Source: Brevibacterium yomogidense
Lineage (GTDB): Bacteria; Actinomycetota; Actinomycetes; Actinomycetales; Brevibacteriaceae
Reading direction: 5' to 3'
Length of the DNA stretch: 64,000 nt
Assembly: GCF_900163715.1 (NCBI RefSeq)
Contig: NZ_FWFF01000013.1
Span: 89,763-153,762 of the forward strand
Position numbers and translations under genes: made by a program. How positions within the stretch are numbered: position 1 is the first letter of the stretch; every line of letters starts with the position of its first letter. Shown in pieces: positions 1-64,000 of the stretch. Below the pieces are notes generated by a model, which was not told where the DNA came from, ran no database searches, and saw only the letters and a program-made list of their open reading frames with translations.

Positions 1-920
1 CGTGCGAAGTCATCGGCGCTGACGCCTGCTCCACCGGTGCGCAGCAGGACGATGTTCGTCTCGACGGTGCTGGGGTCCACGAATGCGGGGACCGCAGCGG
101 CAACCTCCTGAGCGATGAGCGCGGCATGCGCGTGGTCATCGGCGAGGCGGTCCAGATGGTGGTCGAGGGCGTACATGCCCGCAGCCGCGAGGATCCCCGC
201 CTGGCGCATTCCTCCCCCATAGCGCTTGCGGAGGTAGCGCGCCTCGTCGATGAGGGCGACAGAACCGGTCAGCACGCTGCCCACCGGGGCGCCGAGGCCC
301 TTCGACAGGCAGACGCTCATCGTGTCCACCACCGCACCCTGATCTGCGAATGAGGTTCCTGACGCGACGATGGCGTTGGCCACGCGGGCCCCATCCATGT
401 GCATGCGGATGCCGCGGGCATCGGTGAGTCCGCGGAGCCGGCGCAGCTCGTCGATGTCCGCGATGCGCCCTCCGGAGAAGTTGTGCGTGTTCTCCACTGC
501 GATGAGCGCGGTCCCGACCTGGTTGTACCCGCGAGCGTCCGCGGCCAGGGCGATCGCGTCATCGGCACTCAGCGTACCGTCGGGAGAGATCCACGTGCGG
601 CTCGTGACGCCGGCGATCGCGCCGTGGCCCCCCACCTCGGAGCGCAGCACGTGTGCACGCGACTCCGCGAGGAGCTCCTGTCCCCGGCCCACGGACACGG
701 CGACCCCCAGCATGTTCGTGAGGGAGCCCGACGCGCAGAACAGACCCGCCTCGTGGCCGAACATCTCCGCGAGACGCTCTTCGAGCGCGTTGATCGTCGG
801 GTCCTCGGCATAGACGTCGTCGCCGACCTCCGCCTCCGCCATCGCCGTCCGCATCGCGGGGGTGGGGCGCGTGAGCGTGTCGGACCGCAGGTCGATCGTG
901 GGCCGGGGCCGATGAGTCAC
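1..920 (-). CDS. ltaE: Low-specificity L-threonine aldolase (3' end outside window)
   Basis: A PLP-dependent fold-type I enzyme that cleaves L-threonine or allo-threonine to glycine and acetaldehyde. The N-terminus shows the family opening LRSDTLTRPTPAMRTAMA followed by VGDDVYAEDP. The Schiff-base lysine is expected at K207 in CLSKGLGAPVGS, and the cofactor-binding HMDGARVANA segment lies before it. The chosen GTG start at 920 overlaps the stop of the DAHP synthase gene as GTGA, so the two are probably translationally coupled. About 306 codons are visible; the last part of a protein of roughly 340-350 residues is missing because the window begins here. The link to the aromatic pathway gene is positional only. 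Confidence 0.9.
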   Translation of the reverse strand, partial: MTHRPRPTIDLRSDTLTRPTPAMRTAMAEAEVGDDVYAEDPTINALEERLAEMFGHEAGLFCASGSLTNMLGVAVSVGRGQELLAESRAHVLRSEVGGHGAIAGVTSRTWISPDGTLSADDAIALAADARGYNQVGTALIAVENTHNFSGGRIADIDELRRLRGLTDARGIRMHMDGARVANAIVASGTSFADQGAVVDTMSVCLSKGLGAPVGSVLTGSVALIDEARYLRKRYGGGMRQAGILAAAGMYALDHHLDRLADDHAHAALIAQEVAAAVPAFVDPSTVETNIVLLRTGGAGVSADDFA

Positions 921-2317
921 GCGCGCGTGGCCTTCGTGAGCAGCTCCGCCACCTGGAACGCCATCTCGAGTGACTGATCGTGGTTGAGGCGAGGGTCGAC
1001 CAGGGTCTCGTAGCGACGACGCAGGCCCTCCTCGTCGATCTCCGCTCCGCCGCCCAGGACCTCCGTGACGTCGTCGCCCGTGAGCTCCACGTGCAGTCCG
1101 CCGGGGATCGTGCCCGCTTCGGCATGCGCGTCGAAGAAGCCGGAGACCTCTTCGACCACGTCTTCGAAGCGCCGGGTCTTGAAGCCGTTGCCCGACGTGA
1201 TCGTGTTGCCGTGCATCGGGTCGCACACCCACGCGACCTGCGGCAGCTCCGCCCCGACCTCGGCCAGCAGGGTGGGCAGCTTCTCGCGGATCTGGCCGGC
1301 GCCCATGCGGGTGATGAAGCTCAGGCGGCCGGGAGTGCGCTCCGGGTCGAGCTTGTCGACCAGACGCATGACGTCGTCCTTCGTCGTCGTGGGTCCGAGC
1401 TTCACACCGATCGGGTTGTGGACGCGGGACAGGAAGTCGACGTGCGCGCCGTCGACGTCACGGGTCCGCTCACCGATCCAGAGGAAGTGGCCGGACACCG
1501 CGTACGGATTGCCCGTCCGCGAATCGATCCGGGTCAGGGCGCTCTCGTATTCGAGCAGCAGCGCTTCGTGAGCGGCGAAGAACTCGACCGAGTTGATCGC
1601 ATCGAAGTCCGCACCGCAGGCCGCCATGAACTTCAGCGCACGATCGATCTCGCGCGCGATCTGCTCGTAGCGGTGGTAGTTCGGGTTCGAACCGAGGAAG
1701 CCCTGGTTCCACTCGTGGACGCGCCGCAGATCGGCGAAGCCGCCCTGCGTGAATGCGCGGATGAGGTTCAGCGTCGACGCGGAGACGTGGTACGCCTGCA
1801 GCAGGCGGTTCGGATCGTGACGACGGCCTTCCGGTGTGAAGGCATGGTCGTTGACGATGTCGCCGCGGTAGGACGGAAGCGTGGTCCCCTCACGGGTCTC
1901 CGAATCCGATGACCGCGGCTTGGCGAACTGACCGGCCATGCGGCCCATCTTCACGACCGGGACGGACCCACCGTAGGTGAGGACCGCCGCCATCTGGAGG
2001 ACGGTCTGGATGCGGCGCCGGATCTTGTCCGCCTCAGCATCCGCGAACGTCTCCGCGCAGTCGCCGCCGGTGAGGATGAAGGCCCTGCCCGCCGCGGCGT
2101 CCGCGATGCGGCTGCGCAGCAGATCCGCTTCGCCGGCGAAGATGAGCGGGGGAACAGCACGCAGTTCCGCCATCGCCTTCTCGAGCTCCGCCGCATCCTG
2201 ATAGGTGGGCTGCTGCTGCGGATCGAGACCGCGCCATTCCTCGAGTCCTGCGAGGGTCTCCGGGGTCGCGCGGACGGATCCCACTGCATCGAAGCGCGGG
2301 TCAGCGTGCAAGCTCAT
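917..2317 (-). CDS. aroG: Class II 3-deoxy-D-arabino-heptulosonate 7-phosphate synthase
   Basis: First enzyme of the shikimate pathway, condensing phosphoenolpyruvate and erythrose 4-phosphate. At 466 residues it matches the plant-like class II (AroAII) enzymes of actinobacteria, not the shorter class I type. Metal-ligand motifs are all visible: Cys in GGDCAETF, His in CDPMHGNTI, Glu in HVELTGDDV and Asp in DPRLNHDQS. The substrate segments KPRSSDSE and HNPIGVKLGPTT are also present. The ATG at 2317 has an AAAGG-like ribosome site about 7 nt upstream. The gene is followed with a 4-bp overlap by threonine aldolase. Class II enzymes of mycobacteria bind chorismate mutase; whether this one does cannot be read here. 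Confidence 0.96.
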   Translation of the reverse strand: MSLHADPRFDAVGSVRATPETLAGLEEWRGLDPQQQPTYQDAAELEKAMAELRAVPPLIFAGEADLLRSRIADAAAGRAFILTGGDCAETFADAEADKIRRRIQTVLQMAAVLTYGGSVPVVKMGRMAGQFAKPRSSDSETREGTTLPSYRGDIVNDHAFTPEGRRHDPNRLLQAYHVSASTLNLIRAFTQGGFADLRRVHEWNQGFLGSNPNYHRYEQIAREIDRALKFMAACGADFDAINSVEFFAAHEALLLEYESALTRIDSRTGNPYAVSGHFLWIGERTRDVDGAHVDFLSRVHNPIGVKLGPTTTKDDVMRLVDKLDPERTPGRLSFITRMGAGQIREKLPTLLAEVGAELPQVAWVCDPMHGNTITSGNGFKTRRFEDVVEEVSGFFDAHAEAGTIPGGLHVELTGDDVTEVLGGGAEIDEEGLRRRYETLVDPRLNHDQSLEMAFQVAELLTKATRA

Positions 2318-2359
2318 ATCGAGCCTTTCTCTGGTCGTTCGTGCCGAGCGCGAGGCGCG

Positions 2360-2995
2360 TCAGCGGCCGTCCGCGTCCTCCGCGGACGGATCGTCATCGG
2401 GATCATCGGACGGGTCGGACGCATCCGCCCGCCCGGGCTCTCCGGCCTGGTCGGGTCCTCCGGCCTGGTCGGGTTCAGCGTCGTCGGAATCCGACGCGCC
2501 GTCCGGTCCGTCTTCTGCCTCTGCGTCCGGGCTGAAGTCCTCAGCGGACACGTGATCGAGGAACTCCCGGAACTGCGCCACGGCGTCCTCATCAGGTTCA
2601 GGCGCGTCGATGCCGTCCTCATCCAGGACGGTCTCCGCCACGTAGACGGGCGCATCCGCGGTGAGGGCCAGGAGCACCGCATCCGACGGACGAGCGGAGA
2701 TCTGCTTCCCATCGCTCGTGTCGATGCGCGCGTAGAACGTGTGCTCCTCGCGTCCTGTGACGGTCACCCGCTCAATGCTCGCACCGTAGTGGTCGAGGAC
2801 GTCGAGCAGCAGCTGATGCGTCAGCGGACGAGCGGAGACCAGCCCCTTCTGCGTCATCTGGATGAGCGCCGATTCGGACGACCCGATCCAGATGGGCAGA
2901 TATCGGGGCCGCTCGACCGCTTTGAGGACGAGGATCGGCTGATTCGCGGGGAGCTCGATCCTGACTCCGACGACTTCTACTTCGAGATCCGCCAT
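2360..2995 (-). CDS. Bifunctional nuclease family protein (DUF151) with acidic tail
   Basis: Residues 1-140 form a DUF151/BFN domain, recognisable from VEVVGVRIELPANQPIL, YLPIWIGSSESALI and ARPSDAVLLAL. The domain is widespread in actinobacteria and a plant member was reported to have DNase and RNase activity; the bacterial role is unsettled. Residues 140-211 are a low-complexity Asp/Glu/Pro/Ser/Gly tail that is probably disordered and is unlike the compact family members. The gene lies 11 nt after the FHA gene. In many actinobacteria the FHA and DUF151 genes are separated by one or two MerR-type regulators (ftsR-like), and none is present here. Confidence 0.87.
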   Translation of the reverse strand: MADLEVEVVGVRIELPANQPILVLKAVERPRYLPIWIGSSESALIQMTQKGLVSARPLTHQLLLDVLDHYGASIERVTVTGREEHTFYARIDTSDGKQISARPSDAVLLALTADAPVYVAETVLDEDGIDAPEPDEDAVAQFREFLDHVSAEDFSPDAEAEDGPDGASDSDDAEPDQAGGPDQAGEPGRADASDPSDDPDDDPSAEDADGR

Positions 2996-3006
2996 CTGTT
3001 CCGCGC

Positions 3007-3978
3007 TCAGTTGGTCCGCGGACGCTGCTGGAAGATCATGCGGAACTTCCCGATCTGCACGTCCGCACCGTTCTGGAGCTCGATCGAATCGATGAGCTGA
3101 CGACCCACGTAGGTGCCGTTGAGCGATCCGGTGTCCCGCAGGGTGAAGCCCGACGGCGTCCTCACGAACTCCGCGTGCTTGCGCGAGACCGTCACATCGT
3201 CCAGGAAGATGTCCGCATTGGGGCTGCGTCCCACCGTGACGACGTCCGTATCGAGCAGGATCTGTGCCCCGGCATCCGGACCGGACACGACGACCAGGAG
3301 AGCGTCCGTCTCATCGAGGTTCTGCAGATCGGGAACGGGGTGGATCTCACCCGTGTGCGGGTCGAGGATGCCGGAGAACTGCTGATTCCCCGGGCTGCCC
3401 TGCTCCTGTCCTGCTGCCATCTGCGAACCGGCCTGCGGGTCGTTCCACTGCTGCGGAGGACCGCTCTGCGTGTGGCCCTGTGAGCCGAAGGCGTGGCCGG
3501 ACTGCCCGTCGGGGCTCTGGTGCTGGGGCCCGGAGCCGAACTGCCCGGACTGCGGCTGGGCCCACTGATCGCCCTGTCCCGCATAGTCCTGCGGTTCGGG
3601 CTGCGCCTGCTGGCCGTACTGCTGCGGGGGAACCTGGCCCTGCTGCTGCGCCCACTGCTGGTCGACCTGCGCCTGGCCCCATGCCTGAGGCTGCGAGCCC
3701 TGCTGGGGCTGGCTGTGCACTCCCTGGTCGTACTGCCCCTGGTCGTACTGCTGCGGGCTGTACTGCTGAGGTGCCGGCTGCTGGGACCAGTCCTGCTGGG
3801 GAACGGGCTGCGAGCTCTGGGGCTGTGAACCCTGCTGAGCGTCGTACTGCGGTTCCTGCGGAGCAGCCTCCGGCTCACCCTGCTGCCCGAACGGGAAGAC
3901 ATGTGGTGTCGCGGACGTCGACTCCTGGCCCTGCCACGGCTGCTGGCCGTCGGGGAACCCGCCGTTCTGCTGAGACAT
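3007..3978 (-). CDS. GarA/OdhI-like FHA domain protein with Gln-rich N-terminus
   Basis: The C-terminal part (about residues 220-320) is a forkhead-associated domain with the phosphothreonine-binding hallmarks VGRSPNADIFLDD, VSRKHAEF and GSLNGTYVG. It is very close to GarA/OdhI, which inhibits 2-oxoglutarate dehydrogenase under Ser/Thr kinase control. Residues 1-210 are instead a Gln/Pro/Gly/Ser/Tyr-rich disordered region with repeats such as QYDQGQYDQG; GarA has only about 45 residues before its domain. The canonical ETTS phosphorylation motif is not next to the FHA domain; the nearest resemblance is ESTSATPHVF at residues 19-28. The gene starts inside the gcvH stop codon (TGATG), so the two are coupled. 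A GarA-type role is likely but not proven. Confidence 0.85.
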   Translation of the reverse strand: MSQQNGGFPDGQQPWQGQESTSATPHVFPFGQQGEPEAAPQEPQYDAQQGSQPQSSQPVPQQDWSQQPAPQQYSPQQYDQGQYDQGVHSQPQQGSQPQAWGQAQVDQQWAQQQGQVPPQQYGQQAQPEPQDYAGQGDQWAQPQSGQFGSGPQHQSPDGQSGHAFGSQGHTQSGPPQQWNDPQAGSQMAAGQEQGSPGNQQFSGILDPHTGEIHPVPDLQNLDETDALLVVVSGPDAGAQILLDTDVVTVGRSPNADIFLDDVTVSRKHAEFVRTPSGFTLRDTGSLNGTYVGRQLIDSIELQNGADVQIGKFRMIFQQRPRTN

Positions 3979-4382
3979 CAGGCTCCTTCGCTTTCGACCG
4001 CCGCACGGTATGCGGCGCTGTCCATCAGTGCGTCGACCTCTGCCGGGTCAGACAGTCGGACGTCATAGATCCACCCGCCCGAATACGGGTCGGAGTTGAT
4101 CGTCTCCGGTGCGTCCTCGAGCGCTTCGTTCACCGTGATGACTTCACCGGAGACCGGGGCGACGAGGTCGGACACGCTCTTCGTGCTCTCCACCTCACCA
4201 CTCGACTCACCAGCGGTGACGGTGTCCCCGACCTCAGGCATGTCGACGAAGACGACGTCACCGAGTGAGTCCTGTGCGAAGTCCGTGATGCCTACCCGGA
4301 CGACCGAATCGTCGTCGGTTCGGTCGACCCACTCGTGCTCTGCGGAATAGTGCAGGCCTTCGGGAAAGGTGAGATCAGCCAT
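3978..4382 (-). CDS. gcvH: Glycine cleavage system H protein
   Basis: A 134-residue lipoyl carrier protein that shuttles the aminomethyl group between the P, T and L proteins of the glycine cleavage complex. The lipoyl-lysine site is K68 in GEVESTKSVSD, and the H-protein signatures HYSAEHEWV, GDVVFVDMPEVG and SDPYSGGWIYDV are intact. The ATG at 4382 is preceded by a strong GAGGAGGAG ribosome site. No gcvT or gcvP lies nearby, so the partners are elsewhere. Placement directly before the GarA-like gene is the usual actinobacterial arrangement. No glycine riboswitch was recognised in the leader; a TATGCT -10-like box lies upstream without a convincing -35. Confidence 0.96.
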   Translation of the reverse strand: MADLTFPEGLHYSAEHEWVDRTDDDSVVRVGITDFAQDSLGDVVFVDMPEVGDTVTAGESSGEVESTKSVSDLVAPVSGEVITVNEALEDAPETINSDPYSGGWIYDVRLSDPAEVDALMDSAAYRAAVESEGA

Positions 4383-4511
4383 GTCAACTCCTCCTCGTCA
4401 GGTCAATCCACCCCAGCATAGCCGCATCGGTGGCGCAGATCGCATTCCGGTGACGCGGACTGCGCGACTTCCCAGCACACCCCGCGCCGCGCGGGGCGCT
4501 GTCAGCAGAAT
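4383..4511. other. Intergenic leader between divergent gcvH and tRNA-Pro
   Basis: This gap carries the gcvH ribosome site and, at 4480-4496, a GC-rich inverted repeat (CCCCGCGCCGCGCGGGG). It may form a short hairpin but has no T-run and sits between two outward-reading genes, so it is not a convincing terminator. No small ORF or known riboswitch was recognised. Confidence 0.4.
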
Positions 4512-4541
4512 TTGCCCTCCCACTCAGCATTCGGATAAGGT
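4512..4541 (+). promoter_or_regulatory. Putative sigma-70-type promoter for tRNA-Pro
   Basis: A -35-like TTGCCC at 4512-4517 and a -10-like TAAGGT at 4536-4541 are separated by 18 nt. The predicted start near 4549 leaves a short leader before the tRNA at 4567. The match to consensus is moderate. Confidence 0.45.
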
Positions 4542-4566
4542 CATCCTCGGTTCACAGCGGAATCGA

Positions 4567-4643
4567 CGGGCTATGGCGCAGCTTGGTAGCGCGCTTGACT
4601 GGGGGTCAAGAGGTCGTGGGTTCGAATCCCGCTAGCCCGACCA
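4567..4643 (+). tRNA. tRNA-Pro (anticodon GGG)
   Basis: A complete cloverleaf can be drawn. The acceptor CGGGCTA pairs with TAGCCCG, the discriminator is A, and the CCA end is encoded (4641-4643). The anticodon arm CTTGA / CTGGGGG / TCAAG gives anticodon GGG, which reads CCC and CCU. The T arm contains GTTCGAATC. A 21-bp hairpin follows 2 nt after the CCA. Confidence 0.97.
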
Positions 4644-4645
4644 TC

Positions 4646-4691
4646 TGAGGAATGCCGGGACATCGTGCAGACGATGTCCCGGCATTCCTCA
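4646..4691. terminator. Long perfect hairpin between tRNA-Pro and tag
   Basis: A 21-bp perfect stem (4646-4666 with 4671-4691) closes on a GCAG tetraloop. It lies just after the tRNA and between convergent genes, so it probably works as a bidirectional terminator. It lacks a long T-run, as is common in actinobacteria. Confidence 0.8.
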
Positions 4692-4732
4692 TTCACACTC
4701 ATCACTCGAGCTGACCGAGTGCACCGAAGCTC

Positions 4733-5335
4733 TCACGCGTCCCACACCCCGGATGTCCCCCTCCTGTGGGATCCCACGAGATGCGTGTCGACGATGCCCA
4801 GCGCCTCCATGAGGGCGAACATCGTCGTGGGTCCCACGAACCGGAAACCCTCGCGCCGCAGGGCGCGGGCGAGCGCACGCGACTCGTCCGACTGCGTGGG
4901 GACCTCCGCGAGAGTCTGCGGTCGGGGCGTCTCCTGCGGCTGGAAGGACCAGATCAGCTCTGCGAGTCCTCCCCGCTCCCGCAGGGAGACCGTCGCCCGT
5001 GCATTGCCGACGGTCGCGAGGATCTTCGCGCGGTTGCGGACGATGCGGGCATCGGCGAGCAGGCGTGCGATGTCCGCATCGTCGAACCCGGCGACCGCGT
5101 CGGGATCGAAGCCCGCGAAGGCCTCACGGAACGCGGGGCGCTTCCTGAGGATCGTCGCCCAGGACAGTCCGGATTGGAACGCCTCGAGGCTGAGGCGCTC
5201 GAAGAGCCCCCGCTCGTCACGGACCGGCATCCCCCATTCCGTGTCGTAGTACGTGCGCAGGAGCGGATCGTGCGCTGCCCACGGCGGTCGTGCGAGGCCG
5301 TCGTCCCCCACGACCGTGCCCTGTGTCTCCGCCAT
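4733..5335 (-). CDS. tag: DNA-3-methyladenine glycosylase I
   Basis: A helix-hairpin-helix base-excision enzyme that removes 3-methyladenine from alkylated DNA. Family signatures are YYDTEWGMPV, LFERLSLEAFQSGLSWATIL and FVGPTTMFALMEA. The Tag zinc-binding set looks degraded: there is a conserved DTHLVG-H stretch near the C-terminus but no clear CxW at the N-terminus. The start at 5335 is preferred because GGAAGG sits 6 nt upstream; an ATG at 5341 would overlap the alkB stop as ATGA but would abut the ribosome site. The 200-residue length fits the family. Pairing with alkB makes a two-gene alkylation-repair operon. Confidence 0.9.
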   Translation of the reverse strand: MAETQGTVVGDDGLARPPWAAHDPLLRTYYDTEWGMPVRDERGLFERLSLEAFQSGLSWATILRKRPAFREAFAGFDPDAVAGFDDADIARLLADARIVRNRAKILATVGNARATVSLRERGGLAELIWSFQPQETPRPQTLAEVPTQSDESRALARALRREGFRFVGPTTMFALMEALGIVDTHLVGSHRRGTSGVWDA

Positions 5336-5337
5336 CG

Positions 5338-6063
5338 TCATCCTTCCAGGCCCGTCTCCCGCAGTGTGATGTTGAGGCGGCCCGATTCCAGTCCGACGCC
5401 CGCCGGAGCTGTGCCGGGGTGGACCGCGGGCACAGCGTGGAAGGCCATCCGTGAGGGGCCGCCGAAGACGAACAGGTCGCCGGATTCCAGGACGATGTCC
5501 TCGTACGGCTTCGTGCGCGTCTGCGTGTTGCCGAACCGGAAGGTGCACGAATCCCCGATCGACAGGGACACGACCGGTGCGCGGGACCTCTCGTCCCGGT
5601 CCTGGTGCATCCCCATCCGCGCAGCGTCATCGTAGAAGTTCACGAGCGCGGTGTCCGGTGTGTAGTCCCCCTCGAGATGGGGGGTCTCCTCCGACATGCT
5701 CGCCTGCTCTCCATACGCCGCCTCGATCGCGCTGCGCCCCAGGCGGATCATCCAGTCGGGCATGTCGAGGACCGCGTTCCCATTCACGTCCACGGCATCC
5801 CGCGAGTACGCGTAGGGGCGCCAGTGCCATCCCAGGCACACGGTCTCCACGCTCATCTCGTGGCCGCGGATCTTCGCCGACCGCGGCGGGACCGGCCCCG
5901 CCGCCCACTCGTGGAAGCGGTCGACCAGCCAGGCTTGCTGCGTCGGGGTGAGGAATCCTGGGACCCAGACGGCACCCGGAGCCAGCTCCCGGCGGGGCCG
6001 CGGAAGCAGGTCCTCGCCGAACAGTGCGTCGTCGAACCGGGCACCTTCGCCACTGCCACCCAT
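5338..6063 (-). CDS. alkB: AlkB-type alpha-ketoglutarate-dependent dioxygenase (DNA alkylation repair)
   Basis: An Fe(II)/2-oxoglutarate oxygenase that oxidatively removes N1-methyladenine and N3-methylcytosine lesions. The iron-binding HxD is seen in MGMHQDRDE, after the NFYDD segment. The distal His is probably that of MAFHAVP, and the 2-oxoglutarate-binding C-terminus RLNITLRE is intact. The ATG at 6063 gives 241 residues, near the family norm. The stop is followed almost at once by tag. The thioesterase-like gene upstream ends 8 nt before this start, so all three may share a transcript. No Ada-type regulator is in the window. Confidence 0.92.
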   Translation of the reverse strand: MGGSGEGARFDDALFGEDLLPRPRRELAPGAVWVPGFLTPTQQAWLVDRFHEWAAGPVPPRSAKIRGHEMSVETVCLGWHWRPYAYSRDAVDVNGNAVLDMPDWMIRLGRSAIEAAYGEQASMSEETPHLEGDYTPDTALVNFYDDAARMGMHQDRDERSRAPVVSLSIGDSCTFRFGNTQTRTKPYEDIVLESGDLFVFGGPSRMAFHAVPAVHPGTAPAGVGLESGRLNITLRETGLEG

Positions 6064-6071
6064 CCGCCGAC

Positions 6072-6902
6072 TCACACGCCCTTGAAGTACACGAGCTGGG
6101 TCGTCGTCGCGAGCAGCTCCCCGTCCTCGCCCCACACGTGACCGATCTGGTCGAAGTGGCCCTCATGGAAGCGCGAGGCCGCCGCCCGGCACAGGAGGTG
6201 CTCGCCCTGGGCTGCCAGGGCCTCCGGTGCGGTGTGGAAGTACACGGTGTAGCTGACTGTCCCCGCCGGCGACGGTGTGCCCGTCCGGGCGAAGATCCGC
6301 GGGAAGAACACGTCGCAGGCTGCCGCGAGGGACACGTGGTCCCACGGCCGCGGCTGCGTCTGCGACACCCACATGAGGGTCTCCGACGATTCGGAGGCCG
6401 CAGTCGGAACCCCGGACACGATGCGGAAGACGTAGTTCTCCATCCACGGCAGTGCCATCTGGTACGGGGTGATGTCGACGTCCGCGGGCGCGGGGACCTG
6501 CGGGACGGACAGCTCTGTGTCGGTGAACGTCTCGCGCCCCCGGGCTAGCAGCGCGGTGCCTGTGAGCACCGTGCCCGACTCCTGATCGATGCGCACGGTC
6601 CAGTGCTGGTTCGAGCGATTCGTCCGCACGGGGTCGACGACGATGTCCATCGTCCCCTCCTCGACCGGCGCCGCGAAGTTGAGGGTGAGCGCGGCAGGGC
6701 GCCCCTGCGCCCGCGGATCCGCTGTGATGCCGGCGAGCGCCTGCGCCGCGGTCGCACCGCCGTAGGGGCCCACCATGTTCGCCCACGCGGGATGGGTCCT
6801 CGCGGTGACCGTCCGGGGGCCCTCAGGCCCTGCATCGGGCGTGGACTGCGCCCCGTCGGTCGGAACTTCCAAGGCGATGAGTGCATCGAACGTGTGAGTC
6901 AT
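6072..6902 (-). CDS. Acyl-CoA thioesterase family protein (hotdog fold, TesB-like)
   Basis: A 276-residue protein with two hotdog-type halves, as in TesB/thioesterase-like superfamily members. The first half includes HPAWANMVGPYGGATAAQAL and PAALTLNFAAPVEEG; the second includes PWDHVSLAAACDVFFPR and SYTVYFHT. Such proteins hydrolyse medium- or long-chain acyl-CoAs; the substrate cannot be deduced. The ATG at 6902 was chosen over an upstream in-frame start because the extension looks noncoding. It is transcribed divergently from the NRPS-like gene across about 116 bp, and towards alkB and tag. Confidence 0.78.
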   Translation of the reverse strand: MTHTFDALIALEVPTDGAQSTPDAGPEGPRTVTARTHPAWANMVGPYGGATAAQALAGITADPRAQGRPAALTLNFAAPVEEGTMDIVVDPVRTNRSNQHWTVRIDQESGTVLTGTALLARGRETFTDTELSVPQVPAPADVDITPYQMALPWMENYVFRIVSGVPTAASESSETLMWVSQTQPRPWDHVSLAAACDVFFPRIFARTGTPSPAGTVSYTVYFHTAPEALAAQGEHLLCRAAASRFHEGHFDQIGHVWGEDGELLATTTQLVYFKGV

Positions 6903-7018
6903 GAGCCGATCGTATCCGGGCTCACACCGGGCAGCACTCCGTCCTGCCCGACACCCTCCGTTCACCTGCTGCGGATATCATCGATCCGTCCATCTCGCAG
7001 AGCAGGAGACACCGACAC

Positions 7019-10000
7019 GTGACCCACCTCCCCCACGAGTCTCCGACGGAGATGCACTCGCCGCAGTTCCCCGCCGGCGATCGGGCGCCTTCTGCCCGCA
7101 CACTCATCGATCTGATCATGGAGACCGCTGCCGCGCACCCGGACTCGCCCGCCATCGACGACGGGACGACGGTGCTGCGGTACCGGGAGCTGCTCGAGAC
7201 GATGCGGGACCGCGCACTCGCCCTGGCAGATGCCGGGGTGGGGCCGGGCGACACAGTGGGCGTGCGCGTCACGTCCGGGACGACGGACCTCTACACGGCC
7301 ATCCTCGGCATCCTCATGGTCGGCGGCGCCTATGTCCCCGTCGACGTGGACGATCCGGATGAGAGAGCGCGCACCGTCTTCTCCGAGGCGGAGTGCGCCG
7401 CTGTGGTCACCGACGGGTTCACGATCGACGTCCGGCACCGCCGCACTCCGGACCAGGTCCCCCCGCTCAGAGCACCGGAGCCGTCCGATGACTGCTGGGT
7501 GATCTTCACCTCGGGCTCCACCGGCACTCCGAAGGGCGTCGCAGTCTCGCATCGCTCCGCAGCGGCCTTCGTCGACGCCGAGGCGAGGATCTTCTGCAGC
7601 GCGGAGCCGCTGCGGCCCGGCGACCGCGTGCTCGCCGGCCTGTCCGTGGCGTTCGACGCGAGCTGTGAGGAGATGTGGCTCGCGTGGAGATCCGGTGCCT
7701 GCCTGGTGCCCGCACCCCGGTCACTCGTGAAATCGGGCATGGATCTGGGCCCGTGGCTCGCGAACCGCGGCATCACGGTCGTGTCCACCGTGCCGACCCT
7801 CGCATCGCTGTGGCCCGCGGAGACCCTCGCGAACGTCCGACTGCTGATCTTCGGCGGGGAAGCGTGCCCTCCTGAACTGGCTGCCCGGCTCTCCGACGAG
7901 GATCGCGAGGTCTGGAACACCTACGGCCCGACCGAGGCCACGGTCGTCACCTGCGCGGCTCCACTCGATGGATCGGACCCCGTGCGCATCGGACTGCCGC
8001 TGGACGGATGGGACATGGCGATCGTCGACCCGGCGACCGGCGTCCCGGTCGCCGACGGGGCCACCGGCGAGCTGATCATCGGCGGCGTCGGCCTGGCCCG
8101 CTACCTCGACCCCGCCAAGGACGCGGAGAAGTACGCGCCCATGCCCACTCTCGGGTGGGAGCGCGCATACCGCTCCGGGGACCTCGTCGTCATGGACCCG
8201 GAGGGCCTCATCTTCGTGGGCCGCGCAGACGAGCAGGTGAAGCTGGGCGGCCGCCGCATCGAACTGGGAGAGATCGACGCCTCACTCCAAGCGCTGCCCG
8301 GAGTGGCCGGCGGCGCCGCCGCTGTGAAGGACACGCCCGCCGGCATGCAGCTGCTCATCGGGTACCTCGCCCCGGAGATACCCGGCGACGATCGGCGGGA
8401 GGACTGGACCGCACTGCTGCGGCAGGAGCTGCCCCCGGCACTGGTGCCCCGGCTGGTCCTCGTCGACGACCTGCCCACGAAGACCTCCGGCAAGGTCGAC
8501 CGCAATGCACTGCCGTGGCCCCTGCCCGGTGAAGAGCCCGCAGACGGCGACCGCGACGAACTGCCCGAGTCCACGCGCTGGTTCGCGGACCAGTGGGAGG
8601 CGGTGCTGGGCACCGTGCCCACCCTCGACTCCGACTTCTTCGACTCCGGCGGCGGGTCACTCGCAGCCGCCCAGCTGGTCTCCCGCCTGCGCACGCGCCA
8701 CGCCGGTGTGACGGTCGGCGACGTGTACTCCGTGCCCCGCTTCGGTGCGCTCGTCGACGTCGCCTCAGAGACCGACGATGCGGCGCCCGCGCGCGCTCGC
8801 CGGACGATCACGCGCACGCGGTACTCGATGCAGGCGCTCCAGACCCTGCTCGGCATCCCCGTCCACGTGCTCGCCGCGATGAAGTGGGCTGTGCTCGCGC
8901 TGGTCATCGTGAATCTCGCGGGTCTGGCGGGGATGGAGGTCCCGACGGTGAGCTGGTGGCTCATCGTTGCGCTCTTCGGCGTGTTCGTCACCCCGTGGGG
9001 CCGCATGCTCATCTCCGCGGGGGCAGCACGAGCGCTGCTGCGCGGAGTCTCACCTGGCACGTACCCGCGCTCCGGCTCCGTGCACCTGCGCCTGTGGCTC
9101 GCGGAGCACGTGGCGGACCTCGCCTCAGCCGTCTCCGTCGCCTCGGCGCCGTGGGTCACCTGGTACGGCCGGCTGCTCGGAAATCGGATCGGCCCGAACG
9201 TCGACCTGCACTCGATCCCGCCCGTCACCGGGATGCTCACACTCGCCGAGGGCGCCTCCATCGAGCCGGAGGTCGACTTCAAGGGCTGGTGGGTCGACGG
9301 CGACGTCGTCCACATCGGCCCGATCCGAGTGGGCGAGTACGCGGTCGTCGGCGCCCGTTTGACGCTGCTGCCCGGCTCGCGGGTGGGAGCAGGAGCCGTC
9401 GTCGAGCCCGGATCCGCTGTGAACGGGAAGCTGCGCCGGGGGCAGGTGTACTCCGGTTCGCCTGCCATGCGGGTCCGCAAGGCTCAGATCGACTTCCCCG
9501 AATCGCCTCCTCGCCGTCGGCGCACCCCCTTCCTGCTCTATGCGATCGGCTCCGTCCTCCATGCCGCCATCCCCCTGCTCGCCGCCGTCCCCGGTCTGGC
9601 TCTCATGTTCGCCGTGTCCGGTCCCGAGGCCGCGGTCACGCCCCTCGTCCTCCTCGCCTGGTCCCCCGTGCTCGGCCTCACCTGGTTCGCCACCACGGCG
9701 CTGCTGATCGTGCTGGCGGTGCGCGCACTGGCGATCGGGATGAAGGAGGACGTCGTCCCGGTGAGGTCCTTCGCGGGCTACCGCGTGTGGGCGACGGAGC
9801 GGATCATGGACATGGCTCGCGACCTCCTCTTCCCCCTCTACGCAGGGCTCCTCACCCCGGTGTGGCTGCGGCTGCTGGGCGCGAAGGTGGGACGAGACGT
9901 CGAGGTGTCGACCGTGCTCCTGGTGCCGTCGATGACCACGATCGCGGACGGCGCGTTCCTCGCGGACGACACGATGGTCGCGAGCTACGAGCTGGGCAAC

Positions 10001-10951
10001 GGCTGGATGAGGGTCGGACGGGCGAAGGTGGGCAAGCGCGCCTTCCTCGGCAATTCCGGTATGGCTGCGGCCGGTCGACGTGTTCCGAAGAACGCACTCG
10101 TCGCCGTGCTGTCCGCTGCACCCACCAAGGCCAAGAAGGGCTCGAGCTGGATCGGCTCCCCACCCGTCGAGCTCCGTCGCTCGGAGGTCGCGGCCGACTC
10201 CGCGCTCACGTACAAGCCGTCGGCCCGCCTGCGTCGCCTCCGGGGGATGTGGGAGACGCTGCGCCTGCTGTCGGTCATCGCCGGGGCGCTCGTCGTCACG
10301 GGCGTCATCGGCGCTCTCATCGGACTCCACTCGGCACTCGCGCAGACCCTCTCGAACACCGCCGCCGCGGTCGTCATGCTCCTCCTGTCCGGTGTCGTCA
10401 TGATGCTCGCCGGGGCGGTCGCCGCGGGCATCGCAGTCGCTGCGAAGTGGATCTGCGTGGGACGCATCCGCCGATCAGAGCATCCCCTCTGGTCATCGTT
10501 CATCTGGCGCAGCGAGCTCGCGGACACGTTCGTCGAGCTCGTCGCCGCACCCTGGTTCGCGCGCACGGCGGTCGGCACACCCGCGCTCGTCTGGTACCTG
10601 CGCGCGCTGGGCGCGAGGATCGGGCACGGCGTGTGGTGCGAGACGTACTGGCTGCCGGAGGCCGATCTCGTCTCCCTGGGAGACAACTCCACCGTCAACC
10701 GGGGCTGCGTCGTCCAGACCCACCTCTTCCACGACCGCGTCATGAGCCTCGACACCGTCACGCTCGACCCGGGCGCCACGCTCGGCCCGAACAGCGTCAT
10801 CCTGCCGGCCGCAACCATCGGAGACGCGGCCACCGTCGGACCCGCGAGCCTCGTGATGCGCGGTGAGTTCGTCCCGGCGAATGCGTACTTCATGGGCAAT
10901 CCGGTCGTACCCTGGATCGATGCGCCCACCATCCCCTCCGAGGAGGACTGA
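7019..10951 (+). CDS. Pls-like single-module NRPS (candidate non-alpha poly-amino-acid synthetase)
   Basis: A 1310-residue membrane synthetase with the layout of epsilon-poly-L-lysine synthetase. Residues 20-495 are an adenylation domain (FTSGSTGTPKG at 163-173, NTYGPTE, YRSGDL, K492). Residues 510-585 are a carrier domain with phosphopantetheine serine S547 in FFDSGGGSL. Then follow about six membrane helices (pairs near 617-670, 837-907 and 1080-1147) alternating with three tandem soluble domains with hexapeptide-like character (about 695-820, 920-1040, 1160-1295). No condensation or thioesterase domain is seen. Aligning by hand to GrsA gives specificity residues D213 A214 E217 S256 I277 G279 T301 V309 V310 K492, close to the Lys code. 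GTG start with AGGAG 10 nt upstream. The matching family is TIGR02353-type. Product identity is inference. Confidence 0.88.
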   Translation: MTHLPHESPTEMHSPQFPAGDRAPSARTLIDLIMETAAAHPDSPAIDDGTTVLRYRELLETMRDRALALADAGVGPGDTVGVRVTSGTTDLYTAILGILMVGGAYVPVDVDDPDERARTVFSEAECAAVVTDGFTIDVRHRRTPDQVPPLRAPEPSDDCWVIFTSGSTGTPKGVAVSHRSAAAFVDAEARIFCSAEPLRPGDRVLAGLSVAFDASCEEMWLAWRSGACLVPAPRSLVKSGMDLGPWLANRGITVVSTVPTLASLWPAETLANVRLLIFGGEACPPELAARLSDEDREVWNTYGPTEATVVTCAAPLDGSDPVRIGLPLDGWDMAIVDPATGVPVADGATGELIIGGVGLARYLDPAKDAEKYAPMPTLGWERAYRSGDLVVMDPEGLIFVGRADEQVKLGGRRIELGEIDASLQALPGVAGGAAAVKDTPAGMQLLIGYLAPEIPGDDRREDWTALLRQELPPALVPRLVLVDDLPTKTSGKVDRNALPWPLPGEEPADGDRDELPESTRWFADQWEAVLGTVPTLDSDFFDSGGGSLAAAQLVSRLRTRHAGVTVGDVYSVPRFGALVDVASETDDAAPARARRTITRTRYSMQALQTLLGIPVHVLAAMKWAVLALVIVNLAGLAGMEVPTVSWWLIVALFGVFVTPWGRMLISAGAARALLRGVSPGTYPRSGSVHLRLWLAEHVADLASAVSVASAPWVTWYGRLLGNRIGPNVDLHSIPPVTGMLTLAEGASIEPEVDFKGWWVDGDVVHIGPIRVGEYAVVGARLTLLPGSRVGAGAVVEPGSAVNGKLRRGQVYSGSPAMRVRKAQIDFPESPPRRRRTPFLLYAIGSVLHAAIPLLAAVPGLALMFAVSGPEAAVTPLVLLAWSPVLGLTWFATTALLIVLAVRALAIGMKEDVVPVRSFAGYRVWATERIMDMARDLLFPLYAGLLTPVWLRLLGAKVGRDVEVSTVLLVPSMTTIADGAFLADDTMVASYELGNGWMRVGRAKVGKRAFLGNSGMAAAGRRVPKNALVAVLSAAPTKAKKGSSWIGSPPVELRRSEVAADSALTYKPSARLRRLRGMWETLRLLSVIAGALVVTGVIGALIGLHSALAQTLSNTAAAVVMLLLSGVVMMLAGAVAAGIAVAAKWICVGRIRRSEHPLWSSFIWRSELADTFVELVAAPWFARTAVGTPALVWYLRALGARIGHGVWCETYWLPEADLVSLGDNSTVNRGCVVQTHLFHDRVMSLDTVTLDPGATLGPNSVILPAATIGDAATVGPASLVMRGEFVPANAYFMGNPVVPWIDAPTIPSEED

Positions 10952-10956
10952 CGTCC

Positions 10957-12276
10957 GTGCTTGATGACTACACCCCCGATTCGGGACATGAGGACTACAC
11001 CGTCGAGCACTACGACCTCGACCTCGATTACCGACTGGGCCCCAATCGCCTCGATGGGACGGCCCGCCTGAGCGTCCGCGTACTCGCCGACGCCGCGTCG
11101 CTGAGGGTCGACCTCGTGGGACTCGGGGTCGACCGCGTCCGCGTCGACGGGCAGCGGGCGCGCTTCCGGCAGCGTCAGCGCCACGTCGACGTCACCCTGC
11201 CCGCGAAGAGGGGACCCGGCGACGAGCTCGTCCTGGAGATCCGCTATTCCGGCACTCCGGAGCCCGTGATGGGGACGTGGGGAGACGTCGGCTGGGAGGA
11301 GCTGGAGGACGGCTCGCTGGTCGCGGGCCAGCCCAACGGCTCGGCCACCTGGTACCCGGTCAACGACCACCCGGCCCACAAGGCGACGTACCGCATCAGC
11401 GTCCTCACCGACGCGGACTACTCCGTCATCGCCAACGGGCGGCTGACGGGGAAGAGCAGAGCCTCCCGCGGCACCCGCTGGGAGTGGACCTCGGACACGC
11501 CGCTGGCCCCCTACCTCGCGAGCGTCCAGATCGGCCGCTACCGCATCGACGACCTGCCCGGTGACGAGGGTGACGGGACAGTTCCGCAGTGGCTGGCCGC
11601 CCCCCGCCTCACCTGGCATGCAGCGGCCCTCGTCCTGAAGAAGCAGCGGCGGATGCTCGACGTCTTCGAGGACTGGTTCGGGCCCTACCCGTTCGACTCC
11701 TACGGCGTCGTCGTCACGCACGAGGCTCTCGAGATCCCCCTCGAGTCCCAGCCGTTCTCCATCCTGGGCGCCAACCACCTGCTGCCCACCTGGGAGGCGG
11801 AGAGGCTGGTCGCCCACGAGCTGTCGCACCAGTGGTTCGGCAATTCCGTGTCGATCCGCCGCTGGCGCGACCTCTGGCTGAATGAGGGGTTCGCCTGCTA
11901 CGCGGAGTGGATCTGGTCGGACGCCAAGGACAGGCGATCGATCGCAGACTGCGCTGACGAGGTCCACGCGGAGCACGTCGACCTCCCGCAGGACATCCGC
12001 GTGGGCGATCCGGGCGGACCGGACATGTTCGACGATCGCGTGTACAAGCGCGGTGCGCTCACGCTCGAGGCTCTGCGGCGCACGGTCGGGGACGCGGACT
12101 TCCGGCGGATCGTCCAGGAGTGGTGCGCCCGGAACCGGCACGGCCACGGGGACGCGGAGACCTTCTTCGCTCTCGTCGCAGAGATCGCGGACATCGATGC
12201 GCACTCCCTGCTCGATCCGTGGCTCACGCAGGAGCGGCTCCCGGACCTGCCAGCGCGCGCAGGGCTGAACGCATGA
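10957..12276 (+). CDS. M1 family zinc metallopeptidase
   Basis: A 439-residue gluzincin with the zinc site H287-E-L-S-H291 and third ligand E310 in WLNEGFACYAEW, the HEXXH-x18-E pattern of M1 aminopeptidases. The exopeptidase GAMEN segment is altered to PLESQ. No signal peptide is visible, so it is probably cytoplasmic. It has the N-terminal beta domain and catalytic domain but not the large C-terminal helical domain of PepN. The GTG start lies 5 nt after the synthetase stop, with GGAGG upstream, so the two genes form an operon. In streptomycetes, polylysine-degrading enzymes are M1-type zinc peptidases; a polymer-trimming or self-protection role here is inferred from that. Confidence 0.9.
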   Translation: MLDDYTPDSGHEDYTVEHYDLDLDYRLGPNRLDGTARLSVRVLADAASLRVDLVGLGVDRVRVDGQRARFRQRQRHVDVTLPAKRGPGDELVLEIRYSGTPEPVMGTWGDVGWEELEDGSLVAGQPNGSATWYPVNDHPAHKATYRISVLTDADYSVIANGRLTGKSRASRGTRWEWTSDTPLAPYLASVQIGRYRIDDLPGDEGDGTVPQWLAAPRLTWHAAALVLKKQRRMLDVFEDWFGPYPFDSYGVVVTHEALEIPLESQPFSILGANHLLPTWEAERLVAHELSHQWFGNSVSIRRWRDLWLNEGFACYAEWIWSDAKDRRSIADCADEVHAEHVDLPQDIRVGDPGGPDMFDDRVYKRGALTLEALRRTVGDADFRRIVQEWCARNRHGHGDAETFFALVAEIADIDAHSLLDPWLTQERLPDLPARAGLNA

Positions 12277-12331
12277 GCGGACTCGTCCGGTTCGCGTGAG
12301 ACGACCCGGGCGCGCCGCCTGAGCAGACCCC

Positions 12332-12820
12332 TCAGATGCTGCGCAGCAGGATGTCCGCACCGCCTTCGCGCCCGGCGATGACGAAGCCGTTCTCCGCGAA
12401 GAACTCCCCCGCCGTATTCAGCTCATGCACGGCGAGGCTCACGGATCCGCGCCCGGACAGGCGCAGCAGGTCCAGGACGGCGCGTACGAGGTGCGTGCCG
12501 TAGCCGTGGCCCTGCGCTGCCGGGTCGACCGCGATGCGGAGTTCGGGGATCTGGTCCCCGGCCCACCCCAGGCCGCGCCAGCCGTCGTGCGGCAGTCGGA
12601 CCCACGCGGCGCCCACCGCCTGCTCGTCGTCGTCGAGGATGACGACGCCGGTGTCCCCCGGTCGCCCCCAGCCGTCCAGGTATCCGGCCAGCACGTCGTC
12701 CGCGGCGATCTGCGCATCGGACAGCGGAGGGGAATCGATCGACCAGTTGACGGTCTGCGCGAGGAAGGGGCGGAGCATGCCCTCCGCGCTCGCATCATCG
12801 GGAACGGGTACTAGCTTCAT
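12332..12820 (-). CDS. GNAT family N-acetyltransferase
   Basis: A 162-residue acetyltransferase. The acetyl-CoA binding motif A is LRIAVDPAAQGHGYGTHLVR with the Q/R-x-x-G-x-G/A pattern, and the C-terminal NTAGEFFAENGFV matches motif B. The substrate is unknown. The start is ambiguous between ATG 12820 and an upstream GTG at 12841; the ATG was chosen because it opens directly into the predicted fold. It converges on the M1 peptidase gene and lies about 50 nt after the MATE gene. A link to the polymer cluster is possible but unsupported. Confidence 0.85.
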   Translation of the reverse strand: MKLVPVPDDASAEGMLRPFLAQTVNWSIDSPPLSDAQIAADDVLAGYLDGWGRPGDTGVVILDDDEQAVGAAWVRLPHDGWRGLGWAGDQIPELRIAVDPAAQGHGYGTHLVRAVLDLLRLSGRGSVSLAVHELNTAGEFFAENGFVIAGREGGADILLRSI

Positions 12821-12871
12821 GACGACATTCTGTCCGATCACCGGCCGCAGTGCGAACCTCCGCGCGGATGC

Positions 12872-14188
12872 TCAGCGGATGCCGCGGGCAAGTGCCCGGT
12901 CGATCCATGCGCGTCCGCGGGCGCGCATGCCCAGCGTGACTCCGCGAGCGCCCAGGAACCCGAGGACGAAAGCGGCCCAGGCCGTGAGCGCGTGCGGCCA
13001 GAGTGCCATGGCGCCGTAGAGGATCACGGCGAACACCGCCAGGGACACGACCTGCGCGAGCGCGAGGTAGCGCGCGTCCTCTGCGCCCAGCAGCACGCCG
13101 TCCAGCACGAACACGACTCCGGCCAGGGGGAGGCTCACGGCGAACACGAGCAGCAGCGCGGTGATGAGCGACCGCACTGCCGGGTCTCCCGTGAACGCGG
13201 CGGGGATCCACGCGGCACCGGCAGCGATGAGGATCGCGCAGACGATGCCGAATCCCACGCCCCAGCGGACCAGTCGCGCTGTGATCCTCTGCACTCCGGG
13301 CACGTCCTGCGCGCCCAGCCGCAGAGCGATGAGAGCCTGGCCCGCGATCGCCAGCGCGTCGAGCGCGAGCGCCATCGCGAAGAACAGGGTCTGGACGACC
13401 TGGACAGCCGCCAGCTGCTGGGTGCCCAGCGCAGTGGCCTCGAAGACGAGGAGGATGAGTGCTGCGCGCAGGGCCGCACTCCGGACCACCAGCCACCCGG
13501 AGGTCCTGGCCGACGACCACACGCCCGTCCACTGGGGCAGCAGACTGGCCCCGTGCCGGGCGGCCGCGCGGAAGGCGATGACGAGGATGACGGCCGCCAT
13601 GCCCGCCTGGGCGATGACGCTGCCGATCGCGGACCCCGCGATCCCGAGGTCCAGCCCGTAGATGAGGATCGCGTTGAGGACGATGTTCGCTCCGAATCCG
13701 CCGCCGGCGACCCAGAGCGGAGTCGTCGTGTCCTGCAGTCCGCGCAGCAGGCCGGTGCCCGCGATGACGAGCAGCATGAACGGCAGGCCCCACCACGAGA
13801 TCGTCAGGTACGTGAGGGCGGCGGCCGCGACCTCGGGCCCGGGCCCGAACGCTCCGATCACCGGACCCACTAGCGGCAGCCCACCCAGCAGCAGGAGTGC
13901 GGAGATGACGACGGACAGCCACATCCCGTCGAATCCTGCGCTCACCGCCCCGCGGATATCGCCGCTGCCCATGCGCTTCGCGACGCGGGGCGTGGTGGCA
14001 TAGGCGAGGAAGATCATGAGCCCCAGCACCGTCTGCAGCACGGTCGATGCGATCGCGAGCCCGCCCAGGGCGGGTGCCCCCAGATGGCCGACCATCGCGG
14101 TGTCGGCGAGGAGGAAGAGGGGTTCGGCGATGAGGGCGCCCAGTGCGGGCACGGCCAGGCGGAGGATCTCGCGATCGACGGGTTTCAT
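12872..14188 (-). CDS. MATE family efflux transporter (DinF subgroup)
   Basis: A 438-residue integral membrane protein with about 12 hydrophobic helices in two related halves. The N-terminal PALGALIAEPLFLLADTAMV and VGHLGAPALGGLAIAS segments are typical of DinF-type multidrug and toxic compound extrusion proteins. These are cation-coupled antiporters; the substrate is unknown. The gene lies downstream of the acyl-CoA carboxylase on the same strand, with a 45-nt gap. DinF relatives often sit near DNA-damage genes, but none adjoins it here. Confidence 0.9.
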   Translation of the reverse strand: MKPVDREILRLAVPALGALIAEPLFLLADTAMVGHLGAPALGGLAIASTVLQTVLGLMIFLAYATTPRVAKRMGSGDIRGAVSAGFDGMWLSVVISALLLLGGLPLVGPVIGAFGPGPEVAAAALTYLTISWWGLPFMLLVIAGTGLLRGLQDTTTPLWVAGGGFGANIVLNAILIYGLDLGIAGSAIGSVIAQAGMAAVILVIAFRAAARHGASLLPQWTGVWSSARTSGWLVVRSAALRAALILLVFEATALGTQQLAAVQVVQTLFFAMALALDALAIAGQALIALRLGAQDVPGVQRITARLVRWGVGFGIVCAILIAAGAAWIPAAFTGDPAVRSLITALLLVFAVSLPLAGVVFVLDGVLLGAEDARYLALAQVVSLAVFAVILYGAMALWPHALTAWAAFVLGFLGARGVTLGMRARGRAWIDRALARGIR

Positions 14189-14233
14189 CAGGGATGATTC
14201 TAGATCGGGATGCTTCCCGGTCGGCGCGCGGTG

Positions 14234-17200
14234 TCAGCCGATCGTCTGCGCCCAGGCGCGGGTGTCCGCCGGGTCGATGACGTCGTCGACGTCGAAGACC
14301 ATCGCCGCGCTCAGCGCCCTGCCCTGCGCGTACAGCTGATCGACGAGCTCCGCCTCACGTGCGGCCCGGTCCCGCGCGTCGTCGATCGCGGCGAGCTCCT
14401 TCGCGTAGCCCAGGCGGACCGCTCCCTCCAGGCCCATCGGCCCGATCTCACCACTGGGCCACGCGACGGTGAAGTGCGGTACCGCGAACCCGCCGCCCAC
14501 CATCGCCATGGCGCCCAGACCGTAGCCCTTGCGGATCACGAACGCGCCCAGCGGCGTCCGCAGGCGCGCGCCCGCGACGAAGAGATCGCCGAACGCTCGC
14601 ACCCCCGGCTCGTGCTCGGCGTCGGGACCCACCATGAAGCCCGGGGTGTCGACGAACGACAGGACGGGCAGCCCGTGATCGTCCGCCAGCCGCAGGTGCT
14701 GCGTGAAGGAGCGGGCCGCATCGACGTCGATCGCGCCGCCCAGGTGGGAGTTGTCGTTGGCCAGGAACGCGAACGGCGCACCCGCGATGCGAAGGAAGCC
14801 GGTGATCGCACCGGGAGCGAAGCGGGGGCGTACCTCGACGAGGGAGTCCGCGTCCGCGACCGATTCGAGCACCGCCCGCATCGAGAAGGCGCGCAGCCGG
14901 TCCGCGGGGACAGCGCTGCGCGAGGAGTCGGCGGGCGGGGCGACGGTCTTCGCAGCGGGTGCCCTCCGCACGGACAGGTAGCCCAGCAGACGGCGCGCGG
15001 TCGCGACCGCGTCCGCCTCGTCACGGGCGACGAGGTCGAGCACTCCGGTCGCCTCGTGGACCTCGACGGGTCCGATGTCGTCGGGCCGGTGGCGGCCCAG
15101 TCCGCCGCCCTCGATCATCGCGGGTCCGCCCATGCCGATGTTCGCCTCCGGAGTCGCGATGATGAGGTCGCAGACACCGGCCAGCGCCGCATTGCCGGCG
15201 AAGCTCCGGCCGGAGACGACCGCCACGAGCGGTACCCGGCCCCGCAGCGCGGCCAGGGACCCGAAGGTGGGCACGCTCAGCCCCGCGGTGGGCGCGCGGT
15301 CCGTGTCGCCGGGACGTCCGCCTCCGCCCTCCGCGAAGAGGACGACCGGAGCGGACCTCCGCGCGGCGAGCTCCAGGAGCCGGTCCGTCTTCGCGTGGTT
15401 GCGCGTGCCCTGCGTGCCGGCGAGCACGGAGTAGTCGTAGCTCATGACGACGACCTCGTGGCCGTCGATCGTCGCGACTCCGCCGATCAGGCCGTCACCG
15501 GAGGTGCGGGCGATGAGGTCCTCGACGCTGCGCCTGCGCGTCTGGGCGGCGATGACGAGGGGACCGTACTCGACGAAGCTGCCGGGATCGACGAGGTCGG
15601 CGATGTTCTCCCGCGCCGTCCGCCTCCCGCGGGCCCGGATCCCCGCGAGCGCGTCCTCACGCTCCTCGTCGGCGACCGCTGCGTGCCGTTCCCGGACCTC
15701 GGCCACGTCGGGATGGGGTGCGGCCTCCTCCGCGGCGTCTGCCCCCGCGGCTGCGGCGCCCGTGACGACTGCGACCGGTGCCCCCTCGGCCACGTAGTCG
15801 CCCACCTCGACCAGGTGGCGCACGTGCGCCGACGGCGGGCCCGCGATCGGGTGGTGCATCTTCATCGCCTCGAGGAGTGCGTACTCCCCCGGCACGTCGC
15901 CGATCGCCACGACGGTGCCGGACACCGTCGCGCGCACCAGCGTCTGGTCGGGTCCCAGCTCGTGCTCCGCGAGGACCGCCGCCGAGGTCGTTCCCACCCC
16001 GCCGTCGCCGCCGGCGCGCGCGGACGGCGGGCTCGCGGTCGCGTCGCGTGCGCGGGCCTCGTCGTCGAGCTCCCGGGCGCGTTCCGCCAGGCGAGGGGCT
16101 GAGGTGTCGAACGACGTCGTCGTCTCGTGTCCCGGCTCCAGCTGCTCGCCGATAGCCCGCAGCAGACCCGCGTTCGTGTCGAGGCCCTCGATCCGCGTCT
16201 CCGCGAGCGCGCGGTCCGCTCCCCGGAGTGCGGTCTCAAGGCTGTCGCCGTGCACGATGATCTTCCCCAGAAGCGAATCGAACGCGCCCGTCACGGTGCT
16301 GCCCGCTTCGATCCACGTATCGACGCGCACGCCGGGACCAGTGGGCCAGGTGACCGCGGTCGTTCGCCCCACGCTGGGCACCGGGTCCCCGGCCGGAGAC
16401 ACCGTCTCCGCTGCGACGCGCAGCTGGACGGCGGTGCCGCGCGGGACCGGATCGCGGGGATGGGCAGGTTCTCTGCATGCGGCCACTGCGAGCTGGCAGG
16501 CGACGAGGTCGATCCCCGTGACTGCCTCCGTCACGGTGTGCTCCACCTGGATCCGCGGGTTCACCTCGAGGAGGACATGGGAGTCTCCCGTCACGAGGAA
16601 CTCGACGGTCGCCAGCGACTGATAGGACAGGGGCTCCACGAGCCGGAGCGCGTCCGCGTGGATGCGCGCGCGCAGGTCCTCGCCGAGTCCGGGCGCGGGT
16701 GCGATCTCCACGAGCTTCTGCCGCCGGCGCTGGATCGAGCAGTCGCGGTCGCCCAGCACGTGCACGCCCTCCGGTGTGCCGAGCACCTGCACCTCGATGT
16801 GCCGAGCGTCGACCACCAGGGCCTCTGCGAAGACACGGCCGTCCCCGAAGCCGGCCCGGGCCTCGGCGGCGCATGCTGTCAGCGCCTCCGGCAGCGCGTC
16901 CGCCTCGTGCACGATGCGGATGCCGCGGCCACCGCCCCCGGCGACGGCCTTGATCGCCACGCCCGCGGGGTGAGCGGCGAGGAGGGCGCGGACCTCCACG
17001 ACGGAGGGGTCGTCACCGGCGGCGCAGTCGCCGCCTGCCCCGGCCGGTGGGGGCGTTCCGGGAGCCGTGGGCTCCAGCAGTCCCGTCGCCGCGGGCACGG
17101 GGACGCCCACCGCGAGAGCGTGCGCGCGAGTGGCCGTCTTGTCCCCGAACAGCTCGAGCGCGTGCGGGTCCGGCCCCACCCAGGTGAGGCCGGCCTCCGC

Positions 17201-17503
17201 ACAGCGCCGCGCGAGGTCAGCGGATTCGGCGAGGAAGCCGTAGCCCGGGTGGACGAGCGAGGCACCGGCCCCGCGCGCAGCGGCGACGATCGCGGAGGCG
17301 TCGAGGTAGGCCGCTGCGCCGCGCCCGGGCAGGGTCACGACCTCATCGGCGAGCCGCAGGTGCAGGCCCCCGCCCGTGCCGAGCACCTCCTCGTCGCTCG
17401 CACGCACCGCGACGGTCCGCAGACCGGCGGCGCGTGCGGCGCGGATGAGGCGGACTGCGATCTCGCCGCGGTTCGCGATCAGGATGCTGGTCTCCGCGCT
17501 CAT
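14234..17503 (-). CDS. Single-chain biotin-dependent acyl-CoA carboxylase (BC-BCCP-CT)
   Basis: A 1089-residue fusion joining all activities of an acyl-CoA carboxylase. Residues 1-450 are biotin carboxylase (ILIANRGEIAVRLIRAA, ATP-grasp loop VAGGGGRGIRIVHEA, EVNPRIQVEHTVTEAVTG). Residues 510-580 are the biotinyl domain with biotin-lysine K548 in LLEAMKMHHP. Residues 590-1089 are the carboxyltransferase (RRTARENIADLVDPGSFVE, DYSVLAGTQG, SFVDTPGFMVG). This resembles the single-chain long-chain acyl-CoA carboxylases of some actinobacteria and proteobacteria; typical actinobacterial ACC/PCC enzymes are split into alpha and beta chains. An insertion rich in Pro/Ala/Gly lies near residue 145-165. 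It is the second gene of a run starting with fadD; the acyl substrate is unknown. Confidence 0.93.
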   Translation of the reverse strand: MSAETSILIANRGEIAVRLIRAARAAGLRTVAVRASDEEVLGTGGGLHLRLADEVVTLPGRGAAAYLDASAIVAAARGAGASLVHPGYGFLAESADLARRCAEAGLTWVGPDPHALELFGDKTATRAHALAVGVPVPAATGLLEPTAPGTPPPAGAGGDCAAGDDPSVVEVRALLAAHPAGVAIKAVAGGGGRGIRIVHEADALPEALTACAAEARAGFGDGRVFAEALVVDARHIEVQVLGTPEGVHVLGDRDCSIQRRRQKLVEIAPAPGLGEDLRARIHADALRLVEPLSYQSLATVEFLVTGDSHVLLEVNPRIQVEHTVTEAVTGIDLVACQLAVAACREPAHPRDPVPRGTAVQLRVAAETVSPAGDPVPSVGRTTAVTWPTGPGVRVDTWIEAGSTVTGAFDSLLGKIIVHGDSLETALRGADRALAETRIEGLDTNAGLLRAIGEQLEPGHETTTSFDTSAPRLAERARELDDEARARDATASPPSARAGGDGGVGTTSAAVLAEHELGPDQTLVRATVSGTVVAIGDVPGEYALLEAMKMHHPIAGPPSAHVRHLVEVGDYVAEGAPVAVVTGAAAAGADAAEEAAPHPDVAEVRERHAAVADEEREDALAGIRARGRRTARENIADLVDPGSFVEYGPLVIAAQTRRRSVEDLIARTSGDGLIGGVATIDGHEVVVMSYDYSVLAGTQGTRNHAKTDRLLELAARRSAPVVLFAEGGGGRPGDTDRAPTAGLSVPTFGSLAALRGRVPLVAVVSGRSFAGNAALAGVCDLIIATPEANIGMGGPAMIEGGGLGRHRPDDIGPVEVHEATGVLDLVARDEADAVATARRLLGYLSVRRAPAAKTVAPPADSSRSAVPADRLRAFSMRAVLESVADADSLVEVRPRFAPGAITGFLRIAGAPFAFLANDNSHLGGAIDVDAARSFTQHLRLADDHGLPVLSFVDTPGFMVGPDAEHEPGVRAFGDLFVAGARLRTPLGAFVIRKGYGLGAMAMVGGGFAVPHFTVAWPSGEIGPMGLEGAVRLGYAKELAAIDDARDRAAREAELVDQLYAQGRALSAAMVFDVDDVIDPADTRAWAQTIG

Positions 17504-17572
17504 CGTGCGCCTCCTCGTCGTATGCGGCTCAATGCGCCTCCGGTCTGTGCGCCTCCGTCAGTGCGCGTCGGG

Positions 17573-19252
17573 TCAGTGCGCGTCCGGCTGCGCCTGCCGG
17601 GCTTGGGTCGCCTCGTCGCGGACCGTCCGGCGGAGGATCTTGCCCGAGCTCGTCTTCGGCAGCTCGTCGACGATGGTCACCTCGACCGGCGCCTTGTAGC
17701 TCGCGAGGTGCTCCTTGCAATGGGCGATGATGTCCTCCGCGGTCGCCTGCGAGTCCGGCTGCAGGCTCACGAATGCGACGACCGTCTCACCGCGGTACTC
17801 GTCCGGCACACCCACGACCGCGCCCTCGCGGACCGCCGGGTGCATGTACAGGATGTCTTCGACCTCGCGGGGCCACACCTTGAAGCCGGACGCGTTGATC
17901 ATGTCCTTCTTGCGATCGACGATGAACACCCACCCGTCCGGGTCCATGAAGCCCACATCACCCGTGCGCAGCTCACCGCCGGGAAGCGAGTCCGCGGTGG
18001 CCTGGGGGTTGCCGAGGTACTCGGTGGCGACCATGGGACCGCTGATCGCGACTTCGCCGACCTCCCGCGGGCCGACCGGATTCCCGTCGTCGTCGAGGAT
18101 CCGGACCATCGCGTCGCGCTGCGGCAGGCCGGTCGAGAGGTTGCCGGACTCGGGGTCGACCGGTGCACGCAGGGAGTGCGGCACGGTGACGGCCTGGGCC
18201 GCGGTCTCCGTGAGCCCGTAGCCCTGCCCGATGTAGTGGCCCGTCTTCTCCTCGAACCGCTTGACGAGGCCCTCCGGCAGCGGCGCACCGCCGGACATGA
18301 TCGAGTGGAAGGAGTCGAAGGCGTCCGCCCCGAAGGACGGGCTCGCCATCATCGCGGTGTAGACGGTGGCGGGGCCCGCCATGAACGCGGGCTTCTCCTG
18401 CCGCAGCAGGTCGAGGAACGACGCCGGGTCGAACCGGTGGTTGAGGACCAGGGTGCTGCCGTTGGCCGTGCTCGCGATCATCTGGCAGATGAACCCCGTG
18501 ATGTGGAACAGCGGTGCCAGGGACACGACGCCCGCACCCTGCGGAAGGCCGGCGTTCCGCGCCGCCATCCGGGAATTGGACGAGATGCTCGAGTGGGGGT
18601 GCAGCGCGCCCTTGGCCTTCCCGGACGTGCCGGACGTGTAGCCGATGAGTGCGGGATCCTCCGGCCTGACCGTCAGCGGCTCGAAGTCCGTGTCGAGGCG
18701 TTCGTCGACGACGGTCCTGAGGTCTGGGAGCGGCACGTCCGGGAGGTCCGCGTAGGCGCCGAACACCGCATCCGGGCCGTCCTGGGCCCAGTCGAGGTCC
18801 CCCGCCAGGACGACGAGGGGCAGATCCGCGGCGTACTCCTTGACGCGCATCAGGTAGAGGGCCTTCTGGACGACGATCGCCTTGACGTCCGCGTCCGCGA
18901 ACGCGTGCGTGAGCTCATCGCGGTACATCGGATTGAGCGGGACGACGACGGCTCCGGCCTTCCAGATCCCGTACGTGGCGATCGGGAAGTGCGGCGAGTT
19001 CTGCGCGTACACGGCGACGGCGTCACCCGGACGGATCCCCGATTCCGCGAGGTAGGCCGCGAAGGCGGTGGTCTGGCGGTCGAACTCCGCATATGTCGCC
19101 GACTGTCCGTAATGCGTCCACGCGGCCGTCGTGGGGTGGGCGGCGACGGTGTCCGCCAGATCCCGCAGCGGGGTGGACGGCTCCAGGGGCACGGCCTCCG
19201 TCTCCGTGAGTCCGAGGGTGCGCAGCCAGGGACGTTCGTCGAACCAGCTCAT
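17573..19252 (-). CDS. fadD: Long/medium-chain fatty-acid-CoA ligase
   Basis: A 559-residue ANL-superfamily enzyme that activates carboxylic acids to acyl-CoA via an acyl-adenylate. It shows the P-loop IGYTSGTSGKAKGAL, GYGLTETAAQ, the hinge region TGDVGFMDPDGWVFIVDR and the C-terminal catalytic lysine in PKTSSGKILRR. The ATG at 19252 has GGAG about 8 nt upstream; longer in-frame starts were rejected. It sits behind two hairpins that end the thiolase transcript, so it probably starts its own unit, followed by the carboxylase. The substrate chain length cannot be read. Confidence 0.92.
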   Translation of the reverse strand: MSWFDERPWLRTLGLTETEAVPLEPSTPLRDLADTVAAHPTTAAWTHYGQSATYAEFDRQTTAFAAYLAESGIRPGDAVAVYAQNSPHFPIATYGIWKAGAVVVPLNPMYRDELTHAFADADVKAIVVQKALYLMRVKEYAADLPLVVLAGDLDWAQDGPDAVFGAYADLPDVPLPDLRTVVDERLDTDFEPLTVRPEDPALIGYTSGTSGKAKGALHPHSSISSNSRMAARNAGLPQGAGVVSLAPLFHITGFICQMIASTANGSTLVLNHRFDPASFLDLLRQEKPAFMAGPATVYTAMMASPSFGADAFDSFHSIMSGGAPLPEGLVKRFEEKTGHYIGQGYGLTETAAQAVTVPHSLRAPVDPESGNLSTGLPQRDAMVRILDDDGNPVGPREVGEVAISGPMVATEYLGNPQATADSLPGGELRTGDVGFMDPDGWVFIVDRKKDMINASGFKVWPREVEDILYMHPAVREGAVVGVPDEYRGETVVAFVSLQPDSQATAEDIIAHCKEHLASYKAPVEVTIVDELPKTSSGKILRRTVRDEATQARQAQPDAH

Positions 19253-19349
19253 GGGCTTCTCCGTTCTCCGGCATCGGCACTGATACCGGTCGCGTGGTCG
19301 ACGGGCTTCATCGCGCCGTCGTTGCCCGGGCCCGCCAGCGGGGCCCGGA

Positions 19350-19376
19350 ACCCCGTCCGCATCGAGCGGACGGGGT
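19350..19376 (-). terminator. Hairpin downstream of thiolase (distal)
   Basis: An 11-bp perfect stem (ACCCCGTCCGC paired with GCGGACGGGGT) with a 5-nt ATCGA loop lies between the thiolase and the next gene. With the neighbouring hairpin at 19381-19412 it probably ends the operon that finishes with the thiolase. Confidence 0.7.
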
Positions 19377-19380
19377 GGAG

Positions 19381-19412
19381 CGCCGTGCCGGGAGATGAGT
19401 CCCAGCACGGCG
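19381..19412 (-). terminator. Hairpin downstream of thiolase (proximal)
   Basis: Arms CGCCGTGC and GCACGGCG are extended by GGGA/TCCC after one mismatch, around a 6-nt loop. It starts 14 nt past the thiolase stop. No T-run follows. Confidence 0.7.
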
Positions 19413-19426
19413 CAGGGGGGCGTGTG

Positions 19427-20626
19427 TCAGACGACCTCGAAGAGGCCGGCGGCGCCCATGCCGCCGCCCACGCACATCGTCACCACGACGTGCTTGGCAC
19501 CGCGGCGCTTGCCCTCGATGAGGGCGTGGCCGACGAGGCGTGCGCCCGTCATGCCGTAGGGGTGGCCCACGGAGATCCCGCCGCCGTTGACGTTGTAGAC
19601 CTCCGGGTCGATGCCCAGCTGGTCACGGCAGTACAGGGCCTGGACCGCGAAGGCCTCGTTGAGCTCCCACAGGCCGATGTCGTCGACCGTGAGGCCGTGG
19701 CGCTCCAGCAGGCGCGGGACGGCGTAGATCGGGCCGATCCCCATCTCCTCCGGGGCGTTGCCCGCAACGGCGATGCCCTTGTAGATGCCCAGCGGCTGCA
19801 GACCGCGCTTCTCCGCCTCCTCCGCGCTCATGAGCACGGATGCCGAGGCCGCGTCGGACAGCTGCGAGGCGTTGCCCGCCGTGACGGTCGGGACCTTCGA
19901 TGCGACGCCCGGCTCCAGCACCGGGTTGAGGCCCTGGAGGCTCTCCAGCGTCGTCGAGGGGCGGTTGCCCTCGTCCTTCTCGAGGGTCACCTCGACCTCG
20001 CTGGTCTCCCCCGTCTCCTTGTCGACGACGATCTTCGTCGATGTGAGCGGGACGATCTCCGCGTCGAAGCGACCGGCTTCCTGCGCGGCCGCGGTGCGCT
20101 GCTGCGAGGACAGCGAGTACTCGTCCTGCGCCTCACGGGACACGCCGTAGCGCTCGGAGACGACCTCCGCGGTGTGGAGCATCGGCATGTAGATCTCCGG
20201 GAGGTTCTCCACCAGCCACGGATCCTTGGCGCGGAAGGTGTTCGCCTTGTCATTCTGCACGAGCGAGATCGACTCGACGCCGCCGCCCACCGCGACCTTC
20301 ATGCCGTCGTGGACGATCTGCTTGGCGGCCGTCGCGATCGCCATGAGTCCGGACGCGCACTGACGGTCCAGGGACATGCCTGCCACGGACGTGGGTAGGC
20401 CCGCGCGCATGGCGGCCTGACGCGCGACGTTGCCGCCCTGGGCGCCCTGCTGGACGGCGGCGCCGAGGATGACGTCCTCGATCTCCGCCGGATCCACGCC
20501 GGAGCGCTCGACGGCGTGGCGGATCGCGTGGCCCGCCAGCTCCTGGGACTGGGTGTTGTTGAAAGCACCGCGGTACGCCTTGCCGATCGGCGTGCGTGCG
20601 GTGGAAACGATGACTGCCTGGGTCAT
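19427..20626 (-). CDS. fadA: Acetyl-CoA acyltransferase (thiolase)
   Basis: A 399-residue thiolase that carries out the last step of beta-oxidation, cleaving 3-ketoacyl-CoA to acetyl-CoA and a shortened acyl-CoA. The nucleophile is C90 in [11 protein letters not shown]. The second active-site His is in [10 protein letters not shown] and the second Cys in [23 protein letters not shown] precedes the ATG at 20626. It closes a probable six-gene minus-strand operon of SDRs and acyl-CoA dehydrogenases and is followed by two terminator-like hairpins. Whether it acts on straight or branched acyl chains is open. Confidence 0.94.
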
Positions 20627-20696
20627 GGTGCTCCTTCAGAGGTGGAGTGGTGCCTGAGTGATGGGTGAGTGCGGACGAGCAGGTGCGTCCGGGCGA

Positions 20697-21887
20697 TCAG
20701 AGGTCGACGAGGCGGCCCAGCGCGTCGCGCTGCGCCTCAGCACCGCCGAGCATGACCTCATCGAGCTTCGCCCGCTTGAGCAGCAGGTGGACGGGGAACT
20801 CCCACGTCATCCCGTTGCCGCCGTGGAACTGGAGGATCTCTTCGACGATCCGGGATGTCTGCGCCTTCGCGTACGCACTGGCGGTGCGCACTGCGATCGC
20901 GGCGTCGGAACGGCTGACCGTGCCGGCGTCCGACGCGTCGACGGTCCGCACCGCGGCGACGGCGGCGGCGCGCAGCTGGTTCGCTGCGATCCACGCGTCC
21001 GCGAACCGGTGCTTGATCGCCTGATAGGAGCCGATCGTGCGTCCGAACTGACGGCGCTCCTTCACGTACTGAAGCCCGATGTCGAGTGCGGAGTCCACGA
21101 TTCCCGACTGCTCGCACGCGAGCACTGCGAGAGTGTCGATCAGGGCGCGTTCGAGTGCGCGCTGCGCACCGTCGCCCACGGCGATGACCCGCCCGCGGAT
21201 GCCCGCGAACTTCACCTCGGACAGACGGCGCGTCTCGTCCAGCGACGGGAAGACGGCGACCTGGGCGTCCGCGGCCTCCGCGACCGCGATCACCAGGGCT
21301 CCGCCCACTGTGCGAGCGGGGACGACCAGCAGACCCGCGCGGTGCGCGTCCGCGACCCCGTGGACGATGCCGATGAGTTCGACCGTGGCTCCGGGCTCCA
21401 GCGGATCGTCGGCGGCCGACGGCCCGGCCGTGTTCGCGGTCACATGGAGCGAACCGGTCCACTTCCGTGCGGTTACGTCGATCGCCAGGGCCGCGGTGGT
21501 GCCGTCCGTGGCGAGGCGACGCAGCAGCTTGTGCGCCGGACCGTCCGCTCCGGTGCGCCGCTCCGCCGCCGCGGCGCGGAACACCACGCGGGAGGCGACG
21601 ACCGCCGAACTGAGGAACAGCGAGGGAGCGGCTGTGCGCCCGATCTCCGAGGCGACGGTCCCGGCTGCCGACAGTCCTGCACCGTCACCGCCGTCCGCCT
21701 CGGGGATCACGAGTCCGGCGAGCTCGAGCTCGTCGAAGAGTCCCGCGTCGACGGCCGGCACGTCGAAGCCCGGATCGTCGTAGACGCGCGAGACGTCGGA
21801 GGCGGAGGCGCGAGCGGCGAGCAGAGCGCGCACGTTGGTGCGCAGGTCCTCGTCGATGTCTGTGGGGAGAAGATCGATATCGTTCAT
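20697..21887 (-). CDS. Acyl-CoA dehydrogenase family protein, probable non-catalytic partner subunit
   Basis: A 396-residue acyl-CoA dehydrogenase fold protein. FAD/CoA regions are degenerate: the middle domain lacks a clear FCQLFSEPGAGS-type segment. The C-terminus reads LHLLLKRAKLDEVMLGGAEA where catalytic members have an EG(G/T)TE stretch. FHGGNGMTWEFPVHLL is retained. Its ATG overlaps the stop of the preceding dehydrogenase (ATGA). In mycobacterial steroid and side-chain degradation, adjacent overlapping FadE pairs form alpha2-beta2 heterotetramers in which only one chain supplies the catalytic Glu. The same arrangement is inferred here with the product of 21884-23095. Confidence 0.87.
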   Translation of the reverse strand: MNDIDLLPTDIDEDLRTNVRALLAARASASDVSRVYDDPGFDVPAVDAGLFDELELAGLVIPEADGGDGAGLSAAGTVASEIGRTAAPSLFLSSAVVASRVVFRAAAAERRTGADGPAHKLLRRLATDGTTAALAIDVTARKWTGSLHVTANTAGPSAADDPLEPGATVELIGIVHGVADAHRAGLLVVPARTVGGALVIAVAEAADAQVAVFPSLDETRRLSEVKFAGIRGRVIAVGDGAQRALERALIDTLAVLACEQSGIVDSALDIGLQYVKERRQFGRTIGSYQAIKHRFADAWIAANQLRAAAVAAVRTVDASDAGTVSRSDAAIAVRTASAYAKAQTSRIVEEILQFHGGNGMTWEFPVHLLLKRAKLDEVMLGGAEAQRDALGRLVDL

Positions 21888-23095
21888 CGTGGCATGTCCT
21901 TGAACGGAACGTCCTTGTCAGTGCGGTGCTCGCCGGGCAGGCCGAGCACCTTCTCGGCGATGATGTTGAGGATGATCTCCGTCGTCCCGCCCTCGATCGA
22001 GTTGCCCTTCGCCCGCAGGTATCGGTACACGGGGTTCCGGCCCGTCATCGAGTAGTCGGTGGGGCGGCGGTCCTCCCAGCTGTCGTAGCGCAGACCGTCG
22101 ACTCCCCGCATGCGGAGGTCGAGGTCGGACAGAGCCTGGGCGGTCCGGGAGAAGGCCACCTTGGCGCCCGAGCCCTCCGGCCCGGGTCGTCCGGCGGCGA
22201 GCTTCTGATTCAGCAGCACGCCGGAGGTCCGCTGGACCTCCGCATCGACCCAGTGGCCGAGCAGCTCGTCGCGCAGCACCGGGCTGCGGTACTTCGTCGA
22301 GGACCTCCAGGCGGAGGCCACGACGCCGATCATGCCGCCCTCGCGGGGAGCACCCGAACCGATCGACACGCGCTCGCTGTTGAGCGTCGTGTTGGCGACG
22401 CGCCAGCCTTCGCCCACGTCGCCCAGACGACGGGAATCGGGAACGACCGCATCATCGAGGAACACCTCGTTGAACTCGGACTCCCCCGTGATCTGGCGCA
22501 GGCCGCGAGTCTCGATCCCCGGTTGCTTCATGTCGATGAGGAAGTAGGTGAGCCCCTTGTGCTTGGGCACGTCCGGATCCGTGCGCGTGACGAGGATCGC
22601 GATGTCCGCGTTCTGCGCCCCGGATGTCCAGACCTTCTGACCGGTCACGCGCCAGTCGTCCCCGTCCCGCACGGCTCGCGTCGCGACCGCGGCGAGGTCA
22701 GAGCCCGCGCCGGGCTCGGAGAACAGCTGGCAGAAGATCCGGTCGAGCGTAAAGATGTCTCGCAGGAGCTTCCGCTGGTCGTCCGTGCCGTGGACCACGA
22801 TCGTCGGTGCGGCCATGCCGAACCCGATCGTGTTGCGGCCCGGATCAGGCTGGGAGAGTCCGGCGCCCTCGATCGCCGCGCGGGCGTACCCGCGCAGGCT
22901 TCCCGAGACGCCCAGGCCCCCGCTGCCGCGCGGGAAGTCGACCCATGCGAGCCCGTGATCGTAGAGGACGCCCCAGACGGCGGCGTCGTCGGTGAGGTCC
23001 CGTGCAGCGGCCGCCGCCGCGGACACGGCGGCGTCGATCGCCTCCGTGTCCGCGGTGGTGTCACCGCTGGGGACCGCTGTGTCGCTGCTGCTCAT
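21884..23095 (-). CDS. fadE: Acyl-CoA dehydrogenase (catalytic chain of a probable heteromeric pair)
   Basis: A 403-residue flavoenzyme that introduces the alpha-beta double bond in acyl-CoA. It has the FAD segment FCQLFSEPGAGSDLA, WRVTGQKVWTSGAQ and the C-terminal NSIEGGTTEIILNIIAEKVL with the expected catalytic Glu. The ATG at 23095 has a GAGGGAG ribosome site. It overlaps by 4 bp the partner-like gene 20697-21887, which lacks that Glu. The architecture resembles the paired FadE enzymes of sterol side-chain degradation, but the substrate here is unknown. Confidence 0.93.
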   Translation of the reverse strand: MSSSDTAVPSGDTTADTEAIDAAVSAAAAAARDLTDDAAVWGVLYDHGLAWVDFPRGSGGLGVSGSLRGYARAAIEGAGLSQPDPGRNTIGFGMAAPTIVVHGTDDQRKLLRDIFTLDRIFCQLFSEPGAGSDLAAVATRAVRDGDDWRVTGQKVWTSGAQNADIAILVTRTDPDVPKHKGLTYFLIDMKQPGIETRGLRQITGESEFNEVFLDDAVVPDSRRLGDVGEGWRVANTTLNSERVSIGSGAPREGGMIGVVASAWRSSTKYRSPVLRDELLGHWVDAEVQRTSGVLLNQKLAAGRPGPEGSGAKVAFSRTAQALSDLDLRMRGVDGLRYDSWEDRRPTDYSMTGRNPVYRYLRAKGNSIEGGTTEIILNIIAEKVLGLPGEHRTDKDVPFKDMPR

Positions 23096-23104
23096 GTCTC
23101 TCCC

Positions 23105-23866
23105 TCAGGCCTTCGGTCCGCCGGCGACGTAGATGACCTGACCGGACACGAAGCCCGCTCCCTCGCTCGCGAGGAACGATGCGGTGTGCGCGATGTCCTC
23201 GGGCTTGCCGGAGCGCGCGACGGGGATCTGTGCGATCGCGCCCTTGACGAAGTCCTCGAAGTCCACGCCGACTCGTTCGGCTGTCGACTTCGTCATGTCG
23301 GTCTCGATGAAGCCCGGCGCGATCGCGTTCGCGGTGACGCCGAACTTCCCGAGCTCGAACGCGTAGGTCTTCGTCATGCCCTGGATGCCGGCCTTGGCCG
23401 CCGAGTAGTTCGTCTGCCCCCGGTTGCCCAGTGCCGACGTCGACGACAGCGAGATGATGCGGCCGAACTTCTGCTCGACCATGTGTCCCTGCACAGCGCG
23501 GGTCATGAGGAAGTTGCCCGTCAGGTGCACGCCCATCACGGACTCGAAGTCATCGCGCGTCATCTTGAACAGCATGTTGTCCCGAATGATGCCCGCGTTG
23601 TTGACGAGCACCGTGGGAGCACCCAGCTCGCTCGCCACCCGTTCGACTGCTGCTGCGGCCTGCTCCTCATCCGCGACATTCGCGCCGATGCCCAGAGCCT
23701 CGCCACCGGACGCCCGGATGCGGCCCACGACGTCTGCAGTGTCCTCCTCGCGGAGGTCGATGACCGCGACCTTCATCCCGTCAGCTGCGAGGCGCTCCGC
23801 GATCGCGGCACCGATCCCCCGCGCACCTCCGGTGACGATGGCCGTACGTGTGCTGGTCTGACTCAT
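23105..23866 (-). CDS. SDR family dehydrogenase (FabG-like 3-hydroxyacyl/3-oxoacyl dehydrogenase)
   Basis: A 253-residue classical short-chain dehydrogenase. It shows the cofactor loop TGGARGIGAAIAERLA, NNAG in VLVNNAGIIRDN, the catalytic Ser in ISLSSTSALG and YxxxK in NYSAAKAG, with FIETDMTK in the substrate loop. D-ED after MKVAVID suggests NAD(H) preference. Its start overlaps the stop of the preceding dehydrogenase by 1 nt (TGATG). In this operon it is the best candidate for the 3-hydroxyacyl-CoA oxidation step, because no FadB-type enzyme is present; that is inference. Confidence 0.9.
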   Translation of the reverse strand: MSQTSTRTAIVTGGARGIGAAIAERLAADGMKVAVIDLREEDTADVVGRIRASGGEALGIGANVADEEQAAAAVERVASELGAPTVLVNNAGIIRDNMLFKMTRDDFESVMGVHLTGNFLMTRAVQGHMVEQKFGRIISLSSTSALGNRGQTNYSAAKAGIQGMTKTYAFELGKFGVTANAIAPGFIETDMTKSTAERVGVDFEDFVKGAIAQIPVARSGKPEDIAHTASFLASEGAGFVSGQVIYVAGGPKA

Positions 23867-25080
23867 CAGACGGTGTCCTTCCTGTACTTCTTGATCTCGT
23901 TGCGGGCGATCGAGCGCTTGTGGACCTCGTCCGGGCCGTCGGCCAGACGCAGTGTGCGCAGCCCTGCCCACCAGCCGGCGAGCGGGAAGTCCTGCGTGAC
24001 GCCGCCGCCGCCGTGGACCTGGATCGCCCGATCAAGCACCTTGAGCGCCATATTAGGCGCAGTGACCTTGATCTGGGCGATCTCGTTCTTCGCGACCTTG
24101 TTCCCGTGCTTGTCCATCATGTCTGCGGCGTGCAGGGTCGACAGGCGCGCCTGGTCGATCTCGATGCGCGATTCTGCGATCCACTCCTGGATGTTCGCAC
24201 GCTCGGAGAGCTTCTGCCCCCAGGTGATGCGGGACTCCGCGCGCTTCACCATGAACTCGAGAGCGCGCTCCGCCATGCCGATCGAGCGCATGCAGTGGTG
24301 GATGCGTCCCGGTCCCAGGCGGGCCTGTGCGATCGCGAAGCCCTCTCCCTCGCCCTTGAGGACGTCCTTCGAGGGGACGCGCACCTGGTCGAAGGTGATG
24401 TCCGCGTGACCCTCGCGGTCGCTGTAGCCGAAGACGGTGAGGTTGCGGTTGATCGTGACGCCGGGTGCATCGATCGGGACGACCATCATCGACTGCTGGC
24501 GGTGCGGCGCCTCGTTCGGGTCCGTCTTGCCCATCACGATGAGCACCTTGCAGTTGGGGTGCAGCGCGTTGGAGGTGAACCACTTGCGTCCGTCGAGGAT
24601 GTACTCGTCGCCGTCCTTCTTCATGAGCATCTCGATGTTCGTCGCGTCCGAGGACGCGACGGCGGGCTCCGTCATCGCGAAGCCCGAGCGGATCTCGCCG
24701 TCGAGCAGCGGCTGCAGCCACTTCTCCTTGTGCTCGTCCGACCCGAAGACCGTGAAGACCTCCATGTTGCCGGTGTCCGGCGCGTTGCAGTTCATCGATT
24801 CCGGCGCGAGGTCGGGAGAGCGTCCCATGATCTCCGCCAGGGGCGCGTACTCGAAGTTCGTGAGCCCCGGGCCCCACTCCTTGTGCGGCTGGAAGAGGTT
24901 CCAGAGGCCGCGGGCCTTCGCCTCCGCCTTGAGATCCTCGAGGATCTGCGGGTGGAAGTGCGGCGTGTCCGCGGCTGCCATCTGCTCCTCGTAGACGGCC
25001 TCCGCCGGGTAGATCTTCTCGTCCATGAAGGCGAGCAGCTTCTCCCGGTATTCCTGCCCGCGTGCGGTTGTCTCCAGCAT
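23866..25080 (-). CDS. Acyl-CoA dehydrogenase (ACAD10/11-like)
   Basis: A 404-residue acyl-CoA dehydrogenase. It has [27 protein letters not shown] and [20 protein letters not shown]. The C-terminus [18 protein letters not shown] is typical of the ACAD10/ACAD11 subgroup, where the position of the usual Glu is replaced by the GPDE segment. A GAGGAGG ribosome site precedes the ATG at 25080. It is separated by 142 nt from the upstream SDR gene and coupled to the downstream SDR. Members act on long or branched acyl-CoAs. No aminoglycoside-phosphotransferase-like partner, common near this subgroup, is in the window. Confidence 0.92.
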
Positions 25081-25222
25081 GTGGTCCTCCTCTGTCGATG
25101 CGTGTGCTGCCGTTATGTGTCTGTGTCTGTGTCTCGCCTGTGCCTGGAACTGCTGTGCTCGAGCCGGCCTCAGTGCCGGCGAAGTCGGATGGGAGCGGTC
25201 GAAGTGGCGGCTTGCCCGCCCT

Positions 25223-26029
25223 TCACTCGCCCTGAGCGATCTTGCGCAGCTTCGCCTGGTAACGGCGCATGCCGGTCAACCACCGGTCGTAGTCGGAGCC
25301 CTTCATGCGGTACATGTCGAGGACTTCCGGGTGCGGGAGGATGAGGAACTCCTCCTGCTCGACAGCATCGAGCACCATGCGGGCGACATCCTCCGGATCG
25401 AGGACGCTCCCCGCTTCGGAGACAGCCTTCTGCGCGGCGAGCGCGTCTCCTGTCTTCGGGTTGTCCGGGTCGCCCCAGAGGATCTTCGTATTGACGCCCA
25501 TGGGGGCGAGGACGGAGACGCGGACGCCCTCGTCTCCGTAGGTGACGGACAGCCATTCCGCGAAGGCCAGCGCCGCGTGCTTCGTGACCGAGTACCCGGC
25601 GGAGCCGATCTGGGTCAGCAGGCCCGCTGCCGAGGCCGTCGCGACGAAGTAGCCCGCCCCCCGTGCGGTCCAGTCCGGGATGAGCCGCTGCGCGGCTCTG
25701 ATATGCGCGCGGAGGTTGACGTCGAGGACCGTGTCCCAGTCCTCGTCATCGCCCAGGCCGGACGCGCCACCGATGCCGGCGTTCGCGAAGTACAGGTCCA
25801 CCTCGCCCAGCTGCGATCGCGCTGTGTCGAGAAGATCCGCGACTCCTTCAGCTGAGGCGACGTCGCCGGTCCAATGCATCTGATCGAGACCCTCTGCGGT
25901 CTGAGCGACTGCAGGGTCGATATCGGCGAGGAGCACGTGTGCGCCCCGCGCGGTGAGTGCCGACGAGAGTGCGGCGCCGATGCCGCCCGCCGCTCCGGTC
26001 ACAACCGCGTTACGTCCGTTGACGTCCAT
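25223..26029 (-). CDS. SDR family NAD(P)-dependent oxidoreductase
   Basis: A 268-residue short-chain dehydrogenase with [20 protein letters not shown] in YFANAGIGG, the catalytic Ser in [10 protein letters not shown] and [11 protein letters not shown] after VLLA suggests NAD. The ATG at 26029 follows an AAGGAG ribosome site. It is the first gene of the minus-strand beta-oxidation operon, behind a good promoter at 26079-26107. Unlike the FabG-like SDR further down it has a longer C-terminal lid ([16 protein letters not shown]). The substrate is unknown; an alcohol or 3-hydroxyacyl intermediate is plausible. Confidence 0.9.
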
Positions 26030-26078
26030 CTGGGCTCCTTCCCTGCCAGGCACATCCTTGTGAGCTGGCTTACCTCTA

Positions 26079-26107
26079 TCTATAGTTGAGGATGACCTCG
26101 ATTTCAA
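26079..26107 (-). promoter_or_regulatory. Sigma-70-type promoter of the SDR/acyl-CoA dehydrogenase operon
   Basis: On the minus strand TTGAAA (-35, complement of 26102-26107) and TATAGA (-10, complement of 26079-26084) are exactly 17 nt apart. It reads into the SDR gene starting at 26029. This is one of the best promoter matches in the window. Confidence 0.75.
26085..26102. promoter_or_regulatory. Operator-like inverted repeat in the promoter spacer
   Basis: GTTGAG-GATGAC-CTCGAT is an imperfect inverted repeat (core GAGG-ATGA-CCTC) lying wholly between the -35 and -10 boxes. It has the same 6-6-6 layout as the perfect repeat at 27811-27828 and shares 8 of 12 half-site bases with it. A TetR-family repressor site is inferred. 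Confidence 0.5.
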
Positions 26108-26116
26108 GTGTTGCCA

Positions 26117-26136
26117 ATCGTTCGTTCAGTAACGAT
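26117..26136. promoter_or_regulatory. Second inverted repeat in the divergent intergenic region
   Basis: ATCGTT and AACGAT are perfect inverted arms separated by 8 nt. The repeat lies just upstream of the minus-strand -35 box and about 70 nt before the plus-strand acyl-CoA ligase. It could be an operator for either direction; the sequence differs from the GTTGAA-type repeat. Confidence 0.4.
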
Positions 26137-26207
26137 CACCGAACCTGGCGTCGCAACGAAGGGACCCCGTGGGCCTCTGCCCCGGGGCCGTGATCCGAAG
26201 GAGCATC

Positions 26208-27749
26208 ATGGCCGTAGACGTACACGCACCCACCTCCCACCTCCCGGACATCCTGCTGCCCTGGGTGTCCGCACGGCCCGACGCGCACGCGCTGCTCACC
26301 CCTCCGGGTGACGGCCGCACCGTCCTCACGTGGGCGCGGCTGCTGGGAGAGGCCGCTGCGGCTCGGGACCGATTCACCGGCGCCGGCCTGCAGCCCGGCG
26401 ATCGAGTCATCCTCATCGCGCCCAGCTGCCCGGAGTTCGTCGCGGAGTTCTTCGGCGCCCAGGCCGCCGGACTCGTGGTCGTCGCGGTCAATCCGCTCTC
26501 GACCACACGGGAGATCGATTACCTGCTGGAGGATTCGGGCGCTCGTCTCATCGTCGCCCATCCGTCCCGGTCCGAGGCCGGCCGCGCCTCCGCAGAGGCA
26601 GTGGGGGTCGCGTTCCGCCTCATCGATCCCGTGCGGTCCGACGGTCCGGAGATCCGCCCGGACGCTCACGGAGACATCGACTTCGCGGTGGCCGGACGAT
26701 CCCGCGACGATCTCGCGGCACTCCTCTACACCTCCGGCACCACGGGTCGGCCCAAGGGTGCGATGCTCACCGTCGGGAACCTGCTGTCGACCGTCGACAT
26801 CGTCGGCGAGATCATCGAGGTCGGACCCGACGACCACTGGGCGACGGGACTGCCGCTCTTCCACGTGTTCGGCCTCGTCACCGTGACACTGTCCTCGCTC
26901 CGGGCGGGGGTCCCGGTCACGCTGTTCCCCCGCTGGGATCCACGGGCGTTCGTGGACGCGCTCACCACGGATCACGTCACGGTCGTCTCCGGTGTGCCCA
27001 CGATGTGGATGTCGGTGCTCGCAGAGGCCGCTGACAGCGGGGCCCCGACGCTGCGAGCGGTGAGCTCCGGCGGCGCAGCGATCTCCGCAGACGTCCTGAG
27101 GCGCTTCGAGGAGCGCTACCAGGCTCCCGTCGTCGAGGGCTACGGGCTCACGGAGACCAGCGCCGTGGGCACGTTCAACCCGCTGCACGGAGTCCGGAAG
27201 GTGGGCAGCGTGGGCCATGCGGTGCCTCGGATGGAGGTCAAGGTGGTCGACCTCGACGGGAACCCGGCCGCTCCCGACGAACCCGGCGAGGTGTGCCTGC
27301 GGGGTCCGGCGATCATGCGCGGATACTGGAACAGGCCCGAGGCGACGGCGGAGGTCCTCGGTGAGGACGGCTGGTTCCGCACGGGCGACATCGGAAGGCT
27401 CGACGAGGACGGCTATCTGTTCATCGTCGACCGCATGAAGGACCTCATCATCCACGGCGGGTACAACGTGTACCCGCGCGAGGTGGAGGAGGTGCTGTAC
27501 GAGATCCCAGGCGTGCGCGAAGCCGCGGTGGTCGGCACACCCGACGAACGGTACGGACAGCAGGTCACCGCCGTCATCGCACGCAGCGCGGGCTCGCAGC
27601 TGGACGCCGCGGAGGTCGAGCGCGTGACCCGGGAGAAGCTCGCGGCGTACAAGATCCCGCGGATCATCGAGTTCATCGACGAGCTGCCGAAGGGACCGTC
27701 GGGCAAGATCCTCAAGCGGGCCCTCTTCGGGGCCCCGAACGGATCCTGA
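26208..27749 (+). CDS. Acyl-CoA synthetase (fatty-acid-CoA ligase)
   Basis: A 513-residue ANL enzyme distinct from the one at 17573-19252. Motifs are LLYTSGTTGRPKGAMLTVGN, GYGLTETSAVG, FRTGDIGRLDEDGYLFIVDR and the catalytic lysine in PKGPSGKILKR. The ATG at 26208 has GAAGGAG 5 nt upstream. It is divergent from the SDR/dehydrogenase operon and precedes the ABC importer, so it probably activates the imported acid. Chain length or ring preference cannot be read from the sequence. Confidence 0.92.
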   Translation: MAVDVHAPTSHLPDILLPWVSARPDAHALLTPPGDGRTVLTWARLLGEAAAARDRFTGAGLQPGDRVILIAPSCPEFVAEFFGAQAAGLVVVAVNPLSTTREIDYLLEDSGARLIVAHPSRSEAGRASAEAVGVAFRLIDPVRSDGPEIRPDAHGDIDFAVAGRSRDDLAALLYTSGTTGRPKGAMLTVGNLLSTVDIVGEIIEVGPDDHWATGLPLFHVFGLVTVTLSSLRAGVPVTLFPRWDPRAFVDALTTDHVTVVSGVPTMWMSVLAEAADSGAPTLRAVSSGGAAISADVLRRFEERYQAPVVEGYGLTETSAVGTFNPLHGVRKVGSVGHAVPRMEVKVVDLDGNPAAPDEPGEVCLRGPAIMRGYWNRPEATAEVLGEDGWFRTGDIGRLDEDGYLFIVDRMKDLIIHGGYNVYPREVEEVLYEIPGVREAAVVGTPDERYGQQVTAVIARSAGSQLDAAEVERVTREKLAAYKIPRIIEFIDELPKGPSGKILKRALFGAPNGS

Positions 27750-27772
27750 GCCGTCCCGTGACCCTTTCGTGA

Positions 27773-27801
27773 TTGACATCACACTCATGTCTGGCTAGCT
27801 T
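27773..27801 (+). promoter_or_regulatory. Promoter of the Liv-type ABC importer operon
   Basis: A consensus TTGACA (27773-27778) is followed after 17 nt by TAGCTT (27796-27801). Transcription would begin near 27808, directly at the left arm of the operator-like repeat 27809-27830, leaving a leader of about 100 nt before the binding-protein gene. Confidence 0.7.
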
Positions 27802-27808
27802 AGATCTG

Positions 27809-27830
27809 AAGTTGAAGTCGGATTCAACTT
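27809..27830. promoter_or_regulatory. Perfect-armed operator at the importer transcription start
   Basis: AAGTTGAA and TTCAACTT are perfect 8-nt inverted arms around a 6-nt centre. Position at the expected +1 suggests repression. The likely binder is the TetR-family protein encoded at the end of the same cluster (32643-33407). Confidence 0.65.
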
Positions 27831-27909
27831 AGCTGCTGGTCTGGTCTCACCAGATCCACCCGGATACCACCTCCGGGACAGCACTCCCTCATTTCAAAGG
27901 AGAAATGCA

Positions 27910-29121
27910 ATGGGCGCTTCCACCACGACCCGCACCCTTCGTACCCTCGCCGCAGCGGTCTGCGGCGGCACCCTCGTCGCCCTCGCCGCGTGCGGGGGCG
28001 GAACCGCCAGCAGCGGCGAGGGCGGCACCATCGTGATCGGCTACTCCGGCCCTCTCAGTGGAGGGGCGGCAGCGTACGGCGAGAACATCCAGGTCGGCAT
28101 GCAGATGGCAGTGGACGACCTCAACGAGCTGGGTGTGACGGTCGACGGCGGCGAGTACACCGTAGAACTCAACTCCCTCGACGACATGTACCAGCCCAAC
28201 ACCGCGGCCACGAACGCGCAGCGTCTTGCCGAGCAGGACGATGCCGCTGTCATCTTCGTCCCCCATTCCGGCGGCATCCAGGCCGCACAGGAACTGAACT
28301 CCGGTCGCAGCGAGTTCCTCCTGGGCGCCTACAGCTCCGACCCCGCGATCCTCGAGACCGACAACCCCCTGACGATGATGGTCCCGCCCAGCTTCAAGAG
28401 CTATTCGGCGCCCTTCGTCGAGAAGCTCAAGACGGATGGAGTCGAGAAGCTGGGACTGCTGGGCACCGCGAGCGAGTACGGGCAGTCCTGGACGTCCCTC
28501 GTGAGCGAGGAGTGGGAATCGCAGGACGGAGAGGTCCTGACGGACAACAGCATCGACTACTCGACCGTCTCCGACTTCGCCGGTCCTGTGTCCCGCACCC
28601 TGTCCGAGGAGCCCGACGTCATCTTCCTGGGCGGCCCATCGCAGCCGACCGCCCTGATCATCGAAGAGGCCCGTGGGCAGGGCTACGAGGGCTCGTTCCT
28701 CATCATGGACCAGGCGAAGTTCGAGGAGATGGAGCTCTTCACCGATCCAGAGAATCTCAACGACTCGATCGGCGTCGTCCCTGTCCGGGAGTACGAGGAT
28801 CCAGGTACTGAGGCCTTCGTGTCCGCCTTCGACGAGCTCGTCGACGGCGCACGCCCTGCCACATCGGAAGTGTCGCTGCACTACCAGTCGGTCGCACTCT
28901 CGGTGAAGGCCATGGAGGTCGCCGGGACCATAGACGACCCGCAGGCCATCCGCGATGCGATCGGCGATGCCGCCGGTCAGGTCGACGAGCAGTTCCACGT
29001 CTCCGGGTTCCCCACAGAGGTGACTGACGCGGGCCATCTTCGCAACGAGGACTTCCAAGCCGCGTACAGGAACAGCGATGGAGAGTACGAGTTCCTTCCG
29101 ATCGAGCATGCGGAAGACTGA
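27910..29121 (+). CDS. ABC transporter substrate-binding lipoprotein (Liv/branched-chain type)
   Basis: A 403-residue type I periplasmic-binding-fold protein. The signal peptide ends in a lipobox LVALAAC with lipidated C28, so it is anchored outside the membrane. Domain signatures are IGYSGPLSGGAAAYGENIQV and AVDDLNELG, with an NTAATNAQRLAEQD stretch. AAAGGAG lies 7 nt before the ATG. It heads a five-gene importer operon behind an operator-bearing promoter. This superfamily carries amino acids, amides, urea and aromatic or short carboxylic acids. The flanking acyl-CoA ligase and beta-oxidation genes favour a carboxylate ligand, which is inference. Confidence 0.92.
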   Translation: MGASTTTRTLRTLAAAVCGGTLVALAACGGGTASSGEGGTIVIGYSGPLSGGAAAYGENIQVGMQMAVDDLNELGVTVDGGEYTVELNSLDDMYQPNTAATNAQRLAEQDDAAVIFVPHSGGIQAAQELNSGRSEFLLGAYSSDPAILETDNPLTMMVPPSFKSYSAPFVEKLKTDGVEKLGLLGTASEYGQSWTSLVSEEWESQDGEVLTDNSIDYSTVSDFAGPVSRTLSEEPDVIFLGGPSQPTALIIEEARGQGYEGSFLIMDQAKFEEMELFTDPENLNDSIGVVPVREYEDPGTEAFVSAFDELVDGARPATSEVSLHYQSVALSVKAMEVAGTIDDPQAIRDAIGDAAGQVDEQFHVSGFPTEVTDAGHLRNEDFQAAYRNSDGEYEFLPIEHAED

Positions 29122-29163
29122 CCTCCGGTTCCAGCCCCCGCACTCCATCGACCCAGGACTGCA

Positions 29164-30030
29164 ATGACCCTTTTCATACAACAGCTCTTCAACGGGCTGG
29201 CCCTGGGCGGCGTGTACTGCCTCGCCGCCATCGGGCTCACCCTCGTCTTCGGTGTCCTCCGAATCCCCAACCTGGCGCACGGCTCGCTGTACATGCTCGG
29301 CGCGTACGTCACGTACTTCTTCCTCACCGCAGTAGGAGTCCCCTACGTCGCAGCGATCGGACTCGCGGCGATCGTGCTGGCCGTCGTCGGCATTCTGCTC
29401 GAGCGGCTGGTCTTCCACCCGCTGAGGAAGTCACCGCACACGCACCACATGATCGCCGCGGTGGGCGCCATGTTCTTCTTCCAGGCTGTTGCGCAGGTGA
29501 TCTGGGGCGCGGACTTCCGCCGCATGGAATCACCCTTCGAGGGAACACTCTCGATCGGGGGCGCCCAGATCTCCTGGCAGCGCATCATCATCATCCTCAC
29601 TGCTGTCGCGGTGCTCGCCCTCCTCACGTGGTTCATCAAGCGGTCGATCCACGGACAGACCATCGAGGCCGTCGAACAGGACCGGACCGGCGCATCACTC
29701 GCCGGCATCAGTCCCAACACCGTCTCGATGCTCACCTTCGCGCTGGCTGCGGCGCTCGCCACGATCGCCGCAGGACTCGTCGCGCCCATCAACCTGCTCT
29801 CCCCCACGATGGGTGCTGCGCTCGACCTCAAGATCTTCGCGATCATCATCCTGGGCGGGCTCGGCTCGATACCCGGCGCGATCGTCGGCGGGTTCCTCCT
29901 GGCACTCGCAGAGGTCATGACATCCACGTACGTCTCTTCCGCTGCTGGTGAGGCGATCGCGTTCGTCGTCCTCGTCGCGGTCCTGGCAGTCAGACCCACC
30001 GGCCTCTTCGCAAAGGCGGTGCAGCGATGA
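29164..30030 (+). CDS. livH: Branched-chain-type ABC transporter permease LivH
   Basis: A 288-residue membrane protein with about eight helices. LivH signatures are FNGLALGGVYCLAAIGLTLV, FGVLRIPNLAHGSLYMLGAY and the cytoplasmic coupling region GQTIEAVEQDRTGASLAGIS. ILGGLGSIPGAIVGGFLLAL is near the C-terminus. It forms the translocation pore with LivM. Its stop overlaps the livM start by 4 bp. Confidence 0.94.
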   Translation: MTLFIQQLFNGLALGGVYCLAAIGLTLVFGVLRIPNLAHGSLYMLGAYVTYFFLTAVGVPYVAAIGLAAIVLAVVGILLERLVFHPLRKSPHTHHMIAAVGAMFFFQAVAQVIWGADFRRMESPFEGTLSIGGAQISWQRIIIILTAVAVLALLTWFIKRSIHGQTIEAVEQDRTGASLAGISPNTVSMLTFALAAALATIAAGLVAPINLLSPTMGAALDLKIFAIIILGGLGSIPGAIVGGFLLALAEVMTSTYVSSAAGEAIAFVVLVAVLAVRPTGLFAKAVQR

Positions 30031-31040
30031 CAGCACGCATCTCGATCCAGCACGTCGGCATGGCGCTCGTGGCCATCGCGCTCGTCATCGCGCCGTTCGC
30101 GCTGGCCGGCCAGGACTACGTCCTGAGACTCCTCACGATGGCGGCGACCTACGCGATCGCCGTCTACGGCTTCAACATCATCCTCGGACTCACAGGGCAG
30201 CTGTCACTCGCCCACGGCGGATTCTTCGGCATCGGCATCTACGTGGTCGGACTCCTCACGACCGATCACGGCTGGTCATTCTGGTCCGCGTTCCTCGCAG
30301 CGATCATCGTCACCGCGGTGACGGGATTCGCCTGCGGCGTCGTGGCACTGCGCACGCGCCAGGAGTACTTCGCCATCTTCACGATGGCGGTCGGCTTCAT
30401 CATCTTCCTCATCCTGAGCCGATGGGAATCCGTCACGCACGGCATGTCGGGCATATCCGGCATCCCGTTCCCGGAGGGGTTCGGCATCATCGACTTCTCC
30501 GAGCCCATCGCGATGTACTTCCTGGTGCTCCTGTTCCTGGCCGGCGCCGCATACATCACCTATGCGATCCGTCGGTCGGGAGTGGGGCGCACACTCATCG
30601 CGATCCGCACATCAGAGGACCTCGCGAACTCGATCGGTGTGAACGTCGGCCTCAACAAGCAGCTCGCCTTCGCAGCATCGACGACTTTCGCAGGTGTCGC
30701 CGGCGGTCTCTTCGCTGCTGTCCAGGGGTTCGTGGGCCCCAGCTCTGCCAGCGTGAACCTCACCTTCGAACTGCTCATGTTCATCCTGGTGGGCGGCCTC
30801 GGCACGGTGATGGGACCGATCGTCGGCTCGTTTGTCGTGACGTTCCTCTTCGAGACGTTCCAGGACTTCCAGTCCTACCGCTTCATCGTTCTGGGTCCGG
30901 TCATCATCGCTCTGGTGATCTTCGCCCCGCGCGGAATCGTCGGGTATCTCAACGCCTACGTCGCCAGACGGCGGGCGAAACGTGCACGCAGACAGATGGC
31001 CCCCCAAGCGGCAGCCTCTGAGACGAAGGAGGTGTCATGA
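30027..31040 (+). CDS. livM: Branched-chain-type ABC transporter permease LivM
   Basis: A 337-residue membrane protein, partner of LivH. It shows [20 protein letters not shown], the coupling segment [20 protein letters not shown] and [18 protein letters not shown]. The C-terminus ends in a basic cytoplasmic tail ([11 protein letters not shown]). It overlaps livH by 4 bp and livG by 4 bp, so expression is tightly coupled. Confidence 0.94.
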
Positions 31041-31819
31041 CGCTCCTCGAAGTACGTGGCCTCGGCAAGCAGTTCGGCGGGCTCCATGCTGTCCGGGACG
31101 TGGATCTCGACGTTCGGGAGGGCGAGATCACCGCGATCATCGGACCGAACGGCGCAGGCAAGTCAACGGTGTTCAACCTGCTCTCCGGCTTCTACCGACC
31201 TACAGCCGGCACCGTCACGTTCAAGGGACGAGACATCACGGGCAAGAAGCCGTACACCACGGTCAGGGACGGGATCGCCCGTACGTTCCAGACGACGAAT
31301 CTCTTCGAGGATTCGACCGTCTTGGACAATGTCCTCTCCGGCCGCATCGTCCGATCACGATCCACGGTGTTCGGAGCGGTGCTGCAGACCCCCAGCTTCC
31401 GCCGCGAGGAGCAGTACAACCTCACGAAGGCTATGGAGGCGCTGGAGTTCGCCGGTATCGCCCACTATCGGGACGACCTCGCCGGGGAAGTCCCCCAGGA
31501 GGTGCAGAAGCGCGTGGCGATCGCCGTGGCTCTGGCCACGGAACCGGACCTGCTGCTCCTCGATGAGCCGGCCGGCGGGATCACCGAGGACGAGACCGTG
31601 GGCTTCGGAGACCTCATCCGGCAGATCGTCGCACGCGGCATCACCGTCTGCCTCGTCGAGCACAAGATGTCGATGATCATGAGTCTGGCGGACAGGATCC
31701 TCGTCCTGGACCACGGACAGACCATCGCGTTCGGTACTCCGGATGAGATCAAACGCGACCCCAAAGTCATCGAGGCCTACCTGGGCGCCGACGACGCTGA
31801 AGAGGAAGGTGAGGAGTGA
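31037..31819 (+). CDS. livG: Branched-chain-type ABC transporter ATPase LivG
   Basis: A 260-residue ATP-binding subunit. Walker A is GPNGAGKST, Walker B is [10 protein letters not shown], and the H-loop is [10 protein letters not shown]. The signature region is atypical: [20 protein letters not shown] stands where LSYGxQR(R/K)LEIARAL is usual, so the LSGGQ-like Ser-Gly is not obvious. The LivG-specific [20 protein letters not shown] and [15 protein letters not shown] are present. It overlaps livM by 4 bp and livF by 1 bp. Confidence 0.92.
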
Positions 31820-32526
31820 TGCTCACTGTCACCGGGCTCAGTGCGGGATACGACGCGATCGATGTGCTCCACTCCGTCGACATCACCGCGGAGCAGGGAG
31901 AGATCACAGTCCTACTGGGTGCCAACGGCTCCGGGAAGACGACCATGTTCAAGACGATCAGCGGTCTCATCCGCCCCACAGCGGGTGAGATCGAATTCAA
32001 CGGGAAGCCGATCACTCGTCGTCCTGCCAGCGCGATCGTCGGTGCAGGGATCGCGCATTCTCCCGAAGGCCGCCACCTCTTCCCCAAGATGTCGGTGGAG
32101 AAGAATCTGGTCCTGGGCGGATACACGCGACGGAAGAACCGCTCGCGCCAGCGGGAGCTTCTGAACCAGGTCTTCGAACTGTTCCCCATCCTCCATGAGA
32201 AGCGCCATGATCCATCGGGTTCTCTGTCCGGCGGGCAGCAGCAGATGGTCGCGATCGGCCGTGCCCTGACCGCAGATCCACGACTCCTCATCCTCGACGA
32301 GCCGTCGATGGGACTCGCCCCGCTGGTGGTCAAGCAGGTGCTGGAGGCTGTTGTGGAGATCAACAGGACCGGGATCGGAGTGCTGCTCGCAGAGCAGAAC
32401 GCGACGCAGGCGCTGCGCATCGCCCACCGCGGATATGTGCTCGCAGAAGGTCGTGTCGTACTGTCGGGAAGTGCCGATGACCTCCTGCACGACTCCGACG
32501 TGCGCGCCGCCTACCTCGGCATGTAG
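31819..32526 (+). CDS. livF: Branched-chain-type ABC transporter ATPase LivF
   Basis: A 235-residue ATP-binding subunit with Walker A GANGSGKTT, signature LSGGQQQMVAIGRAL, Walker B LLILDEPSMGL and the LivF-typical GIAHSPEGRHLFPKMSVEKN. The ATG at 31819 shares its A with the livG stop (TGATG); a GTG 3 nt earlier is the alternative. It pairs with LivG to power the importer. A hairpin follows 15 nt after the stop. Confidence 0.94.
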   Translation: MLTVTGLSAGYDAIDVLHSVDITAEQGEITVLLGANGSGKTTMFKTISGLIRPTAGEIEFNGKPITRRPASAIVGAGIAHSPEGRHLFPKMSVEKNLVLGGYTRRKNRSRQRELLNQVFELFPILHEKRHDPSGSLSGGQQQMVAIGRALTADPRLLILDEPSMGLAPLVVKQVLEAVVEINRTGIGVLLAEQNATQALRIAHRGYVLAEGRVVLSGSADDLLHDSDVRAAYLGM

Positions 32527-32540
32527 AAACTCTGCGCGAT

Positions 32541-32580
32541 CGGGGCAGGGACACCGGACCCGGTTCTGCTTCCTGCCCCG
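32541..32580 (+). terminator. Hairpin after livF
   Basis: CGGGGCAGG (32541-32549) pairs perfectly with CCTGCCCCG (32572-32580), and the 22-nt centre contains a further ACCGG/CCGGT pairing. It probably ends or attenuates the importer transcript before the TetR gene. Confidence 0.65.
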
Positions 32581-32642
32581 AGCGCTGTCCTGATCCGCCC
32601 GAGGAGGGCGGCCACGCCGACCTCTGCACACGAGGAGTGAAG

Positions 32643-33407
32643 ATGAGCACCACGTCCAGCCCCAGTGGGCAGGCTGCCAGCCGGAGGCGCGACCCGCAGG
32701 ATCTCACGCGCAAGGGGCAGCGCACGCGCAAATCGCTCGTCGATGCCGCACGCGCGGTGTTCTACGAGCAGGGGTACATCGATGCCCGCCTGTCCGAGGT
32801 GACCGAGCGCGCCGGTGTGTCGACGGGGACCCTCTACACGTACTTCGACGATCGCGAGCAGCTGCTCGCGGCGATCATCGACGACGCGTATGCGCGATCC
32901 GTGCGACCCGCGGGTTCACGGCCGGCGGATGTGGGCGATCCGTTCCGCCGGATCTTCAACGGCAACCGCCGATACGTCGAGGCATACCGCCAGAGCTCCG
33001 ACCTCATGGCGATCTTCGATCAGGCCGAATACCTCGATGAAGCGCTCAAGGCCCGACGGATGGCTCGCGCATCCGACTTCGCACAGCGCAATGCGCAGAC
33101 CATCCGCAGACTGCAGGACGAAGGCACTGTCGACCGCGGGGTCGAGCCGCTCATCGCCGCGCAGGCCCTGTCCTTCATGGTGTCGACCCAGTGCCGCTAC
33201 GTCTACGTCCACGCACCGGACCCCAGCTGCGCGGACGCCGCGGGAGCGCAGGCGCTCGCCGATCACCTGACCCGGCTGTGGTTCTCAGCGCTGGGCGTCG
33301 ACCCGGACCCTCTCCTGGAGACGTTCATCGCCGAGGCGGAGCAGGCGGGAGCAGACGCCGACGACGCCGAAGCCCCCGGGGACGAGCAGGTGCAGGCCGC
33401 AGACTGA
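32643..33407 (+). CDS. TetR family transcriptional regulator
   Basis: A 254-residue regulator. The helix-turn-helix domain spans about residues 20-70 (VFYEQGYIDARLSEVTERAG, then VSTGTLYTYFDDREQLL). The C-terminal half is an all-helical ligand domain. An acidic Ala/Asp/Glu tail ends the protein. GAGGAG lies 5 nt before ATG 32643, and a GTG at 32637 is in frame but overlaps that site. It stands at the end of the importer and lipid-catabolism cluster and is the natural candidate to bind the GTTGAA-N6-TTCAAC-type repeats at 27809-27830 and 26085-26102. An acyl-CoA inducer would fit but is speculation. Confidence 0.9.
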   Translation: MSTTSSPSGQAASRRRDPQDLTRKGQRTRKSLVDAARAVFYEQGYIDARLSEVTERAGVSTGTLYTYFDDREQLLAAIIDDAYARSVRPAGSRPADVGDPFRRIFNGNRRYVEAYRQSSDLMAIFDQAEYLDEALKARRMARASDFAQRNAQTIRRLQDEGTVDRGVEPLIAAQALSFMVSTQCRYVYVHAPDPSCADAAGAQALADHLTRLWFSALGVDPDPLLETFIAEAEQAGADADDAEAPGDEQVQAAD

Positions 33408-33410
33408 TCG

Positions 33411-34034
33411 TCACACGAAGCGGGAGACGTCGCCCGCCCCCTCACGCCGCACGATCGGTGCGCCCTCCGTGTAGTCGATGACGCTCGTGGGGGTGGTGCC
33501 GGGCACGCCGGATTCGATGACGAGGTCGACGTCACGGCCGATCGCATCCGCGACGTCCTGAGGCTCCGTGAGCGGGTCCTCGTGGCCGGGCAGCAGGAGC
33601 GTCGAGGACAGGATGGGCTCCCCGACCTCCCGCACCAGCGCCAGAGCGGTCGCGTTCTCCGGGATGCGCGCGCCCACAGAGTTCTTCTTGGGGTGCAGCA
33701 TCTTCTTCGGCACCTCCTTCGTCGCCTTCATGATGAAGGTGTAGGGGCCCGGGATGAGCGACTTGATCGTCCGGAACGCCGAATTGTCGAGGATGACGAA
33801 CTGGCCCAGCTGCGAGAACTCATGGCACATGAGCGTGTAGTGGTGCTTGGAGTCGAGGCTGCGGATCCGCGCGATGCGCTCGATGCCCTCCTTGTTCCCC
33901 AGGGAGCAGCCCAGCGCGTAGCAGGAGTCCGTCGGGTACGCGATGAGCCCACCGTTCCTGATGACCTCCGCAGCCTGCCGGATCAGGCGCGGCTGCGGGT
34001 CGACCGGGTGGATGGCGACTGTTTTCGCATTCAT
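33411..34034 (-). CDS. YciO/Sua5/YrdC family protein (L-threonylcarbamoyladenylate synthase-like)
   Basis: A 207-residue YrdC-fold protein closest in appearance to E. coli YciO. It shares IAYPTDSCYALGCSLGNKEG, HHYTLMCHEFSQLGQF, GPYTFIMKATKEVPKKML, and the ending TSVIDYTEGAPIVRREGAGD. The family includes the enzyme that makes threonylcarbamoyl-AMP for the t6A37 tRNA modification. YciO itself has an uncertain role, so the essential Sua5 copy may be elsewhere. The ATG at 34034 is preferred to a GTG at 34040. It is the last gene of the long minus-strand block and converges on the TetR gene with a 3-nt gap. Confidence 0.88.
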   Translation of the reverse strand: MNAKTVAIHPVDPQPRLIRQAAEVIRNGGLIAYPTDSCYALGCSLGNKEGIERIARIRSLDSKHHYTLMCHEFSQLGQFVILDNSAFRTIKSLIPGPYTFIMKATKEVPKKMLHPKKNSVGARIPENATALALVREVGEPILSSTLLLPGHEDPLTEPQDVADAIGRDVDLVIESGVPGTTPTSVIDYTEGAPIVRREGAGDVSRFV

Positions 34035-34056
34035 GACCACATCGTACTGGCTCCGC

Positions 34057-35217
34057 TCAACCGGACAGGGGGACGATCACCTCGCGTGAGCTCCGACCGG
34101 CGACGCGCCGCCTGCCGATCGGCAGGCCCGAACCGGTGCGGAGGTCCGAGGCGATGAGATTGTTGACCCAGCGGGCCCGGGGGTCCGCATCGACGAGCAG
34201 GGCCTTCAGCAGCAGCGTCGCGGGGAGCGCGAGCAGCGCACCCAGCGCGCCGAGCACCCAGTACCAGAAGAGCAGCGACAGGAAGCTCACGAAGGGCGTG
34301 ACCCCCACCGATTCCCCGGTGAACTTCGGCTGGATGATCGACTGGATGACGAAGTTCAGGACGCTGAACGCGATGACGACCCACAGAGCTGCGACCCAGC
34401 CCTGGTCCACCAGCGCGAGCAGGGCCGGCGGCACGAGCCCGATCACGAAGCCGACGTTCGGGATGTAGTTCGTGAGGAACGCGAGCACGCCCCAGACCAG
34501 CGCCAGCGGCACCCCGATGATCTCCAGGGCGATGACGTCCAGGACCGCGACGATGAGACCGAAGATCGTCGCGACGATCCAGTACCTGCGCACACCCTCT
34601 GCGAACGAGGTCATGGCCGTCGCGATCCGCGGACGCACCGCTGCCGTCGTCCGGATCCTCTGGCCGAAGGACATCGAGTCCATGGCGACGAAGAACACCG
34701 CCATCACGGCCGTCGTCAGGAGACCGACCACGAGGGAGATGTTGTTGAAGACGGCACCCGCCGCACCGGCGATCGAATTCGCATCGATCGCGGCGAACTG
34801 CTCTTCGATGAAGGCCGGCGTCAGCCCCACCGTCGCGAGCCACTCCGCCGCGTCCTGCACGATGCCGAGCATCTTCTCCGTGTAGCTCGGCAGCACGAGC
34901 ACCAGCTGGGCGACGGCCCACCCGGTCAGCGCGAAGAATGCGGCGAGCAGCGCCAGGACGACGACGACCGTCACCATCGCCGCCGCGAAGCGCGGCATCC
35001 GCAGGCGCACGAGGCGGGCCTGCAGCGGATGCACGATGAGGACGAGGTTGAGCGCGAGGAACACGGGCGCGATGATGCTCTGGAGCTCTCGGACCACCAT
35101 GATCGTCACCGCGAGGGCGGCGAGGCCCACGGTCACCAGGACGTAGCGGGGCAGCGGGCTGCGGTCCGACGGCGACTCCGCGGGCACTGCTGCGCCGTCA
35201 TGGTCCGCGGTCGTCAC
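34057..35217 (-). CDS. AI-2E (PerM/TqsA) family transporter
   Basis: A 386-residue membrane protein with about eight hydrophobic helices. The family-typical C-terminal stretches [35 protein letters not shown] and [20 protein letters not shown] are present. The family covers proteins linked to autoinducer-2 export and Na+/H+ exchange; here the substrate is unknown. The GTG start at 35217 overlaps the der stop as GTGA. There is no in-frame ATG at the expected N-terminus. Confidence 0.9.
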
Positions 35218-36755
35218 CGCCGCTTCCTCTTCTCCCGGATCCGCATGCCCAACTGGATGGGCGTGCCGGTGAAGTCGAACGTCTCCCTCAGCCGGCGGAG
35301 GATGAACCGCCGGTATCCGGGATCGAGGAACCCGGTCGTGAAGACGACGATGTGCGGCGGCCGACTGGAGACCTGCGTGCCGAAGAGGATCCGCGGCTGC
35401 TTGCCGCCGCGCACGGGGTGCGGGTTCGCCGCGACGAGCTCCCCCAGGAAGGCGTTGAGCCGGCTGGTCGGGATGCGCATGTCCCAGCTCTTCAGCGCGT
35501 GCTCCATCGCGGGCACCAGCTTGTCCGCGTGCCGACCGGTCTTCGCGGAGATGTTCACCCGCGGCGCCCACTCGACGTGCGCCAGGTCCTTCTCGATCTC
35601 ACGGCCCAGCCAGTGCCGACGCTCCTCATCGACGAGGTCCCACTTGTTGAACGCGAGGACGAGCGCTCGCCCGGCCTCCGTCGCGCTGCGGACGATCCGG
35701 ATGTCCTGCTCGCTGAGCGGTTCGTTCGCCTCTAAGAGGACCAGCGCGAGCTCGGCGCGCTCCAGCGCCGTCTGCGTCCGCAGAGACGCGTAGTAGTCGG
35801 CACCGCTCGCCTGTCGCGCGCGCTTCTTGATGCCGGCGGTGTCGACGAACTTCCACGGCTTGCCGCCCAGCTCGACGACCTGGTCGACAGGATCGCGCGT
35901 GGTGCCCGCGACGTTGTCGACGATGACCCGCTCCTCCTTCGCCAGATGGTTGAGCAGTGACGACTTCCCGACGTTGGGACGGCCGACCAGCGCGATCCGG
36001 CGCGGTCCGCCCGGCTCCTCCGCGTCGTCGACCTCGGAGAACTCCGGCAGCGTCTCCATGATGACGTCGAGCAGGTCCGCGACGCCGCGGCCGTGCATCG
36101 CGGAGACCGTGCGGGGCTCTCCCAGCCCCAGCGCCCACAGCTCCGCCGCCTGGATCTCACCGCGCTCGTCGTCGACCTTGTTCGCCGTGAGGATGACGGG
36201 CTTGCCCGCACGGCGCAGCATGCGCACGACGTGCTCGTCGGTCGATGTCACGCCCGTGGTCACATCGACGACGAGCAGGACCGCGTCGGACTGGGAGACT
36301 GCGATCTCCGCCTGCCCCGCGATCCGCGAGGACATGCCGCGGACGTCGATGTCCCAGCCCCCGGTGTCGACGAGGGTGAGCGGCCGGCCGCCCCACTCCG
36401 CGCCGTACCGGACGCGGTCGCGGGTGACGCCGGGGACGTCCTCGACCACGGCCTCGCGCCGGCCCAGGATGCGATTGACGAGCGTCGACTTGCCCACGTT
36501 GGGCCGGCCGACGATCGCGAGCACGGGAGCGGGGCGCACCAGCGCGGTCGCCTGTGCATCGGATTCATAGGCGTCGAGCAGCTCGAGGTCGTCCTCCTCG
36601 AGATCGTAGGCCTCCAGTCCGCTGCGCAGCGACGCTGCGCGCTGCGCCGCCTCCTCCTCATCGATGCCGGCGACGCGATCGGCGAAGTCCTCGTCGGGAG
36701 TGGGGGTGAAATCGTCCTGGTCGTCACGCATGTCGTCACTCATGTCGTCGCTCAT
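35214..36755 (-). CDS. der: Ribosome-associated GTPase Der (EngA)
   Basis: A double-G-domain GTPase needed for 50S subunit maturation. The first P-loop GRPNVGKST is at about residues 83-91 and the second GRPNVGKSS near residue 255, with DTGG and DTAGI switch motifs and a C-terminal KH-like domain ([10 protein letters not shown]). Residues 1-75 are an acidic extension (many Asp/Glu, [11 protein letters not shown] repeats), longer than in E. coli and common in actinobacterial Der. Its start overlaps the cmk stop (ATGA). Confidence 0.96.
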
Positions 36756-37414
36756 GTCGTCGTATCCTCCACGAGCCCCAGCACGGCCGCGACAGCCTGC
36801 TCGAAGCCCACATCCGTCGTGTCGAGTGTGTGCACGCCGTCTGCCGCGGACAGGAAGCTCGTCGTCGTCGAATCCTTCGCGTCCCGGTCGACGACCAGCT
36901 TCCGCGTCGCCTCGACCGCTGCGGCGTCCGCGGTCCCGTGCAGCTCTGCGGAGCGGCGTGCGATCCGCACGGACTCATCGGCCGTCATGAGGATCCGCAC
37001 GGGCGCATCCGGCGCGACGACGGTCGTGATGTCCCGCCCCTCGACGACGATGCCGGGGGTCGTCTCGCCGATGATCTCGCGCTGTCGCTCGATGAGCTCG
37101 TCACGCGCGTCCTGGACCGCGGAGACCGTCTGGACGTTCTCCGACACCTGCGCCTCGCGGATGTCGTCCGTGACGTCCATCCCGTCGACCTCGACCCGGA
37201 AGTCGTCCGGATCGGTGGTGATCTCGAGGTCCGCGCCGCGGATCAGTTCGACGACGTCGCCCGGGTCGGACACCCCGCGGTTGAGGCACAGCCAGGCCAT
37301 GGCCCGATACATGGCTCCCGTATCGAGGTAGCCGTACCCCAGCCGGCGCGCCACCTCTTTGGAGGTGCTGGATTTGCCGACGCCGCTGGGTCCGTCGATC
37401 GCGATGACGCTCAT
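36752..37414 (-). CDS. cmk: Cytidylate kinase
   Basis: Phosphorylates CMP and dCMP. The P-loop is [18 protein letters not shown], followed by [27 protein letters not shown] and the lid RDAKDSTT. The ATG at 37414 opens directly into the conserved start; an upstream TTG was rejected. The 220-residue length is typical. It sits between tyrA and der; the cmk-der pairing is highly conserved in actinobacteria. Confidence 0.96.
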
Positions 37415-37456
37415 GTCGATGTGTGCCTCTCTCAATGCTGCTGTGCTCGGTCCACC

Positions 37457-38602
37457 CTATCCGGCGGAGCCGTCCTCCACCGTCGTGCTGGTGGCCTGGG
37501 CTTCGTCGGGCTCCGGATGCTCCGGCAGGCGCCAGCCGCGCTGCTGCAGACCGACCACCAGGTCCTGCTCGCGGTCGGGCAGCACCATGATGTCGAGGCT
37601 GCCCAGACGGTGGCCGGTCGCGTGGTCGATCCGGACGTCCTCGACGTTCACCCCGAGTGCGTGGACATCCGTGAAGAGCCGTGCGAGTCCGCCCGGCTCG
37701 TCCCCCACGACGACGGTGACGATCGCATAGACCATCGGCGCCTGTCCGTGCTTGCCGGGGATGCGGCGGTGCCCCTCGTTGCCCGCGGCGATCGCGGAGG
37801 CGAGCACGGCGTAGCTTCCGGTCTCCAGCGCCAGGGCGTCCACGACCCGGTCGAGGTCATCGCGCAGTGCCGTGAGCACCGCGCGGACCTCTGCGGCGTT
37901 GCCCGCGAGGATCTGCGTCCACAGCCCCGGGTCCGATGCCGCGATCCGGATGACGTCCCGCAGCCCCTGTCCGGCCAACGCGATGCCCTCGACCGGCATG
38001 TCGGTGAGCTGCGCCGCCATGAGCGACGAGACGACCTGGGGCACATGGGAGACCCGGGCGACCGAGGAGTCGTGGAATTCGGGCTCGAGGTGGAGCACCG
38101 AGGCGCCCACGGCCTCGGCGACGGCCACCACCTGGTCGAGCCTGCCGGCGGGCGTCGCCTCATCCGAGCAGACGACCCACGGGCGGGCCTCGAAGAGGTC
38201 GACCCGGGCGGACACCGCACCGGACCGCTCGCGCCCGGCCATGGGGTGGGATCCGATGTAGCGGTCGAGCTCCGTCCCGACCGTCAGCGCGCGCACGCGG
38301 TCGAGCACGACGCCCTTCACGCTCGCCACATCCGTGACCGTCGCGTCGGGCAGGGCCCGCAGCTGCGCGACGATGACGTCCGCGGCGACGTCCGGGGGCG
38401 CTGCGACGACGACGAGCCCCGTGTCCGGGTGCGGATCCGCGGCGGTCCCGGCGCCCATGTCCGCTGCGAGGCGGACCGCAGTGGGCGAGGTGTCCTCGAG
38501 CGTGACGACGCAGCCGCCACGGGTGAGCGCCAGTCCCAGGGAGGTTCCGAGGAGCCCCGTCCCGACGATGTGCACGTGGTCCGGGACGTCCCCCCGACTC
38601 AC
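37457..38602 (-). CDS. tyrA: Prephenate dehydrogenase with C-terminal ACT domain
   Basis: Oxidative decarboxylation of prephenate to 4-hydroxyphenylpyruvate in tyrosine synthesis. Residues 1-170 hold the NAD-binding domain (VHIVGTGLLGTSLGLALTRG), the active-site region is GSHPMAGRERSGAVSA with the catalytic His, and HVPQVVSSLMAA lies in the helical dimerisation domain. Residues 290-365 form an ACT domain (VVVGDEPGGLARLFTDVHAL) for likely tyrosine feedback. The GTG start at 38602 overlaps the rluB stop. It is inserted between rluB and cmk, which are adjacent in mycobacteria. Confidence 0.94.
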   Translation of the reverse strand: MSRGDVPDHVHIVGTGLLGTSLGLALTRGGCVVTLEDTSPTAVRLAADMGAGTAADPHPDTGLVVVAAPPDVAADVIVAQLRALPDATVTDVASVKGVVLDRVRALTVGTELDRYIGSHPMAGRERSGAVSARVDLFEARPWVVCSDEATPAGRLDQVVAVAEAVGASVLHLEPEFHDSSVARVSHVPQVVSSLMAAQLTDMPVEGIALAGQGLRDVIRIAASDPGLWTQILAGNAAEVRAVLTALRDDLDRVVDALALETGSYAVLASAIAAGNEGHRRIPGKHGQAPMVYAIVTVVVGDEPGGLARLFTDVHALGVNVEDVRIDHATGHRLGSLDIMVLPDREQDLVVGLQQRGWRLPEHPEPDEAQATSTTVEDGSAG

Positions 38603-39441
38603 AGCTTGACGGCCTTCATGAGCTCGCCGACCTCATGCGGGCGCAGGGTCCGCAGCTTCCCGGGGCGCTGCTCTGCGAGCGCGATGGGGCCGAAGTGCGT
38701 GCGGACGAGCCGCTCGACAGGAGTGCCGACGGCCTCGAGCATCCGCCGCACGATCCGGTTGCGGCCGGAGTGCAGCACCAGTTCGACGAGCGCGTGGCCC
38801 GGGGTCGAGTCGATGAGGCGGAACGAGTCCGCATGCGCGATGCCGTCCTCCAGCTCGATCCCGTCGCGCAGCCGTGCGCCGGCGTCCTTGGGGACGGGCC
38901 CCCGCACCTGTGCCAGGTAGGTCTTGGGGACCTCGTACGACGGATGCGTGAGCCGGTTGGAGAGGTCGCCGTCGTTCGTCAGGAGGAGCAGGCCCTCCGT
39001 GTCGTAGTCGAGCCGGCCCACGTAGAAGAGCCGCTCCGGGCGATCGCGCAGGTAGTCCGCGATCGTCTTCCGGCCCTCCGGGTCGCTCATCGAGGTGACG
39101 ACCTTCGCCGGCTTGTTCAGCGCGAGGTAGACGCGGTCCGCCTGCGTCGTGATCCGCATCGTGTCGACGTGGACGGCCTGGGTCTCCGGATCGACGCGCG
39201 TGCCGAGTTCGCGGACGACGACGCCGTCCACCTCCACCCGGCCCTCCGCGATGAGGGATTCGCACGCGCGCCGCGATCCCAGGCCCGCATCGGCGAGGAC
39301 CTTCTGCAGGCGCACTCCGTCCTCGCGATGGACGTCCGACACCTCGCCGGCACCGGTGGGCGACTTCTGGCTGGCGGCGCGTTCACGACGCGAGGGTCGG
39401 CGGGAACGATGTCCGGGGGAACGGGGATCAGATGAGCTCAT
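38599..39441 (-). CDS. rluB: 23S rRNA pseudouridine synthase RluB-type
   Basis: A 280-residue pseudouridine synthase of the RsuA/RluB/RluE group. An N-terminal basic tail (about 40 residues) is followed by an S4 RNA-binding domain (LQKVLADAGLGSRRACESLI). The catalytic Asp is in YVGRLDYDTEGLLLLTNDG. It modifies a 23S rRNA uridine near the peptidyl transferase region. ATGA overlap with scpB. Confidence 0.95.
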   Translation of the reverse strand: MSSSDPRSPGHRSRRPSRRERAASQKSPTGAGEVSDVHREDGVRLQKVLADAGLGSRRACESLIAEGRVEVDGVVVRELGTRVDPETQAVHVDTMRITTQADRVYLALNKPAKVVTSMSDPEGRKTIADYLRDRPERLFYVGRLDYDTEGLLLLTNDGDLSNRLTHPSYEVPKTYLAQVRGPVPKDAGARLRDGIELEDGIAHADSFRLIDSTPGHALVELVLHSGRNRIVRRMLEAVGTPVERLVRTHFGPIALAEQRPGKLRTLRPHEVGELMKAVKL

Positions 39442-40052
39442 TCCCCCATTATCCCGAATTCTGCGACGTCTGCCGCACCTGCCTCGCCCGTGCGGTTCGC
39501 CTCGTCGCCCTCCGGGAGGAACGGGGCGATGTCCGGAAGGTCCTCGATCCGCTCCAGACCGGCTGCTTCGAGGAAGGCCGGCGTGGTGACGAAGCGCACG
39601 GCCCCGGTCGTGGGATCAGTGCCGGATTCGACGAGCAGACCGCGCAGCAGCAGAGTCCGCACGACCCCGTCGACGTTGACCCCCCGGATCGCGGAGATCC
39701 TCGCGCGGGTCACCGGCTGCCGGTAGGCGACGACGGCCAGGGTCTCCAGCGCAGCCTGGGACAGCCTCGAGGAGTGCCCCGCGGTGAGGAACGCCGACAC
39801 GATGTCGTGGTGCTCCGGTCGCGAATAGATCCTCCACCCGCCCGCGGCCCGGGCGAGTCGGAACCCGCGCGTGCGCGCTCCCCGCTCCCCGTCGTAGTCC
39901 GCGGCGAGCTCCTCGAGGGCCGCGGACACCTCCTGCGGCTCGACGCCCAGTCCGTCGCTCAGGTGCTCGACCGTCACCGGCTGATCGGCCACCATGAGGA
40001 CGGCTTCGAGCCCGGCCAGCAGTTCGTCCGTCACCGGAGCCTCCTCACTCAT
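39438..40052 (-). CDS. scpB: Segregation and condensation protein B
   Basis: A 204-residue kleisin partner of the SMC condensin. It has two winged-helix domains; the signatures are LEAVLMVADQPVTVEHLS, LSQAALETLAVVAYRQPVTR and IRGVNVDGVVRTLL. The ATG at 40052 overlaps the scpA stop by 8 bp. An acidic Glu/Gly tail ends the protein. smc itself is not in the window. Confidence 0.96.
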   Translation of the reverse strand: MSEEAPVTDELLAGLEAVLMVADQPVTVEHLSDGLGVEPQEVSAALEELAADYDGERGARTRGFRLARAAGGWRIYSRPEHHDIVSAFLTAGHSSRLSQAALETLAVVAYRQPVTRARISAIRGVNVDGVVRTLLLRGLLVESGTDPTTGAVRFVTTPAFLEAAGLERIEDLPDIAPFLPEGDEANRTGEAGAADVAEFGIMGE

Positions 40053-40905
40053 CCCCGTACTCCTCATAGTCCGGGCCCCCGCCGCCGAGGTCCCGGTCGC
40101 CTTCCGCTCCGTGGTCGCCTTCTGCGTCCGCGTCGCGAGTGTCGGTCGCCGTGAGCGCGATCGTCAGCGGTCCGAGCGCCTCCGGCTGGTCGAAGTCGCA
40201 CAGCCCCGCCTTGAACAGTTCGAGGACCGCGAGGAACCGGGCGACGACGACCATCCGGGTCTCCGCGTCCTCGATGAGCGCGGCGAAGTCGATCCGTGCC
40301 TCATCGCGCAGACGCGACAGCAGCAGCGCACGCTGCTCCGGCACGGACACGTGGGCGTCGTGCAGGTGGTCGAGCGCCACGGCGGGCGGGGTGCGGTCGC
40401 GGGACAGGACCGCGCTGAACACCGCGGCCAGCACCGGGCCGGACGTGCTGAAGTCCAGGGGCGGGAGGATGTCCGTGAACTCCTGCTCGAGGGGGACGGC
40501 GCGCGGAACGGCGCGGCCTGCCTCCCCCATCCTCTTCTCCAGCACGCGGGACACCTCCTTGTACGCCCGGTACTGCAGGAGCCGCGCGAAGAGCAGGTCG
40601 CGGGCCTCGAGCAGCTCGAGGTCGAGCTCGTCCTCGACATCGGCTCCCGGCAGCAGCCGGGCGAGCTTGAGGTCCAGCAGCGTCGAGGCGACGAGCAGGA
40701 AGTGGCTCAGCTCGTCGAGGCTCTTCGCACCCCGCAGTGTGGCGACGTACGCGAGGAAGTCGTCCGTGACCTCGGCGAGCGCGATATCGGTGATCTCCAG
40801 CGAGCGGCGGGCGATGAGATCGAGCAGCACGTCGAACGGTCCGGAGAAGTTCTCGAGGTCGACGGTGAAGCCGGCGGCCTCCGCCTCAGCGGTCGCCGAC
40901 TGCAC
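40045..40905 (-). CDS. scpA: Segregation and condensation protein A (kleisin)
   Basis: A 286-residue kleisin that bridges the SMC heads. The N-terminal helix region LENFSGPFDVLLDLIARR and LEITDIALAEVTDDFLAY are diagnostic, and a winged-helix region lies near 190-260. The C-terminus carries a low-complexity Asp/Gly/Glu tail. The GTG start at 40905 is 2 nt after the parA stop, with no strong ribosome site, so translation coupling is likely. Confidence 0.95.
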   Translation of the reverse strand: MQSATAEAEAAGFTVDLENFSGPFDVLLDLIARRSLEITDIALAEVTDDFLAYVATLRGAKSLDELSHFLLVASTLLDLKLARLLPGADVEDELDLELLEARDLLFARLLQYRAYKEVSRVLEKRMGEAGRAVPRAVPLEQEFTDILPPLDFSTSGPVLAAVFSAVLSRDRTPPAVALDHLHDAHVSVPEQRALLLSRLRDEARIDFAALIEDAETRMVVVARFLAVLELFKAGLCDFDQPEALGPLTIALTATDTRDADAEGDHGAEGDRDLGGGGPDYEEYGDE

Positions 40906-40907
40906 CG

Positions 40908-41801
40908 TCAGGGCGAGCCGCCGCGCGCGATCAGCTCCCGCGCGAGCCGCCGGTACGCGTCCGCGCCCTTGTGGTTCGGCGCGAAGCTGGTGATCGGCTC
41001 CGCCGCCACGGTCGCGTCGGGGAACTTCACGGTCCGGCTGATGACGGTGTCGAAGACCGTGTCCCCGAACGCATCGACGACGCTCGCGATGACTTCGCGT
41101 GAGTGGAGCGTCCTGCCGTCGAACATCGTGGCGAGGATCCCGTCGATCGCGAGTGACGGGTTCAGGCGATCCTGCACCTTCTCGATCGTCTCCACGAGCA
41201 GCGCGACGCCGCGCAGCGCGAAGAACTCCGTCTCCAGCGGGATGATGACGCCGTGCGCGGCCGTCAGCGCATTGACGGTCAGCAGGCCGAGCGACGGCTG
41301 GCAGTCGACCAGGATCACGTCGTACTCGTCGGCGACCTTCGCCAGCGCCCGCGAGAGCACCTGCTCGCGCGCGACCTCGCCCACGAGCTGGATCTCCGCT
41401 GCGGACAGGTCGATGTTCGCGGGCATCACGTCGATGTTGTCCACGGAGGTCGTGTGGATGACCTCGTGGGGATCCAGCCGTGCGCTCATGAGGACGTTGT
41501 AGACCGACTTCTCGAGCGCGTTCGGATTGATGCCCAGACCCACGGAGAGGGCACCCTGCGGATCGAAGTCGACGAGCAGGACCCGTCGGCCGTAGTCGGC
41601 CAGTGCGGCGCCCAGATTGATCGACGACGTCGTCTTCCCGACCCCGCCCTTCTGGTTGACCATTGCGATGGTCCGTGCGGGCCCGTGACCGTCGAGCGGC
41701 GCGGGTTCCGGGTACTCCCGGGCGGGGCGCCCGGTGGGGCCCAGCGGTGCGTCGGCCGCGATTTCGAGCCGCTGCTGCGAGTCTGCCACGTGCTTCCTCA
41801 T
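40908..41801 (-). CDS. ParA/Soj family ATPase
   Basis: A 297-residue deviant Walker ATPase (IAMVNQKGGVGKTTSSINLG, LLVDFDPQGALSVGLG, DVILVDCQPSLGLL). About 40 residues of extension precede the fold. It is the ParA-like protein of the conserved xerD-parA-scpA-scpB cluster, distinct from the origin-proximal parAB, and no parB is adjacent. A chromosome segregation or condensin-loading role is inferred from context. Confidence 0.94.
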   Translation of the reverse strand: MRKHVADSQQRLEIAADAPLGPTGRPAREYPEPAPLDGHGPARTIAMVNQKGGVGKTTSSINLGAALADYGRRVLLVDFDPQGALSVGLGINPNALEKSVYNVLMSARLDPHEVIHTTSVDNIDVMPANIDLSAAEIQLVGEVAREQVLSRALAKVADEYDVILVDCQPSLGLLTVNALTAAHGVIIPLETEFFALRGVALLVETIEKVQDRLNPSLAIDGILATMFDGRTLHSREVIASVVDAFGDTVFDTVISRTVKFPDATVAAEPITSFAPNHKGADAYRRLARELIARGGSP

Positions 41802-41831
41802 CTCCTTGCTGCTGCTGCGGTGGATGTCAGC

Positions 41832-42779
41832 CTATCGCGCGCGGGGGTGCGACGACGCGTACACCTCGCGGAGCGTCTGCGCTGTCACCCTCGTGTAGAT
41901 CTGCGTCGTCACGACGGAGGCGTGTCCCAGCAGCTCCTGGACGACTCGGATGCCCGCCCCGCCCTCCAGCAGATGCGTCGCGAAGGAATGGCGCAGCGTG
42001 TGCGGGGTGACGTCGTCGACGCCCGCGAGTCCCGCGGCGCGCCGGACCAGGGTCCAGGCCGACTGACGGCTCAGCCTGCCGCCTCGCTGGTTGAGGAAGA
42101 CCGCGCCCGCGCGGTCCGCGGCCTGCGCGCGACCGGCGGCGAAGCGGGGACGATCCCGCACGATCCACGCGTCGAGGGCCGCGCGGGCATGCGAACCGAC
42201 CGGCACCAGCCGTTCCCTGGAGCCCTTGCCGTAGAGGCGGACGGTGCCGCGCACCAGGTCCAGGTCGTCGAGGTCGACTCCGACCGCCTCACTGATGCGG
42301 GCCCCTGTGCCGTAGAGAAGCTCGAGCAGTGCCGCGGATCTCCGCTGGACCGGCTCGTCCCCGTCCGTCGTGGCGAGCAGCGCCTCGACCTGCTCCACCG
42401 TGAGGGCGGAGGGGAGGCTGTCGGCCTGGCGCGGGGGCGGCAGGGCCGCGGCGGGGTCGCCGTCGACCTGCCCCTCCCCCAGCAGATGGTCGTGCAGCCT
42501 GCGCACGGCCACGCCGATCCGAGCCTGCGACGACGCCGCGAGCTGCGCCGATGAGAGATCGCCGCGGAACGCGAGGAGGTCCTCCTCCGTCACCTCGCCG
42601 AATCCGCCCACGCCGCGCCCGGCGAGCCACAGGACGTACCGGGACAGATCGCGCGCATAGGCGTCGACCGTGTTCCGGGACAGGCCGCGCTCGAGTTCGA
42701 TGTGGGCGAGGTAGTCCGCGACCGGTCCGCGCAGGGGTGCTGCGACCTCGGGGAGGAGCTCCGCGCCGTGGCGTGCCAC
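41832..42779 (-). CDS. xerD: Site-specific tyrosine recombinase XerD
   Basis: Resolves chromosome dimers at dif with XerC. The N-terminal SAM-like domain has YLAHIELERGLSRNTVDAYA. Catalytic residues are visible: Arg in GTGARISEAVG, His/Arg in TPHTLRHSFATHLL, His in LLGHASVVTT, and the nucleophilic Tyr in TQIYTRVT. The GTG start at 42779 lies 1 nt after the nudix stop, giving 315 residues. The reading frame is open far upstream, but those residues overlap the nudix gene and were left out. Confidence 0.95.
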   Translation of the reverse strand: MARHGAELLPEVAAPLRGPVADYLAHIELERGLSRNTVDAYARDLSRYVLWLAGRGVGGFGEVTEEDLLAFRGDLSSAQLAASSQARIGVAVRRLHDHLLGEGQVDGDPAAALPPPRQADSLPSALTVEQVEALLATTDGDEPVQRRSAALLELLYGTGARISEAVGVDLDDLDLVRGTVRLYGKGSRERLVPVGSHARAALDAWIVRDRPRFAAGRAQAADRAGAVFLNQRGGRLSRQSAWTLVRRAAGLAGVDDVTPHTLRHSFATHLLEGGAGIRVVQELLGHASVVTTQIYTRVTAQTLREVYASSHPRAR

Positions 42780-42780
42780 G

Positions 42781-43431
42781 TCAGTCCCGGCTGCCCGGCC
42801 ACAGCGCGTCGACCGGTCGCAGGTCCGTCCAGCCGCGTGCGCGCGCCCTGTCCGCGTGGAGGATCGCCAGGCACGCGGTCGCGTTGCCGATGCGACCGGC
42901 GAGCACCGCGTCGACTGCCTCCGCGAGCGGCGTCCAGCGGACGACGATGCCGCGCTCCTCCCCCTCCCGCTCGATGCGCTGCGCGTGCGGCAGGGCGTCG
43001 ATCCCGCGTGCGAGGTAGATGCGGATGATCTCCGTCGACCCGCCCGGCGTGGTGTACATGTCTGCGAGCGTGTGCCAGTCCGCTGCGCGGACATCGGCCT
43101 CCTCACCCAGTTCCCGCGCGGCGGCCGTCGCAGGATCCTCCCCGTCGATGTCGCGGAGTCCCGCCGGGATCTCCCAGTCCCGCATGCGGATGGGATGCCG
43201 GTACTGGCGGATGAGGAGTATGCGGTCCTCGTCGTCGATCGCGGCGACGGCCACCGCACCGGTGTGTGCGAGGACATCACGGGTCAGCCGCCCTCCGGCC
43301 TCCGGCAGGTGGAACGACTCGCGCACCACGTCCCAGACCGCTCCCCGGTACACCGTCTCGCGCTCGTGCACCTCGACGTCGACCCGCTCGTCCGACAGTG
43401 GGGCGTCCGTCCCGCTCATCATGTCCTCCAT
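42781..43431 (-). CDS. NUDIX hydrolase (ADP-ribose pyrophosphatase type)
   Basis: A 216-residue Nudix enzyme. The box is contained in GEDPATAAARELGEEADV, preceded by DRILLIRQYRHPIRMRDWEI and followed by YTTPGGSTEIIRIYLARG with the downstream Glu-rich region typical of ADP-ribose pyrophosphatases. The ATG at 43431 is preferred because AGGAGG lies 5 nt upstream. It is 10 nt after pyrG, as in mycobacteria (Rv1699-Rv1700). Confidence 0.93.
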   Translation of the reverse strand: MEDMMSGTDAPLSDERVDVEVHERETVYRGAVWDVVRESFHLPEAGGRLTRDVLAHTGAVAVAAIDDEDRILLIRQYRHPIRMRDWEIPAGLRDIDGEDPATAAARELGEEADVRAADWHTLADMYTTPGGSTEIIRIYLARGIDALPHAQRIEREGEERGIVVRWTPLAEAVDAVLAGRIGNATACLAILHADRARARGWTDLRPVDALWPGSRD

Positions 43432-43441
43432 GGGATCCTCC

Positions 43442-45106
43442 TCACGCATGTGCCCGGTCCAGCGCGGCCCGCACGAGGCCGGCGAAGAGCGGGTGGGGTC
43501 GGGTGGGCCTGCTCTTCAGCTCCGGATGCGCCTGCGTCGCGACGTAGAACGGGTGGACGTCCTCCGGCAGTTCCACGAACTCGACGAGGGACCCGTCCGG
43601 CGAGGTGCCGGCGACGCGCAGACCCGCGTCCTCGAGCCGTGCCCGGTAGTCGCCATTCACCTCGTAGCGGTGCCGATGGCGCTCGGTCACGTCCGTCGTG
43701 CCGTAGGCGGCAGCGGTGAGTGTGCCCTCCGCGAGCACGGCGGGGAAGCGTCCCAGGCGCATCGTGCCGCCCAGGTCCGCGTCCCCGTCGACGATCGCGC
43801 GCTGCTCTGCGAGGGTCGCGATGACGGGTTCCCGCGTGTCCGGGTCGAATTCGGTCGACGAGGCGTCGGCCAGTCCCAGGACGGACCTCGCGTACTCGAT
43901 CACCATGCACTGCATCCCGAGGCACAGTCCCAGTGCCGGCAGTCCTGTGGTCCGGGCATGGGTGAGGGCTCCGAGCTTCCCCTCGATGCCCCGGATGCCG
44001 AATCCGCCGGGCACGCAGATCGCGTCGACGTCCGCCAGCCGGGCCGCGGCGCCCTCCGGCGTCTCGCAGGAATCGGAGGGGATCCAGCGGATCTCGACCC
44101 GCGCATCGTGTGCGAAGCCGCCGTGCCGCAGCGCCTCCGTGACGGAGAGGTAGGCGTCCGGCAGGTCGACGTACTTGCCGACCAGCCCCACGGTGACCCG
44201 TTCGGAGGGGTGGTGGACGCGCTCGAGCAGCGCGTCCCAGTCGCGCCAGTCGACGTCCCGGAACGGCAGGTCGAGGCGGCGCACCGCGTAGACGTCGAGT
44301 CCCCCGTCGTGGAGCACGCGCGGGATGTCGTAGATGCTCGCGGCGTCGACGCACGGCACCACGGCCTCGAGGTCGACGTCGCAGGACGCGGAGATCTTCT
44401 GCCGGATCGATTCCGGCAGGTCCCTGTCGGCGCGGAGCACGATCGCGTCCGGGGTGATCCCGATGGACCGCAGCTGTGCGACGGAGTGCTGGGTGGGCTT
44501 CGTCTTCAGCTCGCCGCTGGGAGCGAGGTAGGGCACGAGCGACACGTGGATGAAGAGTGCGTTCTCCCGGCCGATGTCGTGACGGACCTGCCGGGCGGCC
44601 TCGAGGAAGGGAAGCGATTCGATGTCGCCGACGGTGCCGCCGATCTCCGTGATGATGACGTCCGGCGCCCCGTCGTCGGTGCGCTGCGCCTGCGCCCGCA
44701 TCCGCTCCTTGATCTCATCCGTGATGTGCGGGATCACCTGGACCGTATCGCCCAGATAGGCGCCGCGCCGCTCCTTCGCGATGACGGACGAGTAGACCTG
44801 GCCCGTCGTGATGTTCGCCGTCGCGTCCAGTGAGACGTCGAGGAACCGCTCGTAGTGACCGATGTCGAGGTCGGTCTCCGCACCGTCGTCGGTGATGAAG
44901 ACCTCTCCGTGCTGGAACGGGTTCATCGTCCCCGGGTCCACGTTGAGATAGGGATCGAGCTTCTGCATCGCGACCCGCAGCCCGCGCCTGCTGAGGAGAT
45001 GGCCGAGGCTGGAAGCCGTGAGCCCCTTCCCCAGCGAGGAGGCCACGCCACCGGTCACGAAGATCTGTCGAGTCTGCTGGATGCCGTCGGTACTCAGTCG
45101 TCTCAC
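43442..45106 (-). CDS. pyrG: CTP synthase
   Basis: Converts UTP to CTP with glutamine as nitrogen donor. The synthetase domain starts with [19 protein letters not shown] and has [19 protein letters not shown]. The C-terminal glutaminase has the oxyanion strand [14 protein letters not shown] and nucleophile Cys in [15 protein letters not shown], with a HPE near the end ([10 protein letters not shown]). Of two tandem GTG codons, 45106 is favoured because GGAGG is 6 nt upstream. The 554-residue length is typical. Confidence 0.96.
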
Positions 45107-45137
45107 CACGGACCTCCACCCTACCAGTGCGGCCTGC

Positions 45138-46277
45138 TCACCGGCGGTGGACGAGCGCCTCCGCGTACACGTCGAGGAGGTCGTCCGCGATGAGCGCGGC
45201 GGGGTCGACGTCGTCGACGCGCCGCCTCGCGGCGAAGGCGGCCGACGTCCGGACCTCCGGGGAATCCACGAGCGCCGTGATCGCCGCCAGCAGCCCGGGT
45301 GTGTCATCCGCGTCGACGCGCGCGGCCGAATCGCCCCACGGACGGGCGGTGCGCGCGTCCCCCAGGATCACCGTCGCCCGTCCCAGCTGCATGAGGCCCT
45401 CGACGTCGACACCGGTCATGCTCTTCGAGCCCACGACCACGTCCGCGGCCGCCAGCACGTCCGCGACCGACCCCTCGTCGGCCAGCACGATCGGGTGCGT
45501 GCGGGTGAAGGCGTTCTCGATCGTGCTGCGTTCGCGGCCCGCTCCGGTCAGTGCGAAGACCACGCGCCGATCCGGCCGGTGGTCGAACATCGTGACGGCG
45601 GCCTCGAGGTAGGTCGTGAGGTCGTCGCCGTCGACAAGCCGCATAGGCGTGGCGACGAGGAAGGAGCCCGGCTGCAGCCCGAGGTTCTCGCGCACCTGCG
45701 CACGACCGACGGTGGGCGCCAGCCGCTGGACGACGTCGGGACGACGCAGCTGCGCGCGCTCCGTGACCGGGACCCCGTCGGTGAAGTGCGAGACGGTCGG
45801 TGCGGTCGTGCCCAGGACGACGGCTGCGGTCCGCTCCACGATCTTCGCGGAGGCCGCGTCGACGACGTTCGAGGAGTGGAAGCGGCCGACGGTCGCGACG
45901 AGGGCGGGGCGCATGCGTGCGGGCAGCCCTGTCTGAGCAGCCCCGGCGAGTGCTGCGGCGTGCAGACCATGTGCGTGGACCACGTCGACGTGGCGGTAGT
46001 GCTGGTGGAGGGTGAGGCTGCTGCCGGGATCGGCGCTCGTCACGCGGTCGCGAGCGTCGATCGGGATGATCACGAGCGCCGGGAACTCCGGGAGGTCCAG
46101 ACGGCTGATCACGGATGCGCGTGCGGCGACCGCCACCTGTCTCCCTGCTGCGAGGTGGCCGCGGATCGCGTCCACGGCGACTTCGCCGATCACGCCGCGC
46201 GTCGTCGTGACGACGTGGAGTATGCGGGCGTCAGGGTCCAGCCCCGTCGACTCGAGCTGTCCGTGATCCTCGAACAT
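45138..46277 (-). CDS. Glycosyltransferase family 4-like protein (divergent)
   Basis: A 379-residue GT-B fold protein. The N-terminus has an [20 protein letters not shown] opening and [14 protein letters not shown]; the C-terminal domain includes [20 protein letters not shown] and a [18 protein letters not shown] segment. The EX7E motif of family 4 is weak. The acceptor and donor are unknown. It lies between a typical family 4 glycosyltransferase and pyrG and 94 nt from the former. GGAAGG is upstream of the ATG. It belongs to a local glycan assembly set with the MurJ-like and MraY-like genes by context. Confidence 0.75.
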
Positions 46278-46311
46278 GTGCGTATCCTTCCGATCCTGCG
46301 ACAGTGCGCGG

Positions 46312-46327
46312 ACCGTCCGAGGACGGT
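46312..46327. promoter_or_regulatory. Palindromic ACCGTCC-GA-GGACGGT element
   Basis: A near-perfect 16-nt palindrome lies in the 94-nt gap between the two glycosyltransferase genes. A third copy of ACCGTCC follows at 46334-46340. The same 7-mer recurs at 47526-47532 and 47580-47586 on the other side of the second glycosyltransferase gene. It may be an operator or a weak terminator. Confidence 0.4.
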
Positions 46328-46371
46328 TTGGGCACCGTCCCGGGTCGCACGCGACTTCAGCGCTCCACAGC

Positions 46372-47502
46372 CTACCGGCTGACCTCCGTGTACGCCGCCC
46401 GGACCGTCTGCGCGGCGTCCTCCTCGTTCGGCAGTTCGAGCGCGCGCAGCGCCGCCTTCCGGCCCAGGTCCGCGCGGAGCTGCGGGTCCTCGAGCAGCCG
46501 TCGCAGCCCTGCGGCGAAGGCCTGCGCGTCGCCCTGCGGCACGAAGATGCCCGCGTCCCCCACGAGCTCCGGGGTCCCGCCGGTCGCCGTCGCGAGGATC
46601 GCTCTGCCTGCGAGCATCGCCTCCTGCAGCACGAGTGCGCGGGCCTCCCACCGGCTGGAGAGGAGGAAGACGTCGCTCACCTGGTTGAGTGCGGCGACAT
46701 CGCTCCGCTGGCCCAGGAAGTGCACGGCGGGCCTGCGCCCCGCCTGCGTGTGCTCCTCGATCCGACGGGTGAGGCGTGCCTGCTCGTGCTCGTCCGCCGA
46801 TCCGGCGATGAGGCACTGCGCTTCGGGGTGGTCGTGCGCGATGTCCGCGAGCGCGTCGATGAGGACGTCGTAGTCCTTCTGCGGCGCGATCCGCCCGACG
46901 GCCAGGAGCAGGGTGTCGGTGCGGGGGATCCCCAGCTCCTGCGTCAGCGAGCTGCGCAGCAGGGAGGTGTTCACGTCCTCGGCCGGGCCCTGGGGCGGTG
47001 AGGCCGCCGCGGCGAAGCGTGCACTCCCCGCCCCCAGATCCTTCGCGAGGTCGACCAGGTCCTCGCTCGCGCCGAGAACCAGGTCTGCGCCCCGCGCGAT
47101 CGCGGTCGCGACCATCTTCTCGATACGACCGCGCACTCCCTGGCCCATGAGTGTGTTGTGCCAGCTCGACACGAAGCCCGGACGCTTCCGCATGAGAGAC
47201 AGCGCTGCCAGGGTGACGAGCGAGGCGCGGAAGCCGTGCGCGTGGACGACGTCGGCCCGGAACGTCGTCACGAGGCGCCGGAGCCGGGCGACGACCGCAG
47301 CATCGCCGGGACCCACCGATGTGCTGATGCCGAGGGGGGCGAAGCGGACGTGCGGCCGGTCGTCGAAGCCGAACTGCTCCTGGGTCTGCGCGGGGCCGAT
47401 CACGCCGACGGTGTCACCCGCCTGCGCGAGGCTGCGGGCGAGTGCGGCGACGTGTGTGCCGACTCCGCCCGTCGACGTGCCCAGCACGATGAGGACCCGC
47501 AT
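46372..47502 (-). CDS. Glycosyltransferase family 4 protein
   Basis: A 376-residue retaining GT-B glycosyltransferase. The acceptor domain begins VLIVLGTSTGGVGTHVAALA and includes [18 protein letters not shown] sequence. The donor domain shows PQKDYDVLIDAL, IAGSADEHEQ, and the EX7E motif in SRWEARALVLQEAMLAGRA followed by GTPELVGDAGIFVPQGD. The sugar and lipid substrates are unknown. It is flanked on both sides by GGACGGT-containing intergenic regions. Confidence 0.9.
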   Translation of the reverse strand: MRVLIVLGTSTGGVGTHVAALARSLAQAGDTVGVIGPAQTQEQFGFDDRPHVRFAPLGISTSVGPGDAAVVARLRRLVTTFRADVVHAHGFRASLVTLAALSLMRKRPGFVSSWHNTLMGQGVRGRIEKMVATAIARGADLVLGASEDLVDLAKDLGAGSARFAAAASPPQGPAEDVNTSLLRSSLTQELGIPRTDTLLLAVGRIAPQKDYDVLIDALADIAHDHPEAQCLIAGSADEHEQARLTRRIEEHTQAGRRPAVHFLGQRSDVAALNQVSDVFLLSSRWEARALVLQEAMLAGRAILATATGGTPELVGDAGIFVPQGDAQAFAAGLRRLLEDPQLRADLGRKAALRALELPNEEDAAQTVRAAYTEVSR

Positions 47503-47535
47503 GCGTCGATTCCCTTCACGTCGCCGGACGGTGCA

Positions 47536-47557
47536 TGGTCCCGCAGCTGCGGGACCA
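47536..47557. promoter_or_regulatory. 22-nt perfect palindrome upstream of the glycosyltransferase gene
   Basis: TGGTCCCGCAG paired with CTGCGGGACCA forms an uninterrupted palindrome between the murJ-like stop and the glycosyltransferase start, about 34 nt before the latter. It could be a dimer-binding operator or the hairpin of a terminator after the murJ-like gene. Confidence 0.5.
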
Positions 47558-47620
47558 GGGCCCCAGGCTATCGCCCTCCGGACGGTCGGAGCGGCACCGC
47601 CACGGGAGATCGGAGTGATG

Positions 47621-49255
47621 TCAGCGCAGCGCGCGCACGTGGGTGATAGTCCCCCGGTCCGCGAGTGCCACGAGTGCGAGGACGATCACGAGCGCCACCG
47701 CACCGCCGGCTGCGCCTGCGGCGACCGATCCGACGGGAGACGTGCCGACGACGGCGCCGAGGCCCGACGCCGTCAGGGATCCGGCCACGGCTCCCAGCAC
47801 GGCGCCGACGGCCGCGATGACGATGGTGCGCGGGACCCCTGCGGCCGAGGCACGGCCGCGCACGCGGAGGATCCCCCCGATCAGTCCGACCGCCGCAGCG
47901 GTCATGCCGATGACGTGCGCCGCGCCCAGGAGGACGAGCGTGCGCGGAACGGGGTCCCCCGCGACGAGGGGGATGCCCGCCACGACGCTCAGGGCGACGA
48001 CCCCCCAGCCCACCGCTGTCGCGATCGCGGCGGCCCGCGACTGCTCCAGTGCGTAGAACACCCGCGTGCCCCATGCGACGAAGCACCAGCCCGGCACCGC
48101 CCACGCGATGACGCGGACGGTGTCTCCGAGCGCTGCGAAGAGCTCAGGAGAGTCCCCGCTCGCCGCGTCGCGGGTCGAGAAGAAGATCTCCAGCGGGGTC
48201 GCCGCCGCGGTCAGCAGGGCGGCTCCGGCGAAGCCGAGGGCGAGGACGAGGCGCGAGGTCCTCGCGATCGCCGCGTCGACGTCCCCGGGTCCCCGGTCCG
48301 CGGACTCGTGCGGTTCTGCGCTGGGCGTGCGCGCGGCGGCCGCCAGCTCTGACAGGCGCGGGAACGCGACGGTGGCGACGGGGACGGCGAGCACGGCATA
48401 GGGAAGCAGGTAGACGGCCTGGATGTAGCTGAAGACGACGAACACGCCGGTGCCGCCGACGTTGTTGGACACGACCATGATCATCAGCGTCGCCGCCTGC
48501 TGTGCGAGGAGGACCGTCATGCCTGCGGCCGCGAGCCGGACCGCGCGGGCCCCGACGCCGTCGGGGAACCGCCACGTCAGTCGGATGCGCAGTCCGGTGC
48601 GCAGGGTCGGAAGCGCCAGCGGCAGGGCGAGGGCGACCACGCCCGCCGTCGTCCCCCAGCCCAGCAGTGCCAGCGCCGCCGGGTCCTCGGTCGCGACCTC
48701 GGGCCCGCGCAGACGAGCGTAGCCCACGTAGACGCCGATGACGATCAGACTGGAGACCAGCGGCATGAACGCCGGCCACAGGAACCTCCGGTGCGCCTGG
48801 AGGACTCCGGTCAGCACTCCGCCGATCGCGTAGAGCACCAGCTGGGGCGCGAACATGAGGAGGAACCCCGCCCCGTAGGCGACTTCCGTCTCATGGTCCA
48901 GCACGATTCCGGCGATCTGCTCCCGGAAGACCACGATGAGGACGGCGAGCGGCAGCGTGAGGGACACGGACCACGTGAGGAGTGCGGACGCGATGCGGGA
49001 CGCGGTCCCCTTGTCAGCGCGCGACAGCGGGCCTGCCAGCAGCGGCACGACGGCACCCGCGAGCGCTCCTCCCGCGACCACCTCGTAGAGGATGTTCGGC
49101 ACCTGGTTGGCCGACTGGTAGGCGGTGCCGATCGCACCTGCGCCCACGGACGGGGAGAAGACGAGCAGCCGCCCGAAGCCCACCAGTCGGGACAGGAGCG
49201 TCGCGACGGAGACGAGGAGTGCGGCCGACGCGACGAAGCGCAGCAGCCGCGGCAT
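47621..49255 (-). CDS. MurJ/MviN-like lipid flippase family protein
   Basis: A 544-residue polytopic membrane protein of the MOP superfamily with about 14 helices. It has the MurJ-like opening LLSRLVGFGRLLVFSPSVG, then GTAYQSANQVPNILYEVVAG and GVLQAHRRFLWPAFMPL. MurJ flips lipid II; this copy lies apart from the division cluster, so it may flip lipid II or another polyprenyl-linked sugar. It starts within the stop of the MraY-like gene (TGATG), a strong hint of joint function. It is probably the last gene of the operon that begins at the TPR protein. Confidence 0.85.
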   Translation of the reverse strand: MPRLLRFVASAALLVSVATLLSRLVGFGRLLVFSPSVGAGAIGTAYQSANQVPNILYEVVAGGALAGAVVPLLAGPLSRADKGTASRIASALLTWSVSLTLPLAVLIVVFREQIAGIVLDHETEVAYGAGFLLMFAPQLVLYAIGGVLTGVLQAHRRFLWPAFMPLVSSLIVIGVYVGYARLRGPEVATEDPAALALLGWGTTAGVVALALPLALPTLRTGLRIRLTWRFPDGVGARAVRLAAAGMTVLLAQQAATLMIMVVSNNVGGTGVFVVFSYIQAVYLLPYAVLAVPVATVAFPRLSELAAAARTPSAEPHESADRGPGDVDAAIARTSRLVLALGFAGAALLTAAATPLEIFFSTRDAASGDSPELFAALGDTVRVIAWAVPGWCFVAWGTRVFYALEQSRAAAIATAVGWGVVALSVVAGIPLVAGDPVPRTLVLLGAAHVIGMTAAAVGLIGGILRVRGRASAAGVPRTIVIAAVGAVLGAVAGSLTASGLGAVVGTSPVGSVAAGAAGGAVALVIVLALVALADRGTITHVRALR

Positions 49256-50139
49256 CAGCGGCCCAGCGCGTCGAGGTGGCGCAGTCCCGGCGTCGACTCG
49301 ATCACCCGGGTGAACGAGACGCGCTCGCTCGCCAGCGTCAGTGCCGCGAGGACCGCGAGCTCGCAGACCAGCCGGGGGCGGGACGCGGTGAGCGCACTGC
49401 GCAGGCCGATCGCGGCGCCCAGGGCGTTGGCACCGGCGTCTCCGAGCATGGTCGAGCCCGCGAAGTCGTCGCGCAGCAGCGCCGCGGTGGTGCCGAGCAC
49501 GCCGCTCGCGAGGACCCGCGAGCCCGCGTCCCGCTCGGTCCGCAGCGCAGTGCTCGTGCACTGCTCACGTGCCCCGGGGAGCAGGTCGATGAGCGCGTGG
49601 CCCGTGACCATGACGAGCCCGGCCTTGAACGCGCGCCCGGGACGCAGGTCGAGCAGGTTGAGCAGGTTCGCGGTGCCTGCGACGACGCCGCCGGCGAGCA
49701 CTGCGTCGGCCAGCCGGCCGACGGGGGTCCGCGCGTTGGTGCGCAGCAGCGCGCTCGCGACGACGGCTGCGACGGGGATGCCGATGACCTTCAGCGCGCC
49801 GGTCGTGACCTCTCCGCGCGCCAGCGCGCCGAGGTGTCCGCGCAGCCCCTTCGAGGCACCGGACTCCGCGAAGTCGTCGACGGCTCCCAGCACCCCTGCG
49901 GTTCCCACTGCGGTCAGTGCGGCGGTCCTCCCCGCGGCTCCGGGGACGCACGCCGCCGCCGCGAGCAGTCCCGCACTCGCCGCCGGACCCTCGAGCAGAG
50001 ACACGGGACGGCCCGCATGGTTCTCGCGCACGAGGAGCGGCCAGCGCGCGTCTGCGCGCCCGCGGGCCCGCATCACGCCGACGGAGACCGCCGCAGCGAG
50101 ACCCGCGGCCAGCACCGCCCGTGGGACCCGGCTGCTCAC
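49255..50139 (-). CDS. MraY/WecA-like membrane protein (divergent phosphoglycosyltransferase)
   Basis: A 294-residue membrane protein with about eight hydrophobic segments. It keeps traces of the polyprenyl-phosphate N-acetylhexosamine-1-phosphate transferase family: VLGAVDDFAES (Asp-Asp), TANLLNLLDLRPGRAFK and TMLGDAGANALGAAIGL. The DG-DG catalytic segment is replaced by DLRPGR and the His-rich loop is absent, so catalysis is uncertain. GTG start overlapping the steB stop; its stop overlaps the murJ-like start. A similar unnamed protein accompanies MurJ-like genes in other actinobacteria. Function is unproven. Confidence 0.72.
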   Translation of the reverse strand: MSSRVPRAVLAAGLAAAVSVGVMRARGRADARWPLLVRENHAGRPVSLLEGPAASAGLLAAAACVPGAAGRTAALTAVGTAGVLGAVDDFAESGASKGLRGHLGALARGEVTTGALKVIGIPVAAVVASALLRTNARTPVGRLADAVLAGGVVAGTANLLNLLDLRPGRAFKAGLVMVTGHALIDLLPGAREQCTSTALRTERDAGSRVLASGVLGTTAALLRDDFAGSTMLGDAGANALGAAIGLRSALTASRPRLVCELAVLAALTLASERVSFTRVIESTPGLRHLDALGR

Positions 50140-51137
50140 TGGCCCTCCGGCAGGACCGCCGTCGCACCCTGCCCGGTGCCGTAGTCCCCGAACGAACCGT
50201 CGATCGCGGCTTCGACGACCAGTGGGACCAGGACGGTGCCGGTCGACAGATCCGTGCCGTCGACGGTCGACAGGTCGACCCGGTCGGACCGCAGCGTCGC
50301 GAGCAGTCCTCCCGTCGCGGACGCGGAGGGTCCCGCGACCACGACGACGGTCTCGCCCGCGAGCGCGGAGGCGAAATCGGCGTGGATCGCCACGGAGTCG
50401 GCGGGTGCCGCGGCCTCGGCGGTGGGAGTCGGCGTGGCGGAGGGCGATGCCTCTGCCGAGGCATCCTGCTGCACGGACGGGGCGATCACGACGGCGGCGT
50501 CGGCCTCAGCCCACTGCCCGCCCGCGATCCGGTCGGCATCGGACAGGATCCCGAAGAGGTCCTGCGACGCGGACTGCCGGGAGTCGGCGGATTCCTCCGC
50601 GTCCTCCGGCGCGTCCGTGGGCTGCGCCGACGCGTCCTCCTCCACGGCCTGCGCCTGGGCGCCGAGTGCCTTCGCGAGCGCCGCGCCCACGACCGCGGAG
50701 TCGTCGTCCGGCAGCGAGCCGTCCGCGTCGCGCAGCGCAGTGAGGAGCTCCGCATCGGGAGCCGCGAACGCGTCCTCGCCCAGGCTCACGTCGGAGGCGA
50801 TGCTGCCGCCGGCCTCCTCCGCGCGCGCACTCGCCGCGTCCGCCGCGTCGTTGTCCGCACCGGCCAGGCGGATGACCGTCACCGACCGGTCCGTCAGGGA
50901 GTCGGCGATGAGGTCTGACGCGGTCGCGTCCACGAATGCCGCCGTCTGCTCCGTGTGCGTGCGCGCCTCGTCGAGCTCTGTGCGCAGCGTGTCGCGGTCT
51001 GTGCGCAGGGCATCGACCTGTGACTGGAGGGAGCTGCCGATCGGGCCCTGCAGCGGTCCGGCGCCCAGCACGATCCCGACGGCGAGCGCCAGGAAGACCG
51101 AGATGAGCGAGACGAGGTGGTAGCGGAAGTCGATCAC
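50136..51137 (-). CDS. steB: SteB/MctB (CopT) family envelope protein
   Basis: A 333-residue protein opening MIDFRYHLVSLISVFLALAV, one N-terminal membrane helix followed by a coiled coil (about residues 35-70). This is the hallmark of the mycobacterial MctB copper-export protein and corynebacterial SteB. Residues 165-240 are a low-complexity Ala/Asp/Ser/Pro/Thr insertion. With SteA it is implicated in cell separation in corynebacteria; MctB was linked to copper tolerance. The true molecular role is unsettled. It overlaps steA by 4 bp. Confidence 0.87.
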   Translation of the reverse strand: MIDFRYHLVSLISVFLALAVGIVLGAGPLQGPIGSSLQSQVDALRTDRDTLRTELDEARTHTEQTAAFVDATASDLIADSLTDRSVTVIRLAGADNDAADAASARAEEAGGSIASDVSLGEDAFAAPDAELLTALRDADGSLPDDDSAVVGAALAKALGAQAQAVEEDASAQPTDAPEDAEESADSRQSASQDLFGILSDADRIAGGQWAEADAAVVIAPSVQQDASAEASPSATPTPTAEAAAPADSVAIHADFASALAGETVVVVAGPSASATGGLLATLRSDRVDLSTVDGTDLSTGTVLVPLVVEAAIDGSFGDYGTGQGATAVLPEGQ

Positions 51138-52408
51138 TGTGAGCTCAGTCCTCCGAGGTCAGGGTCGTCGAGGGGGCCGAGCGCCTCGGGTGCGGGGAAT
51201 GCGGGCAGGGCTACTGCGGTCGGGTCGCCGAACAGCGATCCCAGCCACTGGAAGAAGCCGTCGAACTGGGCGGCGATGAGCCCGAACGCGGTCTGGCCCG
51301 CGGCCGTCGCGGACATCGCCGCGACGAGCGCGACGACACCGGCGAGTGCGAGGAGCATGAGCTGCCCCGTGCCGATCCGCTGCCGGTACAGCAGGGACAC
51401 GCCCTTCGCGTCGAGCAGCTTGCTGCCCACGCGCAGGCGGGTGAGGAACGTCGAGGCCATGCCCTTGCGGCCCTTGTCGAGGAACTCAATGAGGGTGTCG
51501 TGCGTGCCGACGGCGACGATGAGCTGTGCGCCCTTGTCGTCGGCCAGCAGCATGGCGATGTCCTCGCTGGTCCCCGACGCCGCGAACTTCACGGAGTCCA
51601 TGCCCAGGTCGCTGACGCGCTCGACGCCCGGGGCGTTCCCGTCGCGGTAGGCGTGGACGACGAGCTCGGCACCGCTGGTGAGCGCCGCGTCGGACACGGA
51701 GTCCATGTCGCCGACGATCATGTCCGGCCGGTGACCGGCCTCCATGATCGCGTCCGCGCCTCCGTCGACCCCGATGAGGACGGGACGCTGCTCGCGGATG
51801 TAGGGGCGCAGAGCGGCGAGGTCCTCCTTGTAGTGGTATCCGCGCACGACGATGAGCGCGTGGCGGCCCTCGAACGACGTGCGCACCTGCGGGACCTCGA
51901 GGCTGTCGTCCAGGAGGTCGGAGTCCTTCTGGATGTACTCCACCGTGTTCGCGACGAAGTCCGCGAGCACGGTGTTCATCCCGGACTCCGCATCCTGCAT
52001 CGCCTTCTCGATGGAGGATGTGGTCTGCACAGTGCCCGAGGCGATGACGGTCTCCCCGCGCACCAGGTCACCTCCGTGGAGCGAGAGCTCCTCGCCCTCC
52101 TCGACGAGGTCCTCGAAGAGCTCCTCCCCCACGTCGTCGACGAGCGGGATGCCTGCGGCGATGATGATGCCGGGGCCCAGGTTCGGGTAGGCGCCGGACA
52201 CCGATCGGTGTGCATTGACGACCGCTGCGGGGCGGCAGTCGACGAGGGCTTCCGCGGACACCCGGTCGATGTCCGAGTGGCGGATCACGGCGATGTCGCC
52301 GGGCTGAAGCCGCTTCGTGAGGTCTTTCGTGCGTCTGTCGATCCGGGTCGCGGTCGGTCCGACCGGTGCATCCGTCTCCACGCGCTCGCGGGTCTTGCGC
52401 TGAATCAT
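51134..52408 (-). CDS. steA: SteA family cytokinetic-ring protein
   Basis: A 424-residue protein of the Rv1697/SteA family. The N-terminal half has GDIAVIRHSDIDRVSAEALV and NAHRSVSGAYPNLGPGIIIA. The middle (about 190-330) resembles a thiamine-pyrophosphokinase fold with GVDGGADAIMEAGHRPDMIV and VGDMDSVSD. A transmembrane segment (LMLLALAGVVALVAAM) lies near residue 355. In corynebacteria SteA and SteB localise to the division site and act in daughter-cell separation. It lies between recN and steB as expected. Confidence 0.9.
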   Translation of the reverse strand: MIQRKTRERVETDAPVGPTATRIDRRTKDLTKRLQPGDIAVIRHSDIDRVSAEALVDCRPAAVVNAHRSVSGAYPNLGPGIIIAAGIPLVDDVGEELFEDLVEEGEELSLHGGDLVRGETVIASGTVQTTSSIEKAMQDAESGMNTVLADFVANTVEYIQKDSDLLDDSLEVPQVRTSFEGRHALIVVRGYHYKEDLAALRPYIREQRPVLIGVDGGADAIMEAGHRPDMIVGDMDSVSDAALTSGAELVVHAYRDGNAPGVERVSDLGMDSVKFAASGTSEDIAMLLADDKGAQLIVAVGTHDTLIEFLDKGRKGMASTFLTRLRVGSKLLDAKGVSLLYRQRIGTGQLMLLALAGVVALVAAMSATAAGQTAFGLIAAQFDGFFQWLGSLFGDPTAVALPAFPAPEALGPLDDPDLGGLSSQ

Positions 52409-52418
52409 GATGAGGACA

Positions 52419-54134
52419 TCATCCCATCAGCTCCGCGCGGAAGCGTGCCTTCTCCGACTCCGCATCGCTGAGCAGCTCCTCCGCGTGGGCGCGAGCGGAG
52501 GCGGAGCCGGACACACCCGCGAGCATCCGTGCGAGCTCCTCGGTGCGGTCCTCCCCGCCCAGCTCCCGCACGCCCGACACCGCTCCGGTCCCCTCGTCGG
52601 TCTTGCGGACGACGAGGTGGTGGTCGGCCCACGCCGCGACCTGCGGCAGATGTGTGACGACAATGACTTGTGAGCCCGATGCCAGTCGGGCGAGTCGTCG
52701 GCCGATCTCGACGGCCGCCGCTCCGCCTACCCCCGCGTCGACCTCGTCGAAGACGAAGGTGGGGAACCGCTCCGTCCGCGCGCGCACGACCTCGATCGCG
52801 AGCATGACGCGGGACAGTTCGCCGCCGGATGCGGTCTTCCCGATGTCCGCCGGCGCTGCGGCGGCATGCGAGCTGAAGAGCAGGCGCACGTCGTCCGCGC
52901 CGTGCGCGGCGGGGGTCGTCTCCGTGACCGCGAAGCTCAGGGACGCGTGGGGCATCGCCAGCGCCGCGAGCTCTCCTCCGACGGAGGTGGAGAACTCTTC
53001 GGCCGCACGGATGCGGACAGCGCGCAGTGCGACGGCGGCCTCGTCGAGCCGCGCCTGCGCCGCTGCCACGGTCGCGTCCATGTCGCCCAGGCTCGCCTCC
53101 GAGTTCTCGAGGTCGAGCAGCTCACCGCCGGCCTGCTCCTCGAATGCCAGGACCGCTGCGAGGTCCTCGCCGTACGCGTTCAGCGACGAGATCTCTGCGC
53201 GCCGCGCCTCGGCGTCCTCGAGCGACATCGCCTCGTCGTCGCCGAATCCTGCGAGGTACGACGAGAGGTCTGCTCCAGCATCCGCCATGCGGACCGACAC
53301 GTCCTCGAGCGATCGGGCCGCGTCCGTCAGCGAGCCGTCCACGGCCGCTGCGCGTGCCAGGGACTCCGAGGCCTGCGCGACGAGCGCAGTCGCGCTCTCC
53401 GCGTCGTCCCAATCACTGCCCATGATGAGATCGTGGGCGCGACCGGCAGCCTGCTGCAGCTCCTCGGCAGCACCCAGCCGTGCCGCGAGTGCCGCGAGCT
53501 CCTCGTCCTCGCCCTCGGTGGGACGGACCCCGTCGATCGTCTCGAGCGCATTCCGCAGGAAGTCCATCCGCGCCGCGCGCTCGGATCGGGTGCTCTCGAG
53601 TCTGCGCTGCTCGTCGGAGAGTCGTCGGTGCTCGGCGAATGCCTCCGCGTACTCGGCGCGGGCAGCGGCTCCGTCCTCGCCGGTCAGCGCGTCGAGCAGC
53701 TCCCGCTGCTGGGCCTGTGCCCGGAGGGTGAGCTGCTCCGACTGCCCGTGCATGCTCACCAGCTCCTGCCCCACGTCGCGGAGCACGCCGGCGGGCACCG
53801 TCCGACCACCGGCGGTGGCGCGGGCACGGCCCTCGCGCGGCAGGATCCTCGTGAGGACGGCCTCGTCATCGGCGTCTCCGCCGGCCTCGACGATCCGTTC
53901 GGCAGCGGTGCCGCCGTCCTGCGGCAGGGCGAAGACTCCCTCGACGACCGCACGATCCGCATCACGGCGCACGGTCGACGCGTCCGCACGGGCTCCGGTG
54001 AGCAGATCCAGAGCGGTGACGAACATGGTCTTCCCGGCGCCGGTCTCACCCGTCACCGCTGTGAGTCCGGCACCCAGGTCGATGTGGGCGGAGGTGATGA
54101 CTCCCAGGTTCTCGATGCCGATCGACGAGATCAT
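52419..54134 (-). CDS. recN: DNA repair protein RecN
   Basis: A 571-residue SMC-like ATPase for double-strand break repair. Walker A is GETGAGKTMFV; the start ISSIGIENLGVITSAHIDLG is typical. Two coiled-coil arms flank the centre, and the C-terminal signature GGELSRVMLAIEVV, Walker B TFVFDEVDAGVGG and QVIVVTHLPQVAAWAD are intact. The ATG at 54134 overlaps the nadK stop (ATGA) with AGGGGAG upstream. No LexA box was searched out with confidence. Confidence 0.96.
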   Translation of the reverse strand: MISSIGIENLGVITSAHIDLGAGLTAVTGETGAGKTMFVTALDLLTGARADASTVRRDADRAVVEGVFALPQDGGTAAERIVEAGGDADDEAVLTRILPREGRARATAGGRTVPAGVLRDVGQELVSMHGQSEQLTLRAQAQQRELLDALTGEDGAAARAEYAEAFAEHRRLSDEQRRLESTRSERAARMDFLRNALETIDGVRPTEGEDEELAALAARLGAAEELQQAAGRAHDLIMGSDWDDAESATALVAQASESLARAAAVDGSLTDAARSLEDVSVRMADAGADLSSYLAGFGDDEAMSLEDAEARRAEISSLNAYGEDLAAVLAFEEQAGGELLDLENSEASLGDMDATVAAAQARLDEAAVALRAVRIRAAEEFSTSVGGELAALAMPHASLSFAVTETTPAAHGADDVRLLFSSHAAAAPADIGKTASGGELSRVMLAIEVVRARTERFPTFVFDEVDAGVGGAAAVEIGRRLARLASGSQVIVVTHLPQVAAWADHHLVVRKTDEGTGAVSGVRELGGEDRTEELARMLAGVSGSASARAHAEELLSDAESEKARFRAELMG

Positions 54135-55057
54135 GTCGTCTCCCCTGCCGGGCCCCTCCAGCCGTCCACGGGGAGCTGGAACTTCCGCACGAGGCGGTCG
54201 GAGAAGGGTCCTCGCTGCATGCGCGCGAGCGTGAGCGGCTGTGCGGAGCGGCAGGCCTCGATGTGTGCGCCGCTGGGCAGGTCGAGCTCGACCCGACCGT
54301 CGCACCAGAGCACGGCCGTGTCACCGGGGTGGCGCGCCACGTGCTCGACGGCGATGACGGACGACGGTCCGGTCACGAGCGGCTTCGCGAAGAGCGCGTG
54401 CGCACTGATCGGAACCATCAGGAGCGCTTCGACGTCCGGCCAGACGATCGGACCGCCCGCGGAGAACGCATACGCGGTCGAGCCGGTCGGGGTGGCGAGG
54501 ATCGCCCCGTCGCACCCGAACGTGGAGACGGGACGGTCGTCGATGCCGATGCTGAGCTCGATCATCTGCGTGCCCGGCCCCTTCTCCACCGTCGCCTCGT
54601 TGAGCGCCCAGGCGCGATGCACGATCTCGCCGTCCACGCGGACGGTGATGTCGAGGCTCATGCGCTGCTCGATGTCGTAGTCGCGGGCGACGGCGCGCCG
54701 GACCGTCTCCTCCATGTCCGCGGATTCGCTCTCCGCGAGGAATCCCACGTGACCCAGGTTGATCCCCATGACGGGCACGTCGAACGAGTGGAAGCGCTCA
54801 GCCGCGCGCAGGATCGTCCCGTCGCCGCCCAGCACCATGACGAGTTCGCAGTCGGCCGCTGCGTCCGACAGCGCGGAGTCCTCGACGATGTCGGTCCCGT
54901 TCGGGTGGGCGTCGCCGTACGAGGACAGCGCGTCGTGTGCGGACCGCGACATCACGGGGACGATGCCGTTCTCCACGAGAGCGGCGCACACCAGTTCAGC
55001 GGCTTTGCGGGCGTTCTCACGACGGGGGTGGAGGTCGATCATCATCCGTCTTGTCAC
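54131..55057 (-). CDS. nadK: NAD kinase
   Basis: Phosphorylates NAD to NADP. The nucleotide motif is VMVLGGDGTILRAAERF, followed by GINLGHVGFLAE and the diagnostic ATPTGSTAYAFSAGGPI. GTG start at 55057 overlapping the tlyA stop; ATG codons 4-5 residues in are alternatives. 308 residues. Order tlyA-nadK-recN is that of mycobacteria. Confidence 0.96.
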   Translation of the reverse strand: MTRRMMIDLHPRRENARKAAELVCAALVENGIVPVMSRSAHDALSSYGDAHPNGTDIVEDSALSDAAADCELVMVLGGDGTILRAAERFHSFDVPVMGINLGHVGFLAESESADMEETVRRAVARDYDIEQRMSLDITVRVDGEIVHRAWALNEATVEKGPGTQMIELSIGIDDRPVSTFGCDGAILATPTGSTAYAFSAGGPIVWPDVEALLMVPISAHALFAKPLVTGPSSVIAVEHVARHPGDTAVLWCDGRVELDLPSGAHIEACRSAQPLTLARMQRGPFSDRLVRKFQLPVDGWRGPAGETT

Positions 55058-55965
55058 GGGGCCTCCTCCGGCGCGGTTGCAGGGTCGTGGTCAGCACGTC
55101 CGCTGGGGTCTGTGCCGCGTTCCACGGTAGCCGATGCTACAGCGCAGACGCCCGCGGCCGACGAGGCGGGGCCGGTGGGGACGTGTGCTCGGGCGAGCAC
55201 GAAGTGCTCCACATTGCCGGCGGGACCCGGCAGTCGGGACTGCGCGGTCCCGCAGATCCTCACTCCCGCCGCCGTGAGCGCGGTGCTGACCCTCTCGAGC
55301 GCGCGCACCCGGTCCTCGGCTTCTGTCACGACACCGTGCTTGTCGAGGGCAGACCGGTCCAGTTCGAACTGGGGCTTCACCATGAGCAGGAGCAGCGCTC
55401 CGTCGCGGGCGACGGACAGCAGCGCATCGATCACGAGCGTCAGGGAGATGAATGAGAGGTCGGCGACGACGAGGTCCACTGTCCCGTCCGCGTGGAACGG
55501 AGGCGACGGCGCGGCGGTGAGATCCGTCCGGTCGAGCGTCCGGACGTTGGTCCCGGGCAGATCGTGCACGCGGTCGTCGCCCGCGATCCGCGCGACGAGC
55601 TGTCCGTGGCCCACATCGACCGCGTGGACGGCCACTGCGCCGTGCTCCAGCAGCACTTGGGTGAAGCCTCCCGTGGAGGCTCCCGCGTCGAGGCACACCG
55701 CTCCGCGCACCGCGGGGGCGGCGCCCATGTCCTCCAGTGCTCCCAGGAGCTTGTGCGCGCTGCGCGCCACCCAGTGCTCCGGCGAGTCGACCGTGATGTG
55801 GGAGTCCACCGCGATGGAGGCGGACGGCCGCGTGACGACTCCGCCATCGACCGTCACCCGCCCTGCGCGGATCTCCCGAGCCGCGCGGTTCCGGGAGTCG
55901 ACGAGCCCGAGGCCCACGAGCACGGTGTCGAGTCTGCCGGCGGTGTGCGCACGCGCTGACGGCAC
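55054..55965 (-). CDS. tlyA: TlyA family rRNA 2'-O-methyltransferase
   Basis: A 303-residue protein with an N-terminal S4 domain (LVDSRNRAAREIRAGRVTVD) and a class I SAM methyltransferase domain (CLDAGASTGGFTQVLLEHGA). The 2'-O-methyltransferase KDK triad appears in ARSAHKLLGALE, VVADLSFISL and LMVKPQFEL. Mycobacterial TlyA methylates 16S C1409 and 23S C1920 and gives capreomycin sensitivity. The GTG start at 55965 lies 1 nt after the preceding small gene. The protein ends in a Pro/Ala/Asp-rich tail. Confidence 0.93.
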   Translation of the reverse strand: MPSARAHTAGRLDTVLVGLGLVDSRNRAAREIRAGRVTVDGGVVTRPSASIAVDSHITVDSPEHWVARSAHKLLGALEDMGAAPAVRGAVCLDAGASTGGFTQVLLEHGAVAVHAVDVGHGQLVARIAGDDRVHDLPGTNVRTLDRTDLTAAPSPPFHADGTVDLVVADLSFISLTLVIDALLSVARDGALLLLMVKPQFELDRSALDKHGVVTEAEDRVRALERVSTALTAAGVRICGTAQSRLPGPAGNVEHFVLARAHVPTGPASSAAGVCAVASATVERGTDPSGRADHDPATAPEEAP

Positions 55966-55966
55966 G

Positions 55967-56122
55967 TCAGAGCGCCTCGAGTGCGTCTTCGAGGCGGGAC
56001 AGGAGTGCGTGGGCCCTATCGCTCCGCTCCTCCGGCGCGCACTCGTCGAGGTCGGTGAGCGCGTCCTCCCACTGGCGGACCGGCACTCCGCCGCCCGGTG
56101 TGGGCATCGGATCACCGCTCAT
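55967..56122 (-). CDS. Small conserved-position protein (51 aa)
   Basis: A 51-residue acidic protein whose ATG overlaps the HAD phosphatase stop (ATGA) and whose stop lies 1 nt before the tlyA start. The sequence has a Gly/Pro-rich start and a predicted helical C-terminus (RAHALLSRLEDALEAL). Mycobacteria also carry a short hypothetical gene at this spot (Rv1693, between Rv1692 and tlyA). Position, size and tight coupling support it as real; function is unknown. Confidence 0.75.
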   Translation of the reverse strand: MSGDPMPTPGGGVPVRQWEDALTDLDECAPEERSDRAHALLSRLEDALEAL

Positions 56123-56925
56123 GGCAGTCGCCGCGGTGAACCGCCCGGCAGCAGTGCGGTGAGGTCGTCGAGGAGGTAGTCCGGCCGGTGCTCGAGCGGC
56201 GCGGCCAGCGCGTCGGCCTCGCGGTGGACCCCTGTGAGGACGAGGCCAGAGGGAAAGCCGGCGGCGCGCGCGCCTGCGATGTCCGTCTCCAGCCGGTCGC
56301 CCACCATGAGGGGGCGGTCGGCGCCCAGGGCGCGCACTCCCGCGTCCATCATCGTCTGCGACGGCTTGCCCGTCACGATGGGAGTGGCCCCGGTCGTATC
56401 GGCGATGACCCTGACGAACGCGCCGTTCCCCGGAAGCTCGCCGTGCTCGGTGGGGAAGGTGCGGTCCAGATTGGTCGCCCACCACCGGGCTCCGGATCGG
56501 ACAGCGCGACATGCGTCCGCGATCTGCAGCCACCCGAGGTCCGGGGAGAATCCCTGGACGACCGCTGCGGGGTCGTCGCTCGCCGTGTCCACGACGCGCA
56601 TCCCCTCCGCCTCCACCTGATCGGCGAGTGCGTCGGACCCGACGACCAGGACGGGAGACCCGGCGGACAGCGTCAGTGCCAGCTCACGCGCCGCGACGAT
56701 CGCGGAGGTGAGGACCTGGTCGGGCCTCGCGTCCACGCCGAACGAGCTGATGTGCTCCGCCACCTCATCCGCTGATCGCGACGCGTTGTTGGTGAGGAAC
56801 ACCACCGGGATCCCCGCTTCTGCGAGTCCGGTGAGCGCCTCCGCCGCGCCCGGCACGGCCGTACGGCCCGTGTAGACGCATCCGTCCAGATCGAGGAGCA
56901 GTCCGTCGAAGTCGATCGATTCCAT
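56119..56925 (-). CDS. HAD family phosphatase (NagD/phosphoglycolate-phosphatase type)
   Basis: A 268-residue HAD-IIA hydrolase. Motif I LLLDLDGCVYTG with the nucleophilic Asp, motif II VVFLTNNAS, the Lys in IVTGKPSQTMMDA and motif IV LMVGDRLETDIAGARAAG are all present. Mycobacterial Rv1692 at the same locus was shown to be a glycerol-3-phosphate phosphatase, so that activity is a fair guess. The ATG at 56925 has GGAG 5 nt upstream. Confidence 0.92.
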   Translation of the reverse strand: MESIDFDGLLLDLDGCVYTGRTAVPGAAEALTGLAEAGIPVVFLTNNASRSADEVAEHISSFGVDARPDQVLTSAIVAARELALTLSAGSPVLVVGSDALADQVEAEGMRVVDTASDDPAAVVQGFSPDLGWLQIADACRAVRSGARWWATNLDRTFPTEHGELPGNGAFVRVIADTTGATPIVTGKPSQTMMDAGVRALGADRPLMVGDRLETDIAGARAAGFPSGLVLTGVHREADALAAPLEHRPDYLLDDLTALLPGGSPRRLP

Positions 56926-56938
56926 CAGTGCTCCGGTC

Positions 56939-58804
56939 TCAGAGGTCGAAGAGGGGCTCGGTGAGCTCCTCGTAGTCATCCGGTGCAGACTCCTGCACCG
57001 GCTCCTTCTTCGGCGGCTCCTCCTTCTGCTTCGGCTCCGCGTCGGCCAGGATCTCGTCGAGCTCGTCGACCGTCTCCGCGGGGAACTCTGCGTCGACGGT
57101 GCTCATCGACGCGTCACGATCACCCTCGCCAGCCGGTTCGGCAGGCCGGTCCGCGACGGCATGCTCGTCAGCGGTGGTGTCGACCTCGACCTCGGCAGCC
57201 GACTCGGCTTCGGCGGCCGGCTCGACTGCGGATGCGACCGGGGCCTCGGCTGTGGGCTCGGTGGTCGGCTCGCTTGTGGGCTCGGCTGTCGGCTCGGCTG
57301 AGGACTCCGCTGAGGCCGATCCGTCTTCCTGCTCAGACTCTTCATCCGGATCTTCATCCGGCAGCTCGAGCTCCTCGAGCGTGACGATCTCCACGTTCGC
57401 GTTCGGGTCGGGATCCTCGTCGCCGAACAGTGTGCCCGTCGCCTTGGCCGTGCGCCGTGCGAGCTCCTCGTAGCGACCGGCGAGGTCCGCGTCACCCTGC
57501 AGTCGGATGACATCGGAGTACACCGACAGGAGCCGCACGAGCGTTCCGTTCGCGTTGCCCGCGAAGTTCCTGGTCTCGAGGAGCGCCCGAGCCTCGGCCA
57601 CCTCGCCGCGATCCATGTGCGCACCCGCCGCGACCATGAGCAGCTCGGTGTACAGGTCATGGCCGAGTGCCTCCTCCGAGGCCTCGGAGAAGATCTCCAG
57701 CGCCTTCTGCGGACGACCGCGACCGCGCTCGGCATCCGCGATGAGCGGCAGGTTGTCGTCTGATCCGGAGATCCTCCGATGGGTCCGCAGCTCACGCAGC
57801 GCCTCTTCGAAGCGGTCCGTGTGATAGGCGACGATCCCCGCGGCCTCCCGGACTCCGGCCACACGGCTGCCGCGAACGGCGGCCGTCTGCGCGTGGGCGA
57901 ATGCCGCCTCCGGATCGGTGCCGATCAGCTCGCTCGCGGCGACGAGGTGCTGTGCGACGAGCTCCGCGTTGTCCTTCGAGAGCGGACGCAGCTGGGAGCG
58001 GATCTCCTTCGGCAGCTCACTGCCGGTGATCCCTTCGGGGATGGGCGGGCCCTGTGGGAACTTGGGACGGTCGTCCCCGCGGTCTGCAGGGCGTCCACGA
58101 TCTGCAGGGCGTCCGCGACCTCTGGGATCCTCGCGCCGGCGGTCACCGCGACCGTCCTGTCGGCGGTCGTCGAAGCGTCGACGCTCTCCCCGCTCGTCAC
58201 GGCGGGGTCCTCGGTCATCGCGACGACCGTCGAAGCGGGAACCGCCCCGCTCATCACGGCGGTCGCCCCCGGGACGCCCGTCACGACGTGGTCGTCCGTC
58301 GTCTCGGCGGGGACCGCGGTTCTCCCACGGGCGGCCGTCACGACGGTCGCCGCGGGCGCCGTCCTCACGGCGGCGGGCACCGCCGTCCCCTGAGGTCCGG
58401 TCGGGTCGCGAGGTCCGGTCAGTGCGACGATCGTCGTCACGGCGGCGGTCACCCGTGCTGCGGCCACGGCCGGAGTCATCGCTGCGGCGATCGCCACCGG
58501 GACGGCCGCTGCCGTTCGAACGGCCGCGATCGTCGCGGTCGTTCCACCGGCTGCGTCCGGGACGGTCGTCACGGCGGCCCTGCCCGCGATCGTCGCGGCC
58601 GCGTTCGTCGCGGCGATCACCACGGCCGTCGTCGCGGCCACGGTCGCTGCGCGGACGGTCGTGACGCGGACGGTCGTCGCGGGAGCGATCGCCTCGTGCG
58701 GTGCCCTCGCGTCCCTGAGCGCCTCGCCCGCGTCCCGCTCCGCGCGGTCCTCCGCGTCGGTCGTCGCGGCGCGCGCCGTCGTTCGTGTCGTCTGCCTCAG
58801 CCAT
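56939..58804 (-). CDS. TPR protein with long Arg/Asp/Gly-rich N-terminus
   Basis: A 621-residue protein in three parts. Residues 1-250 are a highly charged Arg/Asp/Gly-rich disordered segment with many RDDR, GDRR and RGR units. Residues 255-430 are a helical TPR-like region starting LPKEIRSQLRPLSKDNAELV, the part shared with actinobacterial proteins at this locus (Rv1691-like). Residues 430-621 are acidic, with Glu-Pro-Thr repeats (EPTAEPTSEPTTEPTAE). Start at 58804 preferred, with GAGG 6 nt upstream; an ATG at 58810 has no room. It heads the long operon to recN and beyond. RNA binding or condensate formation is suggested by the composition only. Confidence 0.82.
   Translation of the reverse strand: MAEADDTNDGARRDDRRGGPRGAGRGRGAQGREGTARGDRSRDDRPRHDRPRSDRGRDDGRGDRRDERGRDDRGQGRRDDRPGRSRWNDRDDRGRSNGSGRPGGDRRSDDSGRGRSTGDRRRDDDRRTDRTSRPDRTSGDGGARRREDGARGDRRDGRPWENRGPRRDDGRPRRDGRPGGDRRDERGGSRFDGRRDDRGPRRDERGERRRFDDRRQDGRGDRRREDPRGRGRPADRGRPADRGDDRPKFPQGPPIPEGITGSELPKEIRSQLRPLSKDNAELVAQHLVAASELIGTDPEAAFAHAQTAAVRGSRVAGVREAAGIVAYHTDRFEEALRELRTHRRISGSDDNLPLIADAERGRGRPQKALEIFSEASEEALGHDLYTELLMVAAGAHMDRGEVAEARALLETRNFAGNANGTLVRLLSVYSDVIRLQGDADLAGRYEELARRTAKATGTLFGDEDPDPNANVEIVTLEELELPDEDPDEESEQEDGSASAESSAEPTAEPTSEPTTEPTAEAPVASAVEPAAEAESAAEVEVDTTADEHAVADRPAEPAGEGDRDASMSTVDAEFPAETVDELDEILADAEPKQKEEPPKKEPVQESAPDDYEELTEPLFDL
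58060..58780 (-). repeat. Coding low-complexity repeat (Arg/Asp/Gly codons)
   Basis: Irregular short repeats of CGxGAC/GGxCGx type encode the disordered N-terminus of the TPR protein. The skewed composition leaves long spurious open frames on the other strand. Such tracts are prone to length variation between strains. Confidence 0.7.
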
Positions 58805-58887
58805 CGCCATCCTCGGTCGTCACTATTCAGTTCCGCGCCGCGGTGCAGCGCCCTGGCTCCGTCTGACCGGGCCGAACATCGTCACTC

Positions 58888-58909
58888 ATTCTACCGTGGC
58901 CGGCCACGG
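58888..58909 (-). promoter_or_regulatory. -10 box TAGAAT joined to a 16-nt perfect palindrome
   Basis: Reading the minus strand, TAGAAT (complement of 58888-58893) lies about 85 nt before the TPR gene. Immediately upstream is CCGTGGCCGGCCACGG (58894-58909), a perfect palindrome that would fill the promoter spacer. No TTGACA-like -35 was found at the right distance, as in activator-dependent promoters. Confidence 0.45.
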
Positions 58910-59061
58910 CGCGAGGGAAGCCGGAGTTCATCTTCCTCACATCTGGTGCTCATCTGTCCTCAGCCTTCTGCTCGCCGCCAGTCCATACCGTCGTCGCGGT
59001 CGTGCCTGCGCTTTCATCCGCCCGCAGGCTCAATACCCACAGAAGTATCCGGAAGGACACC

Positions 59062-61095
59062 ATGCATCGCATGCTCGCAGCGGCCTCGGCCGGGTCGCTC
59101 CTCGCGCTCGCCGTCGTCGCCCCCGCATCCGCCACCGTCGTCGTCGACGAACCCATCGTGCATTCCGCGGCCGACCCGTCGCTCGCGATCGCTCCGATCG
59201 GGACCCATGCGACGGGGACGTTCGACGAATCCGCCGCGGAGATCGTCGCCCACTACGCCGCCGCAGACCGCACACTCGTCGTCAACGCGCAGCAGGGCGT
59301 CATCGATGTGATCGACGCGTCGGACCCTGCGAACCCCGAACGCGAGACGCAGATCGAAGCTGCGGGGACCCCCGTCGCCGATGGGGCGGCGATACCGTCC
59401 GGCTCCGTGGCCAACTCGGTCGCCGTCCGCACCGACGGTCTCGCCGTCGTCGCTGTCGAAGCGCCGGAGAAGACCGATCCGGGCTGGCTGATGTTCGTGG
59501 ATGTGACGGGCGATGAGCCCGTCTCCCTCGGCGCGATCACGGTCGGCGCGCTGCCCGATTCGGTCGTCCTCTCCCCCGACGGCCACCACGCGGTCGTGGC
59601 GAATGAGGGTGAGCCCGCGGAGGACTACTCCGTGGATCCGGAGGGGTCCGTCGGCGTCGTCGCTCTGCCCGACTCTGTGGCTGCGGCGACCCAGGCCGAC
59701 TACCGCACTGCCGATTTCCACGCATTCGAAGGCGGCGCGCTGTCTGAGGAGGTCCGCATCTACGGCGGCCGCGAGGACGCGGGCACCGGCACTCCGGAGC
59801 GTCCCGTGTCGGAGAACCTCGAGCCCGAGTACAGCGCGGTGATCGGCGGGCGTGCCTATACGACCCTCCAGGAGAACAACGCCGTGGCGATCACTGATCT
59901 TGCGACCGCCACCGTCGAGGACATCGTGCCGCTCGAGACGACCGACCTGCGGGATGTCGCCTTCGACGTCTCCGATCGCGATGATGCGATCGATCCGGCG
60001 AACTGGCCGGTCACGGCGTTCCGCGCACCTGACACCATCGAGGCCGTCGAGATCGCCGGCGAACCGCACCTCGTGACGGCGAACGAGGGCGACCTGCGTG
60101 ATTGGGACGCCTTCAGCGAGGAGTCGCGGGTCAAGGACTTCGGCAGCGACGGAGTGCCCCCACTGTGCGACACGGTCGCGTCGGACACGGGGATGACCCT
60201 CGAGGAGCTCACCGCCGATGAGAACCTGGGTCGGCTCACGGCCACCACGGCAGATGGTCTGTCCGCCGAGGAGGACTGCTACGACGAGATCCATGTGAGC
60301 GGATCCCGTTCGTTCTCGGTGCTCGACGCCGACGGAGCGGAGGTGTTCGATTCGGGTTCACTGTTCGAGGAGATCACGGCAGAGGCGCATCCGGACTTCT
60401 TCAACTCGAACCATTCCGAGACGAACTTCGATGGGCGCTCCGACGACAAGGGCCCGGAACCGGAGGCCATCGAGGTCGGCGCAGTCGGCGACCGGGCCTA
60501 CGCGTTCGTGGGCTTCGAGCGGGTGAGCGGGTTCGCCGCGGTGGACATCAGCGACCCGCACTCGCCCGACTTCGTGACGTACGTCAACAATCGCGACTTC
60601 TCCGTCTCTGGCGAGGATGAGCCTGAGCGCTTCGAGGAGGCCGGAGACCTGGGTCCTGAGTCGATCGAGTTCGTGCCCGGTGCCGATGCGCCGGCAGCTG
60701 CGGCCGGGTCGGGCACCGATGCGATGCTGATCGTCGGCAACGAGGTGTCGGGGACGACGACCTACTACACGGTCGAGGACCTGCTCGCTGACGGCCCCAC
60801 AGAGGAGCCGTCGGGCGAACCGACTGATCAGCCCACGGACCAGCCGACTGCTGAGCCGACGGAGCAGCCGTCGGGCGAACCGTCAGAGCAGCCATCGGAC
60901 GAGCCGTCCACAGACCCGACCGACGCGCCTGATGAGGGCGAGGACGGCGAGGACGATCAGCGCGACGAGGCGCGTGACGACGACGAGGGCAGCCTGCCTC
61001 GCACCGGCGCGTCCGTCGCAGCCGCGCTGGGCGCGGCGGCACTGCTCGTCGGGATCGGCATCGCTGCGACAGTCATGGCACGTCGCCGCAGCTGA
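59062..61095 (+). CDS. LPXTG-anchored 'choice-of-anchor I' surface protein
   Basis: A 677-residue secreted protein. A signal peptide (about residues 1-26, LLALAVVAPASA) is followed by a long beta-propeller-like ectodomain with the family pattern GALPDSVVLSPDGHHAVVAN-EGEP, LVTANEGDLRDWDAF and GPEPEAIEVGAVGDRAYAFV. Residues 575-640 are a Glu/Pro/Thr/Ser/Gln wall-spanning stalk, followed by acidic Asp/Glu. The sorting signal is SLPRTG, a hydrophobic helix and the basic ARRRS tail, so sortase anchoring is expected. ATG 59062 has GGAAGG 5 nt upstream. Relatives occur next to phosphatase or nuclease domains; the function is unknown. Confidence 0.88.
   Translation: MHRMLAAASAGSLLALAVVAPASATVVVDEPIVHSAADPSLAIAPIGTHATGTFDESAAEIVAHYAAADRTLVVNAQQGVIDVIDASDPANPERETQIEAAGTPVADGAAIPSGSVANSVAVRTDGLAVVAVEAPEKTDPGWLMFVDVTGDEPVSLGAITVGALPDSVVLSPDGHHAVVANEGEPAEDYSVDPEGSVGVVALPDSVAAATQADYRTADFHAFEGGALSEEVRIYGGREDAGTGTPERPVSENLEPEYSAVIGGRAYTTLQENNAVAITDLATATVEDIVPLETTDLRDVAFDVSDRDDAIDPANWPVTAFRAPDTIEAVEIAGEPHLVTANEGDLRDWDAFSEESRVKDFGSDGVPPLCDTVASDTGMTLEELTADENLGRLTATTADGLSAEEDCYDEIHVSGSRSFSVLDADGAEVFDSGSLFEEITAEAHPDFFNSNHSETNFDGRSDDKGPEPEAIEVGAVGDRAYAFVGFERVSGFAAVDISDPHSPDFVTYVNNRDFSVSGEDEPERFEEAGDLGPESIEFVPGADAPAAAAGSGTDAMLIVGNEVSGTTTYYTVEDLLADGPTEEPSGEPTDQPTDQPTAEPTEQPSGEPSEQPSDEPSTDPTDAPDEGEDGEDDQRDEARDDDEGSLPRTGASVAAALGAAALLVGIGIAATVMARRRS
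60796..60935 (+). repeat. Glu/Pro/Thr/Gln stalk repeat
   Basis: Tandem degenerate units encode EPSGEPTDQPTDQPTAEPTE-like sequence; the units GAGCCGTCGGGCGAACCG and GAGCAGCCGTCGGGCGAACC recur. They form the wall-spanning stalk of the LPXTG protein, and the region may vary in length between strains. Confidence 0.7.
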
Positions 61096-61106
61096 GACGC
61101 GTGTCA

Positions 61107-61137
61107 GAGGGGGAGGCTGCACTGCGGTCTCCCCCTC
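61107..61137 (+). terminator. Hairpin after the LPXTG protein gene
   Basis: GAGGGGGAG (61107-61115) and CTCCCCCTC (61129-61137) are perfect 9-bp arms around a 13-nt loop, starting 11 nt after the stop codon. No T-run follows. Confidence 0.75.
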
Positions 61138-61218
61138 CGGTACGTTGGACGCACTGCGTCTGATGACCGCTGACGCGGGATGCAGACGTACATCACTCAC
61201 GCGGAAGGGCACTGCACG

Positions 61219-62046
61219 TTGACTCTCACAGCTCACACCGGACTCACCCTGCCGGCGATCGGACTGGGCACGTACGGCCTCCGCGGATTCGCCGGTTCGG
61301 ACGCCGTCCGGACTGCGATGGAGACCGGCTATCGCCTCGTGGATTCCGCCTTCAACTACGAGAACGAGGCCGCGATCGCCGTCGGCTGCCGCGCGTCGTC
61401 CGTCGACCGCTCCGAGGTCCTGTTCACCACGAAGCTGGCCGGTCGGCACCATGCGTATGACAAGGCCACGACTGCGGTGGAGGAATCAGTCCTCCGCAGC
61501 GGGCTGGGACATCTCGACCTCGTCCTCATCCATTGGCCCAACCCGTCGCAGGGCCTCTTCGTCGAGGCCTGGAAGGCACTCATCGACGCGAGGGAGCGCG
61601 GACTCATCCGCCACATCGGCGTGTCGAACTTCCTCCCCGAGCACTTGGAGACGCTCGAGGAGGAGACCGGCGTCCGGCCGGAGGTCAACCAGATCGAGCT
61701 CCACCCGTACTTCGCGCAGGAGGATGCGCTCGCATTCCACACGGAGAAGGGCATCATCACGCAGGCGTGGAGCCCGATCGGCAGGGCGGGCAGCCTCCTG
61801 GACGAAGCGCCGATCGTCGACACCGCGGCGGCCCACGGCATCACGCCGACGCAGGCGGTGCTGGCCTGGCACGTGCGGCGCGGAGCCCTGCCCCTGCCGA
61901 AGTCCGCGGACGCGAAGCGACAGGCGGAGAACCTCGCCGCGGCCGAGGTCGTCCTCACGGATGACGAGGTCGCCGCCATCTCCTCGCTGTCGCGGATCGA
62001 TGGACGCCGCAGGAACCAGGATCCCGCAGTCTACGAGGAGTTCTGA
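61219..62046 (+). CDS. Aldo/keto reductase
   Basis: A 275-residue NADPH-dependent TIM-barrel reductase, similar to 2,5-diketo-D-gluconate reductases. The catalytic tetrad is visible: Asp in YRLVDSAF, Tyr in NYENEAA, Lys in LFTTKLAG, His in VLIHWPNPS. GVSNFLPEHLETL, NQIELHPYFAQ and LPKSADAKRQAENLAA are typical family motifs. The TTG at 61219 is preferred, with GGAAGGG 9 nt upstream and the fold starting at once; an ATG at 61180 has no ribosome site. The natural carbonyl substrate is unknown. Confidence 0.9.
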   Translation: MTLTAHTGLTLPAIGLGTYGLRGFAGSDAVRTAMETGYRLVDSAFNYENEAAIAVGCRASSVDRSEVLFTTKLAGRHHAYDKATTAVEESVLRSGLGHLDLVLIHWPNPSQGLFVEAWKALIDARERGLIRHIGVSNFLPEHLETLEEETGVRPEVNQIELHPYFAQEDALAFHTEKGIITQAWSPIGRAGSLLDEAPIVDTAAAHGITPTQAVLAWHVRRGALPLPKSADAKRQAENLAAAEVVLTDDEVAAISSLSRIDGRRRNQDPAVYEEF

Positions 62047-62052
62047 CCACGA

Positions 62053-62775
62053 TCAGGACGAGCGGGCCAGACTGTCCAGGAGGACTGGCAGGGACTCCTG
62101 CAAGTCGCCCCCGATGACCTCGTCTGCCATCTCGTCGAACAGGGTGGACTCCGCATTGACGATGATGGTGCGCGCACCGTGGCGTGCAGCCAGCGGGAAC
62201 AGGCCCGCGACCGGATAGACGCCCAGCCCGGTGCCGACGGCGACCATGACGTCGCAGCTCGATGCCGCAGCGTGCGCAGCATCGATCACAGTGGAATCGA
62301 GCGCTTCCTCGAAGAGAATCGTCGTCGCACGGATGATCCCTCCGCACGCCGGGCAGCGCGGGTCCTGCTCCCCTGCGTGGACACGTGCCACCGCCTCTCC
62401 CATGGGGCCTGTCGCGGCACAGTCCTCGCAGCGCCACGACCGCGCGCTGCCGTGGACCTCCAGCACACGCGCGGAGTCCGACCCCGCCGCCTGATGGAGG
62501 CCGTCCACGTTCTGCGTGATGACCGCGCCGACGTCGTTGTGCGCGGCGAAGTCCGCGATGGCATGGTGAGCCGGTGTGGGGTCTTTGTCCCACACCGCTG
62601 CTTCTGCGCGCATCAGCCACGCTTTGCGCCGCACGTTCTCGTCGCGCAGGTACCACGACAGCGTCGACGTGAGCTCCGCTTCGGGATCCCTGGTCCACAC
62701 CCCCTCAGGACCGCGGAAGTCCGGGATCCCGGCGGCAGTGCTGATGCCTGCACCGGTCAGGAAGACGACGCTCAC
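62053..62775 (-). CDS. cobB: Sir2 family NAD-dependent protein deacylase
   Basis: A 240-residue sirtuin. NAD-binding motifs are FLTGAGISTAAGIPDFRG and ITQNVDGLHQAAG, the catalytic His is in VLEVHGSARSW, and the zinc site has four cysteines (CEDC and CPAC). VAVGTGLGVYPVAGL is the downstream nucleotide segment. The GTG start overlaps the stop of the nitronate-monooxygenase-like gene by 4 bp. It may control protein acylation; the acyl specificity cannot be deduced. Convergent with the aldo/keto reductase (6-nt gap). Confidence 0.93.
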   Translation of the reverse strand: MSVVFLTGAGISTAAGIPDFRGPEGVWTRDPEAELTSTLSWYLRDENVRRKAWLMRAEAAVWDKDPTPAHHAIADFAAHNDVGAVITQNVDGLHQAAGSDSARVLEVHGSARSWRCEDCAATGPMGEAVARVHAGEQDPRCPACGGIIRATTILFEEALDSTVIDAAHAAASSCDVMVAVGTGLGVYPVAGLFPLAARHGARTIIVNAESTLFDEMADEVIGGDLQESLPVLLDSLARSS

Positions 62776-63884
62776 GGCGTGGGCTCCTCACGCTGAGCAC
62801 CGATGTGCGACCGTGCCTGGGGTGCGCCGCCCTCTGGACGGTGGAGCTCCGCGAAACGCTCCACGAGCGACGCAGCGGGTTCCGCCCTGCTGCCGGCGAC
62901 CCCGGTGCCGGACCAGAGGTTCAGCAGCTCCGGATCATCGGTCTGCGCAGCTGCGGCGCGGATGCCTGCGGTGAGAAAGTGGACCTGTGGGTACCCGACC
63001 ACCGCCATATCGTCCATCGCGTGAGTGAACCGATTCACCAGCGCCCGAGCGGGCCGTCCGGTGAACGCGCGGGTCACGATGGTCTCCGATGAGCGCTTCC
63101 CGGCAGCAGCGTCGAGCAGAGCCTGCCGATGGGTGGGCTTCGTCCCCGCTTCGTCTGTCGTCAGGAACAGAGTGCCGACCTGCACCGCAGCAGCACCGGC
63201 GTTAAGGAGCTGCTGAGCAGTCTGTGGCCCGTCGATCCCACCTGCGCCGATGAGCGGAAGGGAGGTGGCATCTGACAGACCTCCCAGGAGGCTTGAGGCT
63301 GAGACGGATTCGGGGTCCGCCGACTGGTCGAACTGGCCGCGATGGCCGCCGGCACCGATCCCTTGGGCGATGAGGATGCCCGCACCATTCGCGTGAGCCT
63401 CCCTGCCTTCTCGCACCGTCGTGACCGTCGCGCCGACGAGGACGCCCACTTCGTGGAGTCGCTCGATCGTGAGGACGTCCGGGAGGCCGAAGGTGAAGGT
63501 GACGACATCGGGTCGGTGATCCATGACGACCGCCAGCTTCTCCCGGTACATGTCGTCCCCGCTGTCAGAAACCGGCGGGACCTCACCGCGGATGTCCTCG
63601 TCGAGCGTCCACGACCGAAGGCCCGTCCGATACGCCTCCACGTCCGCTGGAGAGGGAGTCTGGGCTTCAGGGACGAAGATGTTCACAGACAGAGGTCCGG
63701 ACGACAGCGCCCGGAACTCCTCGATGTCGCGCGAAAGCGCTTCCGCAGAACGATATCCCGCTGCCAGGGATCCCAGACCACCGGCATCGGAGACTGCAGC
63801 CGCCAACGCTGGAGTGGACGGGCCGCCTGCCATCGGAGCCTGGACCACCGGCACTGACAGGGATTCCACGGAGAACGTACTCAT
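62772..63884 (-). CDS. Nitronate monooxygenase family flavoprotein
   Basis: A 370-residue FMN-dependent TIM-barrel enzyme of the NPD/NMO group. It begins VPVVQAPMAGGPSTPALAAA, has GSLAAGYRS, and the flavin-phosphate loop in GIGAGGHRGQFD and LIGAGGIDGPQTAQQLLNAG with GTLFLTTDEAG. It may oxidise nitronates such as propionate-3-nitronate. The ATG at 63884 gives the normal start. There is no ribosome site upstream; instead a TACGAT -10 box ends 6 nt before the ATG, so the mRNA may be leaderless. It is coupled to the sirtuin gene by GTGA. Confidence 0.9.
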   Translation of the reverse strand: MSTFSVESLSVPVVQAPMAGGPSTPALAAAVSDAGGLGSLAAGYRSAEALSRDIEEFRALSSGPLSVNIFVPEAQTPSPADVEAYRTGLRSWTLDEDIRGEVPPVSDSGDDMYREKLAVVMDHRPDVVTFTFGLPDVLTIERLHEVGVLVGATVTTVREGREAHANGAGILIAQGIGAGGHRGQFDQSADPESVSASSLLGGLSDATSLPLIGAGGIDGPQTAQQLLNAGAAAVQVGTLFLTTDEAGTKPTHRQALLDAAAGKRSSETIVTRAFTGRPARALVNRFTHAMDDMAVVGYPQVHFLTAGIRAAAAQTDDPELLNLWSGTGVAGSRAEPAASLVERFAELHRPEGGAPQARSHIGAQREEPTP

Positions 63885-63890
63885 ATCCCC

Positions 63891-63896
63891 ATCGTA
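63891..63896 (-). promoter_or_regulatory. Putative -10 box (TACGAT) for leaderless nitronate-monooxygenase mRNA
   Basis: On the minus strand, TACGAT ends 6 nt upstream of the ATG at 63884, which places the expected transcription start at or next to the A of the start codon. No Shine-Dalgarno sequence lies between. A -35 match is weak. Confidence 0.45.
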
Positions 63897-63957
63897 CTGA
63901 ACCAGCCGGCATAGCCTGGGCGCAGCACCTGCCAGCGGATACACCCTTGTGAATGGG

Positions 63958-63993
63958 TTGAGGGCCTGAAGGTGAGCAACGCTCAAACCCTCA
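63958..63993. terminator. Possible hairpin at the window edge
   Basis: TGAGGG (63959-63964) and CCCTCA (63988-63993) flank an inner TGAGC-AAC-GCTCA pairing. It could end a transcript entering from beyond the window or be part of a longer structure. No gene is visible from 63897 to 64000. Confidence 0.3.
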
Positions 63994-64000
63994 GACCCTC

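Follow-up and report, generated by a model that had tools for sequence, protein, structure and literature searches.

A likely operon for epsilon-poly-L-lysine in Brevibacterium yomogidense: a predicted Pls synthetase and its M1-family peptidase partner

The stretch of Brevibacterium yomogidense DNA analysed here (64,000 nucleotides; the window) contains a long gene that the initial annotation proposed as a candidate NAPAA (polylysine-type) synthetase, and it raises the question of which polymer this enzyme would make and with which partner. The proposal is supported by a match to the profile TIGR02353, by a pocket code that is the same as that of the solved Pls adenylation domain, and by the presence of phosphopantetheinyl transferases in the genome. 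The gene is a member of the pls family, and its sequence predicts an enzyme that polymerises lysine to the antimicrobial compound epsilon-polylysine (epsilon-PL). Together with an M1 peptidase gene, this TIGR02353-family gene in all probability constitutes an operon, whose predicted role is the synthesis of epsilon-poly-L-lysine and its trimming or detoxification.

The pls gene and its domains

7004..7008, + strand: likely ribosome-binding site of pls, AGGAG (direct reading)
7019..10951, + strand: pls, synthetase of the Pls/PosA family, 1310 aa (TIGR02353 match and close relatives)
7070..8530, + strand: adenylation (A) domain, residues 18-504, code DAESIGTVVK (match to 7WEW and code residues)
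8579..8758, + strand: carrier (T) domain, residues 521-580, with the Ser547 codon at 8657-8659 (PF00550, 28.9 bits)

The frame starts with GTG and is uninterrupted for 1310 codons. Its extent as first annotated is borne out by the AGGAG upstream of the start, by a GC content of the coding type (0.71/0.52/0.89 by codon position) and by near full-length relatives, the closest of which (P0002, 1310 aa) shares 93% identity over 100% and another (P0004, 1324 aa) 83% over 99%. The nearest named relative is the Pls of Brevibacterium jeotgali, with 93% identity. In the profile search that the initial annotation had suggested, the product scored 677.9 bits against TIGR02353 (Pls/PosA synthetases; curated cut-off 423.1) and covered profile positions 1-695 of 695. 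The domain content had also been read correctly: Pfam finds a single A domain (PF00501) and a single carrier domain (PF00550, GGGS547L), and no condensation or thioesterase domain at E values up to 0.001. The position of Ser547 is a serine in 81 of 81 aligned proteins. For its modification, the genome has two PF01648 matches over cut-off, an AcpS-type transferase (122.7 bits, cut-off 107) and a PptT-like one (217.9 bits, below the cut-off of 365 of its model), which answers the early question of whether such enzymes are present.

The adenylation pocket

The A domain aligns with 7WEW, the solved A domain of 'Epsilon-poly-L-lysine synthase' of Streptomyces albulus, at 633.6 bits and with 306/480 identical residues (64%). 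Residues 213, 214, 217, 256, 277, 279, 301, 309, 310 and 492 give the code DAESIGTVVK, with positions set by motif on GrsA numbering rather than by structure superposition. These are the residues given in the initial annotation, and they equal the 7WEW code at all ten positions. Eight of the ten also agree with DAESIGSVCK, the Lys code used for comparison earlier, which we take to be that of bacitracin BacB. The same code is present in all 80 named loci (L004-L083), which are the top 80 among at least 586 relatives and so favour close ones, and in 13/13 additional genomes sampled across the phylum (one copy read per genome, three of which hold a second).

One family architecture yields several cationic homopolymers (PMC10522769), and pocket codes are imperfect guides, so that a same-family synthetase for delta-poly-ornithine, gamma-poly-Dab, beta-poly-Dap or epsilon-poly-beta-lysine has to be weighed. 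PosA itself prefers ornithine despite a Lys-activating domain as its closest code match (PMC10522769), and the substrate read from a code is thus uncertain. Position 2 of the code argues against such a product. In the window it is Ala214, which is the lysine-type residue under the rule given in PMC10522769, whereas that paper gives Met for PosA (DMEHNGTVSK), Phe for the PDAP/PDAB synthetases and Gly for epsilon-poly-beta-lysine (DGESISVVNK). Relatives with a Phe code read DFECLSVVTK in nine of ten proteins and DFECLSTVTK in the tenth (P0124). The partner gene described below points the same way, and another cationic homopolymer is very unlikely; the pocket code and the partner gene together led to Orn, Dab, Dap and beta-Lys polymers being rejected as the leading candidates.

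The M1 peptidase partner

10940..10947, + strand: likely ribosome-binding site of the peptidase gene, GAGGAGGA, within the last codons of pls (direct reading)
10957..12276, + strand: M1-family metallopeptidase gene, 439 aa, placed like pldII (PF01433, 95.9 bits; PF17900, 40.3 bits)
11815..11886, + strand: zinc-site motif HEXXH-X18-E (HELSH...E) of the M1 peptidase (pattern)

A gene that was absent from the initial annotation starts five bases after pls, in the same apparent operon. Its product contains the pattern HEXXH-X18-E, the zinc metallopeptidase motif of family M1, which is found in 80/80 M1 partners, that of the window counted. As a point on the other side, a scan of 6800-12900 revealed neither a promoter-like nor a terminator-like site, a weak test given chance expectations of 0.3 and 0.7. 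A pls-pldII arrangement is reported for Streptomyces and Corynebacterium variabile (PMC8117764), and the location of the peptidase ribosome site within pls is in line with the report that in S. albulus translation of pldII is coupled to that of pls (PMC9223678). By analogy, the M1 peptidase of the window would likely cut epsilon-polylysine.

Alternatively, this gene could be an ordinary housekeeping aminopeptidase lying downstream of pls by chance. In favour of that reading, peptidases of family M1 are widespread, and 6a8z, the solved structure closest in sequence, has no annotation beyond putative zinc metalloprotease. The recurrence of the gene makes this quite unlikely. Among the 80 top-ranked loci (out of at least 586 relatives), 79 have a same-strand M1 match 3' of pls, which begins 629-4002 bases away in 13 of them; the 79 loci span Brevibacterium, Kocuria, Cryobacterium, Rhodococcus, Tsukamurella, Kribbella and others. 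The match recurs in 13/13 stretches of the phylum sample, and the Streptomyces and C. variabile operons are described with a degrading enzyme (PMC8117764).

The M1 partner further favours epsilon-poly-L-lysine over polymers of Orn, Dab, Dap or beta-Lys, the codes of which differ at position 2 (PMC10522769). In PMC8117764, the peptidase accompanies Pls and not the three other synthetases compared, and the Phe-code enzyme L087 of another Brevibacterium genome (DFECLSVVTK) has no M1 match in its 6.5-kb stretch. The Lys-code enzymes L088-L090 of Brevibacterium, however, are also without an M1 match, which makes the peptidase a less than strict marker.

The membrane-anchored C-terminal half

8855..8989, + strand: predicted membrane helix pair 1, residues 613-631/639-657 (hydropathy; AlphaFold2 model)
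8990..9562, + strand: C1 repeat, modelled, left-handed beta-helix type (model; fold modelled for PosA in PMC10522769)
9563..9742, + strand: predicted membrane helix pair 2, residues 849-867/890-908 (hydropathy; AlphaFold2 model)
9743..10264, + strand: C2 repeat, modelled (model)
10265..10426, + strand: predicted membrane helix pair 3, residues 1083-1101/1118-1136 (hydropathy; AlphaFold2 model)
10427..10948, + strand: C3 repeat, hexapeptide acyltransferase-like
10715..10735, + strand: candidate catalytic motif of C3, Q1233-x-H1235-x-x-x-D1239 (conservation; function inferred)

A 19-residue hydropathy scan with a threshold of 1.6 gives six peaks in Pls, arranged as three pairs, and an AlphaFold2 model of the C-terminal part (pTM 0.87, mean pLDDT 82.6) agrees with the earlier description of about six membrane helices alternating with three soluble domains. 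The likeness to the Streptomyces epsilon-poly-L-lysine synthetase noticed at that stage holds for the whole order of parts, with an A domain, a T domain and six helices around three soluble repeats.

The polymerising half of Pls/PosA enzymes was a region for which no structural information existed at the time of PMC10522769. In the window protein, this half gives hexapeptide-acyltransferase matches. The Q-x-H-x-x-x-D of C3 is identical in 81/81 Pls and is present in all 18 rows counted from a 19-row alignment that includes Phe-code enzymes; in these rows, C3 is the only one of the three beta-helix repeats with an invariant histidine, C1 and C2 having none. Together with E1214, the motif is fixed down to a relative that is about 29% identical and has another predicted product. 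On these sequence grounds the histidine motif is a candidate catalytic centre and offers a concrete residue to probe in the polymerising half. We tentatively suggest, at somewhat less than even confidence, that in every Pls/PosA enzyme the polymerising half forms an intramolecular pseudo-trimer of the hexapeptide-acyltransferase type, in which C3 holds the single working active site (Q1233-x-H1235-x-x-x-D1239 and E1214), C1 and C2 serving as scaffold. If so, the peptide bonds would be formed by an acyltransferase fold and not by a condensation domain.

Proposed pathway

In the proposed epsilon-polylysine pathway, a phosphopantetheinyl transferase of the genome would arm Ser547, and the A domain would adenylate L-lysine. 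If the pocket works like that of PosA, Asp213 (Asp217 in PosA) would bind the alpha-amine and Glu217 (Glu221 in PosA) the amine of the side chain; the lysine would then be loaded onto the carrier. Support for these predicted steps comes from the sequence, the identical pocket code and the conserved motifs. The three C repeats, modelled as membrane-anchored beta-helices resembling a hexapeptide acyltransferase trimer, may then transfer the lysyl thioester to the amine of free lysine or of the growing chain, the active site lying most likely in C3 around His1235, as the model and conservation suggest. Following published Streptomyces work, the polymer would leave the cell and be cut by the M1 peptidase.

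Occurrence in Brevibacterium and relation to known systems

The TIGR02353 family is present in 44 of 57 Brevibacterium genomes. An A-domain tree of 25 rows (19 of the 80 loci picked for spread, the window, 7WEW and four second copies) places the A domain of the window beside those of B. jeotgali and B. senegalense (100/98 and 100/99); it was given no weight because its deep forks are unresolved and 7WEW is unplaced. In this tree L087 forms a very long branch, and three of the four second-copy rows (L088-L090) were cut too long. PMC8117764 and PMC12467314 already record pls in Brevibacterium, the former in 14/15 isolates. The window operon is thus an ordinary example of a pls-peptidase pairing that is widespread and already described; it likely adds a further Brevibacterium species to the known carriers of this antimicrobial-polymer operon, and it fits the published view that small coryneform actinobacteria may make epsilon-polylysine.

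According to PMC8117764, the pls of C. variabile, with the same architecture and a peptidase partner, gave epsilon-PL in S. coelicolor. The same paper reports that C. variabile itself produced none under the conditions used, its Pls protein being undetected there, and that the gene gave none in C. glutamicum, so that the window operon may likewise be silent. In addition, pls is dispensable, because 13/57 Brevibacterium genomes show no match over cut-off. A decayed or silent copy that yields no polymer is nevertheless most improbable in the window: the frame is open over its whole length, the code residues and carrier serine are intact, as is, across residues 600-1310, every one of the 191 positions conserved in 80 or more of the 81 proteins, and identity to B. 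jeotgali is 93%.

The predicted epsilon-polylysine system resembles S. albulus Pls in architecture (as described in PMC8117764), A-domain identity, ten-residue code and peptidase partner; it differs in host lineage, in the uncertain topology of the partner and in having a predicted product. With the Pls of C. variabile and of cheese and skin Brevibacterium, it shares a coryneform host and the A-T-TM/C1-C3 layout described in the same paper, although the window represents another species. The peptidase is like PldII, an epsilon-PL-degrading enzyme, in gene placement and enzyme class: both are metallopeptidases encoded directly 3' of pls, with a likely ribosome site within it. S. albulus PldII is described as located outside the membrane (PMC9223678), whereas the window peptidase is without a predicted membrane segment (top hydropathy 1.26). 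PosA, the delta-poly-L-ornithine synthetase of Acinetobacter baumannii, matches by description in family, A-T-C layout, essential pocket Asp and Glu and a beta-helix C-terminal model (PMC10522769), but differs in its code, with Met at position 2, and in its single-gene operon without neighbours.

Domain layout and adenylation pocket of the synthetase

The frame at 7019–10951 (+) is a real gene: a likely ribosome-binding site precedes it (AGGAG, 7004–7008), GC by codon position shows a strong coding-type pattern, and the product has up to 93% full-length identity to relatives. The product, Pls, matches TIGR02353, the Pls/PosA synthetase profile proposed for comparison in the initial annotation, from end to end (677.9 bits; cut-off 423.1). 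Pfam assigns a single A domain, a single carrier domain and a set of hexapeptide repeats, each over cut-off, and a C-terminal A subdomain slightly below it (21.6 vs 24.5 bits). No condensation or thioesterase domain is listed for Pls in this search, which bears out the architecture first described. The membrane helices, first put at about six, are likewise recovered by hydropathy as six peaks in three pairs, which are followed by about 190, 175 and 175 residues respectively. The third C-terminal repeat, C3, would contain the candidate active site, and the polymer is presumably exported from the cell.

The closest solved chain in a sequence search is 7WEW ('Epsilon-poly-L-lysine synthase'), presumably from S. 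albulus, with 633.6 bits across the A domain and 306 of 480 aligned residues identical. The pocket code (residues 213, 214, 217, 256, 277, 279, 301, 309, 310 and 492), is DAESIGTVVK, as annotated initially, and agrees with that of 7WEW at 10 of 10 positions; the comparator chosen then, DAESIGSVCK, was one step removed. 7WEW is described as the A domain of an epsilon-poly-L-lysine (epsilon-PL) synthetase (PMC10522769). According to the same source, the delta-poly-L-ornithine synthetase PosA requires Asp at code position 1 and Glu at position 3; a role in setting chain length is proposed for the residue at position 2, which is Phe in the PDAP/PDAB synthetase, Met in PosA and Ala in Pls. The corresponding residues here are Asp213, Ala214 and Glu217. 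The pocket points to L-lysine as the substrate, and linkage (epsilon) and polymer length would be those of a Pls product.

A conserved M1 peptidase partner

The following gene begins five bases past the pls stop codon, and its likely ribosome site, GAGGAGGA, is located within the final pls codons:

10957–12276, + strand: M1 metallopeptidase, 439 aa, GTG start (Pfam PF01433 and PF17900)

The comparison took in 80 named loci, the top-ranking ones among at least 586 relatives. In 79 of them pls is followed on its own strand by an M1 match, the sole exception being Gordonia jacobaea, where none was found. At 62 loci the match starts 120 bases or less from the pls stop codon, at 13 (Tsukamurella, Williamsia, Jongsikchunia) it starts 629–4002 bases downstream, and at four the best match is only a later peptidase piece (806 bases). 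HEXXH-X18-E is kept in all 80 M1 frames (the window's and 79 others), and the GxMEN motif usually found in M1 exopeptidases occurs in none of these 80.

A pls–peptidase pair is known from Streptomyces and C. variabile, and Streptomyces PldII breaks down epsilon-PL (PMC8117764); translational coupling of pldII to pls has been reported (PMC9223678). The M1 enzyme, likened to PldII by gene placement and published description, is predicted to cleave the polymer.

Arming enzymes and distribution

The 3.29-Mb host genome encodes two PF01648 proteins over cut-off, one of AcpS type (122.7 vs 107 bits) and one PptT-like (217.9 bits, short of the 365 of that narrow model); the phosphopantetheinyl transferase on which the initial annotation made its reading depend is thus present.

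The nearest named relatives of Pls, among the 80 top-ranking of at least 586, are from B. jeotgali (93%) and B. senegalense (84% and 83%). Family matches over cut-off occur in 44 of 57 genomes of the genus and 14 of 296 in an even phylum sample, the host's own included in both. In the 13 other genomes of the phylum sample that have a match, the best match always carries DAESIGTVVK and has an M1 match close by (13/13 each); G217, G184 and G064 also have a second match over cut-off, and the code reading covers the best one. As 14 of 15 cheese and skin isolates of Brevibacterium are reported to carry pls (PMC8117764), and both B. luteolum and B. casei to have a cluster of epsilon-PL-like type (PMC12467314), the present gene is one more member of a described set.

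In B. yomogidense pls may be expressed. C. variabile pls yields polymer in S. coelicolor and none in its own host or C. glutamicum (PMC8117764); therefore, a culture without polymer would not alone refute the function.

Further synthetases in the genus

A second TIGR02353 match over cut-off is found in three Brevibacterium genomes (G008, G044, G054), and in G055 the sole match over cut-off is a divergent one. The G008 copy (L087) has the code DFECLSVVTK, with Phe at position 2. The other three (L088–L090) are 44% identical to Pls and read DAESIGSVIK (L088 and L089) or DAESIGTVIK (L090); L089, from G044, is interrupted by one in-frame TGA. No M1 match was found beside any of the four (stretches of 6.4–7.0 kb). 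Code and partner therefore vary within the family and, because Lys-code copies without an M1 match exist, the partner cannot by itself serve as a strict marker. The Phe code clearly sets L087 apart, and the window gene goes with Pls on code and partner taken together.

Of the 120 listed relatives of L087, four carry a fused PF01648 phosphopantetheinyl transferase domain and one a PF00696 aspartate kinase; such Phe-code synthetases are possibly self-arming, precursor-supplying homopolymer synthetases. A predicted Dap or Dab product of L087 would be in keeping with Phe at position 2 and these fusions. These five relatives of Phe-code type with a fused domain are P0149, P0150, P0176, P0182 and P0214. 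In L087, the synthetase (2–3475) is followed by a membrane-type protein and a further frame (about 4341–5465) that by eye resembles an additional phosphopantetheinyl transferase. Another Phe-code synthetase (DFECLSTVTK), P0124 of Arthrobacter pigmenti (1828 aa), has an additional N-terminal A domain that looks Pls-like yet altered by eye.

Other genes in the window

4733–5548 and 5338–6135, − strand: adjoining genes, one encoding a Tag-type 3-methyladenine DNA glycosylase and the other an AlkB-like protein
14234–17503, − strand: single-chain carboxylase, 1089 aa, biotin carboxylase and carboxyltransferase domains
59002–61095, + strand: Choice-of-anchor I family protein (459.8 bits)

The first two form an alkylation-repair pair close to the pls operon, and the carboxylase gene adjoins a fatty-acid-type set of acyl-CoA ligase, thiolase and acyl-CoA dehydrogenases.
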